Assembly (NCBI GenBank): GCA_025964675.1
Contig: JAOPYI010000241.1
Location: 1-56,165 of the forward strand
Reading direction: 5' to 3'
DNA length: 56,165 bases
DNA from: Sphaerisporangium sp.
GTDB taxonomy: Bacteria > Actinomycetota > Actinomycetes > Streptosporangiales > Streptosporangiaceae
Shown piece after piece: positions 1-56,165 of the stretch. Every line of letters starts with the position of its first letter. Position 1 is the first letter of the stretch. Made by a program: the position numbers and the translations under genes. The notes beneath the pieces were generated by a model. It saw nothing but the letters and a program-made list of their open reading frames with translations, did not search any database and was not told where the DNA came from.

Positions 1-2
1 AG

Positions 3-116
3 CGCAAGGACGTCCAGGAGAAGCGCGCCTACCGCGCCAAGCACAACAGGGAGAGCATCGACGGCCTCCCGGGGCTGACCGCCGACGAGACCGACCCCGT
101 CAGCCACCACTCCTGA
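3..116 (+). CDS. C-terminal end of an unidentified protein (partial)
   Basis: An open frame enters from the left edge and stops with TGA at 114-116. Only the last 37 residues are visible. They are hydrophilic and charged, with a basic first half and an acidic/His-rich end (DETDPVSHHS). No domain can be assigned from this tail. A strong inverted repeat follows 10 bases after the stop, which supports this being the true 3' end of a gene. Confidence 0.6.
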   Translation, partial: RKDVQEKRAYRAKHNRESIDGLPGLTADETDPVSHHS

Positions 117-125
117 AGACCACCG

Positions 126-172
126 GGTACGGCTCGCGCCGCAGGCAGGAAAGACCCGGCGCGAGCCCTACC
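126..172. terminator. Bidirectional hairpin terminator between convergent genes
   Basis: Positions 131-141 and 157-167 form a perfect 11-bp GC-rich stem around a 15-base loop. Four more pairs (126-129 with 169-172) extend it after one C/C mismatch. It lies between the plus-strand gene ending at 116 and htpX ending at 266, so it can serve both. There is no clear T-run, as is common in actinomycetes. Confidence 0.75.
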
Positions 173-265
173 ACCGTCGCGACGTTCACCGGAGGCGACT
201 AACTACGTCCCGGCATGTAGCCGCCGAGCGTGTGAGTCGGCTGCCGAGCGCTCACCAAACGTGGG

Positions 266-1120
266 TCAGCGGCGGTAGCCGGCCATGCGCTCCAAGCGGG
301 CGACGCGGGCGGCCGTGGACGGATGGGTCGAGAACAATCTGCCGACCCCGGCCCCGCGGAACGGGTTGGCGATCATCAGGTGGGATGCTGAGGTCAGGCG
401 GCTCTCCTCGGGCAGCGGCAACCTGCGCGCGCCCAGCTCTATCTTGCGCAGCGCCGAGGCGAGCCCCAGCGGGTCACCGGTCAGCATGGCGCCCGACTCG
501 TCGGCCTGGAACTCCCGGGACCGGGTGATCGCCATCTGGATCATCCCGGCGGCCAGCGGGCCGAGGATCATCATCAGCAGCGCGCCGATGAACCCGGGGC
601 CCTCGTCGTCGTCCCCAGAGCCGCTGAAGAAGACCGCGATGTAACTGCAGTACGTGATGATCGTGGCGAGCGCCGCCGCGACCGAGGAGATCAGGATGTC
701 GCGGTTGTAGACGTGCGACAGCTCGTGGGCGATCACGCCCCTGAGCTCGCGCTCGCTCAGGATCTGCAGGATGCCGTAGGTGACGCAGATCGACGCCCGG
801 CGAGGGTGGCGGCCGGTGGCGAAGGCGTTGGGCTGCATGGTAGGCGAGATGTAGAGCCTGGGCATGGGCTGCCGGGCGTCCGTCGAGAGCTCGCGCACGA
901 TGCGGTACAGCTCGGGCTGCTCGACCTCGCCGACCGGCCGTGCCCGCATGGCCGACAGGGCGATGCGGTCGGAGAAGAAGTAGGCGATGCCGCTCGTCAG
1001 CAGAGCGACGACGACGGCGAGTTGCATACCCCGGCCGCCTCCAAGCCATGCTCCCGCCGCGAGGATCAGAGTGGAAAGCGAGCCGAGAAGGACGGCGGTA
1101 CGCAGGCCGTTGTTGTGCAC
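266..1120 (-). CDS. htpX: HtpX-type membrane zinc metalloprotease (M48)
   Basis: Integral-membrane M48 endopeptidase that degrades misfolded membrane proteins. Two hydrophobic segments (about residues 8-28 and 32-50) precede the zinc motif HELSH at residues 132-136. A downstream REFQADE segment supplies the third ligand, and two more membrane segments lie between them. I start it at GTG 1120, which has GAGGGGGAAGG just upstream and gives the usual family beginning (HNNGLRTAVLLG) and a length of 284 residues. An upstream ATG at 1192 would add 24 hydrophilic residues that look non-coding. It follows nuoN by about 100 bases on the same strand and may be co-transcribed with the nuo genes. A role in quality control of the membrane arm is inference. 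Confidence 0.93.
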   Translation of the reverse strand: MHNNGLRTAVLLGSLSTLILAAGAWLGGGRGMQLAVVVALLTSGIAYFFSDRIALSAMRARPVGEVEQPELYRIVRELSTDARQPMPRLYISPTMQPNAFATGRHPRRASICVTYGILQILSERELRGVIAHELSHVYNRDILISSVAAALATIITYCSYIAVFFSGSGDDDEGPGFIGALLMMILGPLAAGMIQMAITRSREFQADESGAMLTGDPLGLASALRKIELGARRLPLPEESRLTSASHLMIANPFRGAGVGRLFSTHPSTAARVARLERMAGYRR

Positions 1121-1216
1121 GCCTTCCCCCTCTCGGATGGTGCGCTCTTCCCTGGCAACGTTCGCGGCCTGCCGAAACGTTCCCACCTGCATGGTCAGGC
1201 ACGGCGGGCGCGCGCG

Positions 1217-2737
1217 TCAGCCGGCGGCGGAGAGGACCAGTTGCGGCGCGATGGAGAAGGCAACGGAGACCACCAGCGCCACCGCGACGGCGATGGCGAC
1301 CGGCCGCGAGGGCGTACGGGCGGCGCTCGGCCCAGCCGCCGGCACGGGGGCGAAAAGGCGTGCGGTCCAGGCGATGTAGTAGTAGAGCGCGATCACCGTG
1401 TTGACCGCCATGACGACGGCCAGCCAGGCGCCGCCCCCCTGGACGATCTCCCGGAAGACGACGATCTTGGCGAACAGCCCGGCGAGTCCCGGCGGCAGGC
1501 CGGCCAGGCAGATGAGGAAGAACGCGAGCGCGAGCGCGGCGGCGGGGTTGTGGAACGCCAGCCCCCGGTAGTCGTCCAGCTCGTTCCGGGCCTTCGTACG
1601 GCTCACGAGCATCACCACGGCGAACGCGCCGACGTTCATCGCCGCGTAGATCGCCAGGTACGCGATGGAGGCCGCCGCGGCTGACTTCCCCGCCACTCCC
1701 AGCGGAGCGAGGATGTATCCGGACTGGGCGACCGACGACCACGCCAGCAGCCGTACGGCATGCCGTTGCCGGAGCGCCAGCAGGTTGCCCACGGTCATCG
1801 TGAGCGCGGCGAGCACCGCCACGATCGGCGCCCAGAGCCGTGCCTGGCCCGCCAGCGCGATAGTCAGCACGACGATCAGACCGGCGAATCCCGCGGCCTT
1901 GGAGATGACGGACAGCAGCGCCGCCACGGGGACGGGAGCGCCCTGGTAGACGTCCCCGGCCCAGAAGTGGAACGGGACGGCGGCCACCTTGAACGCGAAC
2001 CCGGCCAGCACCAGCACGATGGCGACCGTGAGGACCCCACTCGGCACGCCGGCGGGCCCGCCGGCCAGAGTCTGGGCGAGCACGTCCGCGACGGGTGGCG
2101 TGCCGCCCAGCCGGGCAGCGATGCGGTCGAGATAGACGGAGCCGGTCAGGCCGTACAGGAGCGAGACGCCGAAGAGCATGACGGCCGTGGAGATGACCGA
2201 GACGAGGAACAGCTTGATCGCCGCCTCCGAGGCCCGGGCGTCGTACCGCTTCAGGGCCGTCAGCGCGAAGACCGGGAGCGAGACCAGCTCGAGCGCGACC
2301 ACCAGCATGATGAGATCGCGGGAAGCGGGAAGGGTGACGGCGCCGGTCAGCGTGCACAGCAGCAGGAAGTACCACTCGCCAGTGGGGATCCCGCCTTCGG
2401 CGAGCTGGGCCCACGAGAGGAGCACCACCACGATCGCGGCGGCCAGCACGACGCCGCCGAAGACGAGCGTGAGGTCGTCCACGACGAAGGAGCACGACGC
2501 CCGCCCGACGCCGCCGAGGTCCGCCGGGACGCAGAAGGTACGGAGCGCGGTCCCCCGTACGGCCTGCGCCACGACGGCGGCCAGCGCGGCGAGCACGCCG
2601 GCCAGCGTGACGAGGCCCAGGAGCGAGCGCGTGCGGGGCGTACGCGGGAGGAACGCGTCGAGCAGCAGCACCAGCCCGGCCACCAGCGCCAGGATCAGGG
2701 GTGGCGCGATGGCCGCGTAGTCGATCGACTGGATCAT
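1217..2737 (-). CDS. nuoN: NADH-quinone oxidoreductase subunit N
   Basis: Antiporter-like proton-pumping subunit of the complex I membrane arm, 506 residues with about 14 predicted membrane helices. The conserved features are present: a helix-5 glutamate in VVALELVSLPVF and the lysine segment KVAAVPFHFWAGDVYQGAP, followed by a second lysine in SVISKAAGF. The ATG at 2737 overlaps the nuoM stop by 4 bp, so translation is coupled. It is last in the nuoI-J-K-L-M-N run. Pumping residues look intact, so this is not a decayed copy. Confidence 0.96.
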   Translation of the reverse strand: MIQSIDYAAIAPPLILALVAGLVLLLDAFLPRTPRTRSLLGLVTLAGVLAALAAVVAQAVRGTALRTFCVPADLGGVGRASCSFVVDDLTLVFGGVVLAAAIVVVLLSWAQLAEGGIPTGEWYFLLLCTLTGAVTLPASRDLIMLVVALELVSLPVFALTALKRYDARASEAAIKLFLVSVISTAVMLFGVSLLYGLTGSVYLDRIAARLGGTPPVADVLAQTLAGGPAGVPSGVLTVAIVLVLAGFAFKVAAVPFHFWAGDVYQGAPVPVAALLSVISKAAGFAGLIVVLTIALAGQARLWAPIVAVLAALTMTVGNLLALRQRHAVRLLAWSSVAQSGYILAPLGVAGKSAAAASIAYLAIYAAMNVGAFAVVMLVSRTKARNELDDYRGLAFHNPAAALALAFFLICLAGLPPGLAGLFAKIVVFREIVQGGGAWLAVVMAVNTVIALYYYIAWTARLFAPVPAAGPSAARTPSRPVAIAVAVALVVSVAFSIAPQLVLSAAG

Positions 2738-4254
2738 GGGGCCCCCAGGAAGGCCTGTACCGCCGGATCGGTCACGGCCAGTAGCGCCTTGGGCCAGAGC
2801 CCCAGCGCCACTGTGAGGACGATCAAGGGGGTCCAGGCGGCCAGCTCGTACGGGGTCACGTCGCGCTCCGTCGGGATGACAAGCGAAGGGGCGGGTTCCT
2901 CCGGCCTGCCGTGGGTGACGCGGGAGAGCATGAGAAGGAAGTACGCGGCGGTCAGCACGGTTCCGATGCCGCCGACGGCCATGAAGACGAGGAACAGCGG
3001 CCGGGACAGGCCGGGAGCCGGGTGGAAGGCGCCGAGCAACGCGAGCATCTCACCCCAGAACCCCGCCAGACCGGGCAGGCCGAGCGAGGCGACGCACGCG
3101 AACGTCAGCAGCGATCCCAGGTAGGGCAGGCGGGCCAGCATGCCTCCTCCGAGCCGGGGCATCTCCGCCGTGCCATACCGCTCCTTGATCGCCCCCGCGA
3201 TGAAGAAAAGCAGGCCAGTGATCAGACCGTGGGCGACATTTCCGAATAGAGCCGCATTCATCCCGACAGGCGTCAGCGTCGCCAGGCCCAGCAGTACGAA
3301 CCCCATGTGGCCGACGGAGGAGTACGCGATCATGCGCTTGAGGTCGCGCTGGGCCAGGCAGGCCAGCGAGCCGTACATGATGCCCACGACGGCGAAGGCG
3401 CCCAGCCAGGGAGCGAGCGCCGCGGCCCCCTCGGGAAGCACGGGAACGGCGATGCGCGCGAAGCCGTACGTGCCCATCTTGAGCAGCACGCCCGCGAGCA
3501 GCACCGAACCGACGGTCGGAGCCTCGGTGTGGGCGGCGGGGAGCCACGTGTGAAGCGGCCACATCGGCGCCTTGACGGCCAGGCCGAGCCCCACCGCGAG
3601 GAACGCCACGATTTGCACCGCGCGGGGCATCCCCGCGCCGTGCGCGTGGGCCAGCCGGACCATGTCCAGCGTGCCGGTGTGAGCCCAGATCAGGAGCAGG
3701 CCGAGGAGCAGTACGGCCGAGCCCAGCAGCGTGTAGAGGATGAACTTGACCGCCGCGGCCCTGCGCTCCCCGCCGCCCCAGACGGCGATCACGAAGTACA
3801 TCGGGATCAGCACGATCTCGAAGAAGACGAAGAACAGCAGCAGGTCGAGCGCGAGGAACGTCCCGATCATGCCGACCTCGAGCACCAGCAGCGTGAAGAC
3901 CAGCGCCCGGAACCTGCCGCCCTCCGGCTTGTGACGCACGAGGTACAGGAAGCAGAGGAACGTCAGCAGCGCGGTGAGGACCACGAGCGGAAGCGATATC
4001 CCGTCCACACCCAGGTGGAACCGGAGGTCCAGCCCGGGGACCCACGCCCGGTCGACCTCGAGCTGTGTCCGCGCGGCGTGGCCGTAGTCGAACAAGACCG
4101 CCAGCACGAGGGCCAGCACCAGCGTGAGACCGGATACGACGGGGCCGTACCACTGGAGGAACTGCCCTTGGCGACTCGAAGGTCGCCTGAACGGTATGAG
4201 GATGGCCGCGCCCGCCAGCGGGACGGCGAGAAGCCCGATCACCATCGCGCTCAT
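2734..4254 (-). CDS. nuoM: NADH-quinone oxidoreductase subunit M
   Basis: Second antiporter-like subunit, 506 residues, about 14 membrane helices. The key glutamate lies in FFEIVLIPMYFVIAVWG and the key lysine in KAPMWPLHTWLPAAHTEAPT, both typical of NuoM. The start ATG at 4254 overlaps the nuoL stop by 4 bp, and its own stop overlaps the nuoN start by 4 bp. Membrane arm, proton translocation. Confidence 0.96.
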   Translation of the reverse strand: MSAMVIGLLAVPLAGAAILIPFRRPSSRQGQFLQWYGPVVSGLTLVLALVLAVLFDYGHAARTQLEVDRAWVPGLDLRFHLGVDGISLPLVVLTALLTFLCFLYLVRHKPEGGRFRALVFTLLVLEVGMIGTFLALDLLLFFVFFEIVLIPMYFVIAVWGGGERRAAAVKFILYTLLGSAVLLLGLLLIWAHTGTLDMVRLAHAHGAGMPRAVQIVAFLAVGLGLAVKAPMWPLHTWLPAAHTEAPTVGSVLLAGVLLKMGTYGFARIAVPVLPEGAAALAPWLGAFAVVGIMYGSLACLAQRDLKRMIAYSSVGHMGFVLLGLATLTPVGMNAALFGNVAHGLITGLLFFIAGAIKERYGTAEMPRLGGGMLARLPYLGSLLTFACVASLGLPGLAGFWGEMLALLGAFHPAPGLSRPLFLVFMAVGGIGTVLTAAYFLLMLSRVTHGRPEEPAPSLVIPTERDVTPYELAAWTPLIVLTVALGLWPKALLAVTDPAVQAFLGAP

Positions 4255-6206
4255 CCCAGCACCACCGCCCCGACGGCGATGATCAGCACGCCGGCGAGTA
4301 CGCCCGTCAGGTACAGCTGGGCGTTGCCGGTCTGCAGGCGGCGCAGGAGCCCCGATGCCCCGACCGCGAGGCTGCCGGAGCCGCGTACCGCGCCGTCCAC
4401 GACCGTGTCATCCGTACGGGCCACCACTCGTGCCAGCCACAGGACCGGTGCGACGAAGAGCCGGGAGTACACCGCGTCCACGTGGAACGCCTGCCGGCAG
4501 GGCACCTGGAACGGCCCGAGCACGCGGGCCGGGTCGGCCGCCGGATCGGCTCGCCAGGCCGCGTACACGACACCCGCGCCGAGGAGTGCCACCAGCAGGC
4601 TGACCGCCGCTGTCGACCATTCCAGCGTGCCCGCCCCGGCGAAGCCGAGAAGCAGCGCGGGAACGGCCAGCACGCCTATGGGCCACAGCATCGACGCCGG
4701 AGCCTCACGGCCGTCCCAGACGTGGGCCACCCCCGGCTCGGGCTCGGGCAGCGCGACGCTGTGGACCCGGCTCTCCCCGAAGAACGTCCGGAGCCATGCG
4801 CGGGTGGCGTACGCGCCGGTGACGGCGACGGTGAGCAGCGCGCAGCCGTACAGGAGCCAGGCGGCGGCGTCGGTCAGCGGCCCCGGCCCGGCCGCCGCGT
4901 GCTCGATCGCGGCCAGCACGGCGTCCTTGCTGAAGAACCCGCTGGCCGGAGGCAGCCCCACCAGGGCGGCGAACCCGATGGTCATGGCAGGGAAGGTGAT
5001 CGTCATGGATCGCCGGAGCCCGCCCATGTCGCTCATGAGGTTCGAGCCGACGGCGTGGATCACGGCGCCCGCGCACAGGAAGAGCAGCGCCTTGAACGCC
5101 CCGTGCGTGATCAGGTGGAAGACCGCCGCCTCGTCGGACCCCGCGGCAAGGGCCCCGGCCATGTACGCGAGCTGGCTGATCGTCGAGTACGCGAGCACCC
5201 GTTTCAGGTCGTCCTGGGCCAGGGCCGCCAGCGCGGCGCCGAGCATCCCCAGCGAGGCGATCACCGCGAGCAGGTCCAGCGTGGGCCGGGCGCCGAGGAA
5301 GGCGGGGTAGAGACGGGCGACGACGAAGATGCCGGCGGCGACCATCGTGGCGGCGTGGATGAGCGCGCTGATCGGCGTGGGGCCCGCCATCGCGTCCGGC
5401 AGCCAGGTGTGCAGGGGCACCTGAGCGCTCTTGCCAGCGACTCCAAGGAGCAGCAGCATCGTCGCGGCCACCAGGGTGCCGGTGGACATCTGCGGCACCT
5501 TCCCGATGACGTCGTCGATACGGAAGCTTCCGGCGGCGAACCCGAGCGTGAAGATTCCGAACAGGAAGCCGACGTCACCGATGCGCGTGACAAGGAACGC
5601 CTTGACCGCCGCACGCGAGTTCGCGCGGTCCTCCCACCAGTGGCCGATCAGGAGGTAGGAGCACAGGCCCATGATCTCCCAGCCCACGTAGAGCACCAGC
5701 AGGTCACCGGCGTACACGACGAGCAGCATGGCGCTGGTGAAGAGGCTGATGAAGGCGCTGTACGAGGGGTAGCGGGGCTCGTCCCGCATGTATCCGACGG
5801 AGTACACCTGTACGGCCAGCGCCACCACGGTCACAAGCACGGCGATGAGAGCGGCGAGGCCGTCCACCCTGAGGCCGGCCGTGATGGGGATCGAGCCGGT
5901 GCCGATCACCGACAGCGTGCCCTGGACGACGCCGGGCAGGCCTTGGCTCCAGAACGCGGAGCCGCCCCCGTAGGATGCCGCGCCACGCGGCAGTGCGCCG
6001 CCCGTCCAGAGGTACGCCACCATCCAGATCGCCAGCACGGTGGAGATCGCGGTAGGCAGGACGGCGATCCACGCCGCCCTCCGGTAGACGGCCGGGTCGA
6101 CCGTCCCGGGCGGGCGTCCGTCGTTCCACAGCCGGCGCGTCCCGAGCAGACCGGCCACCGCCGCCAGGAACGGCGACAGGACGACGATGACCGCCGCGGC
6201 GATCAT
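4251..6206 (-). CDS. nuoL: NADH-quinone oxidoreductase subunit L
   Basis: Distal antiporter-like subunit, 651 residues, with the long C-terminal lateral helix region expected of NuoL. Recognisable segments are [19 protein letters not shown] (glutamate), [20 protein letters not shown] (lysine) and [12 protein letters not shown]. It overlaps nuoK upstream and nuoM downstream by 4 bp each. The pumping residues are kept, so proton translocation is likely retained whatever the electron donor. Confidence 0.96.
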
Positions 6207-6640
6207 GGCGCACCGTCCCTTGCCGGTACGGCTCCTTGTGGCCGCGCCATCGGACCGTCAGGCGAAGGACCGCCTGCCGGGGGATCACTTGGGGGGGCAT
6301 CTCCCGTCGCCGGGCCCTCTCCCCCTGGGTCGTCGGGCTCGGCGAGATCATGGAGGCGGTCGATCTCGACGGTCTGCCGGTTGCGGAACACCGCGAGGAC
6401 GATCGCCAGACCCACCCCCAGCTCGGCGGCGGCGATCACGATGACGAACAGGGTCAGCACCTGGCCGCCGTGGAGCCTGTCCCTGAGCCATACGTCGAAG
6501 GCGACGAGGTTGAGGTTGACCGCGTTGAGCATCAACTCCACCGACATCAGCACGAGGATCGTGTTGCGCCGGGCGAGCACGCCGTACACCCCGATGGAGA
6601 ACAGCAGCGCGGCGAGCACGGCGGGATAGACGACGTGCAC
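6203..6640 (-). CDS. nuoK: NADH-quinone oxidoreductase subunit K with extended C-terminal tail
   Basis: Small membrane subunit. The first ~100 residues are a normal NuoK with three helices and both conserved glutamates ([16 protein letters not shown] and [12 protein letters not shown]). About 45 extra residues follow, rich in Pro, Gly, Asp and Ala; the family is usually about 100 residues, so 145 is long. The ATG at 6640 follows the nuoJ stop by one base. The tail should face the cytoplasm or membrane edge; its function is unknown. NuoI and NuoC of this set also carry Pro-rich tails. Confidence 0.94.
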
Positions 6641-6641
6641 G

Positions 6642-7181
6642 TCAGTCCTTCCCGCCGATGTCGGTACGGGAAAGCACGATCGCGCCGATCAGCGCGGCGA
6701 GCAGCAACACCGACAGCGCTTCGAAGGGCAGCACCCAGTTCCTGAAGATGCTCCTCCCGAGCGGTTCGGCCGCGCCCTCACCCGGCACCAGCGGGGTGTA
6801 GGCGGTGCGGAAGCCGTCGACCACGGTGGTGACGAGGACGGCCGCCGTCGCCACGGCGACCACCACGGCGGCCACCTTGTTACCGGAGTCCAGGTCGGCG
6901 GAGGGGCCGATCGGCGCGCGGGTCAGCATGATGCCGAAGAGCAGCAGCACGACGACTGCTCCGACGTAGATCAAAACCTGCACCCAGGCGACGAACTCGG
7001 CGGTGAGCACCAGGTAGCACCCCGCGAGAGCGCCGAACGAGACGACAAGCCACAGAGCGGCGTGCACGATCTGGCGGGTGGTGACGACCAGCAGCGCCGA
7101 CCCGGCAACCACCGCACCAAGCAGCAGGAAGACGATCTCCTGCGCGGTGGGCGGCCACAGGCCCGGCACCGCCGACGTCAC
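6642..7181 (-). CDS. nuoJ: NADH-quinone oxidoreductase subunit J
   Basis: Membrane subunit J, 179 residues, five hydrophobic segments. The start is GTG at 7181: it overlaps the nuoI stop as GTGA (4 bp) and gives the family-like beginning [21 protein letters not shown] longer frame that opens at 7520 would only translate nuoI out of frame. The conserved early helices ([20 protein letters not shown]) and the Tyr/Gly segment [17 protein letters not shown] are present. The protein ends in a hydrophobic helix followed by RTDIGGKD. Confidence 0.93.
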
Positions 7182-7936
7182 GACTCCTCCACCGATCCAG
7201 ACGACTCCGGCGGCTCCTCCCCGTCGCGTGGTCCCGTGCCCTCCGCGGGCGACCCGGGTGCTTGAGGAGGCTGCGTGCCTTCGGCTGGTCGGGGCTTCTT
7301 GGGCAGGGCGCCGGGAGGGCGGATGGCGCGCACGGCGGCGTGGGAGCTGTCGCCGGTGCGCGGCGTCTCCACCTGGCCGGACTTGCCCGGCCCGGGAGGC
7401 TCCGCCGGGCCACGAGCGGGGCCCGGGCGCTCGCGGGCCGGACGTGAGGCGGCGGCGACCTCCTTGGGCGGCTCGGCGTTCGGCTCGTGCGGGGGCGGGA
7501 CCGGGATGGTCTGGACCCATTCCCCCAGCCTGTCCTTCTCATGAAGGAGGTTGCGGATGTCGTACTCGGCGTACTCGAACTCGGGCGACCAGAACAGCGC
7601 GTCGAACGGGCAGACCTCGATGCAGATGCCGCAGTACATGCACAGCGAGAAGTCGATCGCGAACCGGTCGAGCACGTTGTGGGCACGCGGGCGTCCGCCC
7701 TCGGGAGCCGGTGCCGTCTCCTTGTGCGAGTCGATGAAGATGCACCAGTCGGGACACTCCCGGGCGCAGAGCATGCAAACCGTGCAGTTCTCCTCGACCA
7801 GGGCGATGACACCGCGACTACGAGGTGGCAGATCCGGCCGTACCTCTGGGTATTGCTGGGTGTCCGCCTTGCTCAGCATGTGGCGAAGGGTGACGGCCAG
7901 ACCCTTCGCCAGCCCTTCTCCTGGTATACGAGCCAC
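7178..7936 (-). CDS. nuoI: NADH-quinone oxidoreductase subunit I (two [4Fe-4S] clusters) with Pro-rich tail
   Basis: Peripheral-arm ferredoxin-like subunit that passes electrons toward cluster N2. Two cluster motifs are clear: [12 protein letters not shown] at residues 51-62 and [12 protein letters not shown] at 99-110. The core ends near residue 150. About 100 further residues are rich in Pro, Ala, Glu and Gly and should be disordered. The start is GTG 7936 with no convincing ribosome-binding site, so initiation deserves a check. This is the first gene of the nuoIJKLMN run and has a 160-bp divergent intergenic region of its own, unlike a continuous nuoH-nuoI arrangement. Confidence 0.93.
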
Positions 7937-8083
7937 GGTTCAACATCATGGCGCACATGTGCCTCGCCGTGAATGCGAGGGCCCACGTCGTCTCCCGGTT
8001 TTCCACAATAATCACGACTTTTAGGGACTTTTCCGCCATGACATGTGGTCCTTGTGGCCGATGCGAGACGCTGGGGAAAGTCG

Positions 8084-8096
8084 TATTCTTCGCGTT
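8084..8096 (+). promoter_or_regulatory. Possible -10 element for a leaderless transcript
   Basis: TATTCT at 8084-8089 lies 7 bases before the ATG at 8097, and there is no ribosome-binding site at the usual distance. This is the spacing of actinobacterial leaderless promoters. A matching -35 box is not evident. Confidence 0.3.
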
Positions 8097-9140
8097 ATGC
8101 ACCCGACCGACGGCCACGGGGGCCCGGGATCGGGGCCACCGGGAGGCCCACCCCCTCAGCCCGGTGATCCGAACGGCCCGACCGCTCCACGACCCCGCCA
8201 GGCCGGTCGGCCGTTGCCCGGCCACACGCCACAGGCGCGGCCACCTCAGGACCAAGGGCGTCCCCCGTACGCGGGTCCGCCTCGCCCCGAGCACGGACGT
8301 CCCCCGTACGCGGCGCCGGACCCTCGGCGCGGCAGCGGGCCGTTCCTTCCGCCGAACCCCGACCAGCACGGTGTCCTGCCGTACAACCGGCCGGCGCCGG
8401 GCCCGTACAACCGGCCGGCGCCGGGCCCGTACGGCCGGCCGGGTGCGGGCAATCCTCACGGACATGTCCCCCAGCCGCCCTTCCCTCCCCGCGTCCCTCC
8501 GCCTCCGAACACCAGCGGCGCGGCGAGCATCCTCTGGGCCCTCGCACCGATCTTCACCTGTGGGGCCGCCACGCCGTTCACCATCGGTTACGCGGCGGCG
8601 AAGCTGCGAAGCACGATGCTCGGCCTCTCCGCGGCGATCTACGCCATCGGCATGTGCGTCTTCATCCTCAGTCTCGTGGACTCTGCCGGGGGACGCGAGT
8701 GGCTGCCTGTCCTCGGGATCCTGGGGTCGGCCGGTAGCTGGCTCGGGGGCACGATCCACTCGTTGATCATCCGAGACAAGGTCTTCGACCGCTCGGAATC
8801 CCCCAACGACCACGCCGTGGCCTACGCCCAGCACCGCCGCGAGCTCAGGCAGCAGGCTCGCGAGCTGGTGCAGCGCGACCCGGCGCTGGCGCGTGAGCTG
8901 CGCATCGGGCGCCCCGACCTTCCCCGCCAGTACGACGACGGTGGGCTGGTCGACATCAACCACGCACCCGTCGATGTGATCGCCGGCCTGCCCGGGATGA
9001 CCACCGAGCTCGCAGAACGCGTGGTGGAGGCCCGGACGAACGTCGGCAGCTTCATCTCGGCCGAGGACGTGTCGATCGCCGTGGACCTTCCCCCGCAGCT
9101 CACCGCCGAGCTGCTGGAGCTGACCATCTACCTCCCCTGA
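8097..9140 (+). CDS. Proline-rich membrane protein with C-terminal helix-hairpin-helix domain
   Basis: 347 residues in three parts. Residues 1-140 are disordered and rich in Pro/Gly/Arg, with short repeats (YNRPAPGP twice, RPPYAGP/RPPYAAP). Residues about 142-230 hold two or three hydrophobic segments (SILWALAPIFTCGAATPF and later) like small DUF4190-type membrane proteins. Residues about 283-347 form a ComEA-like helix-hairpin-helix unit (VDINHAPVDVIAGLPGM, then VGSFISAEDV). Such domains bind DNA non-specifically or mediate protein contacts; the function here is unknown. The ATG at 8097 is preferred because upstream residues look non-coding. It sits between the two halves of the nuo set and is transcribed away from nuoI. 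Confidence 0.8.
   Translation: MHPTDGHGGPGSGPPGGPPPQPGDPNGPTAPRPRQAGRPLPGHTPQARPPQDQGRPPYAGPPRPEHGRPPYAAPDPRRGSGPFLPPNPDQHGVLPYNRPAPGPYNRPAPGPYGRPGAGNPHGHVPQPPFPPRVPPPPNTSGAASILWALAPIFTCGAATPFTIGYAAAKLRSTMLGLSAAIYAIGMCVFILSLVDSAGGREWLPVLGILGSAGSWLGGTIHSLIIRDKVFDRSESPNDHAVAYAQHRRELRQQARELVQRDPALARELRIGRPDLPRQYDDGGLVDINHAPVDVIAGLPGMTTELAERVVEARTNVGSFISAEDVSIAVDLPPQLTAELLELTIYLP
8379..8450 (+). repeat. 24-bp tandem repeat inside the Pro-rich coding region
   Basis: Positions 8379-8402 and 8403-8426 are identical 24-bp units encoding PYNRPAPG; 8427-8450 is a third, diverged unit (PYGRPGAG). A different short repeat (CGTCCCCCGTACGCGG, twice) lies about 80-140 bases upstream in the same gene. Confidence 0.85.
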
Positions 9141-9253
9141 CCAGGCCGTACCCCTGAGCAGAGCACCTGGGTCATGCCGGCCGTCGTCTATCAACCAGGT
9201 TGGGCGCCGCCCGCGGGGCGACGGGCGGACTAGAGGGCAGCGGCGGAGGGCAT

Positions 9254-10261
9254 ATGAGCGGGATGAGAGCGGTCGTGTATTCCGAGCCTGGTGGGCCTGA
9301 AGTGCTTCGCGTGGTCGATCGGCCCGTGCCCGAGCCGGGGCCCGGGGAAGTCCGGGTCCACGTCCATGTTTCGGGGGTCAACCCGACGGACTGGAAATCC
9401 AGGAGAGGCGGAAGCCCGTTCCCTGAGCAGGTGCCAGGCCAGGACGGCGCGGGTGAGATCGACGCGGTCGGCCAGGGCGTGCGGCTCGACGTCGGGCAAC
9501 GGGTCTGGATCTGGGAGGCCGCCTGGCAGCGCCCCGAGGGCACGGCGCAGGAGTACGTCGTGCTGCCCGAGGAGCACGCCGTGCCTCTGCCGGACGACGC
9601 GTCATACGACCTGGGAGCCGCCATCGGGATCCCGGCCCTTACCGCACACCGATGCCTCACCGTGGGGAAGGCCGGCCGTCTGCACCCCGGCTCGTTGAAG
9701 GGGCAGACAGTCCTTGTCGCCGGCGGCGCGGGGGCGGTGGGGCACGCCGCGATCCAGCTCGCCCGGTGGGCCGGGGCCACCGTGATGACTACGGTCAGCA
9801 ACCCGGAAAAGGCCGAGCTGGCCCGCGCGTCCGGCGCCCATCACGTGGTGAACTATCGCGCCGAGAACGCCGCCACCGCGATCCGCAAGGTGGCACCGGA
9901 CGGGATGGACATCATCGTCGAGGTCGCCCCCGCCCAGAACGCCGAGTTGGACCAGGCCGTCATCGCTCCGAACGGAGTGATATCGGTCTACGCCAACAAC
10001 GGCGGCGACGAGATGACGCTGCATGTCAGCTCGCTGTACTGGCTGAACGTCCGCTACCAGTTCGTGCTGGTCTACACGATCCCCCATGACGCCAAGAGGG
10101 CCGCCATCGAGGACGTCGGTGCCGCCGTGGCCGCCGGAGCGCTCCAGGTCGGCAAGGCGGCCGGTCTGCCCTTGCACCGTTTCCCCCTTGAACGTACGGC
10201 CGAAGCGCACACGGCGGTGGAGTCCGAAGTGGTGGGCAAGGTACTCATCGATCTGGTCTGA
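9254..10261 (+). CDS. Zinc-type/quinone-reductase-like NADPH dehydrogenase (MDR superfamily)
   Basis: Medium-chain dehydrogenase/reductase of the NADPH:quinone oxidoreductase group, about 335 residues. The N-terminal GroES-like half begins MRAVVYSEPGGPEVLRV. The nucleotide-binding motif AGGAGAVGHAAIQLARWAGA sits near the middle, followed by ASGAHHVVNY. It lacks the cysteine-rich structural zinc loop of alcohol dehydrogenases. GGAGGG lies just upstream of two in-frame ATGs (9254 and 9263); spacing is short for the first and long for the second, so the start is uncertain by three codons. Substrate unknown; quinones or enones are the usual ones. Its end is convergent with the NmrA-type gene. Confidence 0.88.
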   Translation: MSGMRAVVYSEPGGPEVLRVVDRPVPEPGPGEVRVHVHVSGVNPTDWKSRRGGSPFPEQVPGQDGAGEIDAVGQGVRLDVGQRVWIWEAAWQRPEGTAQEYVVLPEEHAVPLPDDASYDLGAAIGIPALTAHRCLTVGKAGRLHPGSLKGQTVLVAGGAGAVGHAAIQLARWAGATVMTTVSNPEKAELARASGAHHVVNYRAENAATAIRKVAPDGMDIIVEVAPAQNAELDQAVIAPNGVISVYANNGGDEMTLHVSSLYWLNVRYQFVLVYTIPHDAKRAAIEDVGAAVAAGALQVGKAAGLPLHRFPLERTAEAHTAVESEVVGKVLIDLV

Positions 10262-10326
10262 CGCCACTGTTCAGTACGGGAGTGCCCGACCGGCGGATGA
10301 TCGCCCTCAAGTCCTACCGAGGCATC

Positions 10327-11217
10327 TCAGGAATCGAGCAGGGCCTGGATCCTGGCCGCGCCTTCCTTCTCCAGCCAGGCGTCGAAGGTCATAAGACCGG
10401 GGTGGAGCCCGCGGAGTGCGGGGATGTCGGCCTGGGTGCCCTTGCCGGAGTTCATGAACTCGTACCCGGCGGCGGCGGTCGCGTTCTGCCGGCGAAGCTC
10501 GTCCATGGGAATCTGAACGTAGGGGACGGTCCGTCCGGTAGCCCGGCTGATGGCGTCCGCTACCTGGGGTGGCGTGAGCGCGTCCCCGGCCAGGTCGACG
10601 GCCCGGCCCCGGTACTCCTCCGGATGCTCGAACGCGAGTGCCGCCAGGGCTGCGATGTCCTCCAGCGCGATCAGTTGCTGCGTCACGTCAGGCAGGATCG
10701 AGGTGACCAGCGCGCCCTCCCGCAGGCCCCACATCGGATGCACGTAGTTCTCCATGAACGACGTCGGCCGCAGGATCGTCGCCGAGAGATCGAGAGACCT
10801 GACGTACTCCTCGATCTCCCATTTGCTCTCCAGGTTGCCGAGGCCCGTACGCTGCTCGGAGCTGTTGCTCGACGTGTAGACGAGATGCCGGACACCGGCC
10901 GCCACCGCGGCGTCGGCCACGTTCCGGCCCCAGCGGATCTGGTCGGCGTTGGTGAAGCCGGGTGGCGTGCCGGGCATTCCCTCGGTGGGCTGGACGCTGA
11001 AGACCCCCTGGACGCCTCGCGTGGCCGCGTCGAGCGAGGCGCGGTCGTCCATGTCCCCGGCGACCACCTGCGCGCCGGCCAGGTGGAGAGCCCGCGCGGC
11101 GGCGGTCGAGGTGTCGCGGGTGAGGGCGCGCACGTTCCAGCCACGGGCGAGCAGGTGCGACGCGGTCGCGCCACCTTGCTGCCCCGTGGCCCCGGTGACG
11201 AGGATCGTGTCGTTCAT
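10327..11217 (-). CDS. NmrA-type NAD(P)-binding reductase
   Basis: Atypical SDR of the NmrA/quinone-reductase group, 296 residues. The Rossmann motif is GATGQQGG at residues 8-15, followed by ALTRDTS and GDMDD, as in NAD(P)-binding NmrA proteins. No catalytic YxxxK is apparent. The ATG at 11217 is preceded by GGAGG at a 5-base spacing, so it is chosen over frames opening at 11253. It is divergent from the TetR gene across about 150 bp that contains repeated candidate operators, so it is a likely target of that regulator. Function may be redox sensing or quinone/enone reduction. Confidence 0.88.
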   Translation of the reverse strand: MNDTILVTGATGQQGGATASHLLARGWNVRALTRDTSTAAARALHLAGAQVVAGDMDDRASLDAATRGVQGVFSVQPTEGMPGTPPGFTNADQIRWGRNVADAAVAAGVRHLVYTSSNSSEQRTGLGNLESKWEIEEYVRSLDLSATILRPTSFMENYVHPMWGLREGALVTSILPDVTQQLIALEDIAALAALAFEHPEEYRGRAVDLAGDALTPPQVADAISRATGRTVPYVQIPMDELRRQNATAAAGYEFMNSGKGTQADIPALRGLHPGLMTFDAWLEKEGAARIQALLDS

Positions 11218-11269
11218 GGCTGCCTCCGGCATGGTGAGATCAGGTGACCACATGTGATGGGTCGAGGGG

Positions 11270-11328
11270 TAGAATCGGAACGATCAACCCGCTTAGGGAC
11301 GATACGGAACGACCGCCCCGGTTGTCAA
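11270..11328. promoter_or_regulatory. Divergent tetR/nmrA promoter region with repeated operator-like sites
   Basis: CGGAACGATC (11276-11285) recurs as CGGAACGACC (11305-11314), 29 bp apart. The first lies in the partial palindrome ATCG-GAA-CGAT. On the minus strand TTGACA (11328-11323) and TATCGT (11304-11299) are 18 bp apart, a good promoter for the NmrA gene, and one repeat falls within that spacer. On the plus strand TAGAAT (11270-11275) directly abuts the other repeat. The arrangement suits repression of both genes by the adjacent TetR protein (inference). Confidence 0.45.
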
Positions 11329-11367
11329 CGCCGACAGGATGAGCCGCGTGCAGGAAGGTCCACCGAG

Positions 11368-12225
11368 ATGATGGACACGAGACCCCCAGACCGGGCCACG
11401 TCCCCGGCGTCACCGCCCGCGACCGGTCCCGCCGGCGTGAAGGCGCCGGCGCCGGGTACGCCGTTGCGGGCGGACGCACGGCGTAACCGGGCACGGGTGC
11501 TGGAGGCGGCAGAGGCGGTGTTCGCGGCGGAGGGCATCGCGGTGCCGCTGGACGAGATCGCCCGCCGGGCCGGGGTGGGGGCCGGCACGGTCTACCGGCA
11601 CTTCCCCACCAAGGAAGCCCTGTTCGAGGCGGTCGTGTCCGAAAGACTCGAACAGCTCATCCATGAAGCCCGCGCCCTGGCCGGCGCCGACGACCCAGGC
11701 CAGGCGTTCTTCGACTTCCTGTTCCGCGTGGTCGAGGGGGCGTTGCTCAACCGGGTTCTCTGCGACGCGCTGGCGGCGGGCACCGGCGTCCACGTCAAGA
11801 TCTCCTGGACGCAGGAGCACTTCACCGAGGCTCTCGGCGAGTTGCTGGTCCGCGCGCAAAAGGCGCACGCGGTACGGCCCGACCTCGACGTCGCCGACGT
11901 ACGCGCCTTCATGGTCGGGTGTGTCGCCATGGAGCAGTACCGAGGGTCACCCGGCCACATGACCTCCATCGCGTACGACGCGCTCCATCCGGCGGCACGG
12001 CCGCGACGCTCCCCGGAAGGGCGTAACGAAACTAGCGCGGCAACTCGTAACGAAACCGCTCAGGCCCGCTGCGAGGTGTGCGGCGGCGAGATACCTGCCG
12101 CCCGCACCGGCAGGCCCGCCAGGTTCTGCGGCCCGGCGTGCCGCCAGAAGGCACACCGCCGGCGCGGGTCCAGCCAGAGTTTGGACGGTGCCCACCCGGG
12201 CACGCGCGACATACGAGAGACATAG
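11368..12225 (+). CDS. TetR-family regulator with extra C-terminal CxxC/CxxxC motif
   Basis: 285 residues. The helix-turn-helix region (about residues 40-90) contains ADARRNRARVLEAAEAVFA and AGVGAGTVYRHFPTKEALFE, typical of TetR. A ligand-binding domain follows to about residue 215. The remaining ~70 residues are unusual: four cysteines at about 235, 238, 254 and 258 (RCEVCGG, then RFCGPACRQKAHRRR) suggest a small zinc-binding knuckle with a basic end. AGGAAGG lies 9 bases before ATG 11368. The downstream SDR begins 16 bases after the stop, so the two are probably one operon. It likely controls itself and the divergent NmrA gene. Confidence 0.9.
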   Translation: MMDTRPPDRATSPASPPATGPAGVKAPAPGTPLRADARRNRARVLEAAEAVFAAEGIAVPLDEIARRAGVGAGTVYRHFPTKEALFEAVVSERLEQLIHEARALAGADDPGQAFFDFLFRVVEGALLNRVLCDALAAGTGVHVKISWTQEHFTEALGELLVRAQKAHAVRPDLDVADVRAFMVGCVAMEQYRGSPGHMTSIAYDALHPAARPRRSPEGRNETSAATRNETAQARCEVCGGEIPAARTGRPARFCGPACRQKAHRRRGSSQSLDGAHPGTRDIRET

Positions 12226-12241
12226 GGCAAGGGGGCTTGGC

Positions 12242-12988
12242 ATGGAGCAGCGACGCGTGGTCGTGTCCGGTGGAGGCACCGGCATCGGGCTGGCGACGGC
12301 GGAGGCCTTCGCCGGAGAGGGCGACCAGGTGGTCATCCTCGGCCGCCGCGCCGAGGTGCTGAACGAGGCGGCCGCCAAGCTGAACACCGCCTACGACGCC
12401 GACCTGGTGAGCTGGACCACCGCCGACCTGTCCGACGTGCGGCAGGTGCAGGCCGCGGTGGAGTCGATAGCACTGCGGGGCCCGGTCGATGTGATCGTCA
12501 CGAACGCGGGCGGCAACGTCGCCTTCAACGACGACGGCACCCTGGCGGGCATCGCCGACGCGTACCGGCGCAACTTCGAGGGAAACGTGCTCACGGCGGT
12601 GCTGCTCACCGAGGGCCTCCTGCCCTACCTGCGGCGCCCCGGCGGCCGGATCGTGCACCTGTCCTCCATCGCGGCGATCCGCGGCCCCGGCGCGTACGGG
12701 GGCGCCAAGGCGGCGCTGCACGCTTACACCTACGAGCTGGCGCAGCGCCTCGGGCCCGACGGGGTCACGGTCAACGCGGTGGCCCCGGGGTACATCGCCG
12801 ACACCGAGTTCTTCGGCGACCGGGCGACGCCGGAGTTCGTCAAGTCCCGCGTCGACGGGACGCTGGTCGGCAAGGCGGGTACGCCGGGCGAGGTGGCGGC
12901 GGCGATCAGATATCTGGCCTCCCCCGAGGCCGGTTTCGTCACCGGCCAGATCCTTCACATCAACGGCGGCACGCTACTGGGCCGGTGA
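12242..12988 (+). CDS. Short-chain dehydrogenase/reductase
   Basis: Classical SDR, 248 residues. The cofactor motif SGGGTGIG is at residues 8-15, NAGG near residue 83, and the catalytic set is S in HLSSIAAI plus Y and K in AYGGAKAAL. The end VTGQILHINGGTLLGR is typical of FabG-like members. AAGGGGG lies 6 bases upstream of ATG 12242, preferred over a frame opening at 12188 inside the regulator. It is co-directional with the TetR gene and convergent with nuoH (18 bases between the stops). Substrate unknown. Confidence 0.92.
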   Translation: MEQRRVVVSGGGTGIGLATAEAFAGEGDQVVILGRRAEVLNEAAAKLNTAYDADLVSWTTADLSDVRQVQAAVESIALRGPVDVIVTNAGGNVAFNDDGTLAGIADAYRRNFEGNVLTAVLLTEGLLPYLRRPGGRIVHLSSIAAIRGPGAYGGAKAALHAYTYELAQRLGPDGVTVNAVAPGYIADTEFFGDRATPEFVKSRVDGTLVGKAGTPGEVAAAIRYLASPEAGFVTGQILHINGGTLLGR

Positions 12989-13006
12989 CCACGGGCCGCG
13001 ACCGTG

Positions 13007-13960
13007 TCATCCGGCGAGCACCCTGACGACGCCGGTGAGGGCGAGCTGGAGCAGGGCGAGGGGGACCAGTCCGATCCAGGCGAGCTTCTGGAGCTGGTCC
13101 GCCCGCAGCCGGGGGAAGGTGACCCGCACCCAGATCACCACGAAGGCCAGCACGAAAACCTTGATCAGTGTCCAGATGGGGCCCGGCAGCAGAGGTCCGT
13201 GCCATCCGCCGAGGAACAGCACGGTGGTCAGCGCCGAGAGCACCACGATCCCGACGTACTCCGCGAGCATGAAGAGCGCGAAGCGGATGCCGGTGTACTC
13301 CGTCATGGGGCCCATGATGATCTCGGATTCGGCGATCGGCATGTCGAACGGCGGCCTGCGCAGCTCGGCGAGCCCGGCGATGAAGAACACCACCGCGCCG
13401 ATGGCCTGCCACGGCAGCCACCACCACCGCCACGCCTCCACGATGCCCGGCAGCGACAGTGTGCCCGCCGCCATCGCGACCGACGACGCCGCGAGGACCA
13501 GCGGCAGCTCGTACGACGTGAGCTGCGCCGCCGCCCGCATGCCGCCGAGCACGGAGTACTTGTTGGCGGACGACCAGCCGGCCATGATCGAGCCGAGCAC
13601 GCCGACGCCCATCACGGCCAGTACGAAGAACAGGCCGGCGTCGAGGTCGGTGCCGAACAGGCCCGGGCCGACCGGGATGACGACCATCACGACGAGGTAC
13701 GGCACGAGCGCCACGGCCGGGGCGATGGAGAACACCCTGCGGTCGGCCGCCACCGGGATGACGTCCTCCTTCTGGGCGAACTTCACGCCGTCGGCGATGA
13801 GCTGAGCCCAGCCGTGGAACCCCCCGGCGTACATCGGGCCGAGGCGGGACTGCATGTGGGCCATGGCCTTGTGCTCGGTCTGCCCGACGATCAGCGGCAG
13901 CGTAAGGAACGCGATGACGATCACCGCGAGACGGATCGCGACGTCGAGCACCTCAGCCAT
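13007..13960 (-). CDS. nuoH: NADH-quinone oxidoreductase subunit H
   Basis: Membrane subunit at the junction of the two arms that helps form the quinone site; 317 residues, eight or more helices. Diagnostic loops are present: [20 protein letters not shown] and the acidic loop [18 protein letters not shown]. The ATG at 13960 overlaps the end of nuoC by 8 bp, which leaves no space for a nuoD gene between them. It ends the nuoABCH group; the next gene on this strand is the NmrA-type gene, about 1.8 kb further on. Confidence 0.95.
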
Positions 13961-14642
13961 CGCCGCCCTCCTCCTCCGGGCGCGTAGGCGGCCCGGGCTG
14001 GGCGGGTTGCGGCGGATCCACGGGCTGGGCGGGCGCCTCTCCGGGACGGGCCTGAGGGTCGGGGCCGCGTACGGCCCGGGGGCCCCGGGTCGGCGGCGGC
14101 GTGGTCGCCGACGGACCCCAGTCGGCGGGGACGCCGGGAGGTAGCGTCTTGCGGCGGCTGGGTGAGCCCTGCCCCGACTCGCCGGGCTCCTTGGCTCCGG
14201 GCCACGGCCTGGCGACCCGGGAGGCGAGGATGAAGTCCTTGCGGAGCGGGTGGCCCTCGAACCCGTCGGGCAGCAGCAGTGGTACGAGGTGGGGGTGACC
14301 CTCGAAGATCACTCCGAACATCTCGAAGGTCTCGCGCTCGTGCCAGTCGGCGCCCCGGTAGACGCCCGTGGCGCTCGGCATCCGGGGGTCGTCGCGCGGC
14401 ACCCGGGTGCGGACCAGCAGGTGGGCGTGCTGGACGGGGTCGAAGACGTGGGTGACGACGGAGAAGCCGTCCGGGGGGTCGTCGACTCCGGTCAGCCAGT
14501 CGAAGAACACGCAGCCGAGGCTGTCGCGGGCGAAGGTCAGCAGGTCGATCCAGTCGCCGGCGCCGACGTCCACGGTGATCTCACCGAACGCCTCCGAGAT
14601 CTCGGCGCGCGCACCGTACCGCTCCTCGATCTCGGCCCTCAC
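13953..14642 (-). CDS. nuoC: NADH-quinone oxidoreductase subunit C with Pro-rich tail
   Basis: Peripheral 30-kDa-type subunit, 229 residues. The family signature region reads [18 protein letters not shown], then [11 protein letters not shown]. The usual Asp of the ERE..DMFG signature is Glu here. The start is GTG 14642, overlapping the nuoB stop as GTGA; a longer frame opening at 15062 would read nuoB out of frame. After about residue 150 comes a tail rich in Pro, Arg and Gly, echoing NuoI and NuoK. NuoC normally works bound to NuoD, which is absent here. Confidence 0.92.
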
Positions 14643-15172
14643 GGCCTCACGTCCGGCTGGGGCCCGTAGCGCTCGCCGAGGGACTCTGCGGCGATCTTCT
14701 CCTGGAGCTTCATGATGCCGTGAAGCAGTGCCTCGGGCCGTGGGGGGCAGCCGGGCACGTAGACGTCGACCGGGATGATCTGGTCGACGCCCTTGGTCAC
14801 GCAGTAGGAGTCCCAGTAGGGACCGCCGCAGTTGGAGCAGGCGCCGAACGAGATGACGTACTTGGGGTCGGGCATCTGCTCGTACAGGCGCTTGACGGCC
14901 GGGGCCATCTTGTCGGTCACGGTGCCCGACACGATCATGAGGTCCGCCTGCCGTGGCCCGTTGGCGAAGGGGATCACTCCGAAGCGGATGAAGTCGTGAC
15001 GGCTCATCGAGGTGGCGATGAACTCGATCGCGCAGCAGGCCAGCCCGAAGTTGAACACCCACAGCGAGTAGCGCCGCCCCCAGTTGAGGATGAAGCGCAT
15101 CGGTTTGGGGGCGAGCCGGGACACCGGCCCGACAGTGGGCATCGGGAGATCGCTGGCGGCCATACGGGTCAT
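14639..15172 (-). CDS. nuoB: NADH-quinone oxidoreductase subunit B (cluster N2)
   Basis: Carries the terminal [4Fe-4S] cluster N2, which reduces quinone. The four ligands are visible: the tandem CC at residues 46-47 ([10 protein letters not shown]), a Cys of [10 protein letters not shown] near 112-115, and the Cys of [11 protein letters not shown] at 142. Length 177 residues, normal. nuoC overlaps its stop by 4 bp, and 13 bases separate it from nuoA. In complex I the NuoB-NuoD interface forms the quinone pocket; here the partner must come from elsewhere or be dispensable. Confidence 0.96.
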
Positions 15173-15185
15173 TCTCCCCTCTTCG

Positions 15186-15557
15186 TCACGTCCAGGCGAG
15201 CACGCGCTTGCGCCATGCGTACAGGATGCCGATCGCGATGAAGGCCAGGAAGACGAACATCTCGACCAGCGTGGTCATGCCGAAGCCCGGAGCCGCGAAG
15301 ACCGTCGCCCAGGGGAACAGGAACACGGCGTCAACGGCGAAGACGACATAGAGGTAGGTAAAGACGTAGTACCTGATCTGCGACTGGGCCCAGCCCTCGC
15401 CGACGGGGTCGACGCCGCACTCGTAGGTCAGGAGCTTCTCTGGGGTGGGGTGGCTCGGGCGGAGCAGCCGGTTGACGAGGAGCGCCCCGGCGAAGATGGC
15501 GACGCCGATCGCCAACATCACGGCCACGACAGCGTATGAACCGAAATATCCGTTCAC
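15186..15557 (-). CDS. nuoA: NADH-quinone oxidoreductase subunit A
   Basis: Small membrane subunit, 123 residues, three helices. The conserved loop [11 protein letters not shown] and the helix segment [12 protein letters not shown] identify it. The start is GTG 15557 with GGGGAGG four bases upstream; a frame opening at 15701 adds Arg/Pro-rich residues that do not fit the family. It is first in the nuoABCH group, with its promoter expected in the 232-bp region shared with the divergent deacetylase gene. Confidence 0.94.
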
Positions 15558-15789
15558 ACAGCCTCCCCACCTGCCCCTGACGGGACGAGCCCTCCGGTAC
15601 GGCGTGACCGGTGCCGGCCTGGCCTGATCGTAACCCCCCGGACGCCCCGCGACTCCGAAAAGACGTGTCCGGTCATAAGCCTTGAAATCGCTTTCCGTCA
15701 CTCAAGGGTTACCCGTCGCGGTCAAAGCCCAGTCTCTCATCACTCAAAGTCCGGGTAAATCAGTATTTAGCGTGCTTAGTGTGGCAGCC

Positions 15790-17328
15790 ATGTCCCGTTT
15801 GCTGCTCTCCGGAGGGATCGCGGCGGTCGCGGCGATCACCACCGGTTGCGGCGTCCTTCTCCCCTCGCCCTTCGGGGACGACCCGATCACCCTGCCCTCG
15901 CAGCCGACCGTGATCAATTTTGTCGACCCCTCGACGGTGGACGGGCTGTCCGTGCACACCACCTCCGACGACTCGGGCACCCCCCACATCTTCGTCAGCT
16001 ACCCCACCCCGGCCTCGGCCCCCGCGCTCGCCGAGAAGCTCCGCGAGGTGACCTCGACGGCCGTACACCGGTTCGCCCAACCCACGCCCGCCCCCACGTA
16101 CGGCAGGCCCCCCGAGCTCAACGTCGGCTGGCAGCTCACGGCGGCCTCCGGCGGCGTGTTCGGCGTGCGGATGCGCACCGGGACGTTCACCGGCTCCGAG
16201 TGGAAGAACTCCCTCAGCACGATCTGGTACGACCAGAACGCCCGCCGCGTGCACGACTCCGCCGACCTCCTGAAGGACGGCAAGGCCCTCACCACGCTGA
16301 GCGGGATGGTCCAGAACCGCCTGTGGAGCCTCGGCGAGGGCATGAAGGTGAGCGCGGTCAAGCCGGACCGGACGATGTTCGACTCGCTGAACTTCAACCC
16401 CCACGGCGATCTGGTGGTCGAGTTCGACGACGGCCAGGTGGCCCCGGCGCGGATGGGCCGGATGGCGGTCGCCGTACCCAAGCAGGAGGCCACACCGCTG
16501 CTGTCGGACTTCGGCCGCGAGGTCATGCGGGCCGTCGACTCGGCCACCCCCGGCTCGATCCCCGCCTTCCCGCCGCCGGAGTTCAGCGCACCTCCCGCGC
16601 CAAGCCCCGGAGACGGCACCGTGGACTGCGCGACCAGCAGATGTGTGGCGCTGACCTTCGACGACGGCCCCGGCCCGGAGACCGACCGGCTGCTGTACAC
16701 CCTCGCGGCGTACAAAGCCCGCGCCACCTTCTTCACCGTGGGTGGGAGCGCCGAGGCGCAGCCCGCCCTGCTCCGGCGGATGACCGCCGCGGGGCACCTG
16801 GTCGCCGACCACTCCTGGTCCCACCGCGACCTGGCCACGCTGAGCGCCCGCAAGATATCCGACGAGCTGAGCCGTACCCAGATCGCGGTCGGCGCGGCGA
16901 CCGGACGGCCGTCGGAGCTGCTGCGGGCACCGTACGGCGACGTCAGCGCCCAGGTCATGAACGCGGCACGCGTGCTCAAGCTCCCGATCGTCGGATGGAG
17001 CGTCGACACGGCGGACGCGCGAGACCCCGACCCCGCGGCCGTCACCCGGCGGGCCATCGACGGCGCGCGGCCGGGATCGATCATCCTGATGCACGACGCC
17101 GGTCCCGCGACGGCCACGGCCCTGCCGAAGGTGCTGGAGGCGCTGGCGGCCCGGGGCTACGCCTTCGTGACCGTCCCCGAGCTGTACGGCTCGCGCGGTA
17201 TGGAACCCGGGCAGATCTACGACAAGGGAACCCTCGCACCCGCGACCGGGCGGAACCGCTCATCGTCGAGGCGGACACGAACACGGCACGACGGAAGCAC
17301 CATGCCGGGCGCCCAGACTGCACCCTGA
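15790..17328 (+). CDS. Lipoprotein polysaccharide deacetylase (NodB domain)
   Basis: 512 residues. The N terminus is a lipoprotein signal: MSRLLLSGGIAAVAAITTGC with lipobox ITTGC. A middle domain (about residues 60-260) resembles the DUF3298/RsiV-like domain found in PdaC-type deacetylases. The C-terminal NodB domain (about 285-480) has TFDDGP (288-293), the metal motif HSWSH (341-345), RAPYGD and ILMHD. It probably removes acetyl groups from peptidoglycan or another surface glycan, outside the membrane. ATG 15790 is chosen because it opens directly on the signal peptide; no ribosome-binding site is evident there. The last ~30 residues are a basic, Ser/Arg-rich tail. Confidence 0.9.
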   Translation: MSRLLLSGGIAAVAAITTGCGVLLPSPFGDDPITLPSQPTVINFVDPSTVDGLSVHTTSDDSGTPHIFVSYPTPASAPALAEKLREVTSTAVHRFAQPTPAPTYGRPPELNVGWQLTAASGGVFGVRMRTGTFTGSEWKNSLSTIWYDQNARRVHDSADLLKDGKALTTLSGMVQNRLWSLGEGMKVSAVKPDRTMFDSLNFNPHGDLVVEFDDGQVAPARMGRMAVAVPKQEATPLLSDFGREVMRAVDSATPGSIPAFPPPEFSAPPAPSPGDGTVDCATSRCVALTFDDGPGPETDRLLYTLAAYKARATFFTVGGSAEAQPALLRRMTAAGHLVADHSWSHRDLATLSARKISDELSRTQIAVGAATGRPSELLRAPYGDVSAQVMNAARVLKLPIVGWSVDTADARDPDPAAVTRRAIDGARPGSIILMHDAGPATATALPKVLEALAARGYAFVTVPELYGSRGMEPGQIYDKGTLAPATGRNRSSSRRTRTRHDGSTMPGAQTAP

Positions 17329-17362
17329 GGTGAGGTACTCGGAGCCAGCGGCGGGAGGGACA

Positions 17363-17376
17363 TATAGTTAGTCACC
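17363..17376 (+). promoter_or_regulatory. -10 element for a leaderless leader-peptide transcript
   Basis: TATAGT at 17363-17368 lies 8 bases before the GTG at 17377. That would start transcription at or next to the start codon. No ribosome-binding site precedes the GTG at normal spacing, which fits a leaderless small open reading frame. The -35 region is not recognisable. Confidence 0.5.
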
Positions 17377-17466
17377 GTGACCCGAAACGTGCTCTACTCC
17401 CGCCTGCACGTTGACCTGTGCAGGCTCGCCTCGGGGCTGTGTAAGAGGAGCCGTTTCCGGTCGTGA
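17377..17466 (+). CDS. Cys-containing regulatory leader peptide upstream of korAB
   Basis: A 29-codon frame, GTG to TGA. Its core, SRLHVDLCRLASGLC, matches the HVDLxR-type leader peptides that I know from actinobacteria upstream of sulfur-assimilation and related operons. Cys codons are TGC at residue 15 and TGT at residue 22, followed by a basic end. A perfect 8-bp inverted repeat begins at its stop codon. The likely role is a cysteine-sensing attenuator: ribosome stalling at the Cys codons would change downstream folding. What is seen is the peptide and the hairpin; the response to cysteine is inference from mycobacterial examples. Confidence 0.65.
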   Translation: MTRNVLYSRLHVDLCRLASGLCKRSRFRS

Positions 17467-17559
17467 CCACGCCTCGGGCAGTGGTCACCACTCCCGTCTC
17501 GACCTGGGCCGCCCCGGCCCCGGAACGCGCCGCGCGCCGCAGGCATCGCCCCCGATGCC
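17463..17559 (+). promoter_or_regulatory. Attenuator-like hairpins after the leader peptide
   Basis: GTGACCAC (17463-17470) pairs perfectly with GTGGTCAC (17481-17488) across a 10-base loop; the first arm contains the leader's TGA stop. A second perfect stem, GGCATCG (17542-17548) with CGATGCC (17553-17559), has a CCCC loop. A ribosome at the leader stop codon would cover the first hairpin, which is the geometry of a translation-coupled attenuator. Confidence 0.45.
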
Positions 17560-17724
17560 CCGCGTCCGCGGTGTGACGAAAGATCGATGCCGTCGCGAGG
17601 ACATGGGCCACGCCCCCGCTCGACGCGCATGCGTAAAGAAGCCGCGCAGCCCCAAGGGATCTAGCATGGAAATGAATACGTGCCACGAGCGACGGCGCCC
17701 AGGCGCGTCGAGGAGGACCGAGCT
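17489..17724 (+). other. korA upstream untranslated region
   Basis: Apart from the second hairpin (17542-17559), nothing clear is seen. AGGAGG at 17711-17716 is the korA ribosome-binding site. TAGCAT at 17662-17667 could be a -10 for a second korA promoter, but no -35 supports it. Longer open frames here run antisense or into korA and lack coding character. Confidence 0.4.
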
Positions 17725-19578
17725 GTGACCAAGCAGGTTCAGCAACTCGACCGCGTGATCATTCGCTTCGCGGGCGACTCCGGCGACGGCATGCAGCTGA
17801 CCGGTGATCGTTTTACGGCGGAGACCGCGCAGTTCGGGAACGACCTTTCGACCCTGCCCAACTTCCCCGCGGAGATCCGCGCCCCCGCAGGCACGCTCCC
17901 CGGCGTGTCGAGCTTTCAGCTCCACTTCGCCGACCACGACATCCTGACCCCGGGCGACGCCCCCAACGTCCTCGTCGCGATGAACCCCGCGGCGCTGAAG
18001 GCCAACCTCGGCGACCTGCCGCGCGGGGCCGACATCATCGCCAACACCGACGAGTTCACCAAGCGCAACCTGCAGAAGGTCGGTTACACCGAGAGTCCCG
18101 TGGACGACGGCTCACTCGGGGAGTGGCGCGTGCACGCCGTCCCCCTCACGTCGCTGACGGTCAAGGCGCTCGAGGGCTTCGGCGTCTCCAAGAAGGACGC
18201 CGAGCGGGCGAAGAACATGTTCGCGCTCGGCCTGCTGTCCTGGCTGTACCACCGGCCCACCGAGGCGACGGTGAAGTTCCTCGAGCTCAAGTTCGCCAAG
18301 AAGCCCGACATCGCCAAGGCGAACATCGCGGCATTCCAGGCGGGGTGGAACTACGGCGAGACCACCGAGTCCTTCTCGGTGTCGTACGAGATCAAGCCGG
18401 CCAAGCTGACCCCGGGCCTCTACCGCAACATCTCCGGCAACCAGGCGCTGGCCTACGGCCTGATCGCCGCCTCGGTCCAGTCGAAGCTGCCGCTGTTCCT
18501 CGGGTCCTACCCCATCACCCCCGCGTCCGACATCCTCCACGAGCTTTCCAAGCACAAGCGGTTCGGCATCCGCACCTTCCAGGCGGAGGACGAGATCGCC
18601 GGCGTGGGCGCCGCCCTCGGCGCGGCGTTCGGCGGCGCGCTCGGCGTGACCACCACATCGGGCCCCGGAGTCGCGCTCAAGGCGGAGACCGTGGGCCTCG
18701 CCGTCACCACCGAGCTCCCGCTGCTCGTGATCGACGTCCAGCGGGCCGGCCCCTCGACGGGCATGCCGACCAAGACCGAGCAGACCGACCTGCTCATGGC
18801 GATGTACGGCCGCAACGGCGAGTCCCCGGTGCCGATCGTGGCGCCCGCGACCCCGTCCGACTGCTTCGACGCGGCGCTGGAGGCGGCGCGGATCGCCGTG
18901 AAGTACCGCACGCCGGTCATGCTGCTGTCCGACGGCTATCTCGCGAACGGTTCGGAGCCGTGGCGGCTCCCCGAGATAGACGAGCTGCCCGACCTGTCGA
19001 TCGAGTTCACCGTGGCGCCGAACGCCGACGACGGCGAGACATACCTCCCGTTCAAGCGCGACCCGCAGACGCTGGCCCGGCCGTGGGCCGTCCCCGGCAC
19101 CCCGGGCCTCGAGCACCGTATCGGCGGCATCGAGAAGGCCGACGGCACGGGCAACATCTCCTACGACCCCAACAACCACGACCTGATGGTCCGGCTCCGC
19201 CAGGCCAAGATCGACGGCATCGCGCAGGACATCCCGCCGCTGGCCGTCGACGACCTCGAGGGCGACGCCCGCGTGCTGGTCCTCGGCTGGGGCTCGACGT
19301 ACGGGCCGATCGCGGCGGCGGTACGGCGTGTGAGGAAGGCCGGCGGGAAGGTCGCGCAGGCCCACATCCGCCACCTGAACCCTCTGCCGCCCAACACCGG
19401 CGAGGTGCTGCGCTCGTACGACAAGGTGCTGCTGCCGGAGATCAACCTCGGCCAGCTCGCGCTGCTCCTCCGCGCGCGCTTCCTGGTCGACATCATCAGC
19501 TACAACCGCGTGCGCGGTCTTCCCTTCAAGGCCGAAGAGCTGGCCGGAGTGATCCAGGAAGTGATCGACAGTGAGTGA
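17725..19578 (+). CDS. korA: 2-oxoacid:ferredoxin oxidoreductase subunit alpha (fused gamma-alpha)
   Basis: Oxidises a 2-oxoacid, probably 2-oxoglutarate, to the acyl-CoA and passes electrons to ferredoxin. 617 residues. The N-terminal gamma domain has RFAGDSGDGMQLTGDRF at about residues 14-30. The alpha domain begins near residue 230, with SYPITPASDILHEL and a QAEDEIAG segment; the C-terminal part contains LVLGWGSTYGPI. GTG 17725 has AGGAGG 8 bases upstream. korB overlaps its end by 8 bp. The gene pair follows a leader-peptide attenuator. The KorA/KorB form without an extra ferredoxin subunit is usual in actinomycetes. Confidence 0.95.
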   Translation: MTKQVQQLDRVIIRFAGDSGDGMQLTGDRFTAETAQFGNDLSTLPNFPAEIRAPAGTLPGVSSFQLHFADHDILTPGDAPNVLVAMNPAALKANLGDLPRGADIIANTDEFTKRNLQKVGYTESPVDDGSLGEWRVHAVPLTSLTVKALEGFGVSKKDAERAKNMFALGLLSWLYHRPTEATVKFLELKFAKKPDIAKANIAAFQAGWNYGETTESFSVSYEIKPAKLTPGLYRNISGNQALAYGLIAASVQSKLPLFLGSYPITPASDILHELSKHKRFGIRTFQAEDEIAGVGAALGAAFGGALGVTTTSGPGVALKAETVGLAVTTELPLLVIDVQRAGPSTGMPTKTEQTDLLMAMYGRNGESPVPIVAPATPSDCFDAALEAARIAVKYRTPVMLLSDGYLANGSEPWRLPEIDELPDLSIEFTVAPNADDGETYLPFKRDPQTLARPWAVPGTPGLEHRIGGIEKADGTGNISYDPNNHDLMVRLRQAKIDGIAQDIPPLAVDDLEGDARVLVLGWGSTYGPIAAAVRRVRKAGGKVAQAHIRHLNPLPPNTGEVLRSYDKVLLPEINLGQLALLLRARFLVDIISYNRVRGLPFKAEELAGVIQEVIDSE

Positions 19579-20632
19579 TATAGCGACGAACGGGCGGATC
19601 GGTGGCACGGGGCTCACCCTCATCCCCCGGGCCACCGAGAAGCAGACCATCAAGGACTTCAAGAGCGACCAGGAAGTCCGCTGGTGCCCCGGCTGCGGTG
19701 ACTACGCCATCCTCAGCGCGGTCCAGGGCTTCCTGCCCGAGCTGGGGCTCAAGCGCGAGAACATCGTGTTCGTCTCGGGCATCGGCTGCTCCTCCCGGTT
19801 CCCGTACTACCTGAACACCTACGGGTTCCACTCCATCCACGGCCGGGCGCCGGCGATCGCCACCGGCCTGGCCGCCTCGCGCCCCGACCTGTCCGTCTGG
19901 GTGATCACCGGAGACGGCGACGCGCTGTCGATCGGCGGCAACCACCTGATCCACGCGCTGCGCCGCAACGTCAACCTCAACATCCTGCTGTTCAACAACC
20001 GGATCTACGGGCTGACCAAGGGCCAGTACTCCCCGACCTCCGAGGTCGGCAAGATCACGAAGTCCACGCCGATGGGCTCGCTGGACAAGCCGTTCAACCC
20101 GATCTCTCTCGCCCTCGGCGCGGAGGCCAGCTTCGTGGCCCGCACGCTCGACTCCGACCGCAAGCACCTCCAGTCGGTGCTGCGCGAGGCGACGGCCCAC
20201 CGGGGCACGAGCCTGGTCGAGATCTACCAGAACTGCAACATCTTCAACGACAACGCGTTCGAGCCGCTGAAGGATCCGGGGCTGCGGGACGACATCACCC
20301 TGCGCCTTGAGCACGGCCTGCCGATCGTGTCCGCGTCCAAGGCGGTCCGCCGCGCGGCCAACGGCGGCATCGAGGTCGTGGACCGCGCGGGCGTGGCGGA
20401 GGGCGAGATCCTCGTCCACGACGCTCACAACCCCGACCCGTCGGTGGCGTTCGCGCTGTCCCGGCTGGACGAGCCGGCGTTCGAGCACGTGCCGATCGGG
20501 ATCTTCCGGTCCGTCGACCGCCCGGCGTACGACACGCTGATGACGGAGCAGCTCGAGGAGGCCGTGGCCGAGCGCGGCCCCGGCCAGCTCGGCGACCTGC
20601 TGCGCGGCGGCGACACCTGGCTGGTCAGCTGA
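19571..20632 (+). CDS. korB: 2-oxoacid:ferredoxin oxidoreductase subunit beta
   Basis: Thiamine-diphosphate and [4Fe-4S] subunit, 353 residues. The cluster and TPP features are WCPGCGDYAILSAVQ near residue 34, IGCSSRFPYY, and the TPP motif GDGDALSIGGNH followed by NNRIYGLTKGQYSPTS. YQNCNIFND holds a further conserved Cys. The GTG at 19571 lies inside the end of korA, and AGGAA is 10 bases upstream. The gene ends at a strong hairpin terminator. Confidence 0.95.
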   Translation: MSDIATNGRIGGTGLTLIPRATEKQTIKDFKSDQEVRWCPGCGDYAILSAVQGFLPELGLKRENIVFVSGIGCSSRFPYYLNTYGFHSIHGRAPAIATGLAASRPDLSVWVITGDGDALSIGGNHLIHALRRNVNLNILLFNNRIYGLTKGQYSPTSEVGKITKSTPMGSLDKPFNPISLALGAEASFVARTLDSDRKHLQSVLREATAHRGTSLVEIYQNCNIFNDNAFEPLKDPGLRDDITLRLEHGLPIVSASKAVRRAANGGIEVVDRAGVAEGEILVHDAHNPDPSVAFALSRLDEPAFEHVPIGIFRSVDRPAYDTLMTEQLEEAVAERGPGQLGDLLRGGDTWLVS

Positions 20633-20686
20633 GGAGCCCGCGAGCAGCGACCGTCAGCTGAGCCCGCTGTTCCGATGAACCGGGTG

Positions 20687-20718
20687 AAGGCCCTCCGCGG
20701 ACATCCGTGGAGGGCTTT
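20687..20718 (+). terminator. Terminator of the korAB operon
   Basis: Positions 20687-20700 pair with 20705-20718 to form a 14-bp stem (two G-U pairs) with the loop ACAT. The 3' arm ends in CTTT. It begins 55 bases after the korB stop. Confidence 0.85.
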
Positions 20719-20881
20719 GCGCTGGACCGCCTGCTCGAAACGTCGCTCATTGGCCTGCTGAGGCTGCACTCCCAAGGGTGTTCCCATCCGTCATACATCC
20801 GGCGGCGTCGACGGCGTACGTCGAGGCGGGCCGCACGGTGGTGGGGTCGGACGAGTGTCGATCTCTGGGAAGGACTTTCAT

Positions 20882-22396
20882 TTGAACCTGTACCGCGACG
20901 GATCCAAGACGGCTCTGCGCTATCTGGGTCACGCAGGATTCGTTGCCGAGCACAGGGGTGTGCGGCTGCTCATGGACCCCTGGTTCCACCCCGCGTTCCT
21001 TGACTCGTGGTTCCCCTACCCGGACAACCGCGCCCTTCTCGACGTGGTGCTCGGCGAGCGTTTCGACTACCTGTACATCTCGCACGCCCATGAGGACCAC
21101 TACGACGAACGTCTCCTGCGCATGCTCGACAAGTCGATCACCGTCATCGTCCCGAGATACCGCTCCAAGATCATGGTGAAGCGTTTCACGGCGCTGGGAT
21201 ACGAGAACGTCGTGGCGCTTGGTCACAAGGAGTCCTACGAGCTCACGCCCGGCTTCACCGTGACGATGTACCTCGACACCAGCCACAAGGAGGACAGCGG
21301 GCTCCTGCTCGACCTCGACGGTTTCCGGTTCCTCGACCTCAACGACTGCAACACCCCGATGTCCGAGCTGCCTGGCGACATCAACGTGCTTGCCGCGCAG
21401 TATTCAGGGGCGATGTGGTACCCCAACTGCTACGACTATCCGCCCGATGTCATGCGCAAGAAGGTCGAAGCCGTACGCGGAGACCTGCTTGACACGCTTT
21501 ACCGCAAGGTGCGGATGACCGGAGCCAGGGCCTACCTGCCCTCCGCGGGACCGCCCTGCTTCCTTGACCCCGTGCTGGAGCCCTACAACGACCGTGATGC
21601 GACGATCTTCCCGCGATGGGAGGACGTCGCCGACCAGTTCGCCGAGGCGTGCCCCGGCGTCGAAGTGCTACGGCTCTTCCCCGGCGACACCGTACGACTT
21701 CCAGGTGAGACCGTACGACTGGACGGCCGCCCCGTGGTGGAACGCGCGCCGGGCACGCGGACCTCCGAAGATCTCGCTGCCTACCGAGAACGGCGCCGTG
21801 ACGAGTGGAGCGCGTTCTATGACCAATCCGCCGAGCCGGTGACCGGCGAAGAGATCGAGGCGTACTTCGCCAAGTTGCAGAGCTGGAACAAGCGCTTCCT
21901 GAGCGACTTCGCCAAGGACATCCGCCTCGTCGCCGAGGGCCGCATGTGGGACGTACGGCTGGGCCTCCTGGCCGAGCGGTTCGTCATCGAGGGCGAGGAG
22001 CCGTACGACCCCGAGTACACCCTGCTGCTCTGTCCTCGGACGATGAGGGCGATCATCGAGGAACGGACCGGGTGGGAGGAGGCCCTGCTCTCGATGCGCG
22101 TGGGGCTGCACCGGGAACCGGATGTCTTCGACCTGACGTTCATGAGCCTGCTCAGGTACGGCAACCAGCCTGTGCAGACCATGCAGATGCTCAGAGAGCG
22201 GCAGAACACCGAGACCATCGACCGCGACGGTCTGCGGATGCAGCGGTTCTGCCCGCACGCCGGGGAGGACCTCGCCCACGCCATCATCGGTGACGGGATC
22301 ATCGAGTGCCCCCGTCACCACTGGAAGTGGCAGGCCGCCACCGGGAAGTGCGTCGAGGGGGGCACACTGCCCCTGCGAGTCGAGCCGCTGGACTAG
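20882..22396 (+). CDS. Metallo-beta-lactamase-fold protein fused to a Rieske domain
   Basis: 504 residues. The N-terminal half is an UlaG-like metallo-hydrolase fold: LGHAGF near residue 17, the metal motif HAHEDH at 68-73, and YLDTSHKEDSG. The C-terminal ~60 residues are a Rieske [2Fe-2S] domain with Cys457-x-His459 and Cys476-x2-His479 (FCPHAGED, ECPRHHWKW). The same two parts occur together in CMP-N-acetylneuraminate hydroxylase-like proteins, so an oxygenase or redox reaction on a sugar or nucleotide sugar is possible. I prefer TTG 20882, with GGAAGGA seven bases upstream, over GTG 20855. It lies between korAB and the polysaccharide genes and has no co-directional partner. Confidence 0.88.
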   Translation: MNLYRDGSKTALRYLGHAGFVAEHRGVRLLMDPWFHPAFLDSWFPYPDNRALLDVVLGERFDYLYISHAHEDHYDERLLRMLDKSITVIVPRYRSKIMVKRFTALGYENVVALGHKESYELTPGFTVTMYLDTSHKEDSGLLLDLDGFRFLDLNDCNTPMSELPGDINVLAAQYSGAMWYPNCYDYPPDVMRKKVEAVRGDLLDTLYRKVRMTGARAYLPSAGPPCFLDPVLEPYNDRDATIFPRWEDVADQFAEACPGVEVLRLFPGDTVRLPGETVRLDGRPVVERAPGTRTSEDLAAYRERRRDEWSAFYDQSAEPVTGEEIEAYFAKLQSWNKRFLSDFAKDIRLVAEGRMWDVRLGLLAERFVIEGEEPYDPEYTLLLCPRTMRAIIEERTGWEEALLSMRVGLHREPDVFDLTFMSLLRYGNQPVQTMQMLRERQNTETIDRDGLRMQRFCPHAGEDLAHAIIGDGIIECPRHHWKWQAATGKCVEGGTLPLRVEPLD

Positions 22397-22459
22397 TCCT
22401 GGATCTCCCTGCGGGAGGCCCTTCCTCCTCCGGCCCGAACCACGGCCGCGATCACCGAA

Positions 22460-23614
22460 TCAGCGTGACTTCCTCTCCTCGACTTCCCCGACACCGAGCA
22501 GCCCGGCGAGTGTGCGTACACGCTTGTTCCAGTCGTGCATCGCGGCGAAGACCCGTCGCCGCTTCGCGAGTTCCGGTGTGCGGGGCAGTGCCAGTTGCTT
22601 GCTGACGCAGGCGGCGAACTCCTGGGCCCCGGTTGCCACGCTGATCAGGTCCCCGGCGTCCAGCCAGTGGGTGGCCTGCAGGTCGGTGGAGACCACCCCA
22701 CGTCCCGCCGCGAGGTACTCCAGCGTCTTCAGCGGGAAGCTGGCCGAATTGAAGGCGTTTGGCGTGTACGGGGTCAGCCCGACGTCGATGACCCGTAGAT
22801 ACGATCCCAGCTCCTCGTACGGCTTGGGCCCCACCCAGTGCACGTTCGGCCGGGCGAGCAGGTCGTCGAAGCCCTCCGGCTCGGCTCCGGAGACGCATGG
22901 ACCCACGAGCACCAGCGGATGCCCCTCCGCGGCGACGGCATCGAGCAGGCCCACATCAAGACGGGCGTTAAGGTGTCCGACGAAGCCCGCCACTGGAGTG
23001 TCCCTGAGCGTCGCCGGGAGATCGTCCGGCCACGGCGCGGCGTCCACCGCGGCGCCGGCCGCCAGGTCGCACCCGTTGGGCAGCAGGACCGCTTCCCTGC
23101 CGAACTCCTTGACGCGCTCTACCAGGCCGGGACTTACCACAGCGATCACATCGGCGCCCGCGATCAGTCGCCGTTCCGCCCGGGCGACCTGTGCCGCGTT
23201 CATTCGCAGAAGCTTGGCCCCGGCCGCCAGGTCGTCGGTCATGTACCTCAGTTTCCGCGCCCGGGGGGCGGTCCGATGCACGTCCACGGTGCCGGAAACC
23301 ACGATCGCGGAGATCTCCCGCCCGAGCCGCCGCGCGGCCCGCCGGATCGCCCGGCGTGCCAGCATGGCGGTCAGGTGATTCATCCCCGGCCGGTACGCCC
23401 CCGGTGGCGCCGCCGGAGTGAGCCGCCACAGGGACGGCGCCACCTGCCGCAGCCCGCCCCCGCCGCGGCGGCGCAGCACGGATACAGGGGCGTCAACATA
23501 CAGAACGTCCACCAGTTCGCTGAGCCGCTCGGCCACCTGTTGATCGGTGCCCTTGAGCGCGTCGTACGACTTGCCGCTCGCGAAAACGACCAGGCCCTTC
23601 TCCCGTATCTTCAT
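22460..23614 (-). CDS. Glycosyltransferase (GT-B fold, TuaH-like)
   Basis: 384 residues, two Rossmann-like halves. The N-terminal half begins MKIREKGLVVFASGKSYDAL and has ELVDVLYVDAPVSVLRRR, as in TuaH-like transferases of teichuronic acid loci. The donor-side half has PVAGFVGHLNARLDVGLLDA, HWVGPKPYEELGSYL and PLKTLEYLAAGRGVVSTDL. ATG 23614 follows the epimerase stop by 7 bases, so the two are an operon. A frame opening at 23794 would read the epimerase out of frame. Acceptor and donor sugars cannot be told. Cytoplasmic face of the membrane is expected. Confidence 0.87.
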   Translation of the reverse strand: MKIREKGLVVFASGKSYDALKGTDQQVAERLSELVDVLYVDAPVSVLRRRGGGGLRQVAPSLWRLTPAAPPGAYRPGMNHLTAMLARRAIRRAARRLGREISAIVVSGTVDVHRTAPRARKLRYMTDDLAAGAKLLRMNAAQVARAERRLIAGADVIAVVSPGLVERVKEFGREAVLLPNGCDLAAGAAVDAAPWPDDLPATLRDTPVAGFVGHLNARLDVGLLDAVAAEGHPLVLVGPCVSGAEPEGFDDLLARPNVHWVGPKPYEELGSYLRVIDVGLTPYTPNAFNSASFPLKTLEYLAAGRGVVSTDLQATHWLDAGDLISVATGAQEFAACVSKQLALPRTPELAKRRRVFAAMHDWNKRVRTLAGLLGVGEVEERKSR

Positions 23615-23621
23615 GGGGCCG

Positions 23622-24575
23622 TCACCTGGCCTTCTCGGCGTGCCACCAGGCCACCAGGCGCCGCAGGCCTTCGTCGAGGTTGACCTCCGCCTTCCAGCCC
23701 AGCCAGGTGGCTGCCGAGGACACGTCGGCGAGCCGCCGGGTGACCCCGCCCGCCGCGCGGGCAGGGCCGAACTCCAGGCCGAGGTCCTCCGCACCCATCA
23801 CCTCGAGCAGCTTCTCAGCAAGGCCTCGCAGGCTCGTTTCGGTGCCGGAGGCGATGTTGAACACCGCGTCTGTGGCCGCGCTCTCCGCGGCCATCAGGTT
23901 CGCCCGTGCGATGTCCTCGGTGAAGACGAAGTCCATCGTCTGAAGGCCGTCGCCCAGGATGAGCGGCGGTTGCCCGGCGGCGATGCGTTCCATCCACCGG
24001 ATGAGCACCTCGGTGTAGAGGCCCTGGACGTCCATGCGCGGGCCATACACGTTGAAGTAGCGCAGCGCGACGTAGTCAAGGCCGCGCATGGCGTGGAAAC
24101 TGCGCAGCAGTCCTTCGTTGAACGCCTTGGCCGCGCCGTACAGCGTGTCGTTGGCGTAGGGGTGGTGGTCCTCCGTTGTGGGAAACGTGGTCGCCAGGCC
24201 GTACACCGAGGCGGACGAGGCGGCCACGAGCTTGCGCACGCCCGCCTCGGCCGCCGCCTCCACGACCTCGTAGGTGCCCTGGGCGAGCACCTCCATGGCC
24301 AGGCGCGGCTCTTCCACGCACTGGGTGATGCGGATGGCCGCCTGGTGGAAGACGTAGTCGATGCCTTGGGTCAGCGAGCGGACAAGCTCGCGGTCACGGA
24401 TGTCGCCTTCGGCCACCCGCAGCCGGTCGCTGTGTCGCAGGTTCTCCCGGCGGCCACGGACGAAGTTGTCCAGCACGACGACCTCGGCTGCTCCGGCGTC
24501 GAGCAGCTGATCCACGATGGTGGAGCCGATCGTGCCCGCGCCCCCGGTCACCAGACAGCGGCTGTCCTTGATCAT
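23622..24575 (-). CDS. NAD-dependent sugar epimerase/dehydratase (UDP-glucose 4-epimerase-like)
   Basis: Extended SDR acting on nucleotide sugars, 317 residues. NAD motif GGAGTIGS near residue 11; SSASVYG supplies the serine, and YGAAK is the YxxxK pair. RYFNVYGPR is typical of the epimerase/dehydratase family. ATG 24575 has GGGGGAA seven bases upstream; a TTG just before it is an alternative. It could interconvert UDP-Glc/UDP-Gal or UDP-GlcNAc/GalNAc; the family does not settle which. The downstream glycosyltransferase presumably uses the product. Confidence 0.88.
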   Translation of the reverse strand: MIKDSRCLVTGGAGTIGSTIVDQLLDAGAAEVVVLDNFVRGRRENLRHSDRLRVAEGDIRDRELVRSLTQGIDYVFHQAAIRITQCVEEPRLAMEVLAQGTYEVVEAAAEAGVRKLVAASSASVYGLATTFPTTEDHHPYANDTLYGAAKAFNEGLLRSFHAMRGLDYVALRYFNVYGPRMDVQGLYTEVLIRWMERIAAGQPPLILGDGLQTMDFVFTEDIARANLMAAESAATDAVFNIASGTETSLRGLAEKLLEVMGAEDLGLEFGPARAAGGVTRRLADVSSAATWLGWKAEVNLDEGLRRLVAWWHAEKAR

Positions 24576-24654
24576 CAACAGGTTCCCCCCGAGTTCGGTT
24601 GTTTTGCCATCATTCTCGATCCTTTGCGGCGCCTCTTCCAGCAGGGAGAGGACC

Positions 24655-24688
24655 CTGGGGCCCGCGTCGCGAAAGATGCGGGCCCCAG
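24655..24688 (-). terminator. Terminator of the large DUF4082 gene
   Basis: Positions 24655-24665 and 24678-24688 form a perfect 11-bp GC-rich stem with a 12-base loop. It lies just after the end of the minus-strand gene that stops at 24739 and before the epimerase start. Confidence 0.8.
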
Positions 24689-24738
24689 TAACCGGTACCG
24701 ACGGCCGCGAGGGCGACCGATGCCACGAGTGTCCCTTC

Positions 24739-27700
24739 TCAGGGGGTGAACAGAACGTCCACCCAGTAGTTGCCGCCGTTGTAGGTCGTGTTCGGGAAGG
24801 CGGAGGACGACGAATACTTGTAGACGCCGTTGCTGCCGCTCGCTGTCCGCAGCGGTGAGTTGACGTACGGGCCGGAGGTGAAGTAGCCCGAGTCGCCGGC
24901 GTAGTGCCCGCTCGGTGCGAGGTACGAGGCGACGTACGTGGTGTTCGCGCTGATCGTCACGGGCGTGGCGAAGGTCAGCATCTGCCAGCCGCTCGCCGTC
25001 TCGCCGATGAAGCTGCCGCTGGCGAGCAGCGTCCCGGTCGAGGTCCACAGGCTGCCCACATGGGTGCCTGTGTTGCCGGCGCCCTTGTAGAAACGGATGC
25101 CGGTGATCGTCCCGGCTACGTCGGAGGTGAACCGCACCCCCACATTCACCGACGAAGAGTCGTTCTCAGATGCCTTGGTGGGTGTCGCGTCGCTGGCCCA
25201 GATCGAGCACGGGCAGGCCGCCGTGCCACTTGTGGTGAACGTCCACGGGCCCGCCGCGGTCAGGGGGTTGCCCGCGTCGTCCTTGGCCCCGCTCACCGTG
25301 AACGAGTACGTCGAGCTCGCGGCCATTGAGGCCGAAGGGATGAAGATGGCCTGGGTGCGGGCCGGGTTGAGCTGGGTCGTTCCGGTGATCGTAACGTTGG
25401 CGGCGTCCTTCAGCGTGATCACCGAGGTGCCGGTCTGTACCGGCTCGCTGAAGTTGACCAGGACTTTCGCGCCTGCCGGCACGCTGGTCGCCCCAGAGCC
25501 TGGTGAGACCGAGGTCACCGTGGGCGGCGTGTTGTCGGAGGCCCGAATCAAGATGGGGTCCACCCAGTAGTTCGTGGAGTTCCATGTCTGGTTGGGGAAC
25601 ACGGTCGAGGAGCCGTACCTGTACACGCCGTTCGGGCCGTCCTGGCCACTGCCGAGGGCCTTCAGCGGTGACGCGGTCACCGCGGAGCTCAGCCCCGAGG
25701 GGGTAGACGCGTAGTGCCCGTTCGGCGCGTGGTACGACGCCACGTACGTGGTGTTCTTCGTCACCGCGACGTGTGTCGGGAACAGCACCTCCTGCCAGCC
25801 TGCGGAGGACTCGCCGGTGAAGGTGGCCGTCGCAAGCTGGGTGCCCGTCGAGGTCCACAGCGTGGCGGTGTGAGTGCCGGTGTTGCTCTGGCCCTTGTAG
25901 AAGCGGATGCCCTCAAGGTAGCCGTCGACGTCGGACTGGAATTTCATGCCAAGCTCGACCGAGGCCGAATCGGTGACCGCTTGCTGAGCGGGCAGCGAGG
26001 AGCTGTCGGGCCAGACGGTGCACGGGCACACCCCCGCCGTGTACGCCTTCGAGGTGGTGAAGGTGAACGAGAACGGGGCGGTCATGATGTTTCCCGCGTC
26101 GTCGGCCGCCCCGCTCACCTGCGCTGTGTACGTGGTGCTTGCCGTCAGCGCGGCCGAGGGGGTGAAAGTGAGGACCGTGCGGGTGGAGTCGAGCGTCGCG
26201 CTGCCCGCCACCGGGTCGTTGGCGGCGTTCTTCAGCGTGAACGTCGCCGTGTCCGTCTTAATGGGCTCGCCGAACGTGACCGACGGCTGCGTGCCGGTGG
26301 CGACGCTGGAGGACCCAGAGTACGGCGAGGCACTGGTGACCGCGGGCGGGAACGTGTCGTTGATGGCGAAGACCACGTCGACCCAGTAATTGCCGCCGTT
26401 GTACGTCTGGTTCGGGAAGCCCGCGCTGGACCGGTAGACGCCGTTGGCAGTAGTGCCAGAGGTCTGCGGGGCGGTCAGCGGCGGAGTGACCGTCGAGGCG
26501 TACCTGTACCAGTTCGCGTCCGTCGCGTAGTGCCCGTTCGGTGCGTAGTAGGACGCGATGTAGTCGGTGTTGGCACTGATGTAAACAGGGCTAGTGAAGG
26601 TGAGCCGCTGCCAGCCTGTCGCGGTCTCGTCGGCGAACGTGCCGGTCGCCAGCTGGGTGCCGGTGGAGGTCCACAGCGTGCCGGTGTGGGTGCCGGTGTT
26701 ACCCGTTCCCTTGTAGAAGTCGACGCCCGTGACATAGCCGGGCACCGTGGAACGGAAACGGACGCCGAGCTCCAGCGCCGTGCTGTCGTTCACGGCCGCG
26801 GTGGCCGGGGTGGCGCCGTCGGCGAACAGCCCGCAGGGGCAGGTGACGACGACGTCGCGAGTGACGGGCGTGCCGATGTTGCCGCTGTCGTCCGTGGCCC
26901 GCACCTTGAGGGTGACCGTCCCGGCCCCCGTGGCGTTCCAGGTGTACGACCATGCGCCTCGGCCGGTCGCCGGGTGCCAGGTCGTGCCGCCGTCTGTGGA
27001 GACCTCCACGGCGCCCACCTGACCGCCGGTGTCGGAGGCTGTGCCGGTGATGGTGACGCTGGAGCCGTTGGCGATCGACGTGTTCACCTCCGGCGAGGTG
27101 AAGGCCGCGGTCGGCGCGGTGGTGTCGGTGGACGCGGTCGCGGCGACGAGCCCGGACTCCAGCGACTTCGGTTGCACGCCCATGTCCGCGAACAGGTTGA
27201 CGGTCGCCTGCTTCACCCGCGTGTCGACCGCGCCGGAGATGCCGTCGTGGGTGTCGCTGAGGCCCCACGACCACTGGACGGTCCCAGCGCCGAAGACCCG
27301 CGCGCCGCTGGCCGCGCGGTACATGGTCAGGCGGTGGGTGGCGCTGGCGACACCGACCTTGGTGCCGAAGTCCATCATCTTCTGCTCGGCGGTCGCCGTG
27401 GTCGAGGAGAGCGGCACCAGGCCGGCGGGCCGGTAACCGTTGTCGACGTCCTCGTCCCACTCGTATCCGAGGATGCCCGGCAGGGTGGCGGTCTGTCCGG
27501 CCGACAGGTTCGCGACCGAGGTGTCGCGCCAGAAGCGCATCTTGCCGTCCTGGTCGGGCACCTTCATGTCGATGGCATTGCAACCGTTGTCGGTCGTCGT
27601 GCAGTTGACCGTGAACAACGTGCCGGTGAGCGCGTTCTCCGGGCGCCCCCCATCGGCCGGCGGGCTGAACCGGGGGTCGCGCCAGGTGCCGGTCCACACG

Positions 27701-28767
27701 TTCGCCGCCGGGTCGATCTTGGCATTCGCCTGGGTCTCCTTGTAGGTGACCAGGGTGCGGTAACCGTCCTCCCAGCGGGTCTTCCAGTAGACCTCGTTGC
27801 CGCTGAAGAACGCCAGGTTGACTCCGTTGTCCCGGGCGTTCTCAAACGCGGCGCGCTCCTCGCCGGACCAGTACTCGTCGTGCCCGACCGACAGCACCGC
27901 CTTGTGGTTGAGCAGGAGCGCGGGGGAACGGTCCACATCGTGCGACGCCTCATAGGCCACGTCATAGCCGTTGGCCTCCAGCCAGCGGACCATCGGGTAT
28001 TCGTTGGCGAAGACGAAGTCGCGCCCCCAGGGCGTGCTCTCGCGGCTGTTGAACGGGCGGTTGTAGCTCAGCTTCACGGCCCGGCCGGGGGCCACGGTGC
28101 TGTCTCCATGGTAAAAGCTGTTGAGCACCTTGTTCGGGTTGTCGGTAGTGGCTGGGATGTCGCCCCAGGTGTTGTACGCCTGCCAGGTCGTGTCAGAGGT
28201 CTTGAACAGCACGTCCGAGTGCCGCGCGTCGTCGCGCACGACGAACATGATGTGCGCGTCGTCGCCGGTGTCGGGGCGCACGACGTGGGCGAAGTAGATT
28301 CCTGAGACGGCCGTCGTAGGAACGGTCCAGCTGGCCACGGTTCCCCAGGAGCACGACACGGTGCCGGTGGTGGTGTTGTTCGGGCAGCTCGGCTGGTTCT
28401 GCGCCACCGACGTGTCAGGGGACAGCGAGGTGATCTTCCTCGCGCCGGTCCCCTGCTGGTAGTAGCCCATCCGGTAGATGTCCAGCGTGAGCGCGGTGGC
28501 GGCGGAGCGGACCTTGAAGCCGATGGGGTCGCCGACGTTGACGCTCATCTGGTCGCCGTATCCCTCGACCGTGCCACGTGGGTTGGTGTTCCACTCGCTT
28601 GGCGGGCTGCCGGGAAGGCTGTTCTCGCAGATGATCGCGTTGCCGCCCGGGTCGCACGGCCCCGCCGCCTGAGCCGGGGACATCGGCGCGACAAGGCCGG
28701 CGGCCAGCGTGGCGAGGAAGGCGAAGATGGCAAAACGGCTGCGCGTAGCGGCACGATGCCCGTTCAT
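24739..28767 (-). CDS. Large secreted protein: N,N-dimethylformamidase-like domain, Ig-like domains and three DUF4082 repeats
   Basis: 1342 residues, exported. A signal peptide ends near AGLVAPMSPAQAA, about residue 35. Residues ~40-560 resemble the large-subunit domain of N,N-dimethylformamidase, including VGHDEYWSGEERAAFENA and FFSGNEVYWKTRWED. An Ig-like domain follows (~565-650, AAFTSPEVNTSIANGSS). Then come three DUF4082 units, each introduced by a CPC motif (CPCGLFADG, CPCTVWPDS, CPCSIWASD) and containing GxxFYKGxxNTGTH, separated by two Big_5/SbsA-type Ig domains with PVTFGEPI- or VNFSEPV-like strands. DUF4082 is probably a carbohydrate-binding beta-sandwich (inference). ATG 28767 with GGAG four bases upstream gives the signal peptide. 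It is monocistronic, ending at its own terminator. The enzymatic target is unknown. Confidence 0.9.
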   Translation of the reverse strand: MNGHRAATRSRFAIFAFLATLAAGLVAPMSPAQAAGPCDPGGNAIICENSLPGSPPSEWNTNPRGTVEGYGDQMSVNVGDPIGFKVRSAATALTLDIYRMGYYQQGTGARKITSLSPDTSVAQNQPSCPNNTTTGTVSCSWGTVASWTVPTTAVSGIYFAHVVRPDTGDDAHIMFVVRDDARHSDVLFKTSDTTWQAYNTWGDIPATTDNPNKVLNSFYHGDSTVAPGRAVKLSYNRPFNSRESTPWGRDFVFANEYPMVRWLEANGYDVAYEASHDVDRSPALLLNHKAVLSVGHDEYWSGEERAAFENARDNGVNLAFFSGNEVYWKTRWEDGYRTLVTYKETQANAKIDPAANVWTGTWRDPRFSPPADGGRPENALTGTLFTVNCTTTDNGCNAIDMKVPDQDGKMRFWRDTSVANLSAGQTATLPGILGYEWDEDVDNGYRPAGLVPLSSTTATAEQKMMDFGTKVGVASATHRLTMYRAASGARVFGAGTVQWSWGLSDTHDGISGAVDTRVKQATVNLFADMGVQPKSLESGLVAATASTDTTAPTAAFTSPEVNTSIANGSSVTITGTASDTGGQVGAVEVSTDGGTTWHPATGRGAWSYTWNATGAGTVTLKVRATDDSGNIGTPVTRDVVVTCPCGLFADGATPATAAVNDSTALELGVRFRSTVPGYVTGVDFYKGTGNTGTHTGTLWTSTGTQLATGTFADETATGWQRLTFTSPVYISANTDYIASYYAPNGHYATDANWYRYASTVTPPLTAPQTSGTTANGVYRSSAGFPNQTYNGGNYWVDVVFAINDTFPPAVTSASPYSGSSSVATGTQPSVTFGEPIKTDTATFTLKNAANDPVAGSATLDSTRTVLTFTPSAALTASTTYTAQVSGAADDAGNIMTAPFSFTFTTSKAYTAGVCPCTVWPDSSSLPAQQAVTDSASVELGMKFQSDVDGYLEGIRFYKGQSNTGTHTATLWTSTGTQLATATFTGESSAGWQEVLFPTHVAVTKNTTYVASYHAPNGHYASTPSGLSSAVTASPLKALGSGQDGPNGVYRYGSSTVFPNQTWNSTNYWVDPILIRASDNTPPTVTSVSPGSGATSVPAGAKVLVNFSEPVQTGTSVITLKDAANVTITGTTQLNPARTQAIFIPSASMAASSTYSFTVSGAKDDAGNPLTAAGPWTFTTSGTAACPCSIWASDATPTKASENDSSSVNVGVRFTSDVAGTITGIRFYKGAGNTGTHVGSLWTSTGTLLASGSFIGETASGWQMLTFATPVTISANTTYVASYLAPSGHYAGDSGYFTSGPYVNSPLRTASGSNGVYKYSSSSAFPNTTYNGGNYWVDVLFTP
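24742..26835 (-). repeat. Three DUF4082 coding modules with about 0.8-kb period
   Basis: The same stretch (TCCACCCAGTAGTT and close variants on the plus strand) occurs at 24758, 25559 and 26378. A second conserved stretch encoding FYKG..NTGTH..LWTSTGT occurs near 25040, 25855 and 26670. The period of about 800-820 bp equals one DUF4082 plus one Ig domain, so the 3' half of the gene grew by internal duplication. Confidence 0.8.
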
Positions 28768-28968
28768 GATGCTCCAACGTGAGATGGCCGGTTTATCGAC
28801 CCCGAGACGGTTCACGCCCTGAGCGTGGTACCTGATGAATACGACGCTGGAGCGGTCGCAGAGGTTTACGTGAACAGAGTGAATCGTGCCAGGTGGCCGA
28901 CGTCGGAACGCCGCTGCCGCCTGACCGCCGACTGTCGGATTTTCGGATCAGCCGTGGCAACAAATAGC
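28768..28968. other. Upstream region of the large secreted protein gene
   Basis: About 200 bp between the start of the gene at 28767 (minus) and the terminator of the next gene. It must hold the promoter, but I see no convincing -35/-10 pair and no coding frame with family character. Confidence 0.4.
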
Positions 28969-28996
28969 GAAAGGCGCCGGAACTCCGGCGCCTTTC
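28969..28996 (-). terminator. Terminator of the DUF4082/beta-helix gene
   Basis: Positions 28969-28980 and 28985-28996 pair perfectly (12 bp) around the loop AACT. On the minus strand a T-rich stretch (CTATTTGTTG) follows. It lies about 90 bases downstream of the gene ending at 29088. Confidence 0.85.
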
Positions 28997-29087
28997 CCAC
29001 TCTGTTTTCGGATCGTCTTCAGCTCATGTTGGTCGGCTTCATCGGGTCCCGGTCAGCCTGCGCTGGTCAAGCGCCCGCGTGGCCGGC

Positions 29088-30893
29088 TCAACCGCCCTCG
29101 GGGAGGGGCTTGCCGTCCTCCCAGACGTTGCCCTTCCATTCGTTTCCGGACCCGTTCTCGTCCCAGTAGGCCACGGGCCCGTAGTATCCGCCCTTGGCCC
29201 ACACGTCGCGGCTGAAGACGTTGCCGACGACCTTGATGTTGGACGAGGTGCCCTTCTTACCCGCGCCGCCGTAGAGCGAGTAGCCGCCACCGGCCAGGAA
29301 GTTGCCCTCGACCGTCACGTTGCGGACCACACCGAAATCCTGGAACAACGCGACGGCGCCGGTCTGCTGGAGCGTGTTGATCACTGTATTGCCGCGGATC
29401 ACCAGCGTGGCCCCCGACGGCGGACCACTGGTACACATGATCATGTCCGTGTGGTCGCCGGAGTAGTAGACCGGATCATGGAGGTAGGAGTCCTCGATCA
29501 GGCCCTGCTCGGTCAGGATGCCGTTGCTGATGGTGTGGATGTCGACCCGCCTGACGGTCAGGTCGCCACCCTGGTTGAGGATGGCGAACTGTGTCCGCTG
29601 CGTGCCGTTGCCGAAGATCTCACTGTCCTCGACCTTGAGGCCGCTGTATCCCTTCCGCTGGATGATTCCCCAGTCTCCGGGCTCCGCGGCCAGACGGGTG
29701 TTGCGGATGGTCACGTTGTCGGCTTGCACGTTGATCTCACCGTGCACCTCGAGGCCGTCGATGACCGCGCCGTCCTTGGTGACCCTGACCGAGTTGCTCT
29801 GCTGGAGGCTCTTACCGGAGGGCACCCCGGTGTTGGACGCCCCGGGGAAGCCGCCGGTAGACGGAGGCATCGTCGTTTGGGTCGGCTTCGTGGACGGGGG
29901 GACCTCGGTCGGCTGCTTCGACGGGATAGCGGTGTCCGACGGCTCCGGCGTGTGACTCGCCGACGGGGTGCCTTCGGGGCTCGACGTGTGGGTCTTCGTC
30001 GGAGTCGACGTCGGGGGGGTGGTTTCCGACTCGGTCGCCGTGGGGGTCGAGGTCACGCCGCTGGACGGCTTTCCCGAGTCGGTCACGGTGGGGGTCTGCG
30101 TGGGAGTCGCGGAACCGTTCGGCTCGGACGTCGTCGGGGTCTCGGTAGGGGCGGCCGTGACGTCGCCCGTGGGTCGCCCTGTCGGGCGGGGGAACGTATG
30201 GCGTTCCCTGTGCCGGAAAATGACGTCGACCCAGTAGTTCACCTTCGCGGGATGCACGCGCAAGGGGAAGGCGGCCTTCGCGGAGGGCGCGAACACTCCG
30301 GCCTGGGCGGTCAGCGGGCCCACAGTGACAGGAGCGTCGAATGCTCCGGCGGCGGCGACGTACCCGCCGTTCTGGGTGTGGTAGGAGACGGTGTAGACGC
30401 GGCCCGCGACGATGGGGACCGGCTCGGAGAAGAGCGCCTGCTGCCAGCCGCTACGCGTCTCGCCACTGAATGTGACTTTGGCCAGCAGCTTCTTGTCCGA
30501 GTCCCAGAGGCTGCCGCGGTGCGCGCCACGCTCGGAGGCGGGCTTGTAGAACCGTACGCCGGCGACCTCGCCGTTACGGCTTGCCTTGAAGCGCGTCCCC
30601 AGCTCCAGCGGCGTGTGCTCGGACTGCGTCTTGCCCTTCACGGCCTTCGCCGACTTCCAGAGGCTGGACTCCAGCGTCACCTCGGCCGAGACGGGCGCGA
30701 CGTTCGCGGGATGAGCGGGCGACGGCGCCCGGTTGACGACCACCACCGTGACGGTTGCCCCCAGCAACACGGCGGCGCCCAACAAGGACACCCGTCCGAC
30801 CATGGGCAGCCGGGACGACCCAGCGGACCGGGCTTTCTCGGACGACGATCGACGCCGCGGGCGTCGACCATCCGGGTACCGGGAACTGCTCAC
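29088..30893 (-). CDS. Membrane-anchored DUF4082 protein with Thr/Pro-rich linker and right-handed beta-helix
   Basis: 601 residues. A basic N terminus precedes one hydrophobic anchor (VSLLGAAVLLGATVTVVVVN). A DUF4082 domain follows (~65-235, GVRFYKPASERGAH, NYWVDVIF), then a low-complexity Thr/Pro/Ser linker (~240-350), then a pectate-lyase-like right-handed beta-helix (~360-601) with EVHGEINVQADNVTIRN, ILNQGGDLTVRRVDIHT and GGGYSLYGGAGKKG. Start GTG 30893 is preferred over GTG 30899, because GGAGG is 9 bases before it rather than 3. The beta-helix is a clear paralogue of the lipoprotein at 42980. The protein should stand outside the membrane and bind or cleave a glycan. Confidence 0.9.
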   Translation of the reverse strand: MSSSRYPDGRRPRRRSSSEKARSAGSSRLPMVGRVSLLGAAVLLGATVTVVVVNRAPSPAHPANVAPVSAEVTLESSLWKSAKAVKGKTQSEHTPLELGTRFKASRNGEVAGVRFYKPASERGAHRGSLWDSDKKLLAKVTFSGETRSGWQQALFSEPVPIVAGRVYTVSYHTQNGGYVAAAGAFDAPVTVGPLTAQAGVFAPSAKAAFPLRVHPAKVNYWVDVIFRHRERHTFPRPTGRPTGDVTAAPTETPTTSEPNGSATPTQTPTVTDSGKPSSGVTSTPTATESETTPPTSTPTKTHTSSPEGTPSASHTPEPSDTAIPSKQPTEVPPSTKPTQTTMPPSTGGFPGASNTGVPSGKSLQQSNSVRVTKDGAVIDGLEVHGEINVQADNVTIRNTRLAAEPGDWGIIQRKGYSGLKVEDSEIFGNGTQRTQFAILNQGGDLTVRRVDIHTISNGILTEQGLIEDSYLHDPVYYSGDHTDMIMCTSGPPSGATLVIRGNTVINTLQQTGAVALFQDFGVVRNVTVEGNFLAGGGYSLYGGAGKKGTSSNIKVVGNVFSRDVWAKGGYYGPVAYWDENGSGNEWKGNVWEDGKPLPEGG

Positions 30894-31093
30894 TGGCACA
30901 AGCCTCCACCTCCGGCACTTGCGGGCGCCGGACTCCGATCATGTTTCAGTGCGAGGCTATTGTTGCGGTTGGGCAACGATGACACAACCAGATCTCATTT
31001 TTATCCGGTTACTCGGCCTAATTCGGCATAGATACTCGGATTTTGGCAACAAAATCGGCGGATCGACCACGTCGTCACACCATGCTGGGCCGC

Positions 31094-31705
31094 TCAGATC
31101 CGCGAATGTTCGGCTCCACGCAGCTTGGCGTAATAAGCCAGGCAGTCATCGTACAGAGGCAGGAGCCCCTTCTCCCGGGCCTCGGCCAGTGTCGGGGCCG
31201 CGGCGTCCTTCGGGGACAGCAACGGCTCGACGTCCTCGGGCCAGGCGATGCCCACGTCCGGGTCGAGCGGGTGCACGCCGTGCTCCCGGCCCGGGGCGTA
31301 GAGCTCGGAGCACACGTACATCACGGTTGCCTGCTCCGTCAGCGCCATGAACGCGTGGCCCAATCCTTCGCTGATGTAGAGCCCGCGCCTGGACCGATCG
31401 TCGAGCTCGACGGCCTCCCACTCGCCAAAGGTCGGCGACCCGACACGGATGTCCACGACGACGTCGAGCACCGCTCCGCTCACGCAGGTGACGTACTTCG
31501 CCTGGCTCGGCGGCACGTCCGCGAAGTGCACGCCGCGCAGAACGCCCCGTCGCGAGACGGAGCAGTTCGCCTGGGCAAGGTTCAGGTCGTGGCCGACTGC
31601 CGCGGCGAGCCGGTCGGCCCGGAACCACTCCAGGAACGTTCCTCTGTCGTCCTCGTGGAGGGCCGGGGTGAAAACGTAGGCGTCGTTGATTCTCAGTTGC
31701 TCCAC
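31094..31705 (-). CDS. rmlC: dTDP-4-dehydrorhamnose 3,5-epimerase
   Basis: Cupin-fold epimerase, third step of dTDP-L-rhamnose synthesis, 203 residues. Recognisable are DDRGTFLEWFRAD, QANCSVSRRGVLRGVHF (catalytic His near residue 60), GLYISEGLGHAFMAL and DPDVGIAWP. The length fits RmlC. It stands alone on the minus strand, about 19 kb from rmlABD, and completes that pathway. The 194 bp between it and the start of the upstream-lying 29088-30893 gene are AT-rich with small inverted repeats. Confidence 0.94.
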   Translation of the reverse strand: MEQLRINDAYVFTPALHEDDRGTFLEWFRADRLAAAVGHDLNLAQANCSVSRRGVLRGVHFADVPPSQAKYVTCVSGAVLDVVVDIRVGSPTFGEWEAVELDDRSRRGLYISEGLGHAFMALTEQATVMYVCSELYAPGREHGVHPLDPDVGIAWPEDVEPLLSPKDAAAPTLAEAREKGLLPLYDDCLAYYAKLRGAEHSRI

Positions 31706-31878
31706 GAGGCCAAGGGTCGCATCTTCTGATCTCAGTGTGCTATCGAACCAAGCCTGTCCACACCGCGGCCGGACGCCGTCTGCGATAGTTGGGCGGCCTC
31801 GTTGGAACGTGCCGAAATCAGAAGATCAACGACCACCAGGTGCTGTGCCCCCCTCGCACTCCCCGCCAAGGAGAGACC

Positions 31879-32538
31879 ATGAGCCGTCTGAACGCTCTTC
31901 GGAGTCGCTTCGTCGACGCCCCCGACTCGCTCGGTGCCAAGGCGCGGGCCCGCCGCTGGAACTGGTTCGCCCAGAACTTCCCGGGCCTTGAGAGCATGTC
32001 GGTGATCGACCTCGGCGGCACGGCCAGCGCGTGGCTCCGCGCCCCCGTACGACCCGCGCACGTGCAGATCGTCAACCTGGAAACGCCGCCGACCGATCTG
32101 CCGGGATGGCTGAAGGCCGATGTGGCCGACGCCTGCGATCTCCCCTCGGAAATTCTCAACACCCAATATGACCTGGTGTTCTCCAACGCAGTGATCGAGC
32201 ACGTCGGAGGACATATCCGTCGGCAGATGTTCGCCGACTCCGTGCACCGGCTGGCGGAACGCCACTGGGTGCAGACGCCCTACCGCTACTTCCCCGTGGA
32301 GCCACACTTCCTGTTCCCCGGCTTCCAGTACATGCCGATCGCCGCACGTACGGCCCTCCTCCGGCGCTGGCCGCTCATGCACACCCCGACCTCCGATCGC
32401 GAGGCGGCGCTGAACATCGTCATGGAAGTGGAGCTGCTCAGCATTACCGAGATGCGGCACTACTTCTCGTCTTCTGAAATGCGTTTCGAGCGGCTGGCCG
32501 GGCTGGTGAAGTCGGTCATCGCCATCAAGGAGAAGTAG
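31879..32538 (+). CDS. Class I SAM-dependent methyltransferase
   Basis: 219 residues. The SAM-binding segment is MSVIDLGGTASAWL with an acidic residue in IVNLETPP; DLVFSNAVIEHVGG is the typical Methyltransf_11 helix, followed by HWVQTPYRYFPVEPHFLFP. AAGGAGAG lies just upstream of ATG 31879. It may O-methylate a sugar or polysaccharide end; the substrate is not readable. It is divergent from rmlC and ends at its own terminator. Confidence 0.85.
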   Translation: MSRLNALRSRFVDAPDSLGAKARARRWNWFAQNFPGLESMSVIDLGGTASAWLRAPVRPAHVQIVNLETPPTDLPGWLKADVADACDLPSEILNTQYDLVFSNAVIEHVGGHIRRQMFADSVHRLAERHWVQTPYRYFPVEPHFLFPGFQYMPIAARTALLRRWPLMHTPTSDREAALNIVMEVELLSITEMRHYFSSSEMRFERLAGLVKSVIAIKEK

Positions 32539-32543
32539 CGGGA

Positions 32544-32568
32544 AAAGGCGCCGGGAGCCCGCGCCTTT
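32544..32568 (+). terminator. Terminator of the methyltransferase gene
   Basis: AAAGGCGC (32544-32551) pairs with GCGCCTTT (32561-32568), with inner GG/CC pairs. A T-rich stretch (CGCCTTTTCGATTAATTTC) follows directly. Confidence 0.8.
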
Positions 32569-32860
32569 CGCCTTTTCGATTAATTTCAATACCGGCAAGC
32601 GGCCGCGCCCGTCACGATGCGCGATCGACCGCCTTCGTTGCGCTACGGCACCCGACCCTCGCACCACAACCCGCCCGTCCTGCTGTGACCGATGCGACGG
32701 CAATTGGTGAAGTCACGTAAACCCAGCTCACTGTCCGAACGTCATTCGTCGGGACCACGCTCCGCGGCGTGAGCAGCGGAGCGGGCGTGCCGTTCGCCCG
32801 AGCCAGCCGACGCCTCCACCTGAGTGCTGTGGATGACCGGGACAACGAAAGGAAACCTGA
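32569..32860 (+). other. Leader region of the Gfo/Idh operon
   Basis: No coding frame with family character. CGCTCCGC (32758-32765) and GCGGAGCG (32776-32783) form a perfect 8-bp stem with a 10-base loop, about 80 bases before the next start; it could be a 5'-UTR structure. AAAGGAAA near 32847 is the ribosome-binding site of the following gene. The promoter cannot be placed with confidence. Confidence 0.4.
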
Positions 32861-33883
32861 GTGACGTCGATCGGCCTTGCCGTGATCGGTGCGGGCTACT
32901 GGGGCCCCAACCTCGTTCGCAATGCGATGGCCACCCCGGAGCTGCGCCTTGAGTGGCTGTGCGACCTCGATGAGGACCGGGCGAAGGCGGTGCTCGGCCG
33001 TTACACCACAGTGAGGCCGACCACCTCGCTCGAGCAGGTGCTCCAGGATCCGGCGGTGGACGCGGTGGCGATCGCCACCCCGGCCCGCACCCACTTCGAT
33101 CTGGTCCAGGCCGCCCTTGCCGCCGGCAAGCACGTGCTGGTGGAAAAGCCCCTCACTCCGACGTACGCGGAGGGCGCCAAGCTCGTCGCCCTCGCAGAGG
33201 AGAAGGATCGGGTGCTCATGCTCGACCACACCTTCTGCTACACGCCGGTGGTCCGCCGGATCAGGGACCTGATCGCGTCCGGGGAGCTCGGCGACGTGCT
33301 GTTCGTCGACTCGGTACGCATCAACCTGGGCCTGGTCCAGCCGGACGTGGACGTGCTCTGGGACCTCGCGCCACACGACCTGTCAATCCTCGACTTCGTG
33401 CTCCCCGAGGGCGTCACCCCTGTCGCGGTGGCCGCGCACACCTCCGACCCGATCGGAGCCGGACGGCCGTGCCTGGCCTACCTGACCCTCTGGCTGTCGT
33501 CGGGGGCGATCGCGCACATCCACGTGAACTGGCTCAGCCCTACCAAAATCCGCACGACCGTGATCGGCGGCTCCCGCCGCACGATCGTGTGGGACGACGT
33601 CAACCCCGCCCAGCGCCTCGCGGTGTACGACCGGGGGGTCGACCTGTCGGCCGTCGGTGCGGACGAGCGCCGCGCGGCCCTCATCTCCTATCGAACGGGT
33701 GACGTCGTCGTACCCGCCCTTCCGGAGCGCGAGGCCCTTCGCGGCGTGATGAGCGAGTTCGCCTCCGCGATCCAGGAGAAGCGCGCACCTCTGACCGACG
33801 GGCATTCGGGGCTGCGTGTGCTCGCACTCCTGGAAGCCGCCGGTGAAAGCATCCAAAATGACGGCAAAAGGGTCGACCTTTGA
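32861..33883 (+). CDS. Gfo/Idh/MocA-family nucleotide-sugar oxidoreductase
   Basis: 340 residues. Rossmann motif VIGAGYWGPNLVRN at the N terminus; AIATPARTHFDLVQAAL and the catalytic-lysine segment VLVEKPLTPTY follow. The C-terminal half ends in the usual Gfo/Idh sheet. WlbA/WbpB/GnnA-type members oxidise C-3 of UDP-GlcNAc or UDP-GlcNAcA before transamination, and the next gene is a DegT aminotransferase, so that reaction is likely here. Start GTG 32861. First gene of a six-gene operon through 39570. Confidence 0.9.
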   Translation: MTSIGLAVIGAGYWGPNLVRNAMATPELRLEWLCDLDEDRAKAVLGRYTTVRPTTSLEQVLQDPAVDAVAIATPARTHFDLVQAALAAGKHVLVEKPLTPTYAEGAKLVALAEEKDRVLMLDHTFCYTPVVRRIRDLIASGELGDVLFVDSVRINLGLVQPDVDVLWDLAPHDLSILDFVLPEGVTPVAVAAHTSDPIGAGRPCLAYLTLWLSSGAIAHIHVNWLSPTKIRTTVIGGSRRTIVWDDVNPAQRLAVYDRGVDLSAVGADERRAALISYRTGDVVVPALPEREALRGVMSEFASAIQEKRAPLTDGHSGLRVLALLEAAGESIQNDGKRVDL

Positions 33884-33933
33884 TGATCAAGAACACGACG
33901 TCGCAGGCGTCAGAGGAGGTGGCCGGACGATGA
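33883..33933 (+). CDS. Possible 16-residue coupling ORF
   Basis: ATG 33883 overlaps the Gfo/Idh stop as TGATG, and its TGA (33931-33933) overlaps the next gene's ATG as ATGA. The peptide is MIKNTTSQASEEVAGR. AAAAGGG lies upstream. It could let ribosomes pass from one gene to the next, or be chance; no homologue is recognised. Confidence 0.25.
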   Translation: MIKNTTSQASEEVAGR

Positions 33934-35066
33934 TCCCGGTGATGCGGCCTTGGCTCGGACCTGAGGAGCAGGCGGCGGTGGCCGAGGTGATCTCTTCGGG
34001 CTGGATCGCGCAGGGACCCCGAGTGGCGGAGTTCGAGCGGGGCTTCGCGGAACACGTACAAGCCCTGCACGGCGTGGCCGTCTCCTCATGCACGACGGCG
34101 CTGCACCTCTCCCTGGTGCTGGCCGGCGTCGGCCCCGGCGACGAGGTGGTGGTGCCGTCGCTGTCGTTCATCGCGACCGCCAACGTCGTGCGGCACGCGG
34201 GCGCCGACCCGGTGTTCGCCGACATCGACCCGGTGACGGGCAACCTCACCGCCAAGACCATCGAGGCCGTCCTCACCCCGCGCACCCGCGCGGTGATCCT
34301 CGTCCACCAGGCGGGGGTACCCGCCGACGTCGACGAGGTCCGTACGGCGCACCCCGGGCTGACCATCATCGAGGACGCCGCGTGCGCCGCGGGATCCCTC
34401 TACAAGGACCGCCCCGTCGGCGCGGGGTCCCCGCTCGCCGCCTGGTCGTTCCACCCGCGCAAGCTGCTGACCACCGGCGAAGGCGGCATGCTCACGATGG
34501 AGGACGCCGACCAGGCTGCCCGCGCACGGCGGCTTCGCGAGCACGGCATGAGCGTCAGCGCCGCCGAGCGGCACGCGAAGGGCGTCACCACTCCCGAGCA
34601 GTACCTCGAGGTGGGGTTCAACTACCGGATGACCGACCTGCAGGCGGCGGTCGGGCTGGTACAGCTCGGCCGGCTGGCCGAGCTGATCGAGCGGCGGCGC
34701 GCCCTGGCGGCGCGCTACCACGAGCTGCTCGGGGACATCCCCGGAGTGCGTATGGTCACCGACCCCGACTACGGCCGGACGAACTACCAGTCATTCTGGG
34801 TGGCGCTGCCGGAGGACTTCCCGCTGGGCCGCGACGAGCTGATGGTTTTCCTGTCAGAAAGCGGCGTGTCCGCGCGGCGCGGCATCATGGCCGCCCATTT
34901 GGAGCCGGCCTACGCCGGCATGTCCAACACCGAGCTGCCCGCCACCGAGTGGCTGACCGCCAACTCGCTCGTCCTGCCGCTGTTCCACGCCATGACCGAG
35001 GCCGAGCAGGACCACGTGGCCGAGGCGATGCACGGGGCAGCGGCGGGGAGGCCGGTGCGAGCCTGA
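33930..35066 (+). CDS. DegT/DnrJ/EryC1-family sugar aminotransferase (first copy)
   Basis: PLP enzyme that transaminates a keto-sugar nucleotide, 378 residues. SSGWIAQGPRVAEFE and SSCTTALHLSLVLAGVGPGDE are typical; the PLP lysine is K178 in SFHPRKLLTTGEGG. The sequence is closer in style to ArnB/PglE/GnnB-type members than to the second copy at 38473. ATG 33930 has AGGAGG about 10 bases upstream. It follows the Gfo/Idh dehydrogenase and overlaps the next glycosyltransferase as TGATG. The pair resembles GnnA-GnnB, which make a 3-amino sugar from UDP-GlcNAc (inference). Confidence 0.92.
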   Translation: MIPVMRPWLGPEEQAAVAEVISSGWIAQGPRVAEFERGFAEHVQALHGVAVSSCTTALHLSLVLAGVGPGDEVVVPSLSFIATANVVRHAGADPVFADIDPVTGNLTAKTIEAVLTPRTRAVILVHQAGVPADVDEVRTAHPGLTIIEDAACAAGSLYKDRPVGAGSPLAAWSFHPRKLLTTGEGGMLTMEDADQAARARRLREHGMSVSAAERHAKGVTTPEQYLEVGFNYRMTDLQAAVGLVQLGRLAELIERRRALAARYHELLGDIPGVRMVTDPDYGRTNYQSFWVALPEDFPLGRDELMVFLSESGVSARRGIMAAHLEPAYAGMSNTELPATEWLTANSLVLPLFHAMTEAEQDHVAEAMHGAAAGRPVRA

Positions 35067-36310
35067 TGACACGCCGCATCGTGGTCTATCCACACTCGAT
35101 GGAAATCGGCGGCAGCCAGCTCAACGCCGTCGAGCTGGCGGCGGCGGTCCAGAAACTCGGCCACGAGGTAATCGTGATCAGTGAGCCGGGCCCGCTGGTG
35201 AGCAACGTGAAGGCAGCCGGCCTGGAGCACCACGAGCTGGACCCGCACCGGCGCCGCCCGTCGCGGACAACCATCCGCCGGCTGCGGTCCCTGGTCGAGT
35301 CGCGTGGGATCGACGTCGTGCACGGCTACGAATGGCCGCCCGGAGTCGAGGCCTACTACTCGGCCCTGCGTGACGCCGGCGGGTCCGCGACGGATCGGCG
35401 TCCGGTCACGGCCGTCTGCACGATCATGTCCCTAGTGGTCGCGCCCTTCCTGCCGCCGTCCTTGACCCTGGTGGTCGGCACCCGGGAGATCCAGGAGCGG
35501 ACCCTGCCCCACTACCGCCGGGTCCACCTGATCGAGCCCCCCGTGGACGTCTCCGCCAACGCGCCGGACCACCCCGTGGATGAGTTCCGGGAGAAGTTCG
35601 GCCTGGCTCCCGGACCGCTGGACATCGTGGTGGTCTGCCGGCTGGTGCCCGAGCTCAAGTTGGAGGGCATACTCACCGCGATCGACACTGTGGGGCGGCT
35701 CGCGGCCGACCTCGACCTGCGGCTGATCGTGGTGGGCGACGGCACGGCCCGCGCGCAGGTCGAGCAGCACGCCGCGGCGGCGAACGCGGCGGCGGGCCGC
35801 CGGGTGGTGGTGCTCACCGGTAAACTCGCCGACCCGCGCCCCGCCTACGCCGCCGCCACGGTCTGCCTCGGCATGGGCGGCTCGGCACTGCGCTCCCTGG
35901 CTTTCGCCAAGCCGCTGATCGTCCAGGGCGAGCACGGCTTCTTCGAGCTGCTCACGCCCGACAGCGAGCCGTTCTTCCTCAACCAAGGCTGGTACGGCCA
36001 GGGCGCAGGGCGAAACGAGGGACCGATCCGGTTCGAGGCGGCCGTGCGCAAGCTGTACGACGACCCGGAACTGCGGGGCAAACTGGGCCGGCACGGCAGG
36101 GACCTGGTGGTCGAGCGGTTCAGCCTCGAGAAAGCCGCCCGGGTCCAGGTCGACATCTACGAACAGGCGATCACCGAGCCTCCCTCGGCCCGTGACGCGC
36201 TCGGCACCGTCCAAGGCGTGGTGGCGTACAAGCTGCGCCGCCGTTACCAGCGGATGCGTGGCACGCACTCGCGTGATGACTTCAACGCGGTCGCCAAGGA
36301 CCGCGGGTGA
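35066..36310 (+). CDS. Glycosyltransferase (GT4-like)
   Basis: 414 residues, GT-B. The beginning VYPHSMEIGGSQLNAVELA has the glycine loop of GT4 enzymes. The second half has DIVVVCRLVPELKLEGILTA, LIVVGDGTARAQVE and GMGGSALRSLAFAKPLIVQG, the sugar-nucleotide side; the last is not the canonical EX7E. ATG 35066 overlaps the aminotransferase stop; the much longer frame opening at 34088 is out of frame with that gene. The end overlaps the flippase start by 4 bp. Confidence 0.88.
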   Translation: MTRRIVVYPHSMEIGGSQLNAVELAAAVQKLGHEVIVISEPGPLVSNVKAAGLEHHELDPHRRRPSRTTIRRLRSLVESRGIDVVHGYEWPPGVEAYYSALRDAGGSATDRRPVTAVCTIMSLVVAPFLPPSLTLVVGTREIQERTLPHYRRVHLIEPPVDVSANAPDHPVDEFREKFGLAPGPLDIVVVCRLVPELKLEGILTAIDTVGRLAADLDLRLIVVGDGTARAQVEQHAAAANAAAGRRVVVLTGKLADPRPAYAAATVCLGMGGSALRSLAFAKPLIVQGEHGFFELLTPDSEPFFLNQGWYGQGAGRNEGPIRFEAAVRKLYDDPELRGKLGRHGRDLVVERFSLEKAARVQVDIYEQAITEPPSARDALGTVQGVVAYKLRRRYQRMRGTHSRDDFNAVAKDRG

Positions 36311-37809
36311 CCGGTTCCGAGCCCACATCCGACGAACCTGGAGACGCCTCGCTGAAGGCGCGGGCGGGCCGCGCCGTGGGATGGAGCGTGCTGAGCACCA
36401 TCAGCGCCCGGTTCGGCACGATGGCCATCGGCATCGTGCTCGCCCGGGTGCTCGGGCCCCTCGAGTTCGGCACCTACGCCGTCGCGCTCGTGGCCTTGCT
36501 CGCCATGCTGAGTATGAACGAGCTGGGGGTCAGCCTCGCGGTGGTGCGATGGCCAGGCGACCCGCGCCGGATCGTCCCCACGGTCACGACGATGGCCACG
36601 GCGTCGAGCCTGGTTATCTGCGTCGGCGTAATGATCGTCGCTCCCGCGTTCGCCGAGGCCATGGGGAATCCGGCGGCGACCGGGCCAGTGCGGGTGCTAG
36701 GGCTGAGCGTGCTCATCAACGGGGTCGTCTCGACCTCGGCCGCGCTGATGCAGCGGGACTTCATGCAGGGCCGAAAGGCGATCGTGGACCAGGCCGACAA
36801 CTGGCTCGGCGCGGTGGTGTCGCTTGCCCTGGCAGTGCTGGGCTGGGGCGCCATGAGCCTGGCCGTGGGCCGCCTCTGCGGCTCGTTGGCCGGCGGCCTG
36901 CTCTGCGTGGTGTTCGCTCCTCACCGGCTGCGCTTCGGTTTCGACCCAGAGGTGGCCCGGCGGCTCCTGGCGTTCGGGATACCGCTGGCCGGTTCCTCGC
37001 TGGTGGTGTTCGCCGCGGGGTACGTCGACCAGATCATGGTCGGGCACCTGCTCGGCCCGGTCGCCCTGGGCTTCTACGGGATCGCGTTCAACCTGTCCGG
37101 GTGGCCGATCACGGTGTTCTCCAAGCCGGTGCGCGCCGTGGCCCCGGCCGCGTTCGCCCGGCTCCAGCATGACCGGCCATCCCTGAACCGGGCCTTCCTG
37201 AGCACCGCGGGCCTGCTGGTGGGGCTCACCGCGCCCGTGTGCCTGCTGCTCAGCGGCAGCGCTCCGGCGCTGATCCGGTTCGTGTACGGCGAGCAGTGGG
37301 GGCCGGCCGCAGACGTGCTGGTGTGGCTTGGCGTGTTCGCGAGCCTGCGCATCCTGTCGGAACTCATGTACGACTACCTGGTGGTGCTGGAGCGCTCGCG
37401 GGCCGTCTTCTGCATCCAGGTGCTGTGGCTCTGCGCCGTGGCCCCCGCGGTTTACACAGGCATCCAGGTGGGCGGGCTGCGGGGAGCGCCGATCGCGCTC
37501 GTCGCGGTCTCGTTGGTCGTGGTGATCCCCGCGTACATCTTCGCGGTGGGCCGCACGGGCGTCGGCACAGTGTCGCTGCTCGGCAGGTTCCTGCCAGGTG
37601 CGCTCACCGCGGTGGTGGTCTTCGGAGCCAGCACGCTAGCCGTACGCCTGATACCCGTCGACCTGCTCGCCTTGGCCGTCGCCGGTCTGGTGGGCGTTGG
37701 GGCGGCGGCGCTGTACGGCTACCGTAACCGGCACGTCCTGCGAAGCTTCAAGGAGACGAGCGTGACCGAATCACCCCGGGCCAGGCCTGGCGTCGGGCAA
37801 GCGACGTGA
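36307..37809 (+). CDS. wzx: Wzx-type polysaccharide flippase (MATE-like/MVF superfamily)
   Basis: 500 residues with about 12-14 membrane helices. It begins with RAVGWSVLSTISARFGTMAIGIVLARVLGP, shortened here in motif terms to GWSVLSTISARF and ARVLGPLEFGTYA, the hallmark of lipid-linked oligosaccharide exporters. LLGPVALGFYGIAFNLS and the final RNRHVLRSF are also typical. It would flip undecaprenyl-linked repeat units. GTG 36307 overlaps the previous stop by 4 bp, and its stop overlaps the next GTG by 4 bp. Confidence 0.9.
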   Translation: MTGSEPTSDEPGDASLKARAGRAVGWSVLSTISARFGTMAIGIVLARVLGPLEFGTYAVALVALLAMLSMNELGVSLAVVRWPGDPRRIVPTVTTMATASSLVICVGVMIVAPAFAEAMGNPAATGPVRVLGLSVLINGVVSTSAALMQRDFMQGRKAIVDQADNWLGAVVSLALAVLGWGAMSLAVGRLCGSLAGGLLCVVFAPHRLRFGFDPEVARRLLAFGIPLAGSSLVVFAAGYVDQIMVGHLLGPVALGFYGIAFNLSGWPITVFSKPVRAVAPAAFARLQHDRPSLNRAFLSTAGLLVGLTAPVCLLLSGSAPALIRFVYGEQWGPAADVLVWLGVFASLRILSELMYDYLVVLERSRAVFCIQVLWLCAVAPAVYTGIQVGGLRGAPIALVAVSLVVVIPAYIFAVGRTGVGTVSLLGRFLPGALTAVVVFGASTLAVRLIPVDLLALAVAGLVGVGAAALYGYRNRHVLRSFKETSVTESPRARPGVGQAT

Positions 37810-38471
37810 CTCCCCTGCTCATCGTCGGCGCGGGTGGCTTCGCCCGGGAGACCGCGCAGCTCGTCCACGCGATCAACGACGACTCACCCACGTGGGAGCT
37901 GCTCGGCCACCTCGACGACGACCCGGCCAAACACGGCACCGTCGTCGATGGCGTGCCGGTGCTGGCCGGGTCCGACGAGGCGGTGAAGCAGGACCACGCA
38001 CAGGTCGTAGTCTGCACGGGAAGTCCCCGCGACTATGCCAGCCGAGCCCGGATCGTCGCCCGTCTCGGCCTGCCTCAGGAACGGTACGCCACGCTTGTCC
38101 ACCCGAGCGCGAGCCTGTCCCGGTCGTCGTCGATCGGTGTGGGCTCGGTCGTGCTCGCCCAGGTGGTGCTGACCGCCGCGGTCACCGTCGGAGCGCACGT
38201 CAGCGTGATGCCCCACGTGACGCTCACGCACGACGACGTCGTCGGGGACTTCGCCACGCTCGCCGCGGGCGTGCGGCTGGCCGGTGGTGTCCACGTCGAG
38301 CCGGGAGCCTACGTCGGTTCTGGCGCGCTTGTCCGGGAAGCCCTCACGGTCGGCTCCTACGCCCTTGTCGGCATGGGCTCGGTCGTCACCCGTGACATCC
38401 CTCGCCGAGAGGTCTGGGCCGGCGTACCCGCCCGTTTCATCCGTCCAGCCACAGTTACCACGGAGCACTGA
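37806..38471 (+). CDS. NeuD/PglD-type sugar O/N-acetyltransferase
   Basis: 221 residues. The N-terminal Rossmann-like part LLIVGAGGFARETAQLV binds the nucleotide sugar; the C-terminal left-handed beta-helix has hexapeptide turns (IGVGSVVLAQVVLTAAVTVGA, in parts VGAHVSVMPHVTLTHDDVVG) and the final GVPARFI. PglD and VioB of this family acetylate 4-amino sugars with acetyl-CoA. It sits between the flippase and the second aminotransferase, so a 4-acetamido-dideoxy sugar is a fair guess. GTG 37806; the next ATG is one base after its stop. Confidence 0.9.
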   Translation: MTPLLIVGAGGFARETAQLVHAINDDSPTWELLGHLDDDPAKHGTVVDGVPVLAGSDEAVKQDHAQVVVCTGSPRDYASRARIVARLGLPQERYATLVHPSASLSRSSSIGVGSVVLAQVVLTAAVTVGAHVSVMPHVTLTHDDVVGDFATLAAGVRLAGGVHVEPGAYVGSGALVREALTVGSYALVGMGSVVTRDIPRREVWAGVPARFIRPATVTTEH

Positions 38472-38472
38472 C

Positions 38473-39570
38473 ATGATTCCCTTCGTTGATCTGCGAGCGG
38501 CCCACGCCGAGGTGGCCGAGGAGGTGCTCCAAGGCTTCGACCGGGTGCTGCGGAACACGGCCTTCGTCCAAGGGCCGGACGTCACCGCCTTCGAGGAGGA
38601 GTACGCGGCCTTCTCCGGCGTGCCGTACTGCGTCGGCGCCGGCAACGGCACCGACGCCATCGAGCTGGCCCTTCGCGCGTGCCACCTGGCGCCCGGCGCC
38701 GGTGCGGTGCTGCCGGCCAACACGTTCGTCGCCACGGCCGAGGCGGTCGTGCGGGCCGGCCTGCGACCGGTGCTGGCCGACTGCGACGACGACTTCCTCC
38801 TGATCGATCCGGAATCGGCCGCCACCGCCGTAGGGCCGGACACCGCGGCGATCCTCCCTGTCCACCTGTACGGCCAGCAGGCCCCCATGGCCGCCGTACA
38901 CGCGCTGGCCGAGCGGCACAGCCTCACCGTCGTCGAGGACGCCGCGCAGTCCCAGGGCTCGGAGCAGGCCGGGCGCCCACCGGTCGGCCTGGCCGCGACG
39001 AGCTTCTACCCGGGCAAGAACCTCGGCGCGTACGGCGAGGCGGGAGCCGTGCTCACCTCCTCGTCCGAGCTCGCCCGTGCGTTCCGGATGCTCACCAGCC
39101 ACGGCAGCGAGGTGAAGTACCAGCACGAGACCCTCGGCTTCAACTCGCGCCTGGACACCCTCCAGGCCGTGGTACTGCGGGCCAAGCTCAAGCACCTGGC
39201 ACGGTGGAACGAGCTGCGCCGCGCGGCGGCCGACCGCTACGAGTCACTCCTGTCCGACATCGACGGGGTACGACTGCCGCGCACGGCGCCCGGCAACGCC
39301 CATGTCTGGCACCTGTACGTCATCCGCGTGCCCGAGCGTGACAGGGTGCTGGCCGGACTCCAGGAGGCCGGAGTGCAGGCACAGATCCACTACCCGTTGC
39401 CCGTGCACCTCCAGCCGGCGTTCCGCCACCTCGGCCACGGCCCCGGCGACTTCCCGGTGGCCGAGGCCGCGGCCCGGGAAATCCTGTCTCTCCCGATGCA
39501 CCCCCACCTGACCGCCGGCCAGCAGGAGCAGGTCGCCGAGACCCTGGACAAGATGCTCCGGCAGATCTAG
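38473..39570 (+). CDS. DegT/DnrJ/EryC1-family sugar aminotransferase (second copy)
   Basis: 365 residues. VPYCVGAGNGTDAIELALRA and the PLP lysine K182 in SFYPGKNLGAYGEAGAVLT match the FdtB/QdtB/TylB group, which mostly forms 3-amino-3,6-dideoxy sugars from dTDP intermediates. The window has rmlA and rmlB to supply dTDP-4-keto-6-deoxyglucose, but no FdtA/QdtA-like ketoisomerase. ATG 38473, one base after the acetyltransferase stop. Last gene of the operon; it is convergent with the polymerase gene, with 36 bases between. Confidence 0.91.
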   Translation: MIPFVDLRAAHAEVAEEVLQGFDRVLRNTAFVQGPDVTAFEEEYAAFSGVPYCVGAGNGTDAIELALRACHLAPGAGAVLPANTFVATAEAVVRAGLRPVLADCDDDFLLIDPESAATAVGPDTAAILPVHLYGQQAPMAAVHALAERHSLTVVEDAAQSQGSEQAGRPPVGLAATSFYPGKNLGAYGEAGAVLTSSSELARAFRMLTSHGSEVKYQHETLGFNSRLDTLQAVVLRAKLKHLARWNELRRAAADRYESLLSDIDGVRLPRTAPGNAHVWHLYVIRVPERDRVLAGLQEAGVQAQIHYPLPVHLQPAFRHLGHGPGDFPVAEAAAREILSLPMHPHLTAGQQEQVAETLDKMLRQI

Positions 39571-39606
39571 GGCTGTCACCTCAGAAGCGAGCCTGGAAGG
39601 AAAGCT

Positions 39607-40965
39607 CTAGACAGCAGGCTCGTGCACCTCGGGTGACCTCTGCGTCTGCAGCCGCCACAACGCGCCGCAGCACCCGAGGATCAGGAACATCAAGTTCGTG
39701 ATCATTGGGAAGCTGAAGGCGTCGAAGGTTCCGAAGCCGAAGGTCGCGGCCGCTGTCGCGGCGGCGAAGCACTGGGCGAGGTGGCGGGTCTCATCATCGG
39801 CCGAAGCCCGCCTGGCCCCTCGGGCCAGGAACCATCCGGCGAGGAGGAAGACGATCAGCGCAAGCACGCCGACAAGGCCCGTCTCCAGCGCTGACATGAG
39901 GTACTGGTTGTCGATCACGCGGTAGATGCGCGGAAGGTACGTGGCGAAGCCCTGCCCGAAAAGCGGACGTTGCGACACCGCCAGGACGACCGCGTCGTAG
40001 TCGCCGGTGCGTGTGGTGGAGTTCTCGTCCGACCCGATCACGGAGACGAGGCTCAGCACGGTGCCGATGAGACCGGGAATCAACAAGCGCATCAGGATCG
40101 AGGCGGCACCGAAGATGAGCAGGGCCCTCAGTCGCCACTCGGAGGGCCAAGTGGGCAGAAGCACCAGCATCACGACGAACATGCCGAGGATGGCCGAACG
40201 CGAGACCGTCATCGGCAGCGCGCTTGCGATCAGCGCCACCATCAGCCACCGCTTCCTGCGCTGCTGGGGAACGCGGCAGTAGATCGCTCCATGTAGGGCG
40301 AGCGGCAGCACGACGGCGAGGACCACTCCCAGTTCGATCGGATGGGTGGCGGTGCCTGCGGGGCGGAAGAAGCCTTCGCGCTCGAACAGCACGGCCGAGC
40401 CCTTCTGCACGAGCCCGGGCAGGGCGAGGTACTGGGTGACCTCGATGCCGGTGAAGAACTGCATCATGGCGATGAACGCCGGGAACGACGCCCCGATCAC
40501 GATGCGGCGCCGGAGCGTCTCCAGCCGCTCCATGCTGTTGATGCCGTCAGCGGTGACCAGAGCGATCCCCGCCCACCCGCCGGCCAGCACGAGCCCCAGG
40601 TCGGCGGCGTTGACCTCCTCGGCCGACAGCGGCCGGGTCGTCGCCGCGATATAGCTCGCGAGGAGGGCCAGGCAGAAGAAGAAGATGACCGGGCGGACGG
40701 GCTGCCGGCCGCGGATGGGGGTCCACTGCGGCGAAAGCCTGGACAGGAGATACCAGACCAACAGCAGCACGGCAACGATCGAGGAAGGGGAGCCCGCTCC
40801 ACCGAGGGGGCCTACCACGTACCGGGCCGGCATTACGAACAGGATCACCAGAAAGAACGTCATGATCGACACCGCGTCGACGCGGGCCTTCGGCAGCTTG
40901 ATCCGGCGTTCAGGTGGCCGGGGAGCGGGGCTGTGAACCCGCGCGGCATGCGACGTGCTGGTCAC
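39607..40965 (-). CDS. wzy: Wzy/O-antigen-ligase-like polysaccharide polymerase
   Basis: 452 residues, ten or more membrane helices. A large extracytoplasmic loop holds SRSAILGMFVVMLVLL and TTRTGDYDAVVLAVSQRPLFGQGFATY, which resembles the Wzy_C/O-antigen ligase region. It would join repeat units outside the membrane. GTG 40965 overlaps the Wzz stop by 4 bp, so chain-length control and polymerisation are coupled. Ligase versus polymerase cannot be told from sequence; the Wzx and Wzz neighbours favour polymerase. Confidence 0.87.
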   Translation of the reverse strand: MTSTSHAARVHSPAPRPPERRIKLPKARVDAVSIMTFFLVILFVMPARYVVGPLGGAGSPSSIVAVLLLVWYLLSRLSPQWTPIRGRQPVRPVIFFFCLALLASYIAATTRPLSAEEVNAADLGLVLAGGWAGIALVTADGINSMERLETLRRRIVIGASFPAFIAMMQFFTGIEVTQYLALPGLVQKGSAVLFEREGFFRPAGTATHPIELGVVLAVVLPLALHGAIYCRVPQQRRKRWLMVALIASALPMTVSRSAILGMFVVMLVLLPTWPSEWRLRALLIFGAASILMRLLIPGLIGTVLSLVSVIGSDENSTTRTGDYDAVVLAVSQRPLFGQGFATYLPRIYRVIDNQYLMSALETGLVGVLALIVFLLAGWFLARGARRASADDETRHLAQCFAAATAAATFGFGTFDAFSFPMITNLMFLILGCCGALWRLQTQRSPEVHEPAV

Positions 40966-42038
40966 CGACCTGGCCTGGTGGGATCGAACACGACGTACGG
41001 CTCATCATCAGGGCCCCCCAAGGTGGGCCTTCCCGACCTGGAGGCGGGCTGTGGCCCCTGCCCCGGCTTCCCTCCGTTGCCTGCCGCGTGCTTCGATCGG
41101 GGCGCGGGGCCAGACGGAGGGGCACCCTGGGGCCGCTCCTTGTCGTCGGACCAGACGTAGAGGTTCTCCTCTGTGCGCTGCTGGTTCGCCCACGGGTCAC
41201 GCGGCTCGGGAGGCGGCGCGTTCTTCGCCGTGGAAGGCACCCGGCGGTCGTAGGGCCCAGCGGGGGGCGGCTCGATCGGTCTCGGGGGCCGTGCGGGGGG
41301 CCTGCTGCCTGGCATGGGGCCACCCCCGGGGCGGGGGGCGGCGCCACCGGCCGAGCGCGAGGCGCGCTGCGGGTGCGAGGGGCCCGTTGGGGGGTGCCCC
41401 GCTCCCGAGGTCACCTGGCCGGACTGAGCCTGCCGCCGGCGCTTCTGCGCCATCGACTCCAGGAACAGCGGCACACCGATGGTCAGCAGCATGCCGCCGG
41501 CGAAGATGATCACTAGGAGCCGGATCTTCGCCTGCGGGGTCACCTGGGCCTTGTCGGTGGAGGTGACGAGCTCGGCCCGGATCGTCGCATCGGGCACGAT
41601 GGCGGACTTCCGCTGCATCTCGGTGAGCCGCGCCTGGCTCAGCGTCACGAGCGTGTCCATCGTGGCCTGGGCGACCTTGGGGTCGGGGCCTGTGGCAGTG
41701 ATGTCGAGGAGCGGTCCACGGGAGTCCTGGGCGAGGCCCACGGTGAAAGTGGCTGTATTGCCCTCGTCCTTGAGCTTCTGCAGAGTGCGCTCGTCGCTCA
41801 TGTTTCGCGCGATGACCTCGGCCGTGATGGTCAGCGACGCGTCGAAGGCTAGCCAGGGGTTTCCGCCGACCGGCTGTGATCCCTTCCTGGACGACAAGAA
41901 GACGACGGTGGCTTTCGATTCGTACTGCCAGGGGATCGCTATGAGCGCCCCCACCGTCGCCGCGAGCGTGACGGCCATCAGTGCCACCGTCACCGGCCAC
42001 CGCCGGAGCAGCGCACGCAGCGAATCAAGCAGGTCCAT
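40962..42038 (-). CDS. Wzz-type chain-length determinant with Pro/Gly-rich tail
   Basis: 358 residues. A first membrane helix (VTVALMAVTLAATVGALIAI) is followed by YESKATVVFLSSRKGSQPVGG and an extracytoplasmic helical part; a second helix is LLVIIFAGGMLLTIGVPLFL (about 175-195). The remaining ~160 residues are cytoplasmic and rich in Pro, Gly, Arg and Ser, without a tyrosine-kinase domain or Walker motif. It sets polymer length with the adjacent polymerase. No BY-kinase partner is in the window. Confidence 0.87.
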   Translation of the reverse strand: MDLLDSLRALLRRWPVTVALMAVTLAATVGALIAIPWQYESKATVVFLSSRKGSQPVGGNPWLAFDASLTITAEVIARNMSDERTLQKLKDEGNTATFTVGLAQDSRGPLLDITATGPDPKVAQATMDTLVTLSQARLTEMQRKSAIVPDATIRAELVTSTDKAQVTPQAKIRLLVIIFAGGMLLTIGVPLFLESMAQKRRRQAQSGQVTSGAGHPPTGPSHPQRASRSAGGAAPRPGGGPMPGSRPPARPPRPIEPPPAGPYDRRVPSTAKNAPPPEPRDPWANQQRTEENLYVWSDDKERPQGAPPSGPAPRSKHAAGNGGKPGQGPQPASRSGRPTLGGPDDEPYVVFDPTRPGR

Positions 42039-42208
42039 AATGTCCCTTCACCCCCGCCCGGCCGACCAACATCTGTCATTCCCACCCCTGCCGGGCCGCG
42101 AAGGTAGGACGCGCGAGAGCCTCGGCGCGTTGTCATCGCCTCAAGTGTTTCCTCTAGGCGGTTCCTTTACTAGCCTCGTCCCAAGACTAAGCACGCCTGT
42201 GCCACGAT

Positions 42209-42901
42209 GTGTCGGTGCGAAGGCGATTGGTTGTGCGGAGTTGCTGCCTGGCGCTGATCTTCCTGATCGCCGCCTGGGCGGTGCTCTGGGTAAGATATCG
42301 ATCACCTCTCTACCAGAGTTCGGTCACCGTTGCGTTCATAACCAAGACGAACCACTACCAAGGTGAGGTCTACGACCACTTCACCGACAACCACATCTAT
42401 ATGGCGCTGGCGAGCGCCCGCTTTTTCGACAACCCCGGCACGCAAGAGCGTCTCCGCAGCATGGGAGGCACCGCCGACTTCCACTACAAGGTGGCGCACT
42501 GGGGCAATGAGGAGCTCCCGGTGTACGGCCAGCCGTACGCCACGCTGCAGGCTCTCTCCGACGACCCCAAGGCATCGATTGACACGCTCAACCTGGCACT
42601 CCAGATGCTTACCCAGAAGGTCAAGCGCATGCAAACCTCGGTGGGAGCCAGCGGCCAAGTGATGATCACGTCGGAGCCCATCGGCTCGATCACGGGGCCA
42701 GAGCACCAGGGCCTCCAGAGGAGTCGCGCAATCGTCGGCATCGCGCTCATGGCCCTGCTCGCCTCAGCGGCGATGCTCTCGGCCACCCGCGACCGGAGTG
42801 GCGGCCAGTTCGGGGGGCCGCCTGCGCGAAGCCAGGTGAACACCAGGGGACCGGCGAGGCGGGCGCACCCTGCCCGCCTCGGAGCGAGCCCCAATCTCTG
42901 A
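42209..42901 (+). CDS. Short Wzz-like membrane protein
   Basis: 230 residues with one helix near the N terminus (CCLALIFLIAAWAVLWV) and one near residue 170-190 (AIVGIALMALLASAAML). Between them YRSPLYQSSVTVAFITK and the length of the loop resemble the N-terminal Wzz domain. The C-terminal ~35 residues are basic and Pro/Arg-rich. GTG 42209 is the likely start, with no good ribosome-binding site. It is divergent from the other Wzz gene across 170 bp, where TTGTCA (42130) and TCTAGG (42153) could be a weak plus-strand promoter. It may pair with the larger Wzz. Confidence 0.75.
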   Translation: MSVRRRLVVRSCCLALIFLIAAWAVLWVRYRSPLYQSSVTVAFITKTNHYQGEVYDHFTDNHIYMALASARFFDNPGTQERLRSMGGTADFHYKVAHWGNEELPVYGQPYATLQALSDDPKASIDTLNLALQMLTQKVKRMQTSVGASGQVMITSEPIGSITGPEHQGLQRSRAIVGIALMALLASAAMLSATRDRSGGQFGGPPARSQVNTRGPARRAHPARLGASPNL

Positions 42902-42979
42902 TGTGATCGGCAAGCAGGTGACCGCGCTCCGGGCGACCCGGTTTGGAGCGTTCCGCAGATCAATGATCTGGAGTTCTTC

Positions 42980-43894
42980 GTGTCTTCTTCGTTGCCGCGT
43001 CGTCTCGCGCTGCTCGTCGCGTCCATCGTGCTGAGCGGTGCCGCCACTGCGGGCTGCACGAGGGGCACGGCGGACGACGGACGCGCCCCCCTTCCTGGGC
43101 ACACGCCCCCGTCGGAATCCCCCAAGGCCAAGGACGACTTCCCCTCCGCGGAGACCACCGGCCTGCGTCCGGGTCCCTCGCTCAGGAAGGTCGGCGAAGT
43201 GAACGTCCTGCGGCCGGGAGCCGTGGTCGAGAACCTCGAAGTGCACGGAAAGCTCAACATCAAGGCCGACAACGTGACGGTTCGCAACGTGCGGGTGATC
43301 GGCGAAGGCGACTGGTCGATCATCCAGGCGAAGGGCGCGTCCGGCGCGGTGATCGAAGACTGCGAGATCTCCGGTGACGGTGTCGTCAGGGCCCAGTGGG
43401 GTGTCCTGAACCAGGGGGGCGACATCACAGTGCGGCGCGCGAACATCCACACCGTGGCGAACTCCATCGGCACCGGCCAGGGGCTGATCGAAGACTCCTA
43501 CATGTACGACTTCAAGAAGTATCCCGGCGATCATGTGACCGGACCCCAGATCAACGGATCCCCCGAAAAGGGGCAGACCCTGACGATCCGCCACAACACC
43601 ATCCTGAACCAGATCTCGCAGACGTCGGCGATCTCGATCTATCAGGACTTCAGCCGCGCACATGACGTGCTTATCGAGCGCAATCTGCTCGGCGGCGGGG
43701 GCTACACGATCTACGGCGGAAAGGGGAAGTTCGGCACGCCGACGAACATCCGCATCGTGGGCAACGTCTTCACCCGCCGCCTGTTCCCGAAGGGCGGTTT
43801 CTGGGGACCGCTGGCCTACTTCGACGCCAAGGGCCAGGGAAACCTCTTCGAGAACAACGTATGGGAAGGCACAGGCGAGCCCATCGCCCCCTGA
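42980..43894 (+). CDS. Lipoprotein right-handed beta-helix protein
   Basis: 304 residues. Signal with lipobox in LSGAATAGC, so lipid-anchored outside. A short Pro-rich spacer leads to a right-handed parallel beta-helix from about residue 70, with EVHGKLNIKADNVTVRN, VLNQGGDITVRRANIHT, GLIEDSYMYD and GGGYTIYGGKGKFG. These match, nearly turn for turn, the beta-helix at 29088-30893, which carries an extra DUF4082 domain. Pectate-lyase-like folds bind or cleave polysaccharides; no catalytic set can be assigned. GTG 42980 with GGAG upstream. Its stop abuts the stop of the convergent gene inside TGATCA. Confidence 0.88.
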   Translation: MSSSLPRRLALLVASIVLSGAATAGCTRGTADDGRAPLPGHTPPSESPKAKDDFPSAETTGLRPGPSLRKVGEVNVLRPGAVVENLEVHGKLNIKADNVTVRNVRVIGEGDWSIIQAKGASGAVIEDCEISGDGVVRAQWGVLNQGGDITVRRANIHTVANSIGTGQGLIEDSYMYDFKKYPGDHVTGPQINGSPEKGQTLTIRHNTILNQISQTSAISIYQDFSRAHDVLIERNLLGGGGYTIYGGKGKFGTPTNIRIVGNVFTRRLFPKGGFWGPLAYFDAKGQGNLFENNVWEGTGEPIAP

Positions 43895-44908
43895 TCACGT
43901 CGCAGCGGGCGAGTACGCATCCCGCAGGAGGAGCTCCGGCCGTCCTGAACCATCGGCCGGCACCCTCCACACGTCCGAACTGTCGCCCCGCAGCCTGCTG
44001 TACATCACCGTCTGAGCGTCGAGCCATGCCACCTGGTCATCCACGTTCGCCGGCTCGGCGAGCGCCCTCTCACGGCCGGTCCGGAGGTCGAGCATGTGCA
44101 GGCGCCATGGGTCGGTGAAGCTACTGGTCCGCTTCTTGTAGACCACCCGGGTGCCGTCCGGGGACAGCGACGGGCACTCGGCGTTCTCCCGGAGAACCCG
44201 CACGCGCCGCTTGGCGAAGTCGCCCTCGACCAGGTAGGTCCTGCCTTCGGTGGACACCGTGGCGTAGAAGCGGTTGTCGTCCGAGGCGAAGGTCACACCC
44301 CAGTAGTTCAGGTCTGGCGCCCTGTAGTTACGCCCGTCCTTCTCAAGCGTGAAGTCCTCCAGGCTCTTGACGAGCGTGCCCGTACGGGTGTCGAGGATCC
44401 CCGCGCGCGTGGACAAGCCGACGCTCAGGTAGGAGTCACCCGCGGCGAAGAAGGTCCAGGCCACCATCCGCCCGCTCGCGGACACCCGCGCCCTGCTGGG
44501 GATTCCGGACAGAGCGACCCGCCGCACCTCGCGGAGATGGTCGTCGACCACGATGGCCTCGGACCGGGTGACCAGCCCGTTGGTGACGCGCAGGCACAGA
44601 CCCGTACCCGCCGCCGCGTAGAACCGCTTGCAGCGGAGGCCTGTGGAGCGCGGCTGCCCCTCTCCGCTCGCCGGCACCGCGAGCACCAACCCGCTGTCCG
44701 GCGAGGGCCCCGCCCGCACCATGAGCAGATCCCCCCGCTCGAGAGCCGTCTCACGCGGCGCCGGGCTGGAGCTCGGGGCCGCCCGCGGAGCGACGGCCGC
44801 GGCCGACCTGGCCCGCAGGACGTAAACCACCGCCGCGGCCCCGAACAACAGCACAGCGATCACCAGGATCGCGACCCGCGTGCGCCCAGACAGAGCTGAC
44901 ACGTTCAT
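43895..44908 (-). CDS. Membrane-anchored beta-propeller-like protein
   Basis: 337 residues. An N-terminal anchor (VAILVIAVLLFGAAAVVYVL) precedes a Ser/Pro/Ala linker. The rest is repeated blade-like units (GLVLAVPASG, VSASGRMVAWTFF, PSLSPDGTRVVYKK, DSSDVWRVPADGSG), as in TolB/WD40-like propellers. It probably faces outward and binds a protein or glycan; no enzyme motif is seen. ATG 44908 overlaps the acetyltransferase stop by 4 bp, so the two are one operon. Confidence 0.8.
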   Translation of the reverse strand: MNVSALSGRTRVAILVIAVLLFGAAAVVYVLRARSAAAVAPRAAPSSSPAPRETALERGDLLMVRAGPSPDSGLVLAVPASGEGQPRSTGLRCKRFYAAAGTGLCLRVTNGLVTRSEAIVVDDHLREVRRVALSGIPSRARVSASGRMVAWTFFAAGDSYLSVGLSTRAGILDTRTGTLVKSLEDFTLEKDGRNYRAPDLNYWGVTFASDDNRFYATVSTEGRTYLVEGDFAKRRVRVLRENAECPSLSPDGTRVVYKKRTSSFTDPWRLHMLDLRTGRERALAEPANVDDQVAWLDAQTVMYSRLRGDSSDVWRVPADGSGRPELLLRDAYSPAAT

Positions 44909-45501
44909 ATCGGCCCACTCAGGTGGCCGTCGTGCTCGGCGTACATCTCGCCTGTCTCCGGGCAGCGCCAGCTCCCCGTAGACGCCTCCCGCAGCGTCAC
45001 CCCAGCGCGGCCCACCCAGCCGATACGGCGGGCGGGGACGCCCGCGACGAGCGCGAAGTCGGGAACGTCTCTGGTCACCACGGCTCCCGCGGCGACCAAG
45101 GCGTGGCGGCCGATCGTACGCCCGGCGACGATCACGGCACGTGCCCCGATGGAGGCTCCCGCGCGGACCACCACGCCCTGGGCGGTCCAGTCGCCGTCGC
45201 GCTTGAGACCGCCCTCGACGTCGGTCGAGCGGGGGAAGACGTCGTTGGTGAGAACGGCGGCCGGCCCGATGAAGACACCGTCCTCGAGCACAGCGGGCTC
45301 GTACACCAGGGAGTAGTTCTGCAGCTTGACCCGGTCGCCTATCTGGACGCCCGGCCCGACGTACGCGCCCCGCCCGAGTATGCATCCCTCGCCAAGCACG
45401 GCCTGCTCGCGGACCTGGGCGAGGTGCCAGATCACGCTGCCCGAGCCGATCTTGGCGCTCGGGTCGACGTCGGCGGTGGGCGCTATTCGCGCTTCGGTCA
45501 T
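44905..45501 (-). CDS. WbpD/WlbB-like hexapeptide N-acetyltransferase
   Basis: 198 residues, left-handed beta-helix. IAPTADVDPSAKIGSGSVIW, then GRGAYVGPGVQIGDRVKLQN, VYEPAVLEDGVFIGPAAVLT and GVPARRIGWVGR closely follow WbpD/WlbB and FdtC/QdtC, which acetylate the 3-amino group of nucleotide sugars. ATG 45501 has GGAG six bases upstream; longer frames opening at 46269 read antisense to the next gene. The likely amine substrate comes from one of the two DegT aminotransferases about 6-11 kb away. Confidence 0.91.
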   Translation of the reverse strand: MTEARIAPTADVDPSAKIGSGSVIWHLAQVREQAVLGEGCILGRGAYVGPGVQIGDRVKLQNYSLVYEPAVLEDGVFIGPAAVLTNDVFPRSTDVEGGLKRDGDWTAQGVVVRAGASIGARAVIVAGRTIGRHALVAAGAVVTRDVPDFALVAGVPARRIGWVGRAGVTLREASTGSWRCPETGEMYAEHDGHLSGPI

Positions 45502-45534
45502 CGAGACTCCATTGAGGGTGAATACTTCGGAACT

Positions 45535-46377
45535 ATGCCAAGCGCGAGCGTCATCATCCCGGCCCACAACGAGGCCCGGGTAATCGGCCGGCTCCTTTCG
45601 CGCCTGCTGGAGCAGGCGACTCCGGGCGAGCTCGACGTGGTGGTCGTGGCCAACGGCTGCGACGACGACACCGCGTCGGTAGCCCGTGGCCACGGCGTCC
45701 GCGTGATCGAGACGGCGATCCCCTCCAAGAGGGAGGCGCTGCGCCTCGGCGACGAGGCCGCCGACAGCCATCCCCGGATCTACGTGGACGCCGATGTCGA
45801 GGTGGGCACCGCCGACGTCCGCGCCCTCCGTGACGCTCTCCTGGACCGCTCCACTGGGACACTTGCGGCCGCTCCGGAGAGGGCCCTGGTACTCCAGGAC
45901 CGGCCATGGCCGGTCCGCGCCTACTACGCCGTGTGGAACCGCCTCCCCGCCGTACGCGAAGGGCTGTTCGGCAGGGGCGTGATCGCGGTGTCCGAGGAGG
46001 GCAACCGCCGCATCATGGACCTTCCTCCGGTCATGGGAGACGACCTCGCGGCCTCGCTCGCCTTCACGCCCGGCGAGCGGAAGGTGGTGCGCACGGCTCA
46101 CGCGGTCATCCACCCGCCGCGGACCCTCGGCGACCTGATGAGGCGCCGGGTCCGCGCCGTGACGGTCGTCGCGGAGATCGAGCAGGGCCCCATAGCGGGG
46201 CAGGAGGCCCGTACGGGGCTTCGCGACCTGCTTGCCATCGGCGGGCGCGCGCCGTGGCTCCTGCCCCACCTCGGCGTCTTCCTTGCCATCACGCTTGTCG
46301 CCCGGGCCAGGGCGCGCCGTGCCGTACGGGCGAAGGACTACACGACATGGCTGCGTGACGAGAGCAGCAGGACCTGA
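45535..46377 (+). CDS. Glycosyltransferase family 2
   Basis: 280 residues, GT-A fold. SVIIPAHNEARVIGRLL at the N terminus, VVVVANGCDDDTASVA, and the metal site YVDADVEV. The C-terminal part ends in a hydrophobic, probably membrane-associated helix (LLPHLGVFLAITLVARA). ATG 45535 is only 33 bases from the divergent acetyltransferase start, so both promoters must overlap or one gene is leaderless. Sugar specificity is unknown. Confidence 0.9.
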   Translation: MPSASVIIPAHNEARVIGRLLSRLLEQATPGELDVVVVANGCDDDTASVARGHGVRVIETAIPSKREALRLGDEAADSHPRIYVDADVEVGTADVRALRDALLDRSTGTLAAAPERALVLQDRPWPVRAYYAVWNRLPAVREGLFGRGVIAVSEEGNRRIMDLPPVMGDDLAASLAFTPGERKVVRTAHAVIHPPRTLGDLMRRRVRAVTVVAEIEQGPIAGQEARTGLRDLLAIGGRAPWLLPHLGVFLAITLVARARARRAVRAKDYTTWLRDESSRT

Positions 46378-46381
46378 GCTC

Positions 46382-47140
46382 TCAGCCCTTGCTCCGGCCC
46401 TGGACGTACTCCTTCACCACCATCCAGGCGAACCTGGTGTTGGTCGACACGTAGCGCGGCCCGAGCCGGAGCGGTTCCTGCAGGAACCTGTAGAGCCATT
46501 CCATGCCGAGCTTCTGCCACAGGGCGGGAGCCCGGCGCACCTTCCCGGCCAGCACGTCGAACGACCCGCCGACCCCGTGGATCACCCCCGCGTGGATGTC
46601 CGTGGCGAACCGCGCGAGGAAGATCTCCTTCTTCGGAGACGTCATGCCGAGGAACAGCAGGTCGGGCTTGGCCTCCCCGATCCGCGCGGCGACATCGGAA
46701 GCCTGGTCATCGGTGAAGTAGCCGTCACGGGCCCCGGCGACCTCCAGGCCCGGATAGCGACGGCCAACCTCGGCGACCAACCGTTCGAGGACCTCGGGCC
46801 GGGCCCCCAGGAAGTACGCGCGGTACGACCGCCTGGCGCCCTCTTCCATCAGAGAGGTGAACAGATCGATGCCGGCCACCCGCTCGGGAAGCGGTCGGCC
46901 GAGGAACCGGGAGGCCCACACCACGGACTGGCCGTCGGCCACGACGAGGTCGCACGAGGTCACGGAGTCGCGCAGCAGTTCGTCGTGGCTCATGTTGACG
47001 GCCTTCGCCGCGTTCACCACGCCGATGGTGAGGCTCTCCCTGTTCTCGACGGCCTCAACGCACCGGGCGATGGTCTGCTCCATGGTCAGAGCGTCCAGGG
47101 ACATCCCCAGAAGCGCCCTGCGCGGCGCCACGCCGCTCAC
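46382..47140 (-). CDS. WecG/TagA/CpsF-family glycosyltransferase
   Basis: 252 residues, GT26. Typical segments are GVVNAAKAVNMSHDELL, VVADGQSVVWASRFLG, AYFLGARPEVLERL and DLLFLGMTSPKKEIFL. The family adds the second sugar (ManNAcA, ManNAc or similar) to an undecaprenyl-linked primer. GTG 47140 overlaps the previous stop as GTGA; a longer frame from 47218 lies inside that gene. Last gene of the long minus-strand operon. Confidence 0.92.
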   Translation of the reverse strand: MSGVAPRRALLGMSLDALTMEQTIARCVEAVENRESLTIGVVNAAKAVNMSHDELLRDSVTSCDLVVADGQSVVWASRFLGRPLPERVAGIDLFTSLMEEGARRSYRAYFLGARPEVLERLVAEVGRRYPGLEVAGARDGYFTDDQASDVAARIGEAKPDLLFLGMTSPKKEIFLARFATDIHAGVIHGVGGSFDVLAGKVRRAPALWQKLGMEWLYRFLQEPLRLGPRYVSTNTRFAWMVVKEYVQGRSKG

Positions 47141-48321
47141 GCCCGCTTCCCGGGGGTGTCGCGGGGCAGCCAGAACCGCCATGCGTAGAGCAGCCAGCCC
47201 AGCTCGTAGGGACGGCACTCGCGGTCGACGGCGAGCGGCGGGTAGATGCGGTCGAGGACCCCGATACGCGAGCCCTGGTTGATCGCGCTGGCCACCGCCC
47301 GCACGCCTCGCACGATCTTCTTCGGGTCGTCCCTGGCTGCCTTTCGCCAGGTCAGGTCGAGCTCCTCGATGATCAGCTCGTCGTCGATCTCGGGCCGGGA
47401 CGTCATCCAGTGAAGGCCGAGCGCGATCTGCTTCATATAAGAGGTGCCGCCCGCGTCAGCGAGGTCGAGCAGCGCCATCGGGGCCATCGAGAGCTGATGA
47501 ACGCTGTAGACGGGGTAGCCCTCGACCACTCCCCCCGTACGCGCGTCGTAATGCCACCACCACTGGCCCTGCGGCCCCTGGGCCGTGCAGATGCCCGCGG
47601 CGATCTGCTCGGCGGCCTTCAGTGCGGCGTCGTCGCCGGTGTGGGCGTGCAGGCGCGCGAGGGCCTGCAGCGGGTACACCTGGTCGGCGAAGCAGCCGAC
47701 GTGAGCCCGGTACCAGGAAGCGGGGCCGATGACGTGCCGGTAGAGCCGGTCGTCACCGAGGCCGGTGAGCAGCCTGCCCTGGGCGTGGTCAAGCCGGCTG
47801 TCCAGATCCGGGGCACCGCTGGCCACCCGGTGTGCGGCGACCAGGGCGGCCAGCGCCCACGACGCCTCGACCGTGTAGACGGGGTCACCGGCGTGCAGCC
47901 TGGCTTCGAGCTCCGCCAGCCGGTGGAGGCTCCTGTCGAGCTCCGGGTGGCCGGCCTCGGCCGCCGCCCACGCGATGAGCGCCGCGTCACCCAGGTTGCC
48001 GACGTCCGGCAGGCCCTTGATCAGGTTCCCGACCAGGTCGAGGACGGTGTCCCCCGCCAGAGCGACTCGTTGCGCCTCCTCTGGCAGCGCCGCCACGCCG
48101 AGGGCGACGATGGCGCTGTAGCGCACGCTGCGCCCCTCGGGGACGGCCGTCCAGCGCCCGTCGTCCTCCAGCCTGCCTCGCCTGGTGAAGACGAACTCAC
48201 CATTGACGTAACCGGGAGGAAGCCCGCGGACCGACAGGTCGACCATACGGCCGACGAGCTCGGCTGCGGGTGCATCGATCTCGGCGAGCGCACCGAGACG
48301 ACCCTCATGGCGAGTCATCAC
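47137..48321 (-). CDS. Unidentified protein, probable alpha/alpha-toroid fold
   Basis: 394 residues, mostly helical, no membrane segment or signal. Repeated helical pairs (AALIAWAAAEAGHPELDRSL, VEASWALAALVAAHRV, QVYPLQALARLHAHTGDD) and aromatic stretches (GQWWWHYDARTGGVVEGYPVYS) recall (alpha/alpha)6-barrel glycosidases, epimerases or lyases. No catalytic residues can be named. It is coupled by 4 bp to the WecG/TagA gene, so it may act on the lipid-linked sugar or nucleotide sugar. GTG 48321 and ATG 48318 are both possible. 52 bases separate it from the preceding gene, the only real gap in this operon. Confidence 0.65.
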   Translation of the reverse strand: MMTRHEGRLGALAEIDAPAAELVGRMVDLSVRGLPPGYVNGEFVFTRRGRLEDDGRWTAVPEGRSVRYSAIVALGVAALPEEAQRVALAGDTVLDLVGNLIKGLPDVGNLGDAALIAWAAAEAGHPELDRSLHRLAELEARLHAGDPVYTVEASWALAALVAAHRVASGAPDLDSRLDHAQGRLLTGLGDDRLYRHVIGPASWYRAHVGCFADQVYPLQALARLHAHTGDDAALKAAEQIAAGICTAQGPQGQWWWHYDARTGGVVEGYPVYSVHQLSMAPMALLDLADAGGTSYMKQIALGLHWMTSRPEIDDELIIEELDLTWRKAARDDPKKIVRGVRAVASAINQGSRIGVLDRIYPPLAVDRECRPYELGWLLYAWRFWLPRDTPGKRA

Positions 48322-48373
48322 TCACCCCCCAAACTTGCATTAAGAGACCCAATGTGACTGTGAAGATGACGTT

Positions 48374-49318
48374 TCATGATTTCCGGGCATCCCAGCCTCC
48401 GCGCCAGGTGTCGCGGAGCGCCCACAACTCGGCCCAGTCTCCGCGCTGGGCCATGGGACGTCCCTGCCGCTCGATATCCGGAGGGGCCACGCGACGGCTC
48501 AGCGTCGCCCTGAGCCAGACGCCGAACAGCATCATGGAGGCACCCAGAGCTCGCAGCCCGCGAGGGAAGTGCCGGCGGACCACGGTCACCTTGCCCGTGA
48601 ACAGGAGCGCCAGCTTGTCCAGGCTCGACGAGGACATGCCACCTGGGTGCACGAACACGGCACGGTCGGTCACCATGGGCCGGTAGCCGGCGCCCCGGAC
48701 CCGCAGGCACAGGTCGGCGTCCTCCCCGTACATGAAGATGCGGGTGTCGAACCCGCCCACCTCATCCCAGGCACGGCGGCTGATGAGCATCAGCGCCCCG
48801 GTGACGATCGGCACCTGCCGCTCGCCATCCCACGTCGTCGGGGACTCCGGATCGAACAGGGGCCGGCCCGGGAAGACCGTGGACAGGCCCGTGGCGAAGC
48901 AGAACACCGACCACGGCGTGGGCCGCCCCCACCAGGACCTGGGGTCGTTCTCGCCGGCTTCGGTGACGCAGCGACCGCCGATGATCCCGGCCCGGGGATG
49001 GCGTTCCGCGCAGTCGAGCAGCTCCGTCAGCGCCTCGGGCTGGACCTCCGCGTCGGGGTTCACGAAGACGAGATAGCGCCCTCCTGCCACCTCGGCTCCG
49101 GCCACACAGCCCTCGGCGAAACCCCCGTTCACGTTTCTGGCGACGACTCTGGCCCACGGAGCGGCGGCTCTGGCCGCCTCCACGGTGTCGTCGGGGGACT
49201 TGTTGTCGACGACGATCACCTCGGCGTCCAGGGCCTTGACCGCCCGCTCCACCGCCGCGAGGCAGCGGGCGATGTACCCGCTGCTCCGGTAGGTGACGAT
49301 GATCACAGACAGGTTCAT
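48374..49318 (-). CDS. Glycosyltransferase family 2 (rhamnosyltransferase-like)
   Basis: 314 residues, GT-A fold. LSVIIVTYRSSGYIARCLAA, VVDNKSPDDTVEAA, NVNGGFAEGC and FVNPDAEV (metal/donor site) match WbbL-like rhamnosyltransferases; FMYGEDADLCLRVR is the typical later motif. With rmlABD directly upstream, dTDP-rhamnose is the likely donor. ATG 49318 overlaps the MFS stop by 4 bp. Confidence 0.9.
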   Translation of the reverse strand: MNLSVIIVTYRSSGYIARCLAAVERAVKALDAEVIVVDNKSPDDTVEAARAAAPWARVVARNVNGGFAEGCVAGAEVAGGRYLVFVNPDAEVQPEALTELLDCAERHPRAGIIGGRCVTEAGENDPRSWWGRPTPWSVFCFATGLSTVFPGRPLFDPESPTTWDGERQVPIVTGALMLISRRAWDEVGGFDTRIFMYGEDADLCLRVRGAGYRPMVTDRAVFVHPGGMSSSSLDKLALLFTGKVTVVRRHFPRGLRALGASMMLFGVWLRATLSRRVAPPDIERQGRPMAQRGDWAELWALRDTWRGGWDARKS

Positions 49319-50658
49319 CCGCGCGCCTTCCTGAGCAACGGAACCGAGACGGCCAGCGCGACACCAAGGCCGGCCGCCATCACCTTCACGGCGGTCTCCG
49401 GCCCGCCGGCCATCCACAGCAGGCCGAAGGCCCATGAGGCGACCATCGTGCCGAGTGCCTGGCCGGTCTGCACGACGGCCAGGCCGGTGGCCCGCCGCTC
49501 CTCCGGCAGCAGAGGTCCGGCCAGGGCGCTGACCACGCCGTCGGTGGCCGCGTAGGACAGGCCGCGCAGAGCGAGGGCCACGACGAGGACCGCCGGGCCG
49601 GGCGGGAGCAGGAGCAGCCCGTAACAGGCCAGAAGGGCGAGGTATCCGCCGATCACGACCGTGGACCGGCCGACGCGGTCCGCCAGCCGCCCGAACGGCA
49701 CCGCGGCGACGAGGTAGGCGGCCGAGACCCCGACGGGGAGCAGGGGCAGCCAGCCCGCGTCGATCTCCAGCCTGCGCTGGAGCATCACGTACAGGAAGGA
49801 ATCACTGATGGTCGCGAGCGACAGCGGCAGCATCGCGACCATCACCCGGCGGAACGACCTCTCACCCAGTAGGTCCAGCGCCCCGCGCACCGACACCTTC
49901 GGCCGCTCGCCGACTCCGGCGCGTGCGCGTTCGCTCGCCGCTTGACGGCCACCGGCCCGCGTACGTTCGATGGCCACACCGCCTGGCTCACGCACGAACA
50001 GCACCAGGACCAGCACACCTATCACGGCCACGCAGGAGCTCACCACGAACACCGCGTCGTAGTCGTTGGCGCTGCCCACAGCGGCCACCACGCCGAAGGC
50101 GGCGAGCGGTCCCATGAGCGCACCGGCGGTGTCCATGGCGCGATGCAGCCCGAAGGCGCGGCCCTGTGCCTCGGGCGGGGCACTCAGCGAGATCATCGCG
50201 TCCCGTGGTGCCGTGCGGAGGCCTTTGCCCGCCCGGTCCACACCGATCACCAGGCCGATCAGCGGTACGGAACGGCCCACGAGCACGTAGCCGAGCTTGC
50301 AGACGGCCGACAGGGCATAGCCGGCGCCCGCCACGAGCTTGCGGCGGTGGAAGCGGTCGGCGACGTGCCCTCCCGCGAGACGCAGTACGGCGGTCGCACC
50401 CGTGTAGACGCCGTCCAGGAGGCCGAACTGCATCGGGCTGAGCCCGAGCTGGTAGATCAGGTAGAGCGGCAGGATCGCCGTCACCATCTCCGAGGAGACA
50501 TCGGTGAACAGGCTGACCGCGCCCAGCGCGACGACGTTTCCCGTGAGGATGCGCCCGAGCGCGCCTCCTCCGCCACGGCCTCGAGGAGCCCCGTTCTCCA
50601 CCGCGACGGGCAAGGAGTCCTTCTGGGAGTCGGCCCGCCGCGTCTCCGATAGGTACAT
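49315..50658 (-). CDS. Major facilitator superfamily transporter
   Basis: 447 residues, about 12 membrane helices. GGHVADRFHRRKLV is the loop 2-3 MFS motif, and RAFGLHRAMDTAGALMGPL the helix-5 region. The 30-residue N terminus and a central loop near residue 220 are Arg/Gly-rich. ATG 50658 overlaps the rmlD stop by 1 bp and the downstream glycosyltransferase by 4 bp, so it is embedded in the sugar operon. Substrate unknown; export of a glycan-related small molecule or an unrelated drug-efflux role are both possible. Confidence 0.88.
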   Translation of the reverse strand: MYLSETRRADSQKDSLPVAVENGAPRGRGGGGALGRILTGNVVALGAVSLFTDVSSEMVTAILPLYLIYQLGLSPMQFGLLDGVYTGATAVLRLAGGHVADRFHRRKLVAGAGYALSAVCKLGYVLVGRSVPLIGLVIGVDRAGKGLRTAPRDAMISLSAPPEAQGRAFGLHRAMDTAGALMGPLAAFGVVAAVGSANDYDAVFVVSSCVAVIGVLVLVLFVREPGGVAIERTRAGGRQAASERARAGVGERPKVSVRGALDLLGERSFRRVMVAMLPLSLATISDSFLYVMLQRRLEIDAGWLPLLPVGVSAAYLVAAVPFGRLADRVGRSTVVIGGYLALLACYGLLLLPPGPAVLVVALALRGLSYAATDGVVSALAGPLLPEERRATGLAVVQTGQALGTMVASWAFGLLWMAGGPETAVKVMAAGLGVALAVSVPLLRKARG

Positions 50659-51530
50659 CAGGCGTGGACTCCGACCATGGAGGGCCATGCGGCGTGCAGT
50701 GCGTCGCGCCAGTGGCGGATCGGGGACAGGCCCGCCGCGGCCCAGCGGTCGTGGCCGAGCACGCTGTAGGCGGGCCGGGGGGCCGGGCGGGCGAAGGCCG
50801 CGCCGCCGGTGGGCCTGACACGGCCGGGGTCGGCGCCGAGCAGCGTGAAGACCTCCCGGGCCAGGTCGTACCACGTCGCCTCGCCCGAGCTCGTGCCGTG
50901 GTAGACGCCGGGTGGCGCGTCGGCCCGCGCCAGCCGCAGCAGCTGCGCGGCGAGGTCAGCGGCCCAGGTGGGCTGGCCGAGCTGGTCGTCGACGACGTCG
51001 ACCGTCGCGCGTGCGCTCTCCATGGAGATCATCGTCTTGACGAAGTCGCGCCCGGCCGAGCCGTACAGCCAGGCGGTCCGCACGACGTACCCCGTCTCGG
51101 GCAGCAACCCGAGCACGGCGCGCTCGCCGGCGAGCTTGCTCCGGCCGTACGCGCTGACCGGCCTGGTCGGGGCGGTCTCGGCGTACGGCGTGTGCGCCGT
51201 GCCGTCGAAGACGTAGTCGGTAGAGATGTGGATCAGGCTCGCACCCGCGTCTGCGCACGCGAGGGCGAGCGCGCGCACGCCGCTGCCGTTCACCGCGAGC
51301 GCGTCGACCTCGTGGGTCTCGGCGTCGTCCACGGCCGTCCAGGCGGCGCAGTTGACGACGACATCGGGCTTCTCCCGGAGCACGACGTCGCGCACACCGT
51401 CGGGATAGCGCAGGTCGAGGCCGTCACGGCCGTACGGCAGGACGTCGGGGGCGGCCGGGTCGCTCGCCAGCTGGGCGAGCAGGGCGGTCCCGAGCATGCC
51501 GCTCGCGCCCGTGACCAGGACGCGGTTCAC
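50658..51530 (-). CDS. rmlD: dTDP-4-dehydrorhamnose reductase
   Basis: Last step of dTDP-L-rhamnose synthesis, 290 residues. NADPH motif VTGASGMLGTALL; NCAAWTAVDDAE, HISTDYVFDG and YGRSKLAGE (catalytic Y and K) are diagnostic. GTG 51530 overlaps the rmlB stop as GTGA. Its TGA overlaps the MFS start. Confidence 0.95.
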   Translation of the reverse strand: MNRVLVTGASGMLGTALLAQLASDPAAPDVLPYGRDGLDLRYPDGVRDVVLREKPDVVVNCAAWTAVDDAETHEVDALAVNGSGVRALALACADAGASLIHISTDYVFDGTAHTPYAETAPTRPVSAYGRSKLAGERAVLGLLPETGYVVRTAWLYGSAGRDFVKTMISMESARATVDVVDDQLGQPTWAADLAAQLLRLARADAPPGVYHGTSSGEATWYDLAREVFTLLGADPGRVRPTGGAAFARPAPRPAYSVLGHDRWAAAGLSPIRHWRDALHAAWPSMVGVHA

Positions 51531-52495
51531 CGAGCGCCCTTGAGTGGCTTCCACCAGGAGGGGTTGTCGGCGTACCACTGGACGGTCGCGGCGATGCCCT
51601 CGTCGAACCCGGTCGCCGGGGCGTAACCCATGCTCCGCAGCTTGGAGTCGTCCAGGGAGTAGCGGCGGTCGTGCCCCTTGCGGTCGGGCACGCGCTCGAC
51701 CATGCCCCAGTCGGCGTCCAGCTCGTCGAGGATCCGCTGGGTGAGCTCCAGGTTGGTCAGCTCGGCCGTACCGGCGATGTGGTAGACCTCGCCGGGCTCG
51801 CCGCGCTCCGCCACGAGCTGGATGCCACGGCAGTGGTCGTCGACGTGGACCCAGTCACGCACGTTGCCACCATCACCATAAAGGGGGACTTTTCGGCCTT
51901 CGAGGATGTTGGTCGCGAAGAGCGGGACGACCTTCTCCGGGAACTGGTACGGCCCGTAGTTGTTGCCGCAGCGGGTGACCGACACCGGCATTCCGTGCGT
52001 GACGGCGTAGGCCCGGGCGATCAGGTCGCCGCCCGCCTTGGCCGCGGAGTACGGCGAGCGCGGCTGGAGGGGGGCGTCCTCGGCCCAGGAGCCCTCGTCG
52101 ACGGACCCGTAGACCTCGTCGGTGGACACGTGGACGACCTTCGGCACGGCCGCGTCCAGGCACGCCTGCAACAGGGTCTGCGTGCCGAGCACGTTGGTGC
52201 GCACGAACGCGGCGGGGCCGTCGATGGACCGGTCGACGTGCGACTCGGCGGCGAAGTTGACCACCAGATCATGGCCCGGGACGACCTCAGCGAGCAGCGC
52301 GGCGTCGCAGATGTCGCCGCGCACGAAGCCGTAGCGCCCCTCGACCGGCTCCAGGTTGGCGAGGTTGCCCGCGTACGTCAGCATGTCCAGCACGGTGACC
52401 TCGGCCCCCTCGGCCGTGGGGTAGCCGCCCGAGAGCAGAGTGCGGACATAGTGCGACCCGATGAAACCGGCACCGCCGGTTACCAGAACCCTCAT
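51527..52495 (-). CDS. rmlB: dTDP-glucose 4,6-dehydratase
   Basis: Makes dTDP-4-keto-6-deoxyglucose, the branch point for rhamnose and for dTDP-amino sugars. 322 residues. GGAGFIGSHYVRT is the NAD motif, VSTDEVYGS carries the Thr/Asp/Glu dehydratase residues, and YSAAKAGGD the YxxxK pair; RCGNNYGPYQFPEK is also typical. ATG 52495, 4-bp overlap with rmlA upstream. Confidence 0.96.
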   Translation of the reverse strand: MRVLVTGGAGFIGSHYVRTLLSGGYPTAEGAEVTVLDMLTYAGNLANLEPVEGRYGFVRGDICDAALLAEVVPGHDLVVNFAAESHVDRSIDGPAAFVRTNVLGTQTLLQACLDAAVPKVVHVSTDEVYGSVDEGSWAEDAPLQPRSPYSAAKAGGDLIARAYAVTHGMPVSVTRCGNNYGPYQFPEKVVPLFATNILEGRKVPLYGDGGNVRDWVHVDDHCRGIQLVAERGEPGEVYHIAGTAELTNLELTQRILDELDADWGMVERVPDRKGHDRRYSLDDSKLRSMGYAPATGFDEGIAATVQWYADNPSWWKPLKGAR

Positions 52496-53559
52496 GAACT
52501 AATCTGCACCTTGCTGTGATCGCCGAGCACCAGGCGATGGGCTCTTGGCATGTTGGGAGCGGGCGTGACCTCGACGTCGTGCCCGATCAGGGACGCCTCG
52601 ATCCGGCGGACCCCATGAATGGACGCGCGCCGCAGAAGGATCGAGTACTCGATCTCGCTCTCCACAACCTGACATTCCTGCGCCACCGAGGTGAACGGGC
52701 CGATGTACGAATCCCTCACCACGGCCCCGGCGCCGATGATCACGGGGCCGACCACGCGTGAGCGGACCACCTCGGCCCCGGCCTCGACGACGACCCTGCC
52801 GATGATCTCGCTCGCGTCGTCCACCGTGCCGTCCAGCCGCTGGTCCAGACGCTCCAGAAGGAGCCGGTTGACCTCCAGCATGTCCGTGACGTTGCCGGTG
52901 TCCTTCCAGTAGCCAGAGATGACCGTCGACTCCACCCGGTGCCCTGCGTCGAGAAGCCACTGGATCGCGTCGGTGATCTCCAGCTCGCCGCGCCACGACG
53001 GCTTCAGCGCCGAGACGCCCTCGTGGACCGCCGACGTGAACATGTAGACGCCGACCAGGGCGAGGTCGCTCTTGGGCTCCTGGGGCTTCTCCTCCAGCCC
53101 GACCACCCGCCCGGCGGCGTCCAGCTCTGCGACCCCGAACTGCCGGGGGTCGCCGACGCGGGTCAGCATGATCTGGGCGGCGGGACGGTTGTCGTGGAAC
53201 CGCTTCACCAGCGGCTCGATGCCCCCGACGATGAAGTTGTCGCCGAGGTACATGACGAAGTCGTCGTCGCCAAGGTAGTCACGGGCGATCAGCACGGCGT
53301 GTGCCAGCCCGAGCGGCGCCTGCTGCCGGAGGTAGGTCACCTCCAGGCCGAACGCCGACCCGTCGCCGACGGCGCCCTCGATCTCGGCCTGGGTGTCGCC
53401 GACGACCATGCCGACCTCACGGATCCCCGCCGCGGCGATGGCCTCCAGCCCGTAGAAGAGCACGGGCTTGTTGGCCACCGGCACGAGCTGCTTGGCGGAG
53501 GTGTGGGTGATCGGCCGGAGCCGCGTGCCGGACCCGCCGGCGAGCACGAGCGCCTTCAT
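52492..53559 (-). CDS. rmlA: Glucose-1-phosphate thymidylyltransferase, long form
   Basis: Activates glucose-1-phosphate with dTTP. 355 residues, longer than the ~290-residue enteric RmlA. The nucleotidyltransferase domain has ALVLAGGSGTRLRPITHTSA, MYLGDNFIVGG and GYWKDTGNVTDML. The extra ~110 C-terminal residues form a left-handed beta-helix (RVVGPVIIGAGAVVRDSYIG), as in the StrD-type long forms known from actinomycete antibiotic-sugar clusters. ATG 53559 overlaps the sugar transferase stop by 1 bp. Confidence 0.94.
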   Translation of the reverse strand: MKALVLAGGSGTRLRPITHTSAKQLVPVANKPVLFYGLEAIAAAGIREVGMVVGDTQAEIEGAVGDGSAFGLEVTYLRQQAPLGLAHAVLIARDYLGDDDFVMYLGDNFIVGGIEPLVKRFHDNRPAAQIMLTRVGDPRQFGVAELDAAGRVVGLEEKPQEPKSDLALVGVYMFTSAVHEGVSALKPSWRGELEITDAIQWLLDAGHRVESTVISGYWKDTGNVTDMLEVNRLLLERLDQRLDGTVDDASEIIGRVVVEAGAEVVRSRVVGPVIIGAGAVVRDSYIGPFTSVAQECQVVESEIEYSILLRRASIHGVRRIEASLIGHDVEVTPAPNMPRAHRLVLGDHSKVQISS

Positions 53560-55022
53560 CAGTAAGCCCCTCCCCCACGGGTGACGGCGGACCACGTCTT
53601 CCACAGGATCTGCAGATCGAGAATGAGAGACCAGTTCTCGACGTAGCGAAGGTCGAGCCGGACCGACTCCTCCCACGAGAGGTCCGACCGTCCGCTGACC
53701 TGCCACAGACCCGTCATGCCCGGCTTGACGACGAGGCGCCGGCGCACGTCCGTGCCGTACAGCGCGACCTCTTCCGGAAGCGGGGGGCGCGGCCCGACGA
53801 GCGACATCTCCCCGCGGACGACGTTCAGCAGCTGCGGCAGCTCGTCCAGCGAGTAACGGCGCAGGAAGCCCCCCACGCGGGTGATTCTTGGATCGTTCCG
53901 CATTTTGAACAACACGCCGTCGAATTCGTTGTCAGCCAGGAGGTCCAGCTTGAGCTTCTCCGCGTCCTGGACCATCGTGCGGAACTTGAAGACCTGGAAC
54001 TCGCGCCCGTCGCGGCCCACCCGCGTCTGCCTGAACAGCGCAGGCCCCGAACTGGTGGCCCGGACCAGCACCGTGATCACCAGCATGGGGATCGCCAGCA
54101 CGGTGAGCGCCGCAGTCGAGAGGAGCCGGTCGAAAAGGCTCTTCACGATCTGGCGCGTCCCGTCGAACTCCGGGTGCTCGACGTGGAGCAAAGGCATCCC
54201 GGCGACCGGGCGGATGCTCGTACGCGGGCCGGCGATGTCCATGAGCGCGGGGGCCACGAAAAGCTCGGTGCCCTTGGTCTCGATGCTCCAGGCCAGGCGG
54301 CGCAGCGCGGCGCCGTCCAGTTCGGGGCAGGCGAGCACGGCCACGGCGTCCGCCGAGACCTTGTCCGCCACGGTGGCGACGTCGGCGAAGTCGCCGTAGA
54401 CGGGGATGCCGTCGATGTCGAGCCCGTTCCCGGGGTACTGCCCGGGTGGCAGGCACGCCGCGACGACCCGCATGCCGTGGTACGGCTGACGCCGGAACTG
54501 CATGACCAGGTCCAGCACGGCGGTGCGGTGACCCACGGCCACCACGCGCCGGAGGTACTCGCCGTCGGCACGGCGCCGGTGCAGCCGCTTGCGCATGCGG
54601 TAGCGGAACACCAGCGTGAGGACCGTCGCCAGCGGCAGCATCGCCATGACGTAGCTTCGAGCGATCATGGTCTGGGTGGCGTACGCGCCGATCGCCACGG
54701 CTGCCGTGAGCCCCGCCCCGCCGTTGAAGACCGCGCGGAACTCCTCGCTGCCCTCTCCGTGGCTCCTCTCGCGATAGACCCCGGCCAGCGCCATGGCACC
54801 GGGCCAGAGCAGTCCGAGACCGAAACCGAACAACAACTCCGACCACGGGATGTAGGCGCCCACCCAGAGCCTGAATCCCATGACCGCTTCGCAGGCGATC
54901 ATGGCACATGCCATGTCGCCCGCCAGTAGAGCCCGCATATAGGAGCGCGTCCAAATGCTGGACGCCGTCAGCGGGCTCGCGTCGAGAAACGCGACACCAC
55001 GCTCCTCTAACCCCACCCTCAT
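53559..55022 (-). CDS. Polyprenyl-phosphate sugar-1-phosphate transferase (WbaP/CpsE-like)
   Basis: Starts the repeat unit by moving a sugar-1-phosphate to undecaprenyl phosphate. 487 residues. Four or five N-terminal membrane helices, a CoA_binding_3-like middle part (RVVAVGHRTAVLDLVMQF), a further helix, then the catalytic bacterial sugar transferase domain with FKFRTMVQDAEKL, RRYSLDELPQLLNV, GEMSLVGPRPPLPEE and LWQVSGRSDLSWEE. ATG 55022. First gene of the minus-strand operon to 46382. Its 5' leader contains the 10-base unit GCAGGAGCAG twice (55037-55057 on the minus strand), adding extra ribosome-binding-site-like GGAG motifs. Confidence 0.94.
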   Translation of the reverse strand: MRVGLEERGVAFLDASPLTASSIWTRSYMRALLAGDMACAMIACEAVMGFRLWVGAYIPWSELLFGFGLGLLWPGAMALAGVYRERSHGEGSEEFRAVFNGGAGLTAAVAIGAYATQTMIARSYVMAMLPLATVLTLVFRYRMRKRLHRRRADGEYLRRVVAVGHRTAVLDLVMQFRRQPYHGMRVVAACLPPGQYPGNGLDIDGIPVYGDFADVATVADKVSADAVAVLACPELDGAALRRLAWSIETKGTELFVAPALMDIAGPRTSIRPVAGMPLLHVEHPEFDGTRQIVKSLFDRLLSTAALTVLAIPMLVITVLVRATSSGPALFRQTRVGRDGREFQVFKFRTMVQDAEKLKLDLLADNEFDGVLFKMRNDPRITRVGGFLRRYSLDELPQLLNVVRGEMSLVGPRPPLPEEVALYGTDVRRRLVVKPGMTGLWQVSGRSDLSWEESVRLDLRYVENWSLILDLQILWKTWSAVTRGGGAY

Positions 55023-55260
55023 ACTTTCCCCTGCCCCTGCTCCTGCCCTGCTCCTGCTACACCGTGCAGATAACAGACGGCCGTTGCGTCCCTTTGGTTG
55101 ACACCTGGCGCAAACATCGCGAGCGCGGGTTCCGGTTCAGATACTAAAGATCCCCTTTACCAAGCGATATAGCAGGGCATTGGCCACAATCGGCCTTCAT
55201 CCATTGGCGGCAGCTCCCTTGACGGAACGGTCCAAACCTGTGTGCCCACGGCCCTCCAGC

Positions 55261-55272
55261 TAGATTCAGCAC
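55261..55272 (+). promoter_or_regulatory. Possible leaderless promoter of the enoyl-CoA hydratase-like gene
   Basis: TAGATT at 55261-55266 lies 6 bases before ATG 55273, and no ribosome-binding site is present. That is the spacing of a -10 box in a leaderless transcript. No clear -35 at 17-18 bp. Confidence 0.4.
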
Positions 55273-56019
55273 ATGTCTGGCATCCGTGTGGAGCGATCCG
55301 GCCTGGTCACGACCGTCGTGCTGTCCCGGCCCGGCGTACGGAACGCGGTGGACGGCCCGGCCGCCACCGCGCTCGCGGACGCCTTCCGCGACTTCGAGGC
55401 ATCGGACGCGGCCGTCGCCGTGCTGTGGGGCGACGGCGGCACCTTCTGTTCCGGGGCGGACCTGCACGCGATCGGCACCGAGCGCGGCAACCGCGTGCGG
55501 GAGGACGGGGACGGGCCGATGGGTCCCACCCGGATGCGCCTGTCCAAGCCCGTGATCGCCGCGGTGGAAGGCTACGCGGTGGCGGGCGGTCTGGAGCTGG
55601 CGATCTGGTGCGACCTCCGCGTGGCCGCGGAGGACGCGACGTTCGGGGTGTTCTGCCGCCGCTTCGGCGTTCCGCTCGTCGACGGGGGCACCGTACGGCT
55701 GCCGCGGCTGGTGGGCGCGGGCCGTGCCATGGACATGATCCTCAGCGGCCGCGAGGTCGGCGCGGAGGAGGCGCTGCGGATCGGCCTGGTCGACAGGGTC
55801 GTGCCGGCGGGTACGGCGCGGGCCCGCGCCGAGGAACTGGCCCGCCACCTGGCGGCTCTTCCCCAGACGTGCATGCGGGAAGATCGCCTTTCGGCTCTGG
55901 AGCAGGAAGGGCTCCCTGAGGAGGAGGCCCTGCGCAACGAGCTCCGGCACGGCGTGATCTCGCTGCGAGACGAGGTGACCGAGCGCTTCCGCTCGGGAGC
56001 CGGCCGTCACGGAAGCTGA
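55273..56019 (+). CDS. Enoyl-CoA hydratase/isomerase-family protein
   Basis: Crotonase fold, 248 residues. The oxyanion-hole segments are GGTFCSGADLHAIG and VEGYAVAGGLELAIWCD. In the usual catalytic position CRRFGVPLVDGGTVRLPRL has an aspartate where hydratases often have the second glutamate, so the exact reaction (hydratase, isomerase or other) is open. Unlinked to the polysaccharide operon, from which it is divergent across 250 bp. Confidence 0.92.
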   Translation: MSGIRVERSGLVTTVVLSRPGVRNAVDGPAATALADAFRDFEASDAAVAVLWGDGGTFCSGADLHAIGTERGNRVREDGDGPMGPTRMRLSKPVIAAVEGYAVAGGLELAIWCDLRVAAEDATFGVFCRRFGVPLVDGGTVRLPRLVGAGRAMDMILSGREVGAEEALRIGLVDRVVPAGTARARAEELARHLAALPQTCMREDRLSALEQEGLPEEEALRNELRHGVISLRDEVTERFRSGAGRHGS

Positions 56020-56025
56020 CCGGGT

Positions 56026-56165
56026 TCAGTCGTACTCGAGGTCCGGGACGGGCGACGGCGGGTCCGGGCTGCGCCACACCACCACGTAGCTGGGCGCGGC
56101 GGCCGTGAACGCGTCGCTCAGCCGTTGGAGGTCGAACTCGGGTAGGTATCGGAGCCTCGCCAGGA
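56026..56165 (-). CDS. C-terminal end of an unidentified protein (partial)
   Basis: An open frame on the minus strand enters from the right edge and stops at 56026-56028. The last ~46 residues include RYLPEFDLQRLSDAF and SYVVVWRSPDPPSPVPDLEYD. It is convergent with the enoyl-CoA hydratase gene, 6 bases apart. No family is recognised. Confidence 0.55.
   Translation of the reverse strand, partial: LARLRYLPEFDLQRLSDAFTAAAPSYVVVWRSPDPPSPVPDLEYD

Follow-up and report, generated by a model that had tools for sequence, protein, structure and literature searches.

The window that we analyzed is the whole of contig C109 (56165 bases), and it encodes nuoA, nuoB, nuoC, nuoH and nuoI through nuoN of a second complex I gene set, all on the reverse strand. 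NCBIfam Nuo models recognize all ten products (E no higher than 2.7e-27 in the matches cited), with B, H, K, L and M scoring above the curated cut-offs and A, C, I, J and N below them. Specifically, the set comprises nuoA2 (15186..15542; subunit A model, 1.3e-34; start codon unproven), nuoB2 (14639..15172; TIGR01957, 8.7e-67), nuoC2 (13953..14642; TIGR01961, 1.5e-29), whose product has a Pro-rich C-terminus, and nuoH2 (13007..13960; NF004741, 5.9e-92), followed by nuoI2 (7178..7936; TIGR01971, 2.7e-27), nuoJ2 (6642..7151; NF005163, 7.5e-35; start approximate), nuoK2 (6203..6640; NF004320, 6e-30), nuoL2 (4251..6206; TIGR01974, 8.2e-148), nuoM2 (2734..4254; TIGR01972, 2.8e-155) and nuoN2 (1217..2737; TIGR01770, 1.1e-98, 1.3 bits under the cut-off). 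The GTG start of nuoC2, as judged by eye, overlaps the nuoB2 stop codon, and nuoC2 (ending at 13953) and nuoH2 (starting at 13960) overlap by exactly the 8 bp given in an earlier sequence-only reading of this DNA. That reading placed the set at 7178..15557. It is wider, since nuoN2 extends to 1217, and it is interrupted between nuoH2 and nuoI2 by five unrelated genes (8043..12988) that went unmentioned, which Pfam matches identify as a helix-hairpin-helix (ComEA-like) protein, a Zn-dehydrogenase, an NmrA-like protein, a TetR protein and a short-chain dehydrogenase. A related helix-hairpin-helix gene lies between nuoC or nuoH and nuoI at L008, L016, L159 and other loci. Beyond nuoN2, whose end is only 1.2 kb from the contig edge, lies a reverse-strand gene for an M48 (HtpX-like) peptidase (266..1192; PF01435, 4.4e-33), a common neighbor at many loci.

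The Fe-S ligands and the presumed pumping residues of these subunits are preserved, as the sequence-only reading had stated. NuoI2 has its N-terminal segment, both CxxCxxCxxxC motifs and a Pro-rich tail, and alignment of NuoB2 reveals the four N2 cysteines (CC...C...C) and an intact DFIRFG...PRQADLM loop, such that the ligands for clusters N6a, N6b and N2 are all in place. Similarly, NuoL2, NuoM2 and NuoN2 retain the conserved Glu and Lys residues (alignment, judged by eye) that we take to be the pumping residues. The reported lack of nuoD, nuoE, nuoF and nuoG also holds for the window. When the corresponding proteins of the same genome were compared by blastp with the window ORFs, no match below E 1 was present among those listed, and PF00346 and PF01512, run against the entire genome, gave no match on C109. 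The three PF01512 (NuoF-like) matches in the genome lie on C304, C267 and C186, and none is on C109 or C87.

The apparent puzzle of the missing subunit is resolved elsewhere in the genome. The earlier reading had proposed a search for a 14-gene nuo operon and a solitary nuoD, and both are present. A canonical operon (nuoA through nuoN) is located on C304, and a second, solitary nuoD2 (G000:C87:36220-37395; 391 amino acids) is located near position 36 kb of the 121.5-kb contig C87, well inside it. Thus, NuoA, B, C, D, H, I, J, K, L, M and N are all encoded, ten in the window and NuoD2 on C87. Among 197 genomes of the class, NuoD2 occurs in 86 and NuoI2 in 88; 83 carry both, eight carry only one, and 106 carry neither. 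Within the family of this organism, NuoD2, NuoI2 and MidA (see below) occur together in eight of 16 genomes, and the other eight have none of the three. The presence of nuoD2 on C87 and this co-occurrence rule out a true loss of NuoD. All 53 genomes with NuoH2 have NuoI2, and the only two with no NuoD2 match, G014 and G108, are 72% and 80% complete. This argues strongly against a NuoB/C/H/I complex that lacks any NuoD and uses a different mechanism, an idea prompted by the nuoD-less window that we consider extremely improbable.

We therefore conclude that NuoD for the window set is likely supplied in trans by the dedicated solitary nuoD2. The sequence-only reading had suggested that NuoD is borrowed from a second operon, which was correct as to supply in trans but probably not as to the supplier. 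An alternative in which NuoD1 of the 14-gene operon completes the set, leaving NuoD2 with another role, is compatible with the presence of NuoD1 in the genome and with the roughly half identity of NuoB1 and NuoB2. However, NuoD2 tracks NuoI2 as described above, and nuoD2 resides within the equivalent cluster at L080 and L090 and, in other classes, within nuoABCDHIJKLMN at 16 of 20 loci. Moreover, NuoD1 has its own operon and differs from NuoD2 at key Tyr and Arg positions, so we judge this alternative to be quite unlikely. The retention of nuoC without nuoD had been regarded as an oddity, but it is the normal condition of the lineage. There are 110 loci that carry the membrane arm (two of them repeats), and nuoD2 is seen at only two of the 100 that show both nuoC and nuoH, both from MAGs. 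A NuoCD-like protein encoded on C219 was rejected as the missing subunit because it belongs to its own hydrogenase-4-like cluster (L006; labels assigned by eye).

NuoD2 differs from NuoD1 by a signature that is new here. All 51 NuoD2 sequences carry Trp at the position of the complex I quinone-site Tyr together with an HRG-type arginine, and the same is true of 24 of 24 further alignment rows (L090 is common to both counts). In contrast, 20 of 20 actinobacterial NuoD1 sequences carry the Tyr and an HTG motif, with Thr at the arginine position. The Tyr is also found in the best five solved chains (mitochondrial, Thermus and cyanobacterial). NuoD2 retains the quinone His, and the residue replaced by Trp is usual for the quinone site rather than defining. 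On account of the Trp, we term the complex a variant of 11-subunit complex I, in which quinone chemistry could be altered or poor; to this extent the earlier suggestion that the set works in a different way survives. A literature search on the Tyr/Trp position yielded nothing beyond complex I papers. NuoD2 was also considered as the large subunit of a group 4 NiFe hydrogenase, but by eye the protein from this genome has no CxxC pairs for NiFe. The coexistence in one cell of NuoD1 (Thr/Tyr) and NuoD2 (Arg/Trp) provides a natural pair for testing the roles of NDUFAF7 methylation and of the quinone tyrosine.

A second new observation is that nuoD2 travels with midA, a gene of the NDUFAF7-type methylase family. 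On C87, a methyltransferase gene about 3 kb from nuoD2 encodes a Methyltransf_28 protein (PF02636, 3.2e-20) of this family. NuoD2 is present in 73 of the 77 midA genomes of the class sample, and midA adjoins the solitary nuoD2 in G284, G353 and G373. In 10 of 13 hand-picked same-contig pairs its distance from nuoI2 is about 7 kb, and at three of 20 loci in other classes it comes after nuoN2. Of 51 fetched nuoD2 stretches, 37 contain a MidA-like ORF and 14, including L080 and L090, do not. PF02636 has no match in 13 of the 86 NuoD2 genomes, three of which (G020, G128 and G190) nevertheless have a MidA-like neighbor by blastp. According to passages of two published reports, NDUFAF7/MidA targets Arg85 of NDUFS2 (R121 in Yarrowia) (PMC3829151; PMC8042128). 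The likeness to that system extends to the methyltransferase family and to the HRGxE arginine beside cluster N2, which is Thr in the 20 actinobacterial NuoD1 proteins but is present in NuoD2 as a putative methylation target. MidA is the likely methylating enzyme of NuoD2. Thus, the gene for a core respiratory subunit can persist at a distance from its operon throughout a large lineage, yet remain linked to that of its likely modifying enzyme.

Divergent from the window nuo set on the forward strand are korA (17680..19578; PF01855, 1.6e-51; PF01558, 4.7e-22), encoding a 2-oxoacid:ferredoxin oxidoreductase alpha/gamma subunit, and korB, encoding the beta subunit (19571..20632; PF02775, 3.4e-30). 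Among the 85 arm-bearing loci where korA is seen or where 3 kb or more of room is available, the gene is divergent beside the cluster at 75. It is also found in 154 of the 197 class genomes, and is therefore not specific to the nuo2 set. KorAB of Mycobacterium tuberculosis is a 2-oxoglutarate:ferredoxin oxidoreductase (PMC2773412), which by the account given there likewise has fused alpha/gamma plus beta subunits and is widespread in Actinobacteria; the main text of that paper, in the form consulted, does not contain the term 'nuo', whereas here korAB is divergent to the nuo2 set. For the window protein, 2-oxoglutarate is the presumed KorA substrate, and KorAB is perhaps an electron source for the complex.

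Given the gene content, the distinct second nuoD and its co-occurrence, the nuoD2-midA link, the intact Fe-S ligands and arm residues, and the divergent korAB, we consider it highly probable that the window encodes ten subunits of an NADH-module-free, 11-subunit ferredoxin-type complex I that receives NuoD2 in trans, pumps protons and is perhaps fed by KorAB. NuoD2 made elsewhere would assemble with NuoB, NuoC, NuoI and NuoH, and MidA would dimethylate the HRG arginine beside cluster N2. Ferredoxin reduced by KorAB, or KorAB directly, might give electrons to NuoI, from which they would pass to N2 and on to menaquinone at the site where Trp replaces Tyr, while the membrane arm, to judge from its residues, would pump protons. 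Known complexes described as lacking NuoEFG, for which ferredoxin is proposed as donor, are similar in these respects, but in the descriptions consulted their nuoD lies in the operon, whereas nuoD2 here is in trans, midA-associated and encodes the Trp.

The split layout itself is already known, as passages on Streptomyces describe a separate nuoD2 (PMC3765725; PMC8388888). The nuo2 set described there, which includes sco4606-4607 as nuoL2/nuoM2, is likewise a second complex I set; it lacks the N-module and is contiguous save for nuoD2. Here too nuoD2 lies apart from clustered nuoA, B, C, H and I through N, although the window cluster is broken by five genes, which leaves co-transcription of its nuoA-H and nuoI-N parts uncertain. 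Streptomyces loci retrieved for comparison share the window gene order, with korAB near many, and none of the 59 has an insert between nuoH and nuoI (at most 215 nt from the stop to the first cysteine). The nuo2 gene lists in the passages of both papers name no nuoC2, which we observe at 51 of the 59 loci (the rest include cut-off contigs); nor do these passages mention midA, the Trp, korAB or arm-less relatives.

Could the window set instead be what is left of a duplicated complex I that has lost its function and is decaying? The absence of NuoEFG, the five foreign genes between nuoH2 and nuoI2 and the loss of the arm in relatives might suggest so. However, the set keeps its Fe-S ligands and the conserved residues of the arm, and simple pairwise counts between G000 and G151 yield dN/dS values of 0.06-0.32 for D2, B2, C2, I2 and H2. 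A nuoH-nuoI gap exceeding 500 nt recurs at 22 of the 110 arm-bearing loci, and Streptomyces nuo2 has been suggested, in a passage of one report, to form one transcribed operon (PMC3765725). We thus regard decay as very improbable.

The surprising part, also new here, is the existence of arm-less relatives in which the membrane pump is lost but the electron-carrying core is kept. NuoH2 is absent from 35 of the 88 NuoI2 genomes, where the locus shows only nuoB-C-I, and 32 of these 35 have NuoD2. Likewise, no match to NuoH2 occurs in 35 of the 86 genomes with NuoD2, indicating that NuoD2 goes with NuoB, C and I and not with the arm. The NuoD2 tree requires three arm losses, with B, C, D and I retained at dN/dS well below 1. 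The surviving cores keep the ligands of N2 and of the two clusters in NuoI, but erosion affects the PRQAD loop of NuoB and the N-terminal segment of NuoI, which disfavors docking on a canonical membrane arm. Literature searches did not find an arm-less NuoBCDI set; in the passages retrieved, 'nuoBCDI' denotes a Chloroflexi operon split or serves as a name for the Q-module, and a Propionibacterium match lists nuoA-N only.

These losses and the intact cluster ligands raise the possibility that the conserved task is electron transfer by NuoBCDI rather than pumping, with the arm a dispensable coupling device, also in the window genome. We hold this to be a tenable but less probable view, because in arm-bearing genomes the arm itself is conserved (NuoH2 dN/dS 0.105-0.185 in three pairs) and the PRQAD loop stays intact. 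For the arm-less lineages, we are evenly divided as to whether Actinomycetes have repeatedly made a membrane-free NuoB-C-D-I enzyme, one that dropped the whole arm, docks on no other, retains N6a, N6b, N2 and the arginine linked to MidA, no longer has the NuoB quinone loop, and would pass electrons from KorAB, ferredoxin or other donor to an acceptor new to complex I. At least two arm-less genomes (G065 and G116) have no korA match. The arm-less derivatives pose the question of what a complex I Q-module can do without a pump or a quinone loop.

The second complex I gene set (nuo2) lies on the minus strand of the window, which is the entire contig C109 (56,165 bases) of a source genome, G000, of 7.77 Mb in 313 contigs and 99.5% completeness. 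NCBIfam models identify nuoA (15186-15542), nuoB (14639-15172), nuoC (13953-14642), nuoH (13007-13960), nuoI (7178-7936), nuoJ (6642-7151), nuoK (6203-6640), nuoL (4251-6206), nuoM (2734-4254) and nuoN (1217-2737), with nuoA, nuoC, nuoI, nuoJ and nuoN scoring under the curated cut-offs. The nuoC and nuoH reading frames share 8 bp, and no ORF in the window matches NuoD, NuoE, NuoF or NuoG below an E value of 1 among the matches listed. The sequence-only reading had this gene content, overlap and absence right, but it set the lower boundary too high, since nuoN extends to 1217, and it omitted five unrelated genes on both strands (8043-12988) that separate nuoH from nuoI. An M48 (HtpX-like) peptidase gene lies downstream of nuoN2, both here (266-1192) and in relatives.

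Relatives came in part from a NuoI2 scan of named genomes (the best 80 of 575 loci, mostly from Streptomyces and Streptosporangiales-type genera). The named-genome and class sets hold 110 arm-bearing loci, with membrane-arm genes, including two repeats (L037/L156 and L081/L142). The nuoH-nuoI gap exceeds 500 nt in 22 of these 110, and an HHH gene recurs at the site; searches of the other arm-bearing loci did not find the remaining four inserted genes, except for one weak dehydrogenase match in locus L098.

The missing NuoD is encoded elsewhere in the same genome. A proposed whole-genome search for a 14-gene nuo operon and a solitary nuoD found both: matches to PF00346 fall on contig C304, which carries 14 genes from nuoA to nuoN, on C87 (one protein in two pieces) and on C219. 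The C87 gene, nuoD2, encodes 391 aa and adjoins an aminotransferase-V gene; a PF02636 methyltransferase gene of the MidA/NDUFAF7 family (midA) lies 3 kb away, and its other neighbors, labeled by eye, are ftsH, folE, folP, panE, panC and nadB. The C219 match belongs to a separate hydrogenase-4-like cluster. By eye, this cluster is Hydrogenase-4/Ehr-like (L006:8864-16067), and the NiFe cysteine pairs are missing from its NuoCD-like large subunit, which has SGDT at the CxxC position and no pair at the C-terminus.

Among 197 genomes drawn from the class, NuoD2 and NuoI2 occur together in 83 and are jointly absent from 106, with NuoD2 alone in three (G070, G097, G190) and NuoI2 alone in five, counts that are inflated by the relatedness of the genomes. 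NuoD2 is thus present in 86 genomes; a call required a match of at least 40% identity extending to the C-terminus, apart from two accepted partial matches (G021, G097). The matches were listed down to about E 1e-66, such that fainter ones could have escaped notice. NuoI2 (E 1e-30 or better) is found in 88 genomes and NuoH2 (at least 61% identity) in 53, all 53 of which have NuoI2 and 51 NuoD2 among the matches listed. PF02636 occurs in 77 genomes, 73 of them with NuoD2 and four without, while 13 have only NuoD2, again among the matches listed. Even within the window's own family, however, NuoD2, NuoI2 and PF02636 are all present in 8 of 16 genomes and all absent from the other 8. Genome G190 (94% complete) has NuoD2 with a MidA-like neighbor (L190), and neither NuoI2 nor a second NuoC was found genome-wide.

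NuoD2 is of a distinct type. The quinone-tyrosine position is Trp in all 51 sequences aligned, and the arginine of the HRG motif is Arg in all 51, with the motif reading HRS in a few; the quinone His is retained in 47 and lost in four arm-less genomes (L177, L184, L185, L187). A further 24 rows (16 in-cluster NuoD2 from other classes, L090, which is also among the 51, and seven more, with the G000 row not counted and L251 omitted because it is a NuoD1) all show Arg (HRG or HRA), Trp and His. In all 20 genomes examined, NuoD1, the operon form, reads HTG and carries Tyr. Tyr also occupies the position in each of the five top-matching solved chains (mitochondrial, Thermus and cyanobacterial), with HTG in Thermus and HRG in the others. 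The HRGxE arginine is reported to be adjacent to cluster N2 and dimethylated, and its mutation to abolish N2; the equivalent E. coli arginine is described as not dimethylated (PMC8042128). The human methylase is NDUFAF7 (PMC3829151). We infer that NuoD2 is a methylation substrate of MidA.

Gene layout bears on the nuoD2-midA association. Both nuoC and nuoH are visible in 100 arm-bearing loci, only two of which (L080 and L090, both MAGs) include nuoD2. In 20 chosen loci from other classes of the phylum, nuoD2 is in place in 16, the others being in genomes G284, G353, G373 and G216. Solitary nuoD2 directly adjoins midA in the first three of these; midA is less than 1 kb from nuoD2 in G202 and G216, and in G314 the two genes share a contig at a distance of about 3 kb. 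In G216, nuoC2 immediately precedes the displaced nuoD2; the two moved together beside midA, apart from the A-B-H-I... set (L250). For clusters that retain nuoD2, midA comes after nuoN2 in G211, G290 and G225, and in 13 hand-picked same-contig pairs it lies 6.6-7.3 kb from nuoI2 in ten and 13-24 kb away in three. A MidA-like ORF occurs in 37 of the 51 nuoD2 stretches, on the same strand in 36. Its absence from the other 14, including L080 and L090, counts against a strict link, as does a phylum sample in which 23 of 79 NuoI2 genomes lack a PF02636 match and 10 of 66 PF02636 genomes lack a NuoI2 match. The split nuoD2 of Streptomyces is already published (PMC3765725, PMC8388888). Our search of the open-licence literature found no paper on the NuoD2 Trp, a bacterial midA link or arm-less sets, which is weak evidence of absence.

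Among loci where korA is visible or the flank spans 3 kb or more, a divergent korA, encoding part of a 2-oxoacid:ferredoxin oxidoreductase, neighbors the nuo2 set in 75 of 85 that bear the arm and in 21 of 33 that lack it (two repeats removed beforehand, L142 = L081 retained). In Streptomyces it is often 4-5 kb away, and korA/korB are reported close to nuoA-C (PMC13118837). Because korA is found in 154 of the 197 genomes, yet has no match in at least two arm-less genomes (G065 and G116), in both cases among the matches listed, KorAB is no more than a likely electron donor, neither proven nor obligate.

Many relatives have dispensed with the membrane arm. NuoH2 has no match in 35 of the 88 NuoI2 genomes, and the corresponding loci carry nuoB-nuoC-nuoI, lacking an intervening nuoH between the last two; genome-wide absence rests on NuoH2, and nuoJ-N are missing after nuoI at the locus wherever the contig extends that far. 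Arm-less loci number 36, counting the repeat L024 = L109 and six short loci so classed because no nuoH separates C from I, with L082 placed in neither class. In G016 the trio is divided between two contig ends. NuoD2 persists in 32 of the 35 arm-less genomes among the matches listed, the exceptions being G004, G023 and G042 (93%, 80% and 85% complete). Values of dN/dS are 0.025-0.35 over D2, B2, C2 and I2 in four arm-less pairs. Between nuoC2 and nuoI2 of G030 lies a 123-aa nuoH relic with an internal deletion (L010:7930-8301), which is a membrane arm caught in decay. The NuoD2 tree (51 rows, a quick method, long branches) needs three architecture changes, and its starred branches alone already impose three; with an arm-bearing base, we read these as three arm losses. 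Loss appears recent at L008 (G161) and L132/L133 (G016), where the same-genus members sampled (G087, G141) are arm-bearing. At other loci (L020, L105, L106, L111, L117, L125, L127-L130) the trio is found a few kb beyond the downstream end of the canonical nuo operon, in some cases separated from it by korAB. In several arm-less loci an M48 peptidase gene directly follows nuoI.

The remaining subunits differ with architecture. The stretch from the previous stop to the first NuoI cysteine spans at least 140 nt in all 110 arm-bearing loci but 32-86 nt in 33 of the 35 arm-less loci measured (exceptions G161 and G030), and both cluster motifs are retained in all 110 and all 36. The G161 NuoI N-terminal segment is already broken by Gly/Pro. 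All 35 arm-less NuoB2 rows, one of them a repeat, keep the four N2 cysteines, whereas each residue of D..R.G...PRQADLM falls from 97% in 102 arm-bearing rows to 6-46%. We take this loop to line the quinone site and the interface with NuoH. Conserved columns beyond it drop equally far in places (F42, I49, M89 and I153, to 6-17%), and therefore general divergence contributes. With its recent loss, G161 already reads RHG and PRRAD, versus RFG and PRQAD in others.
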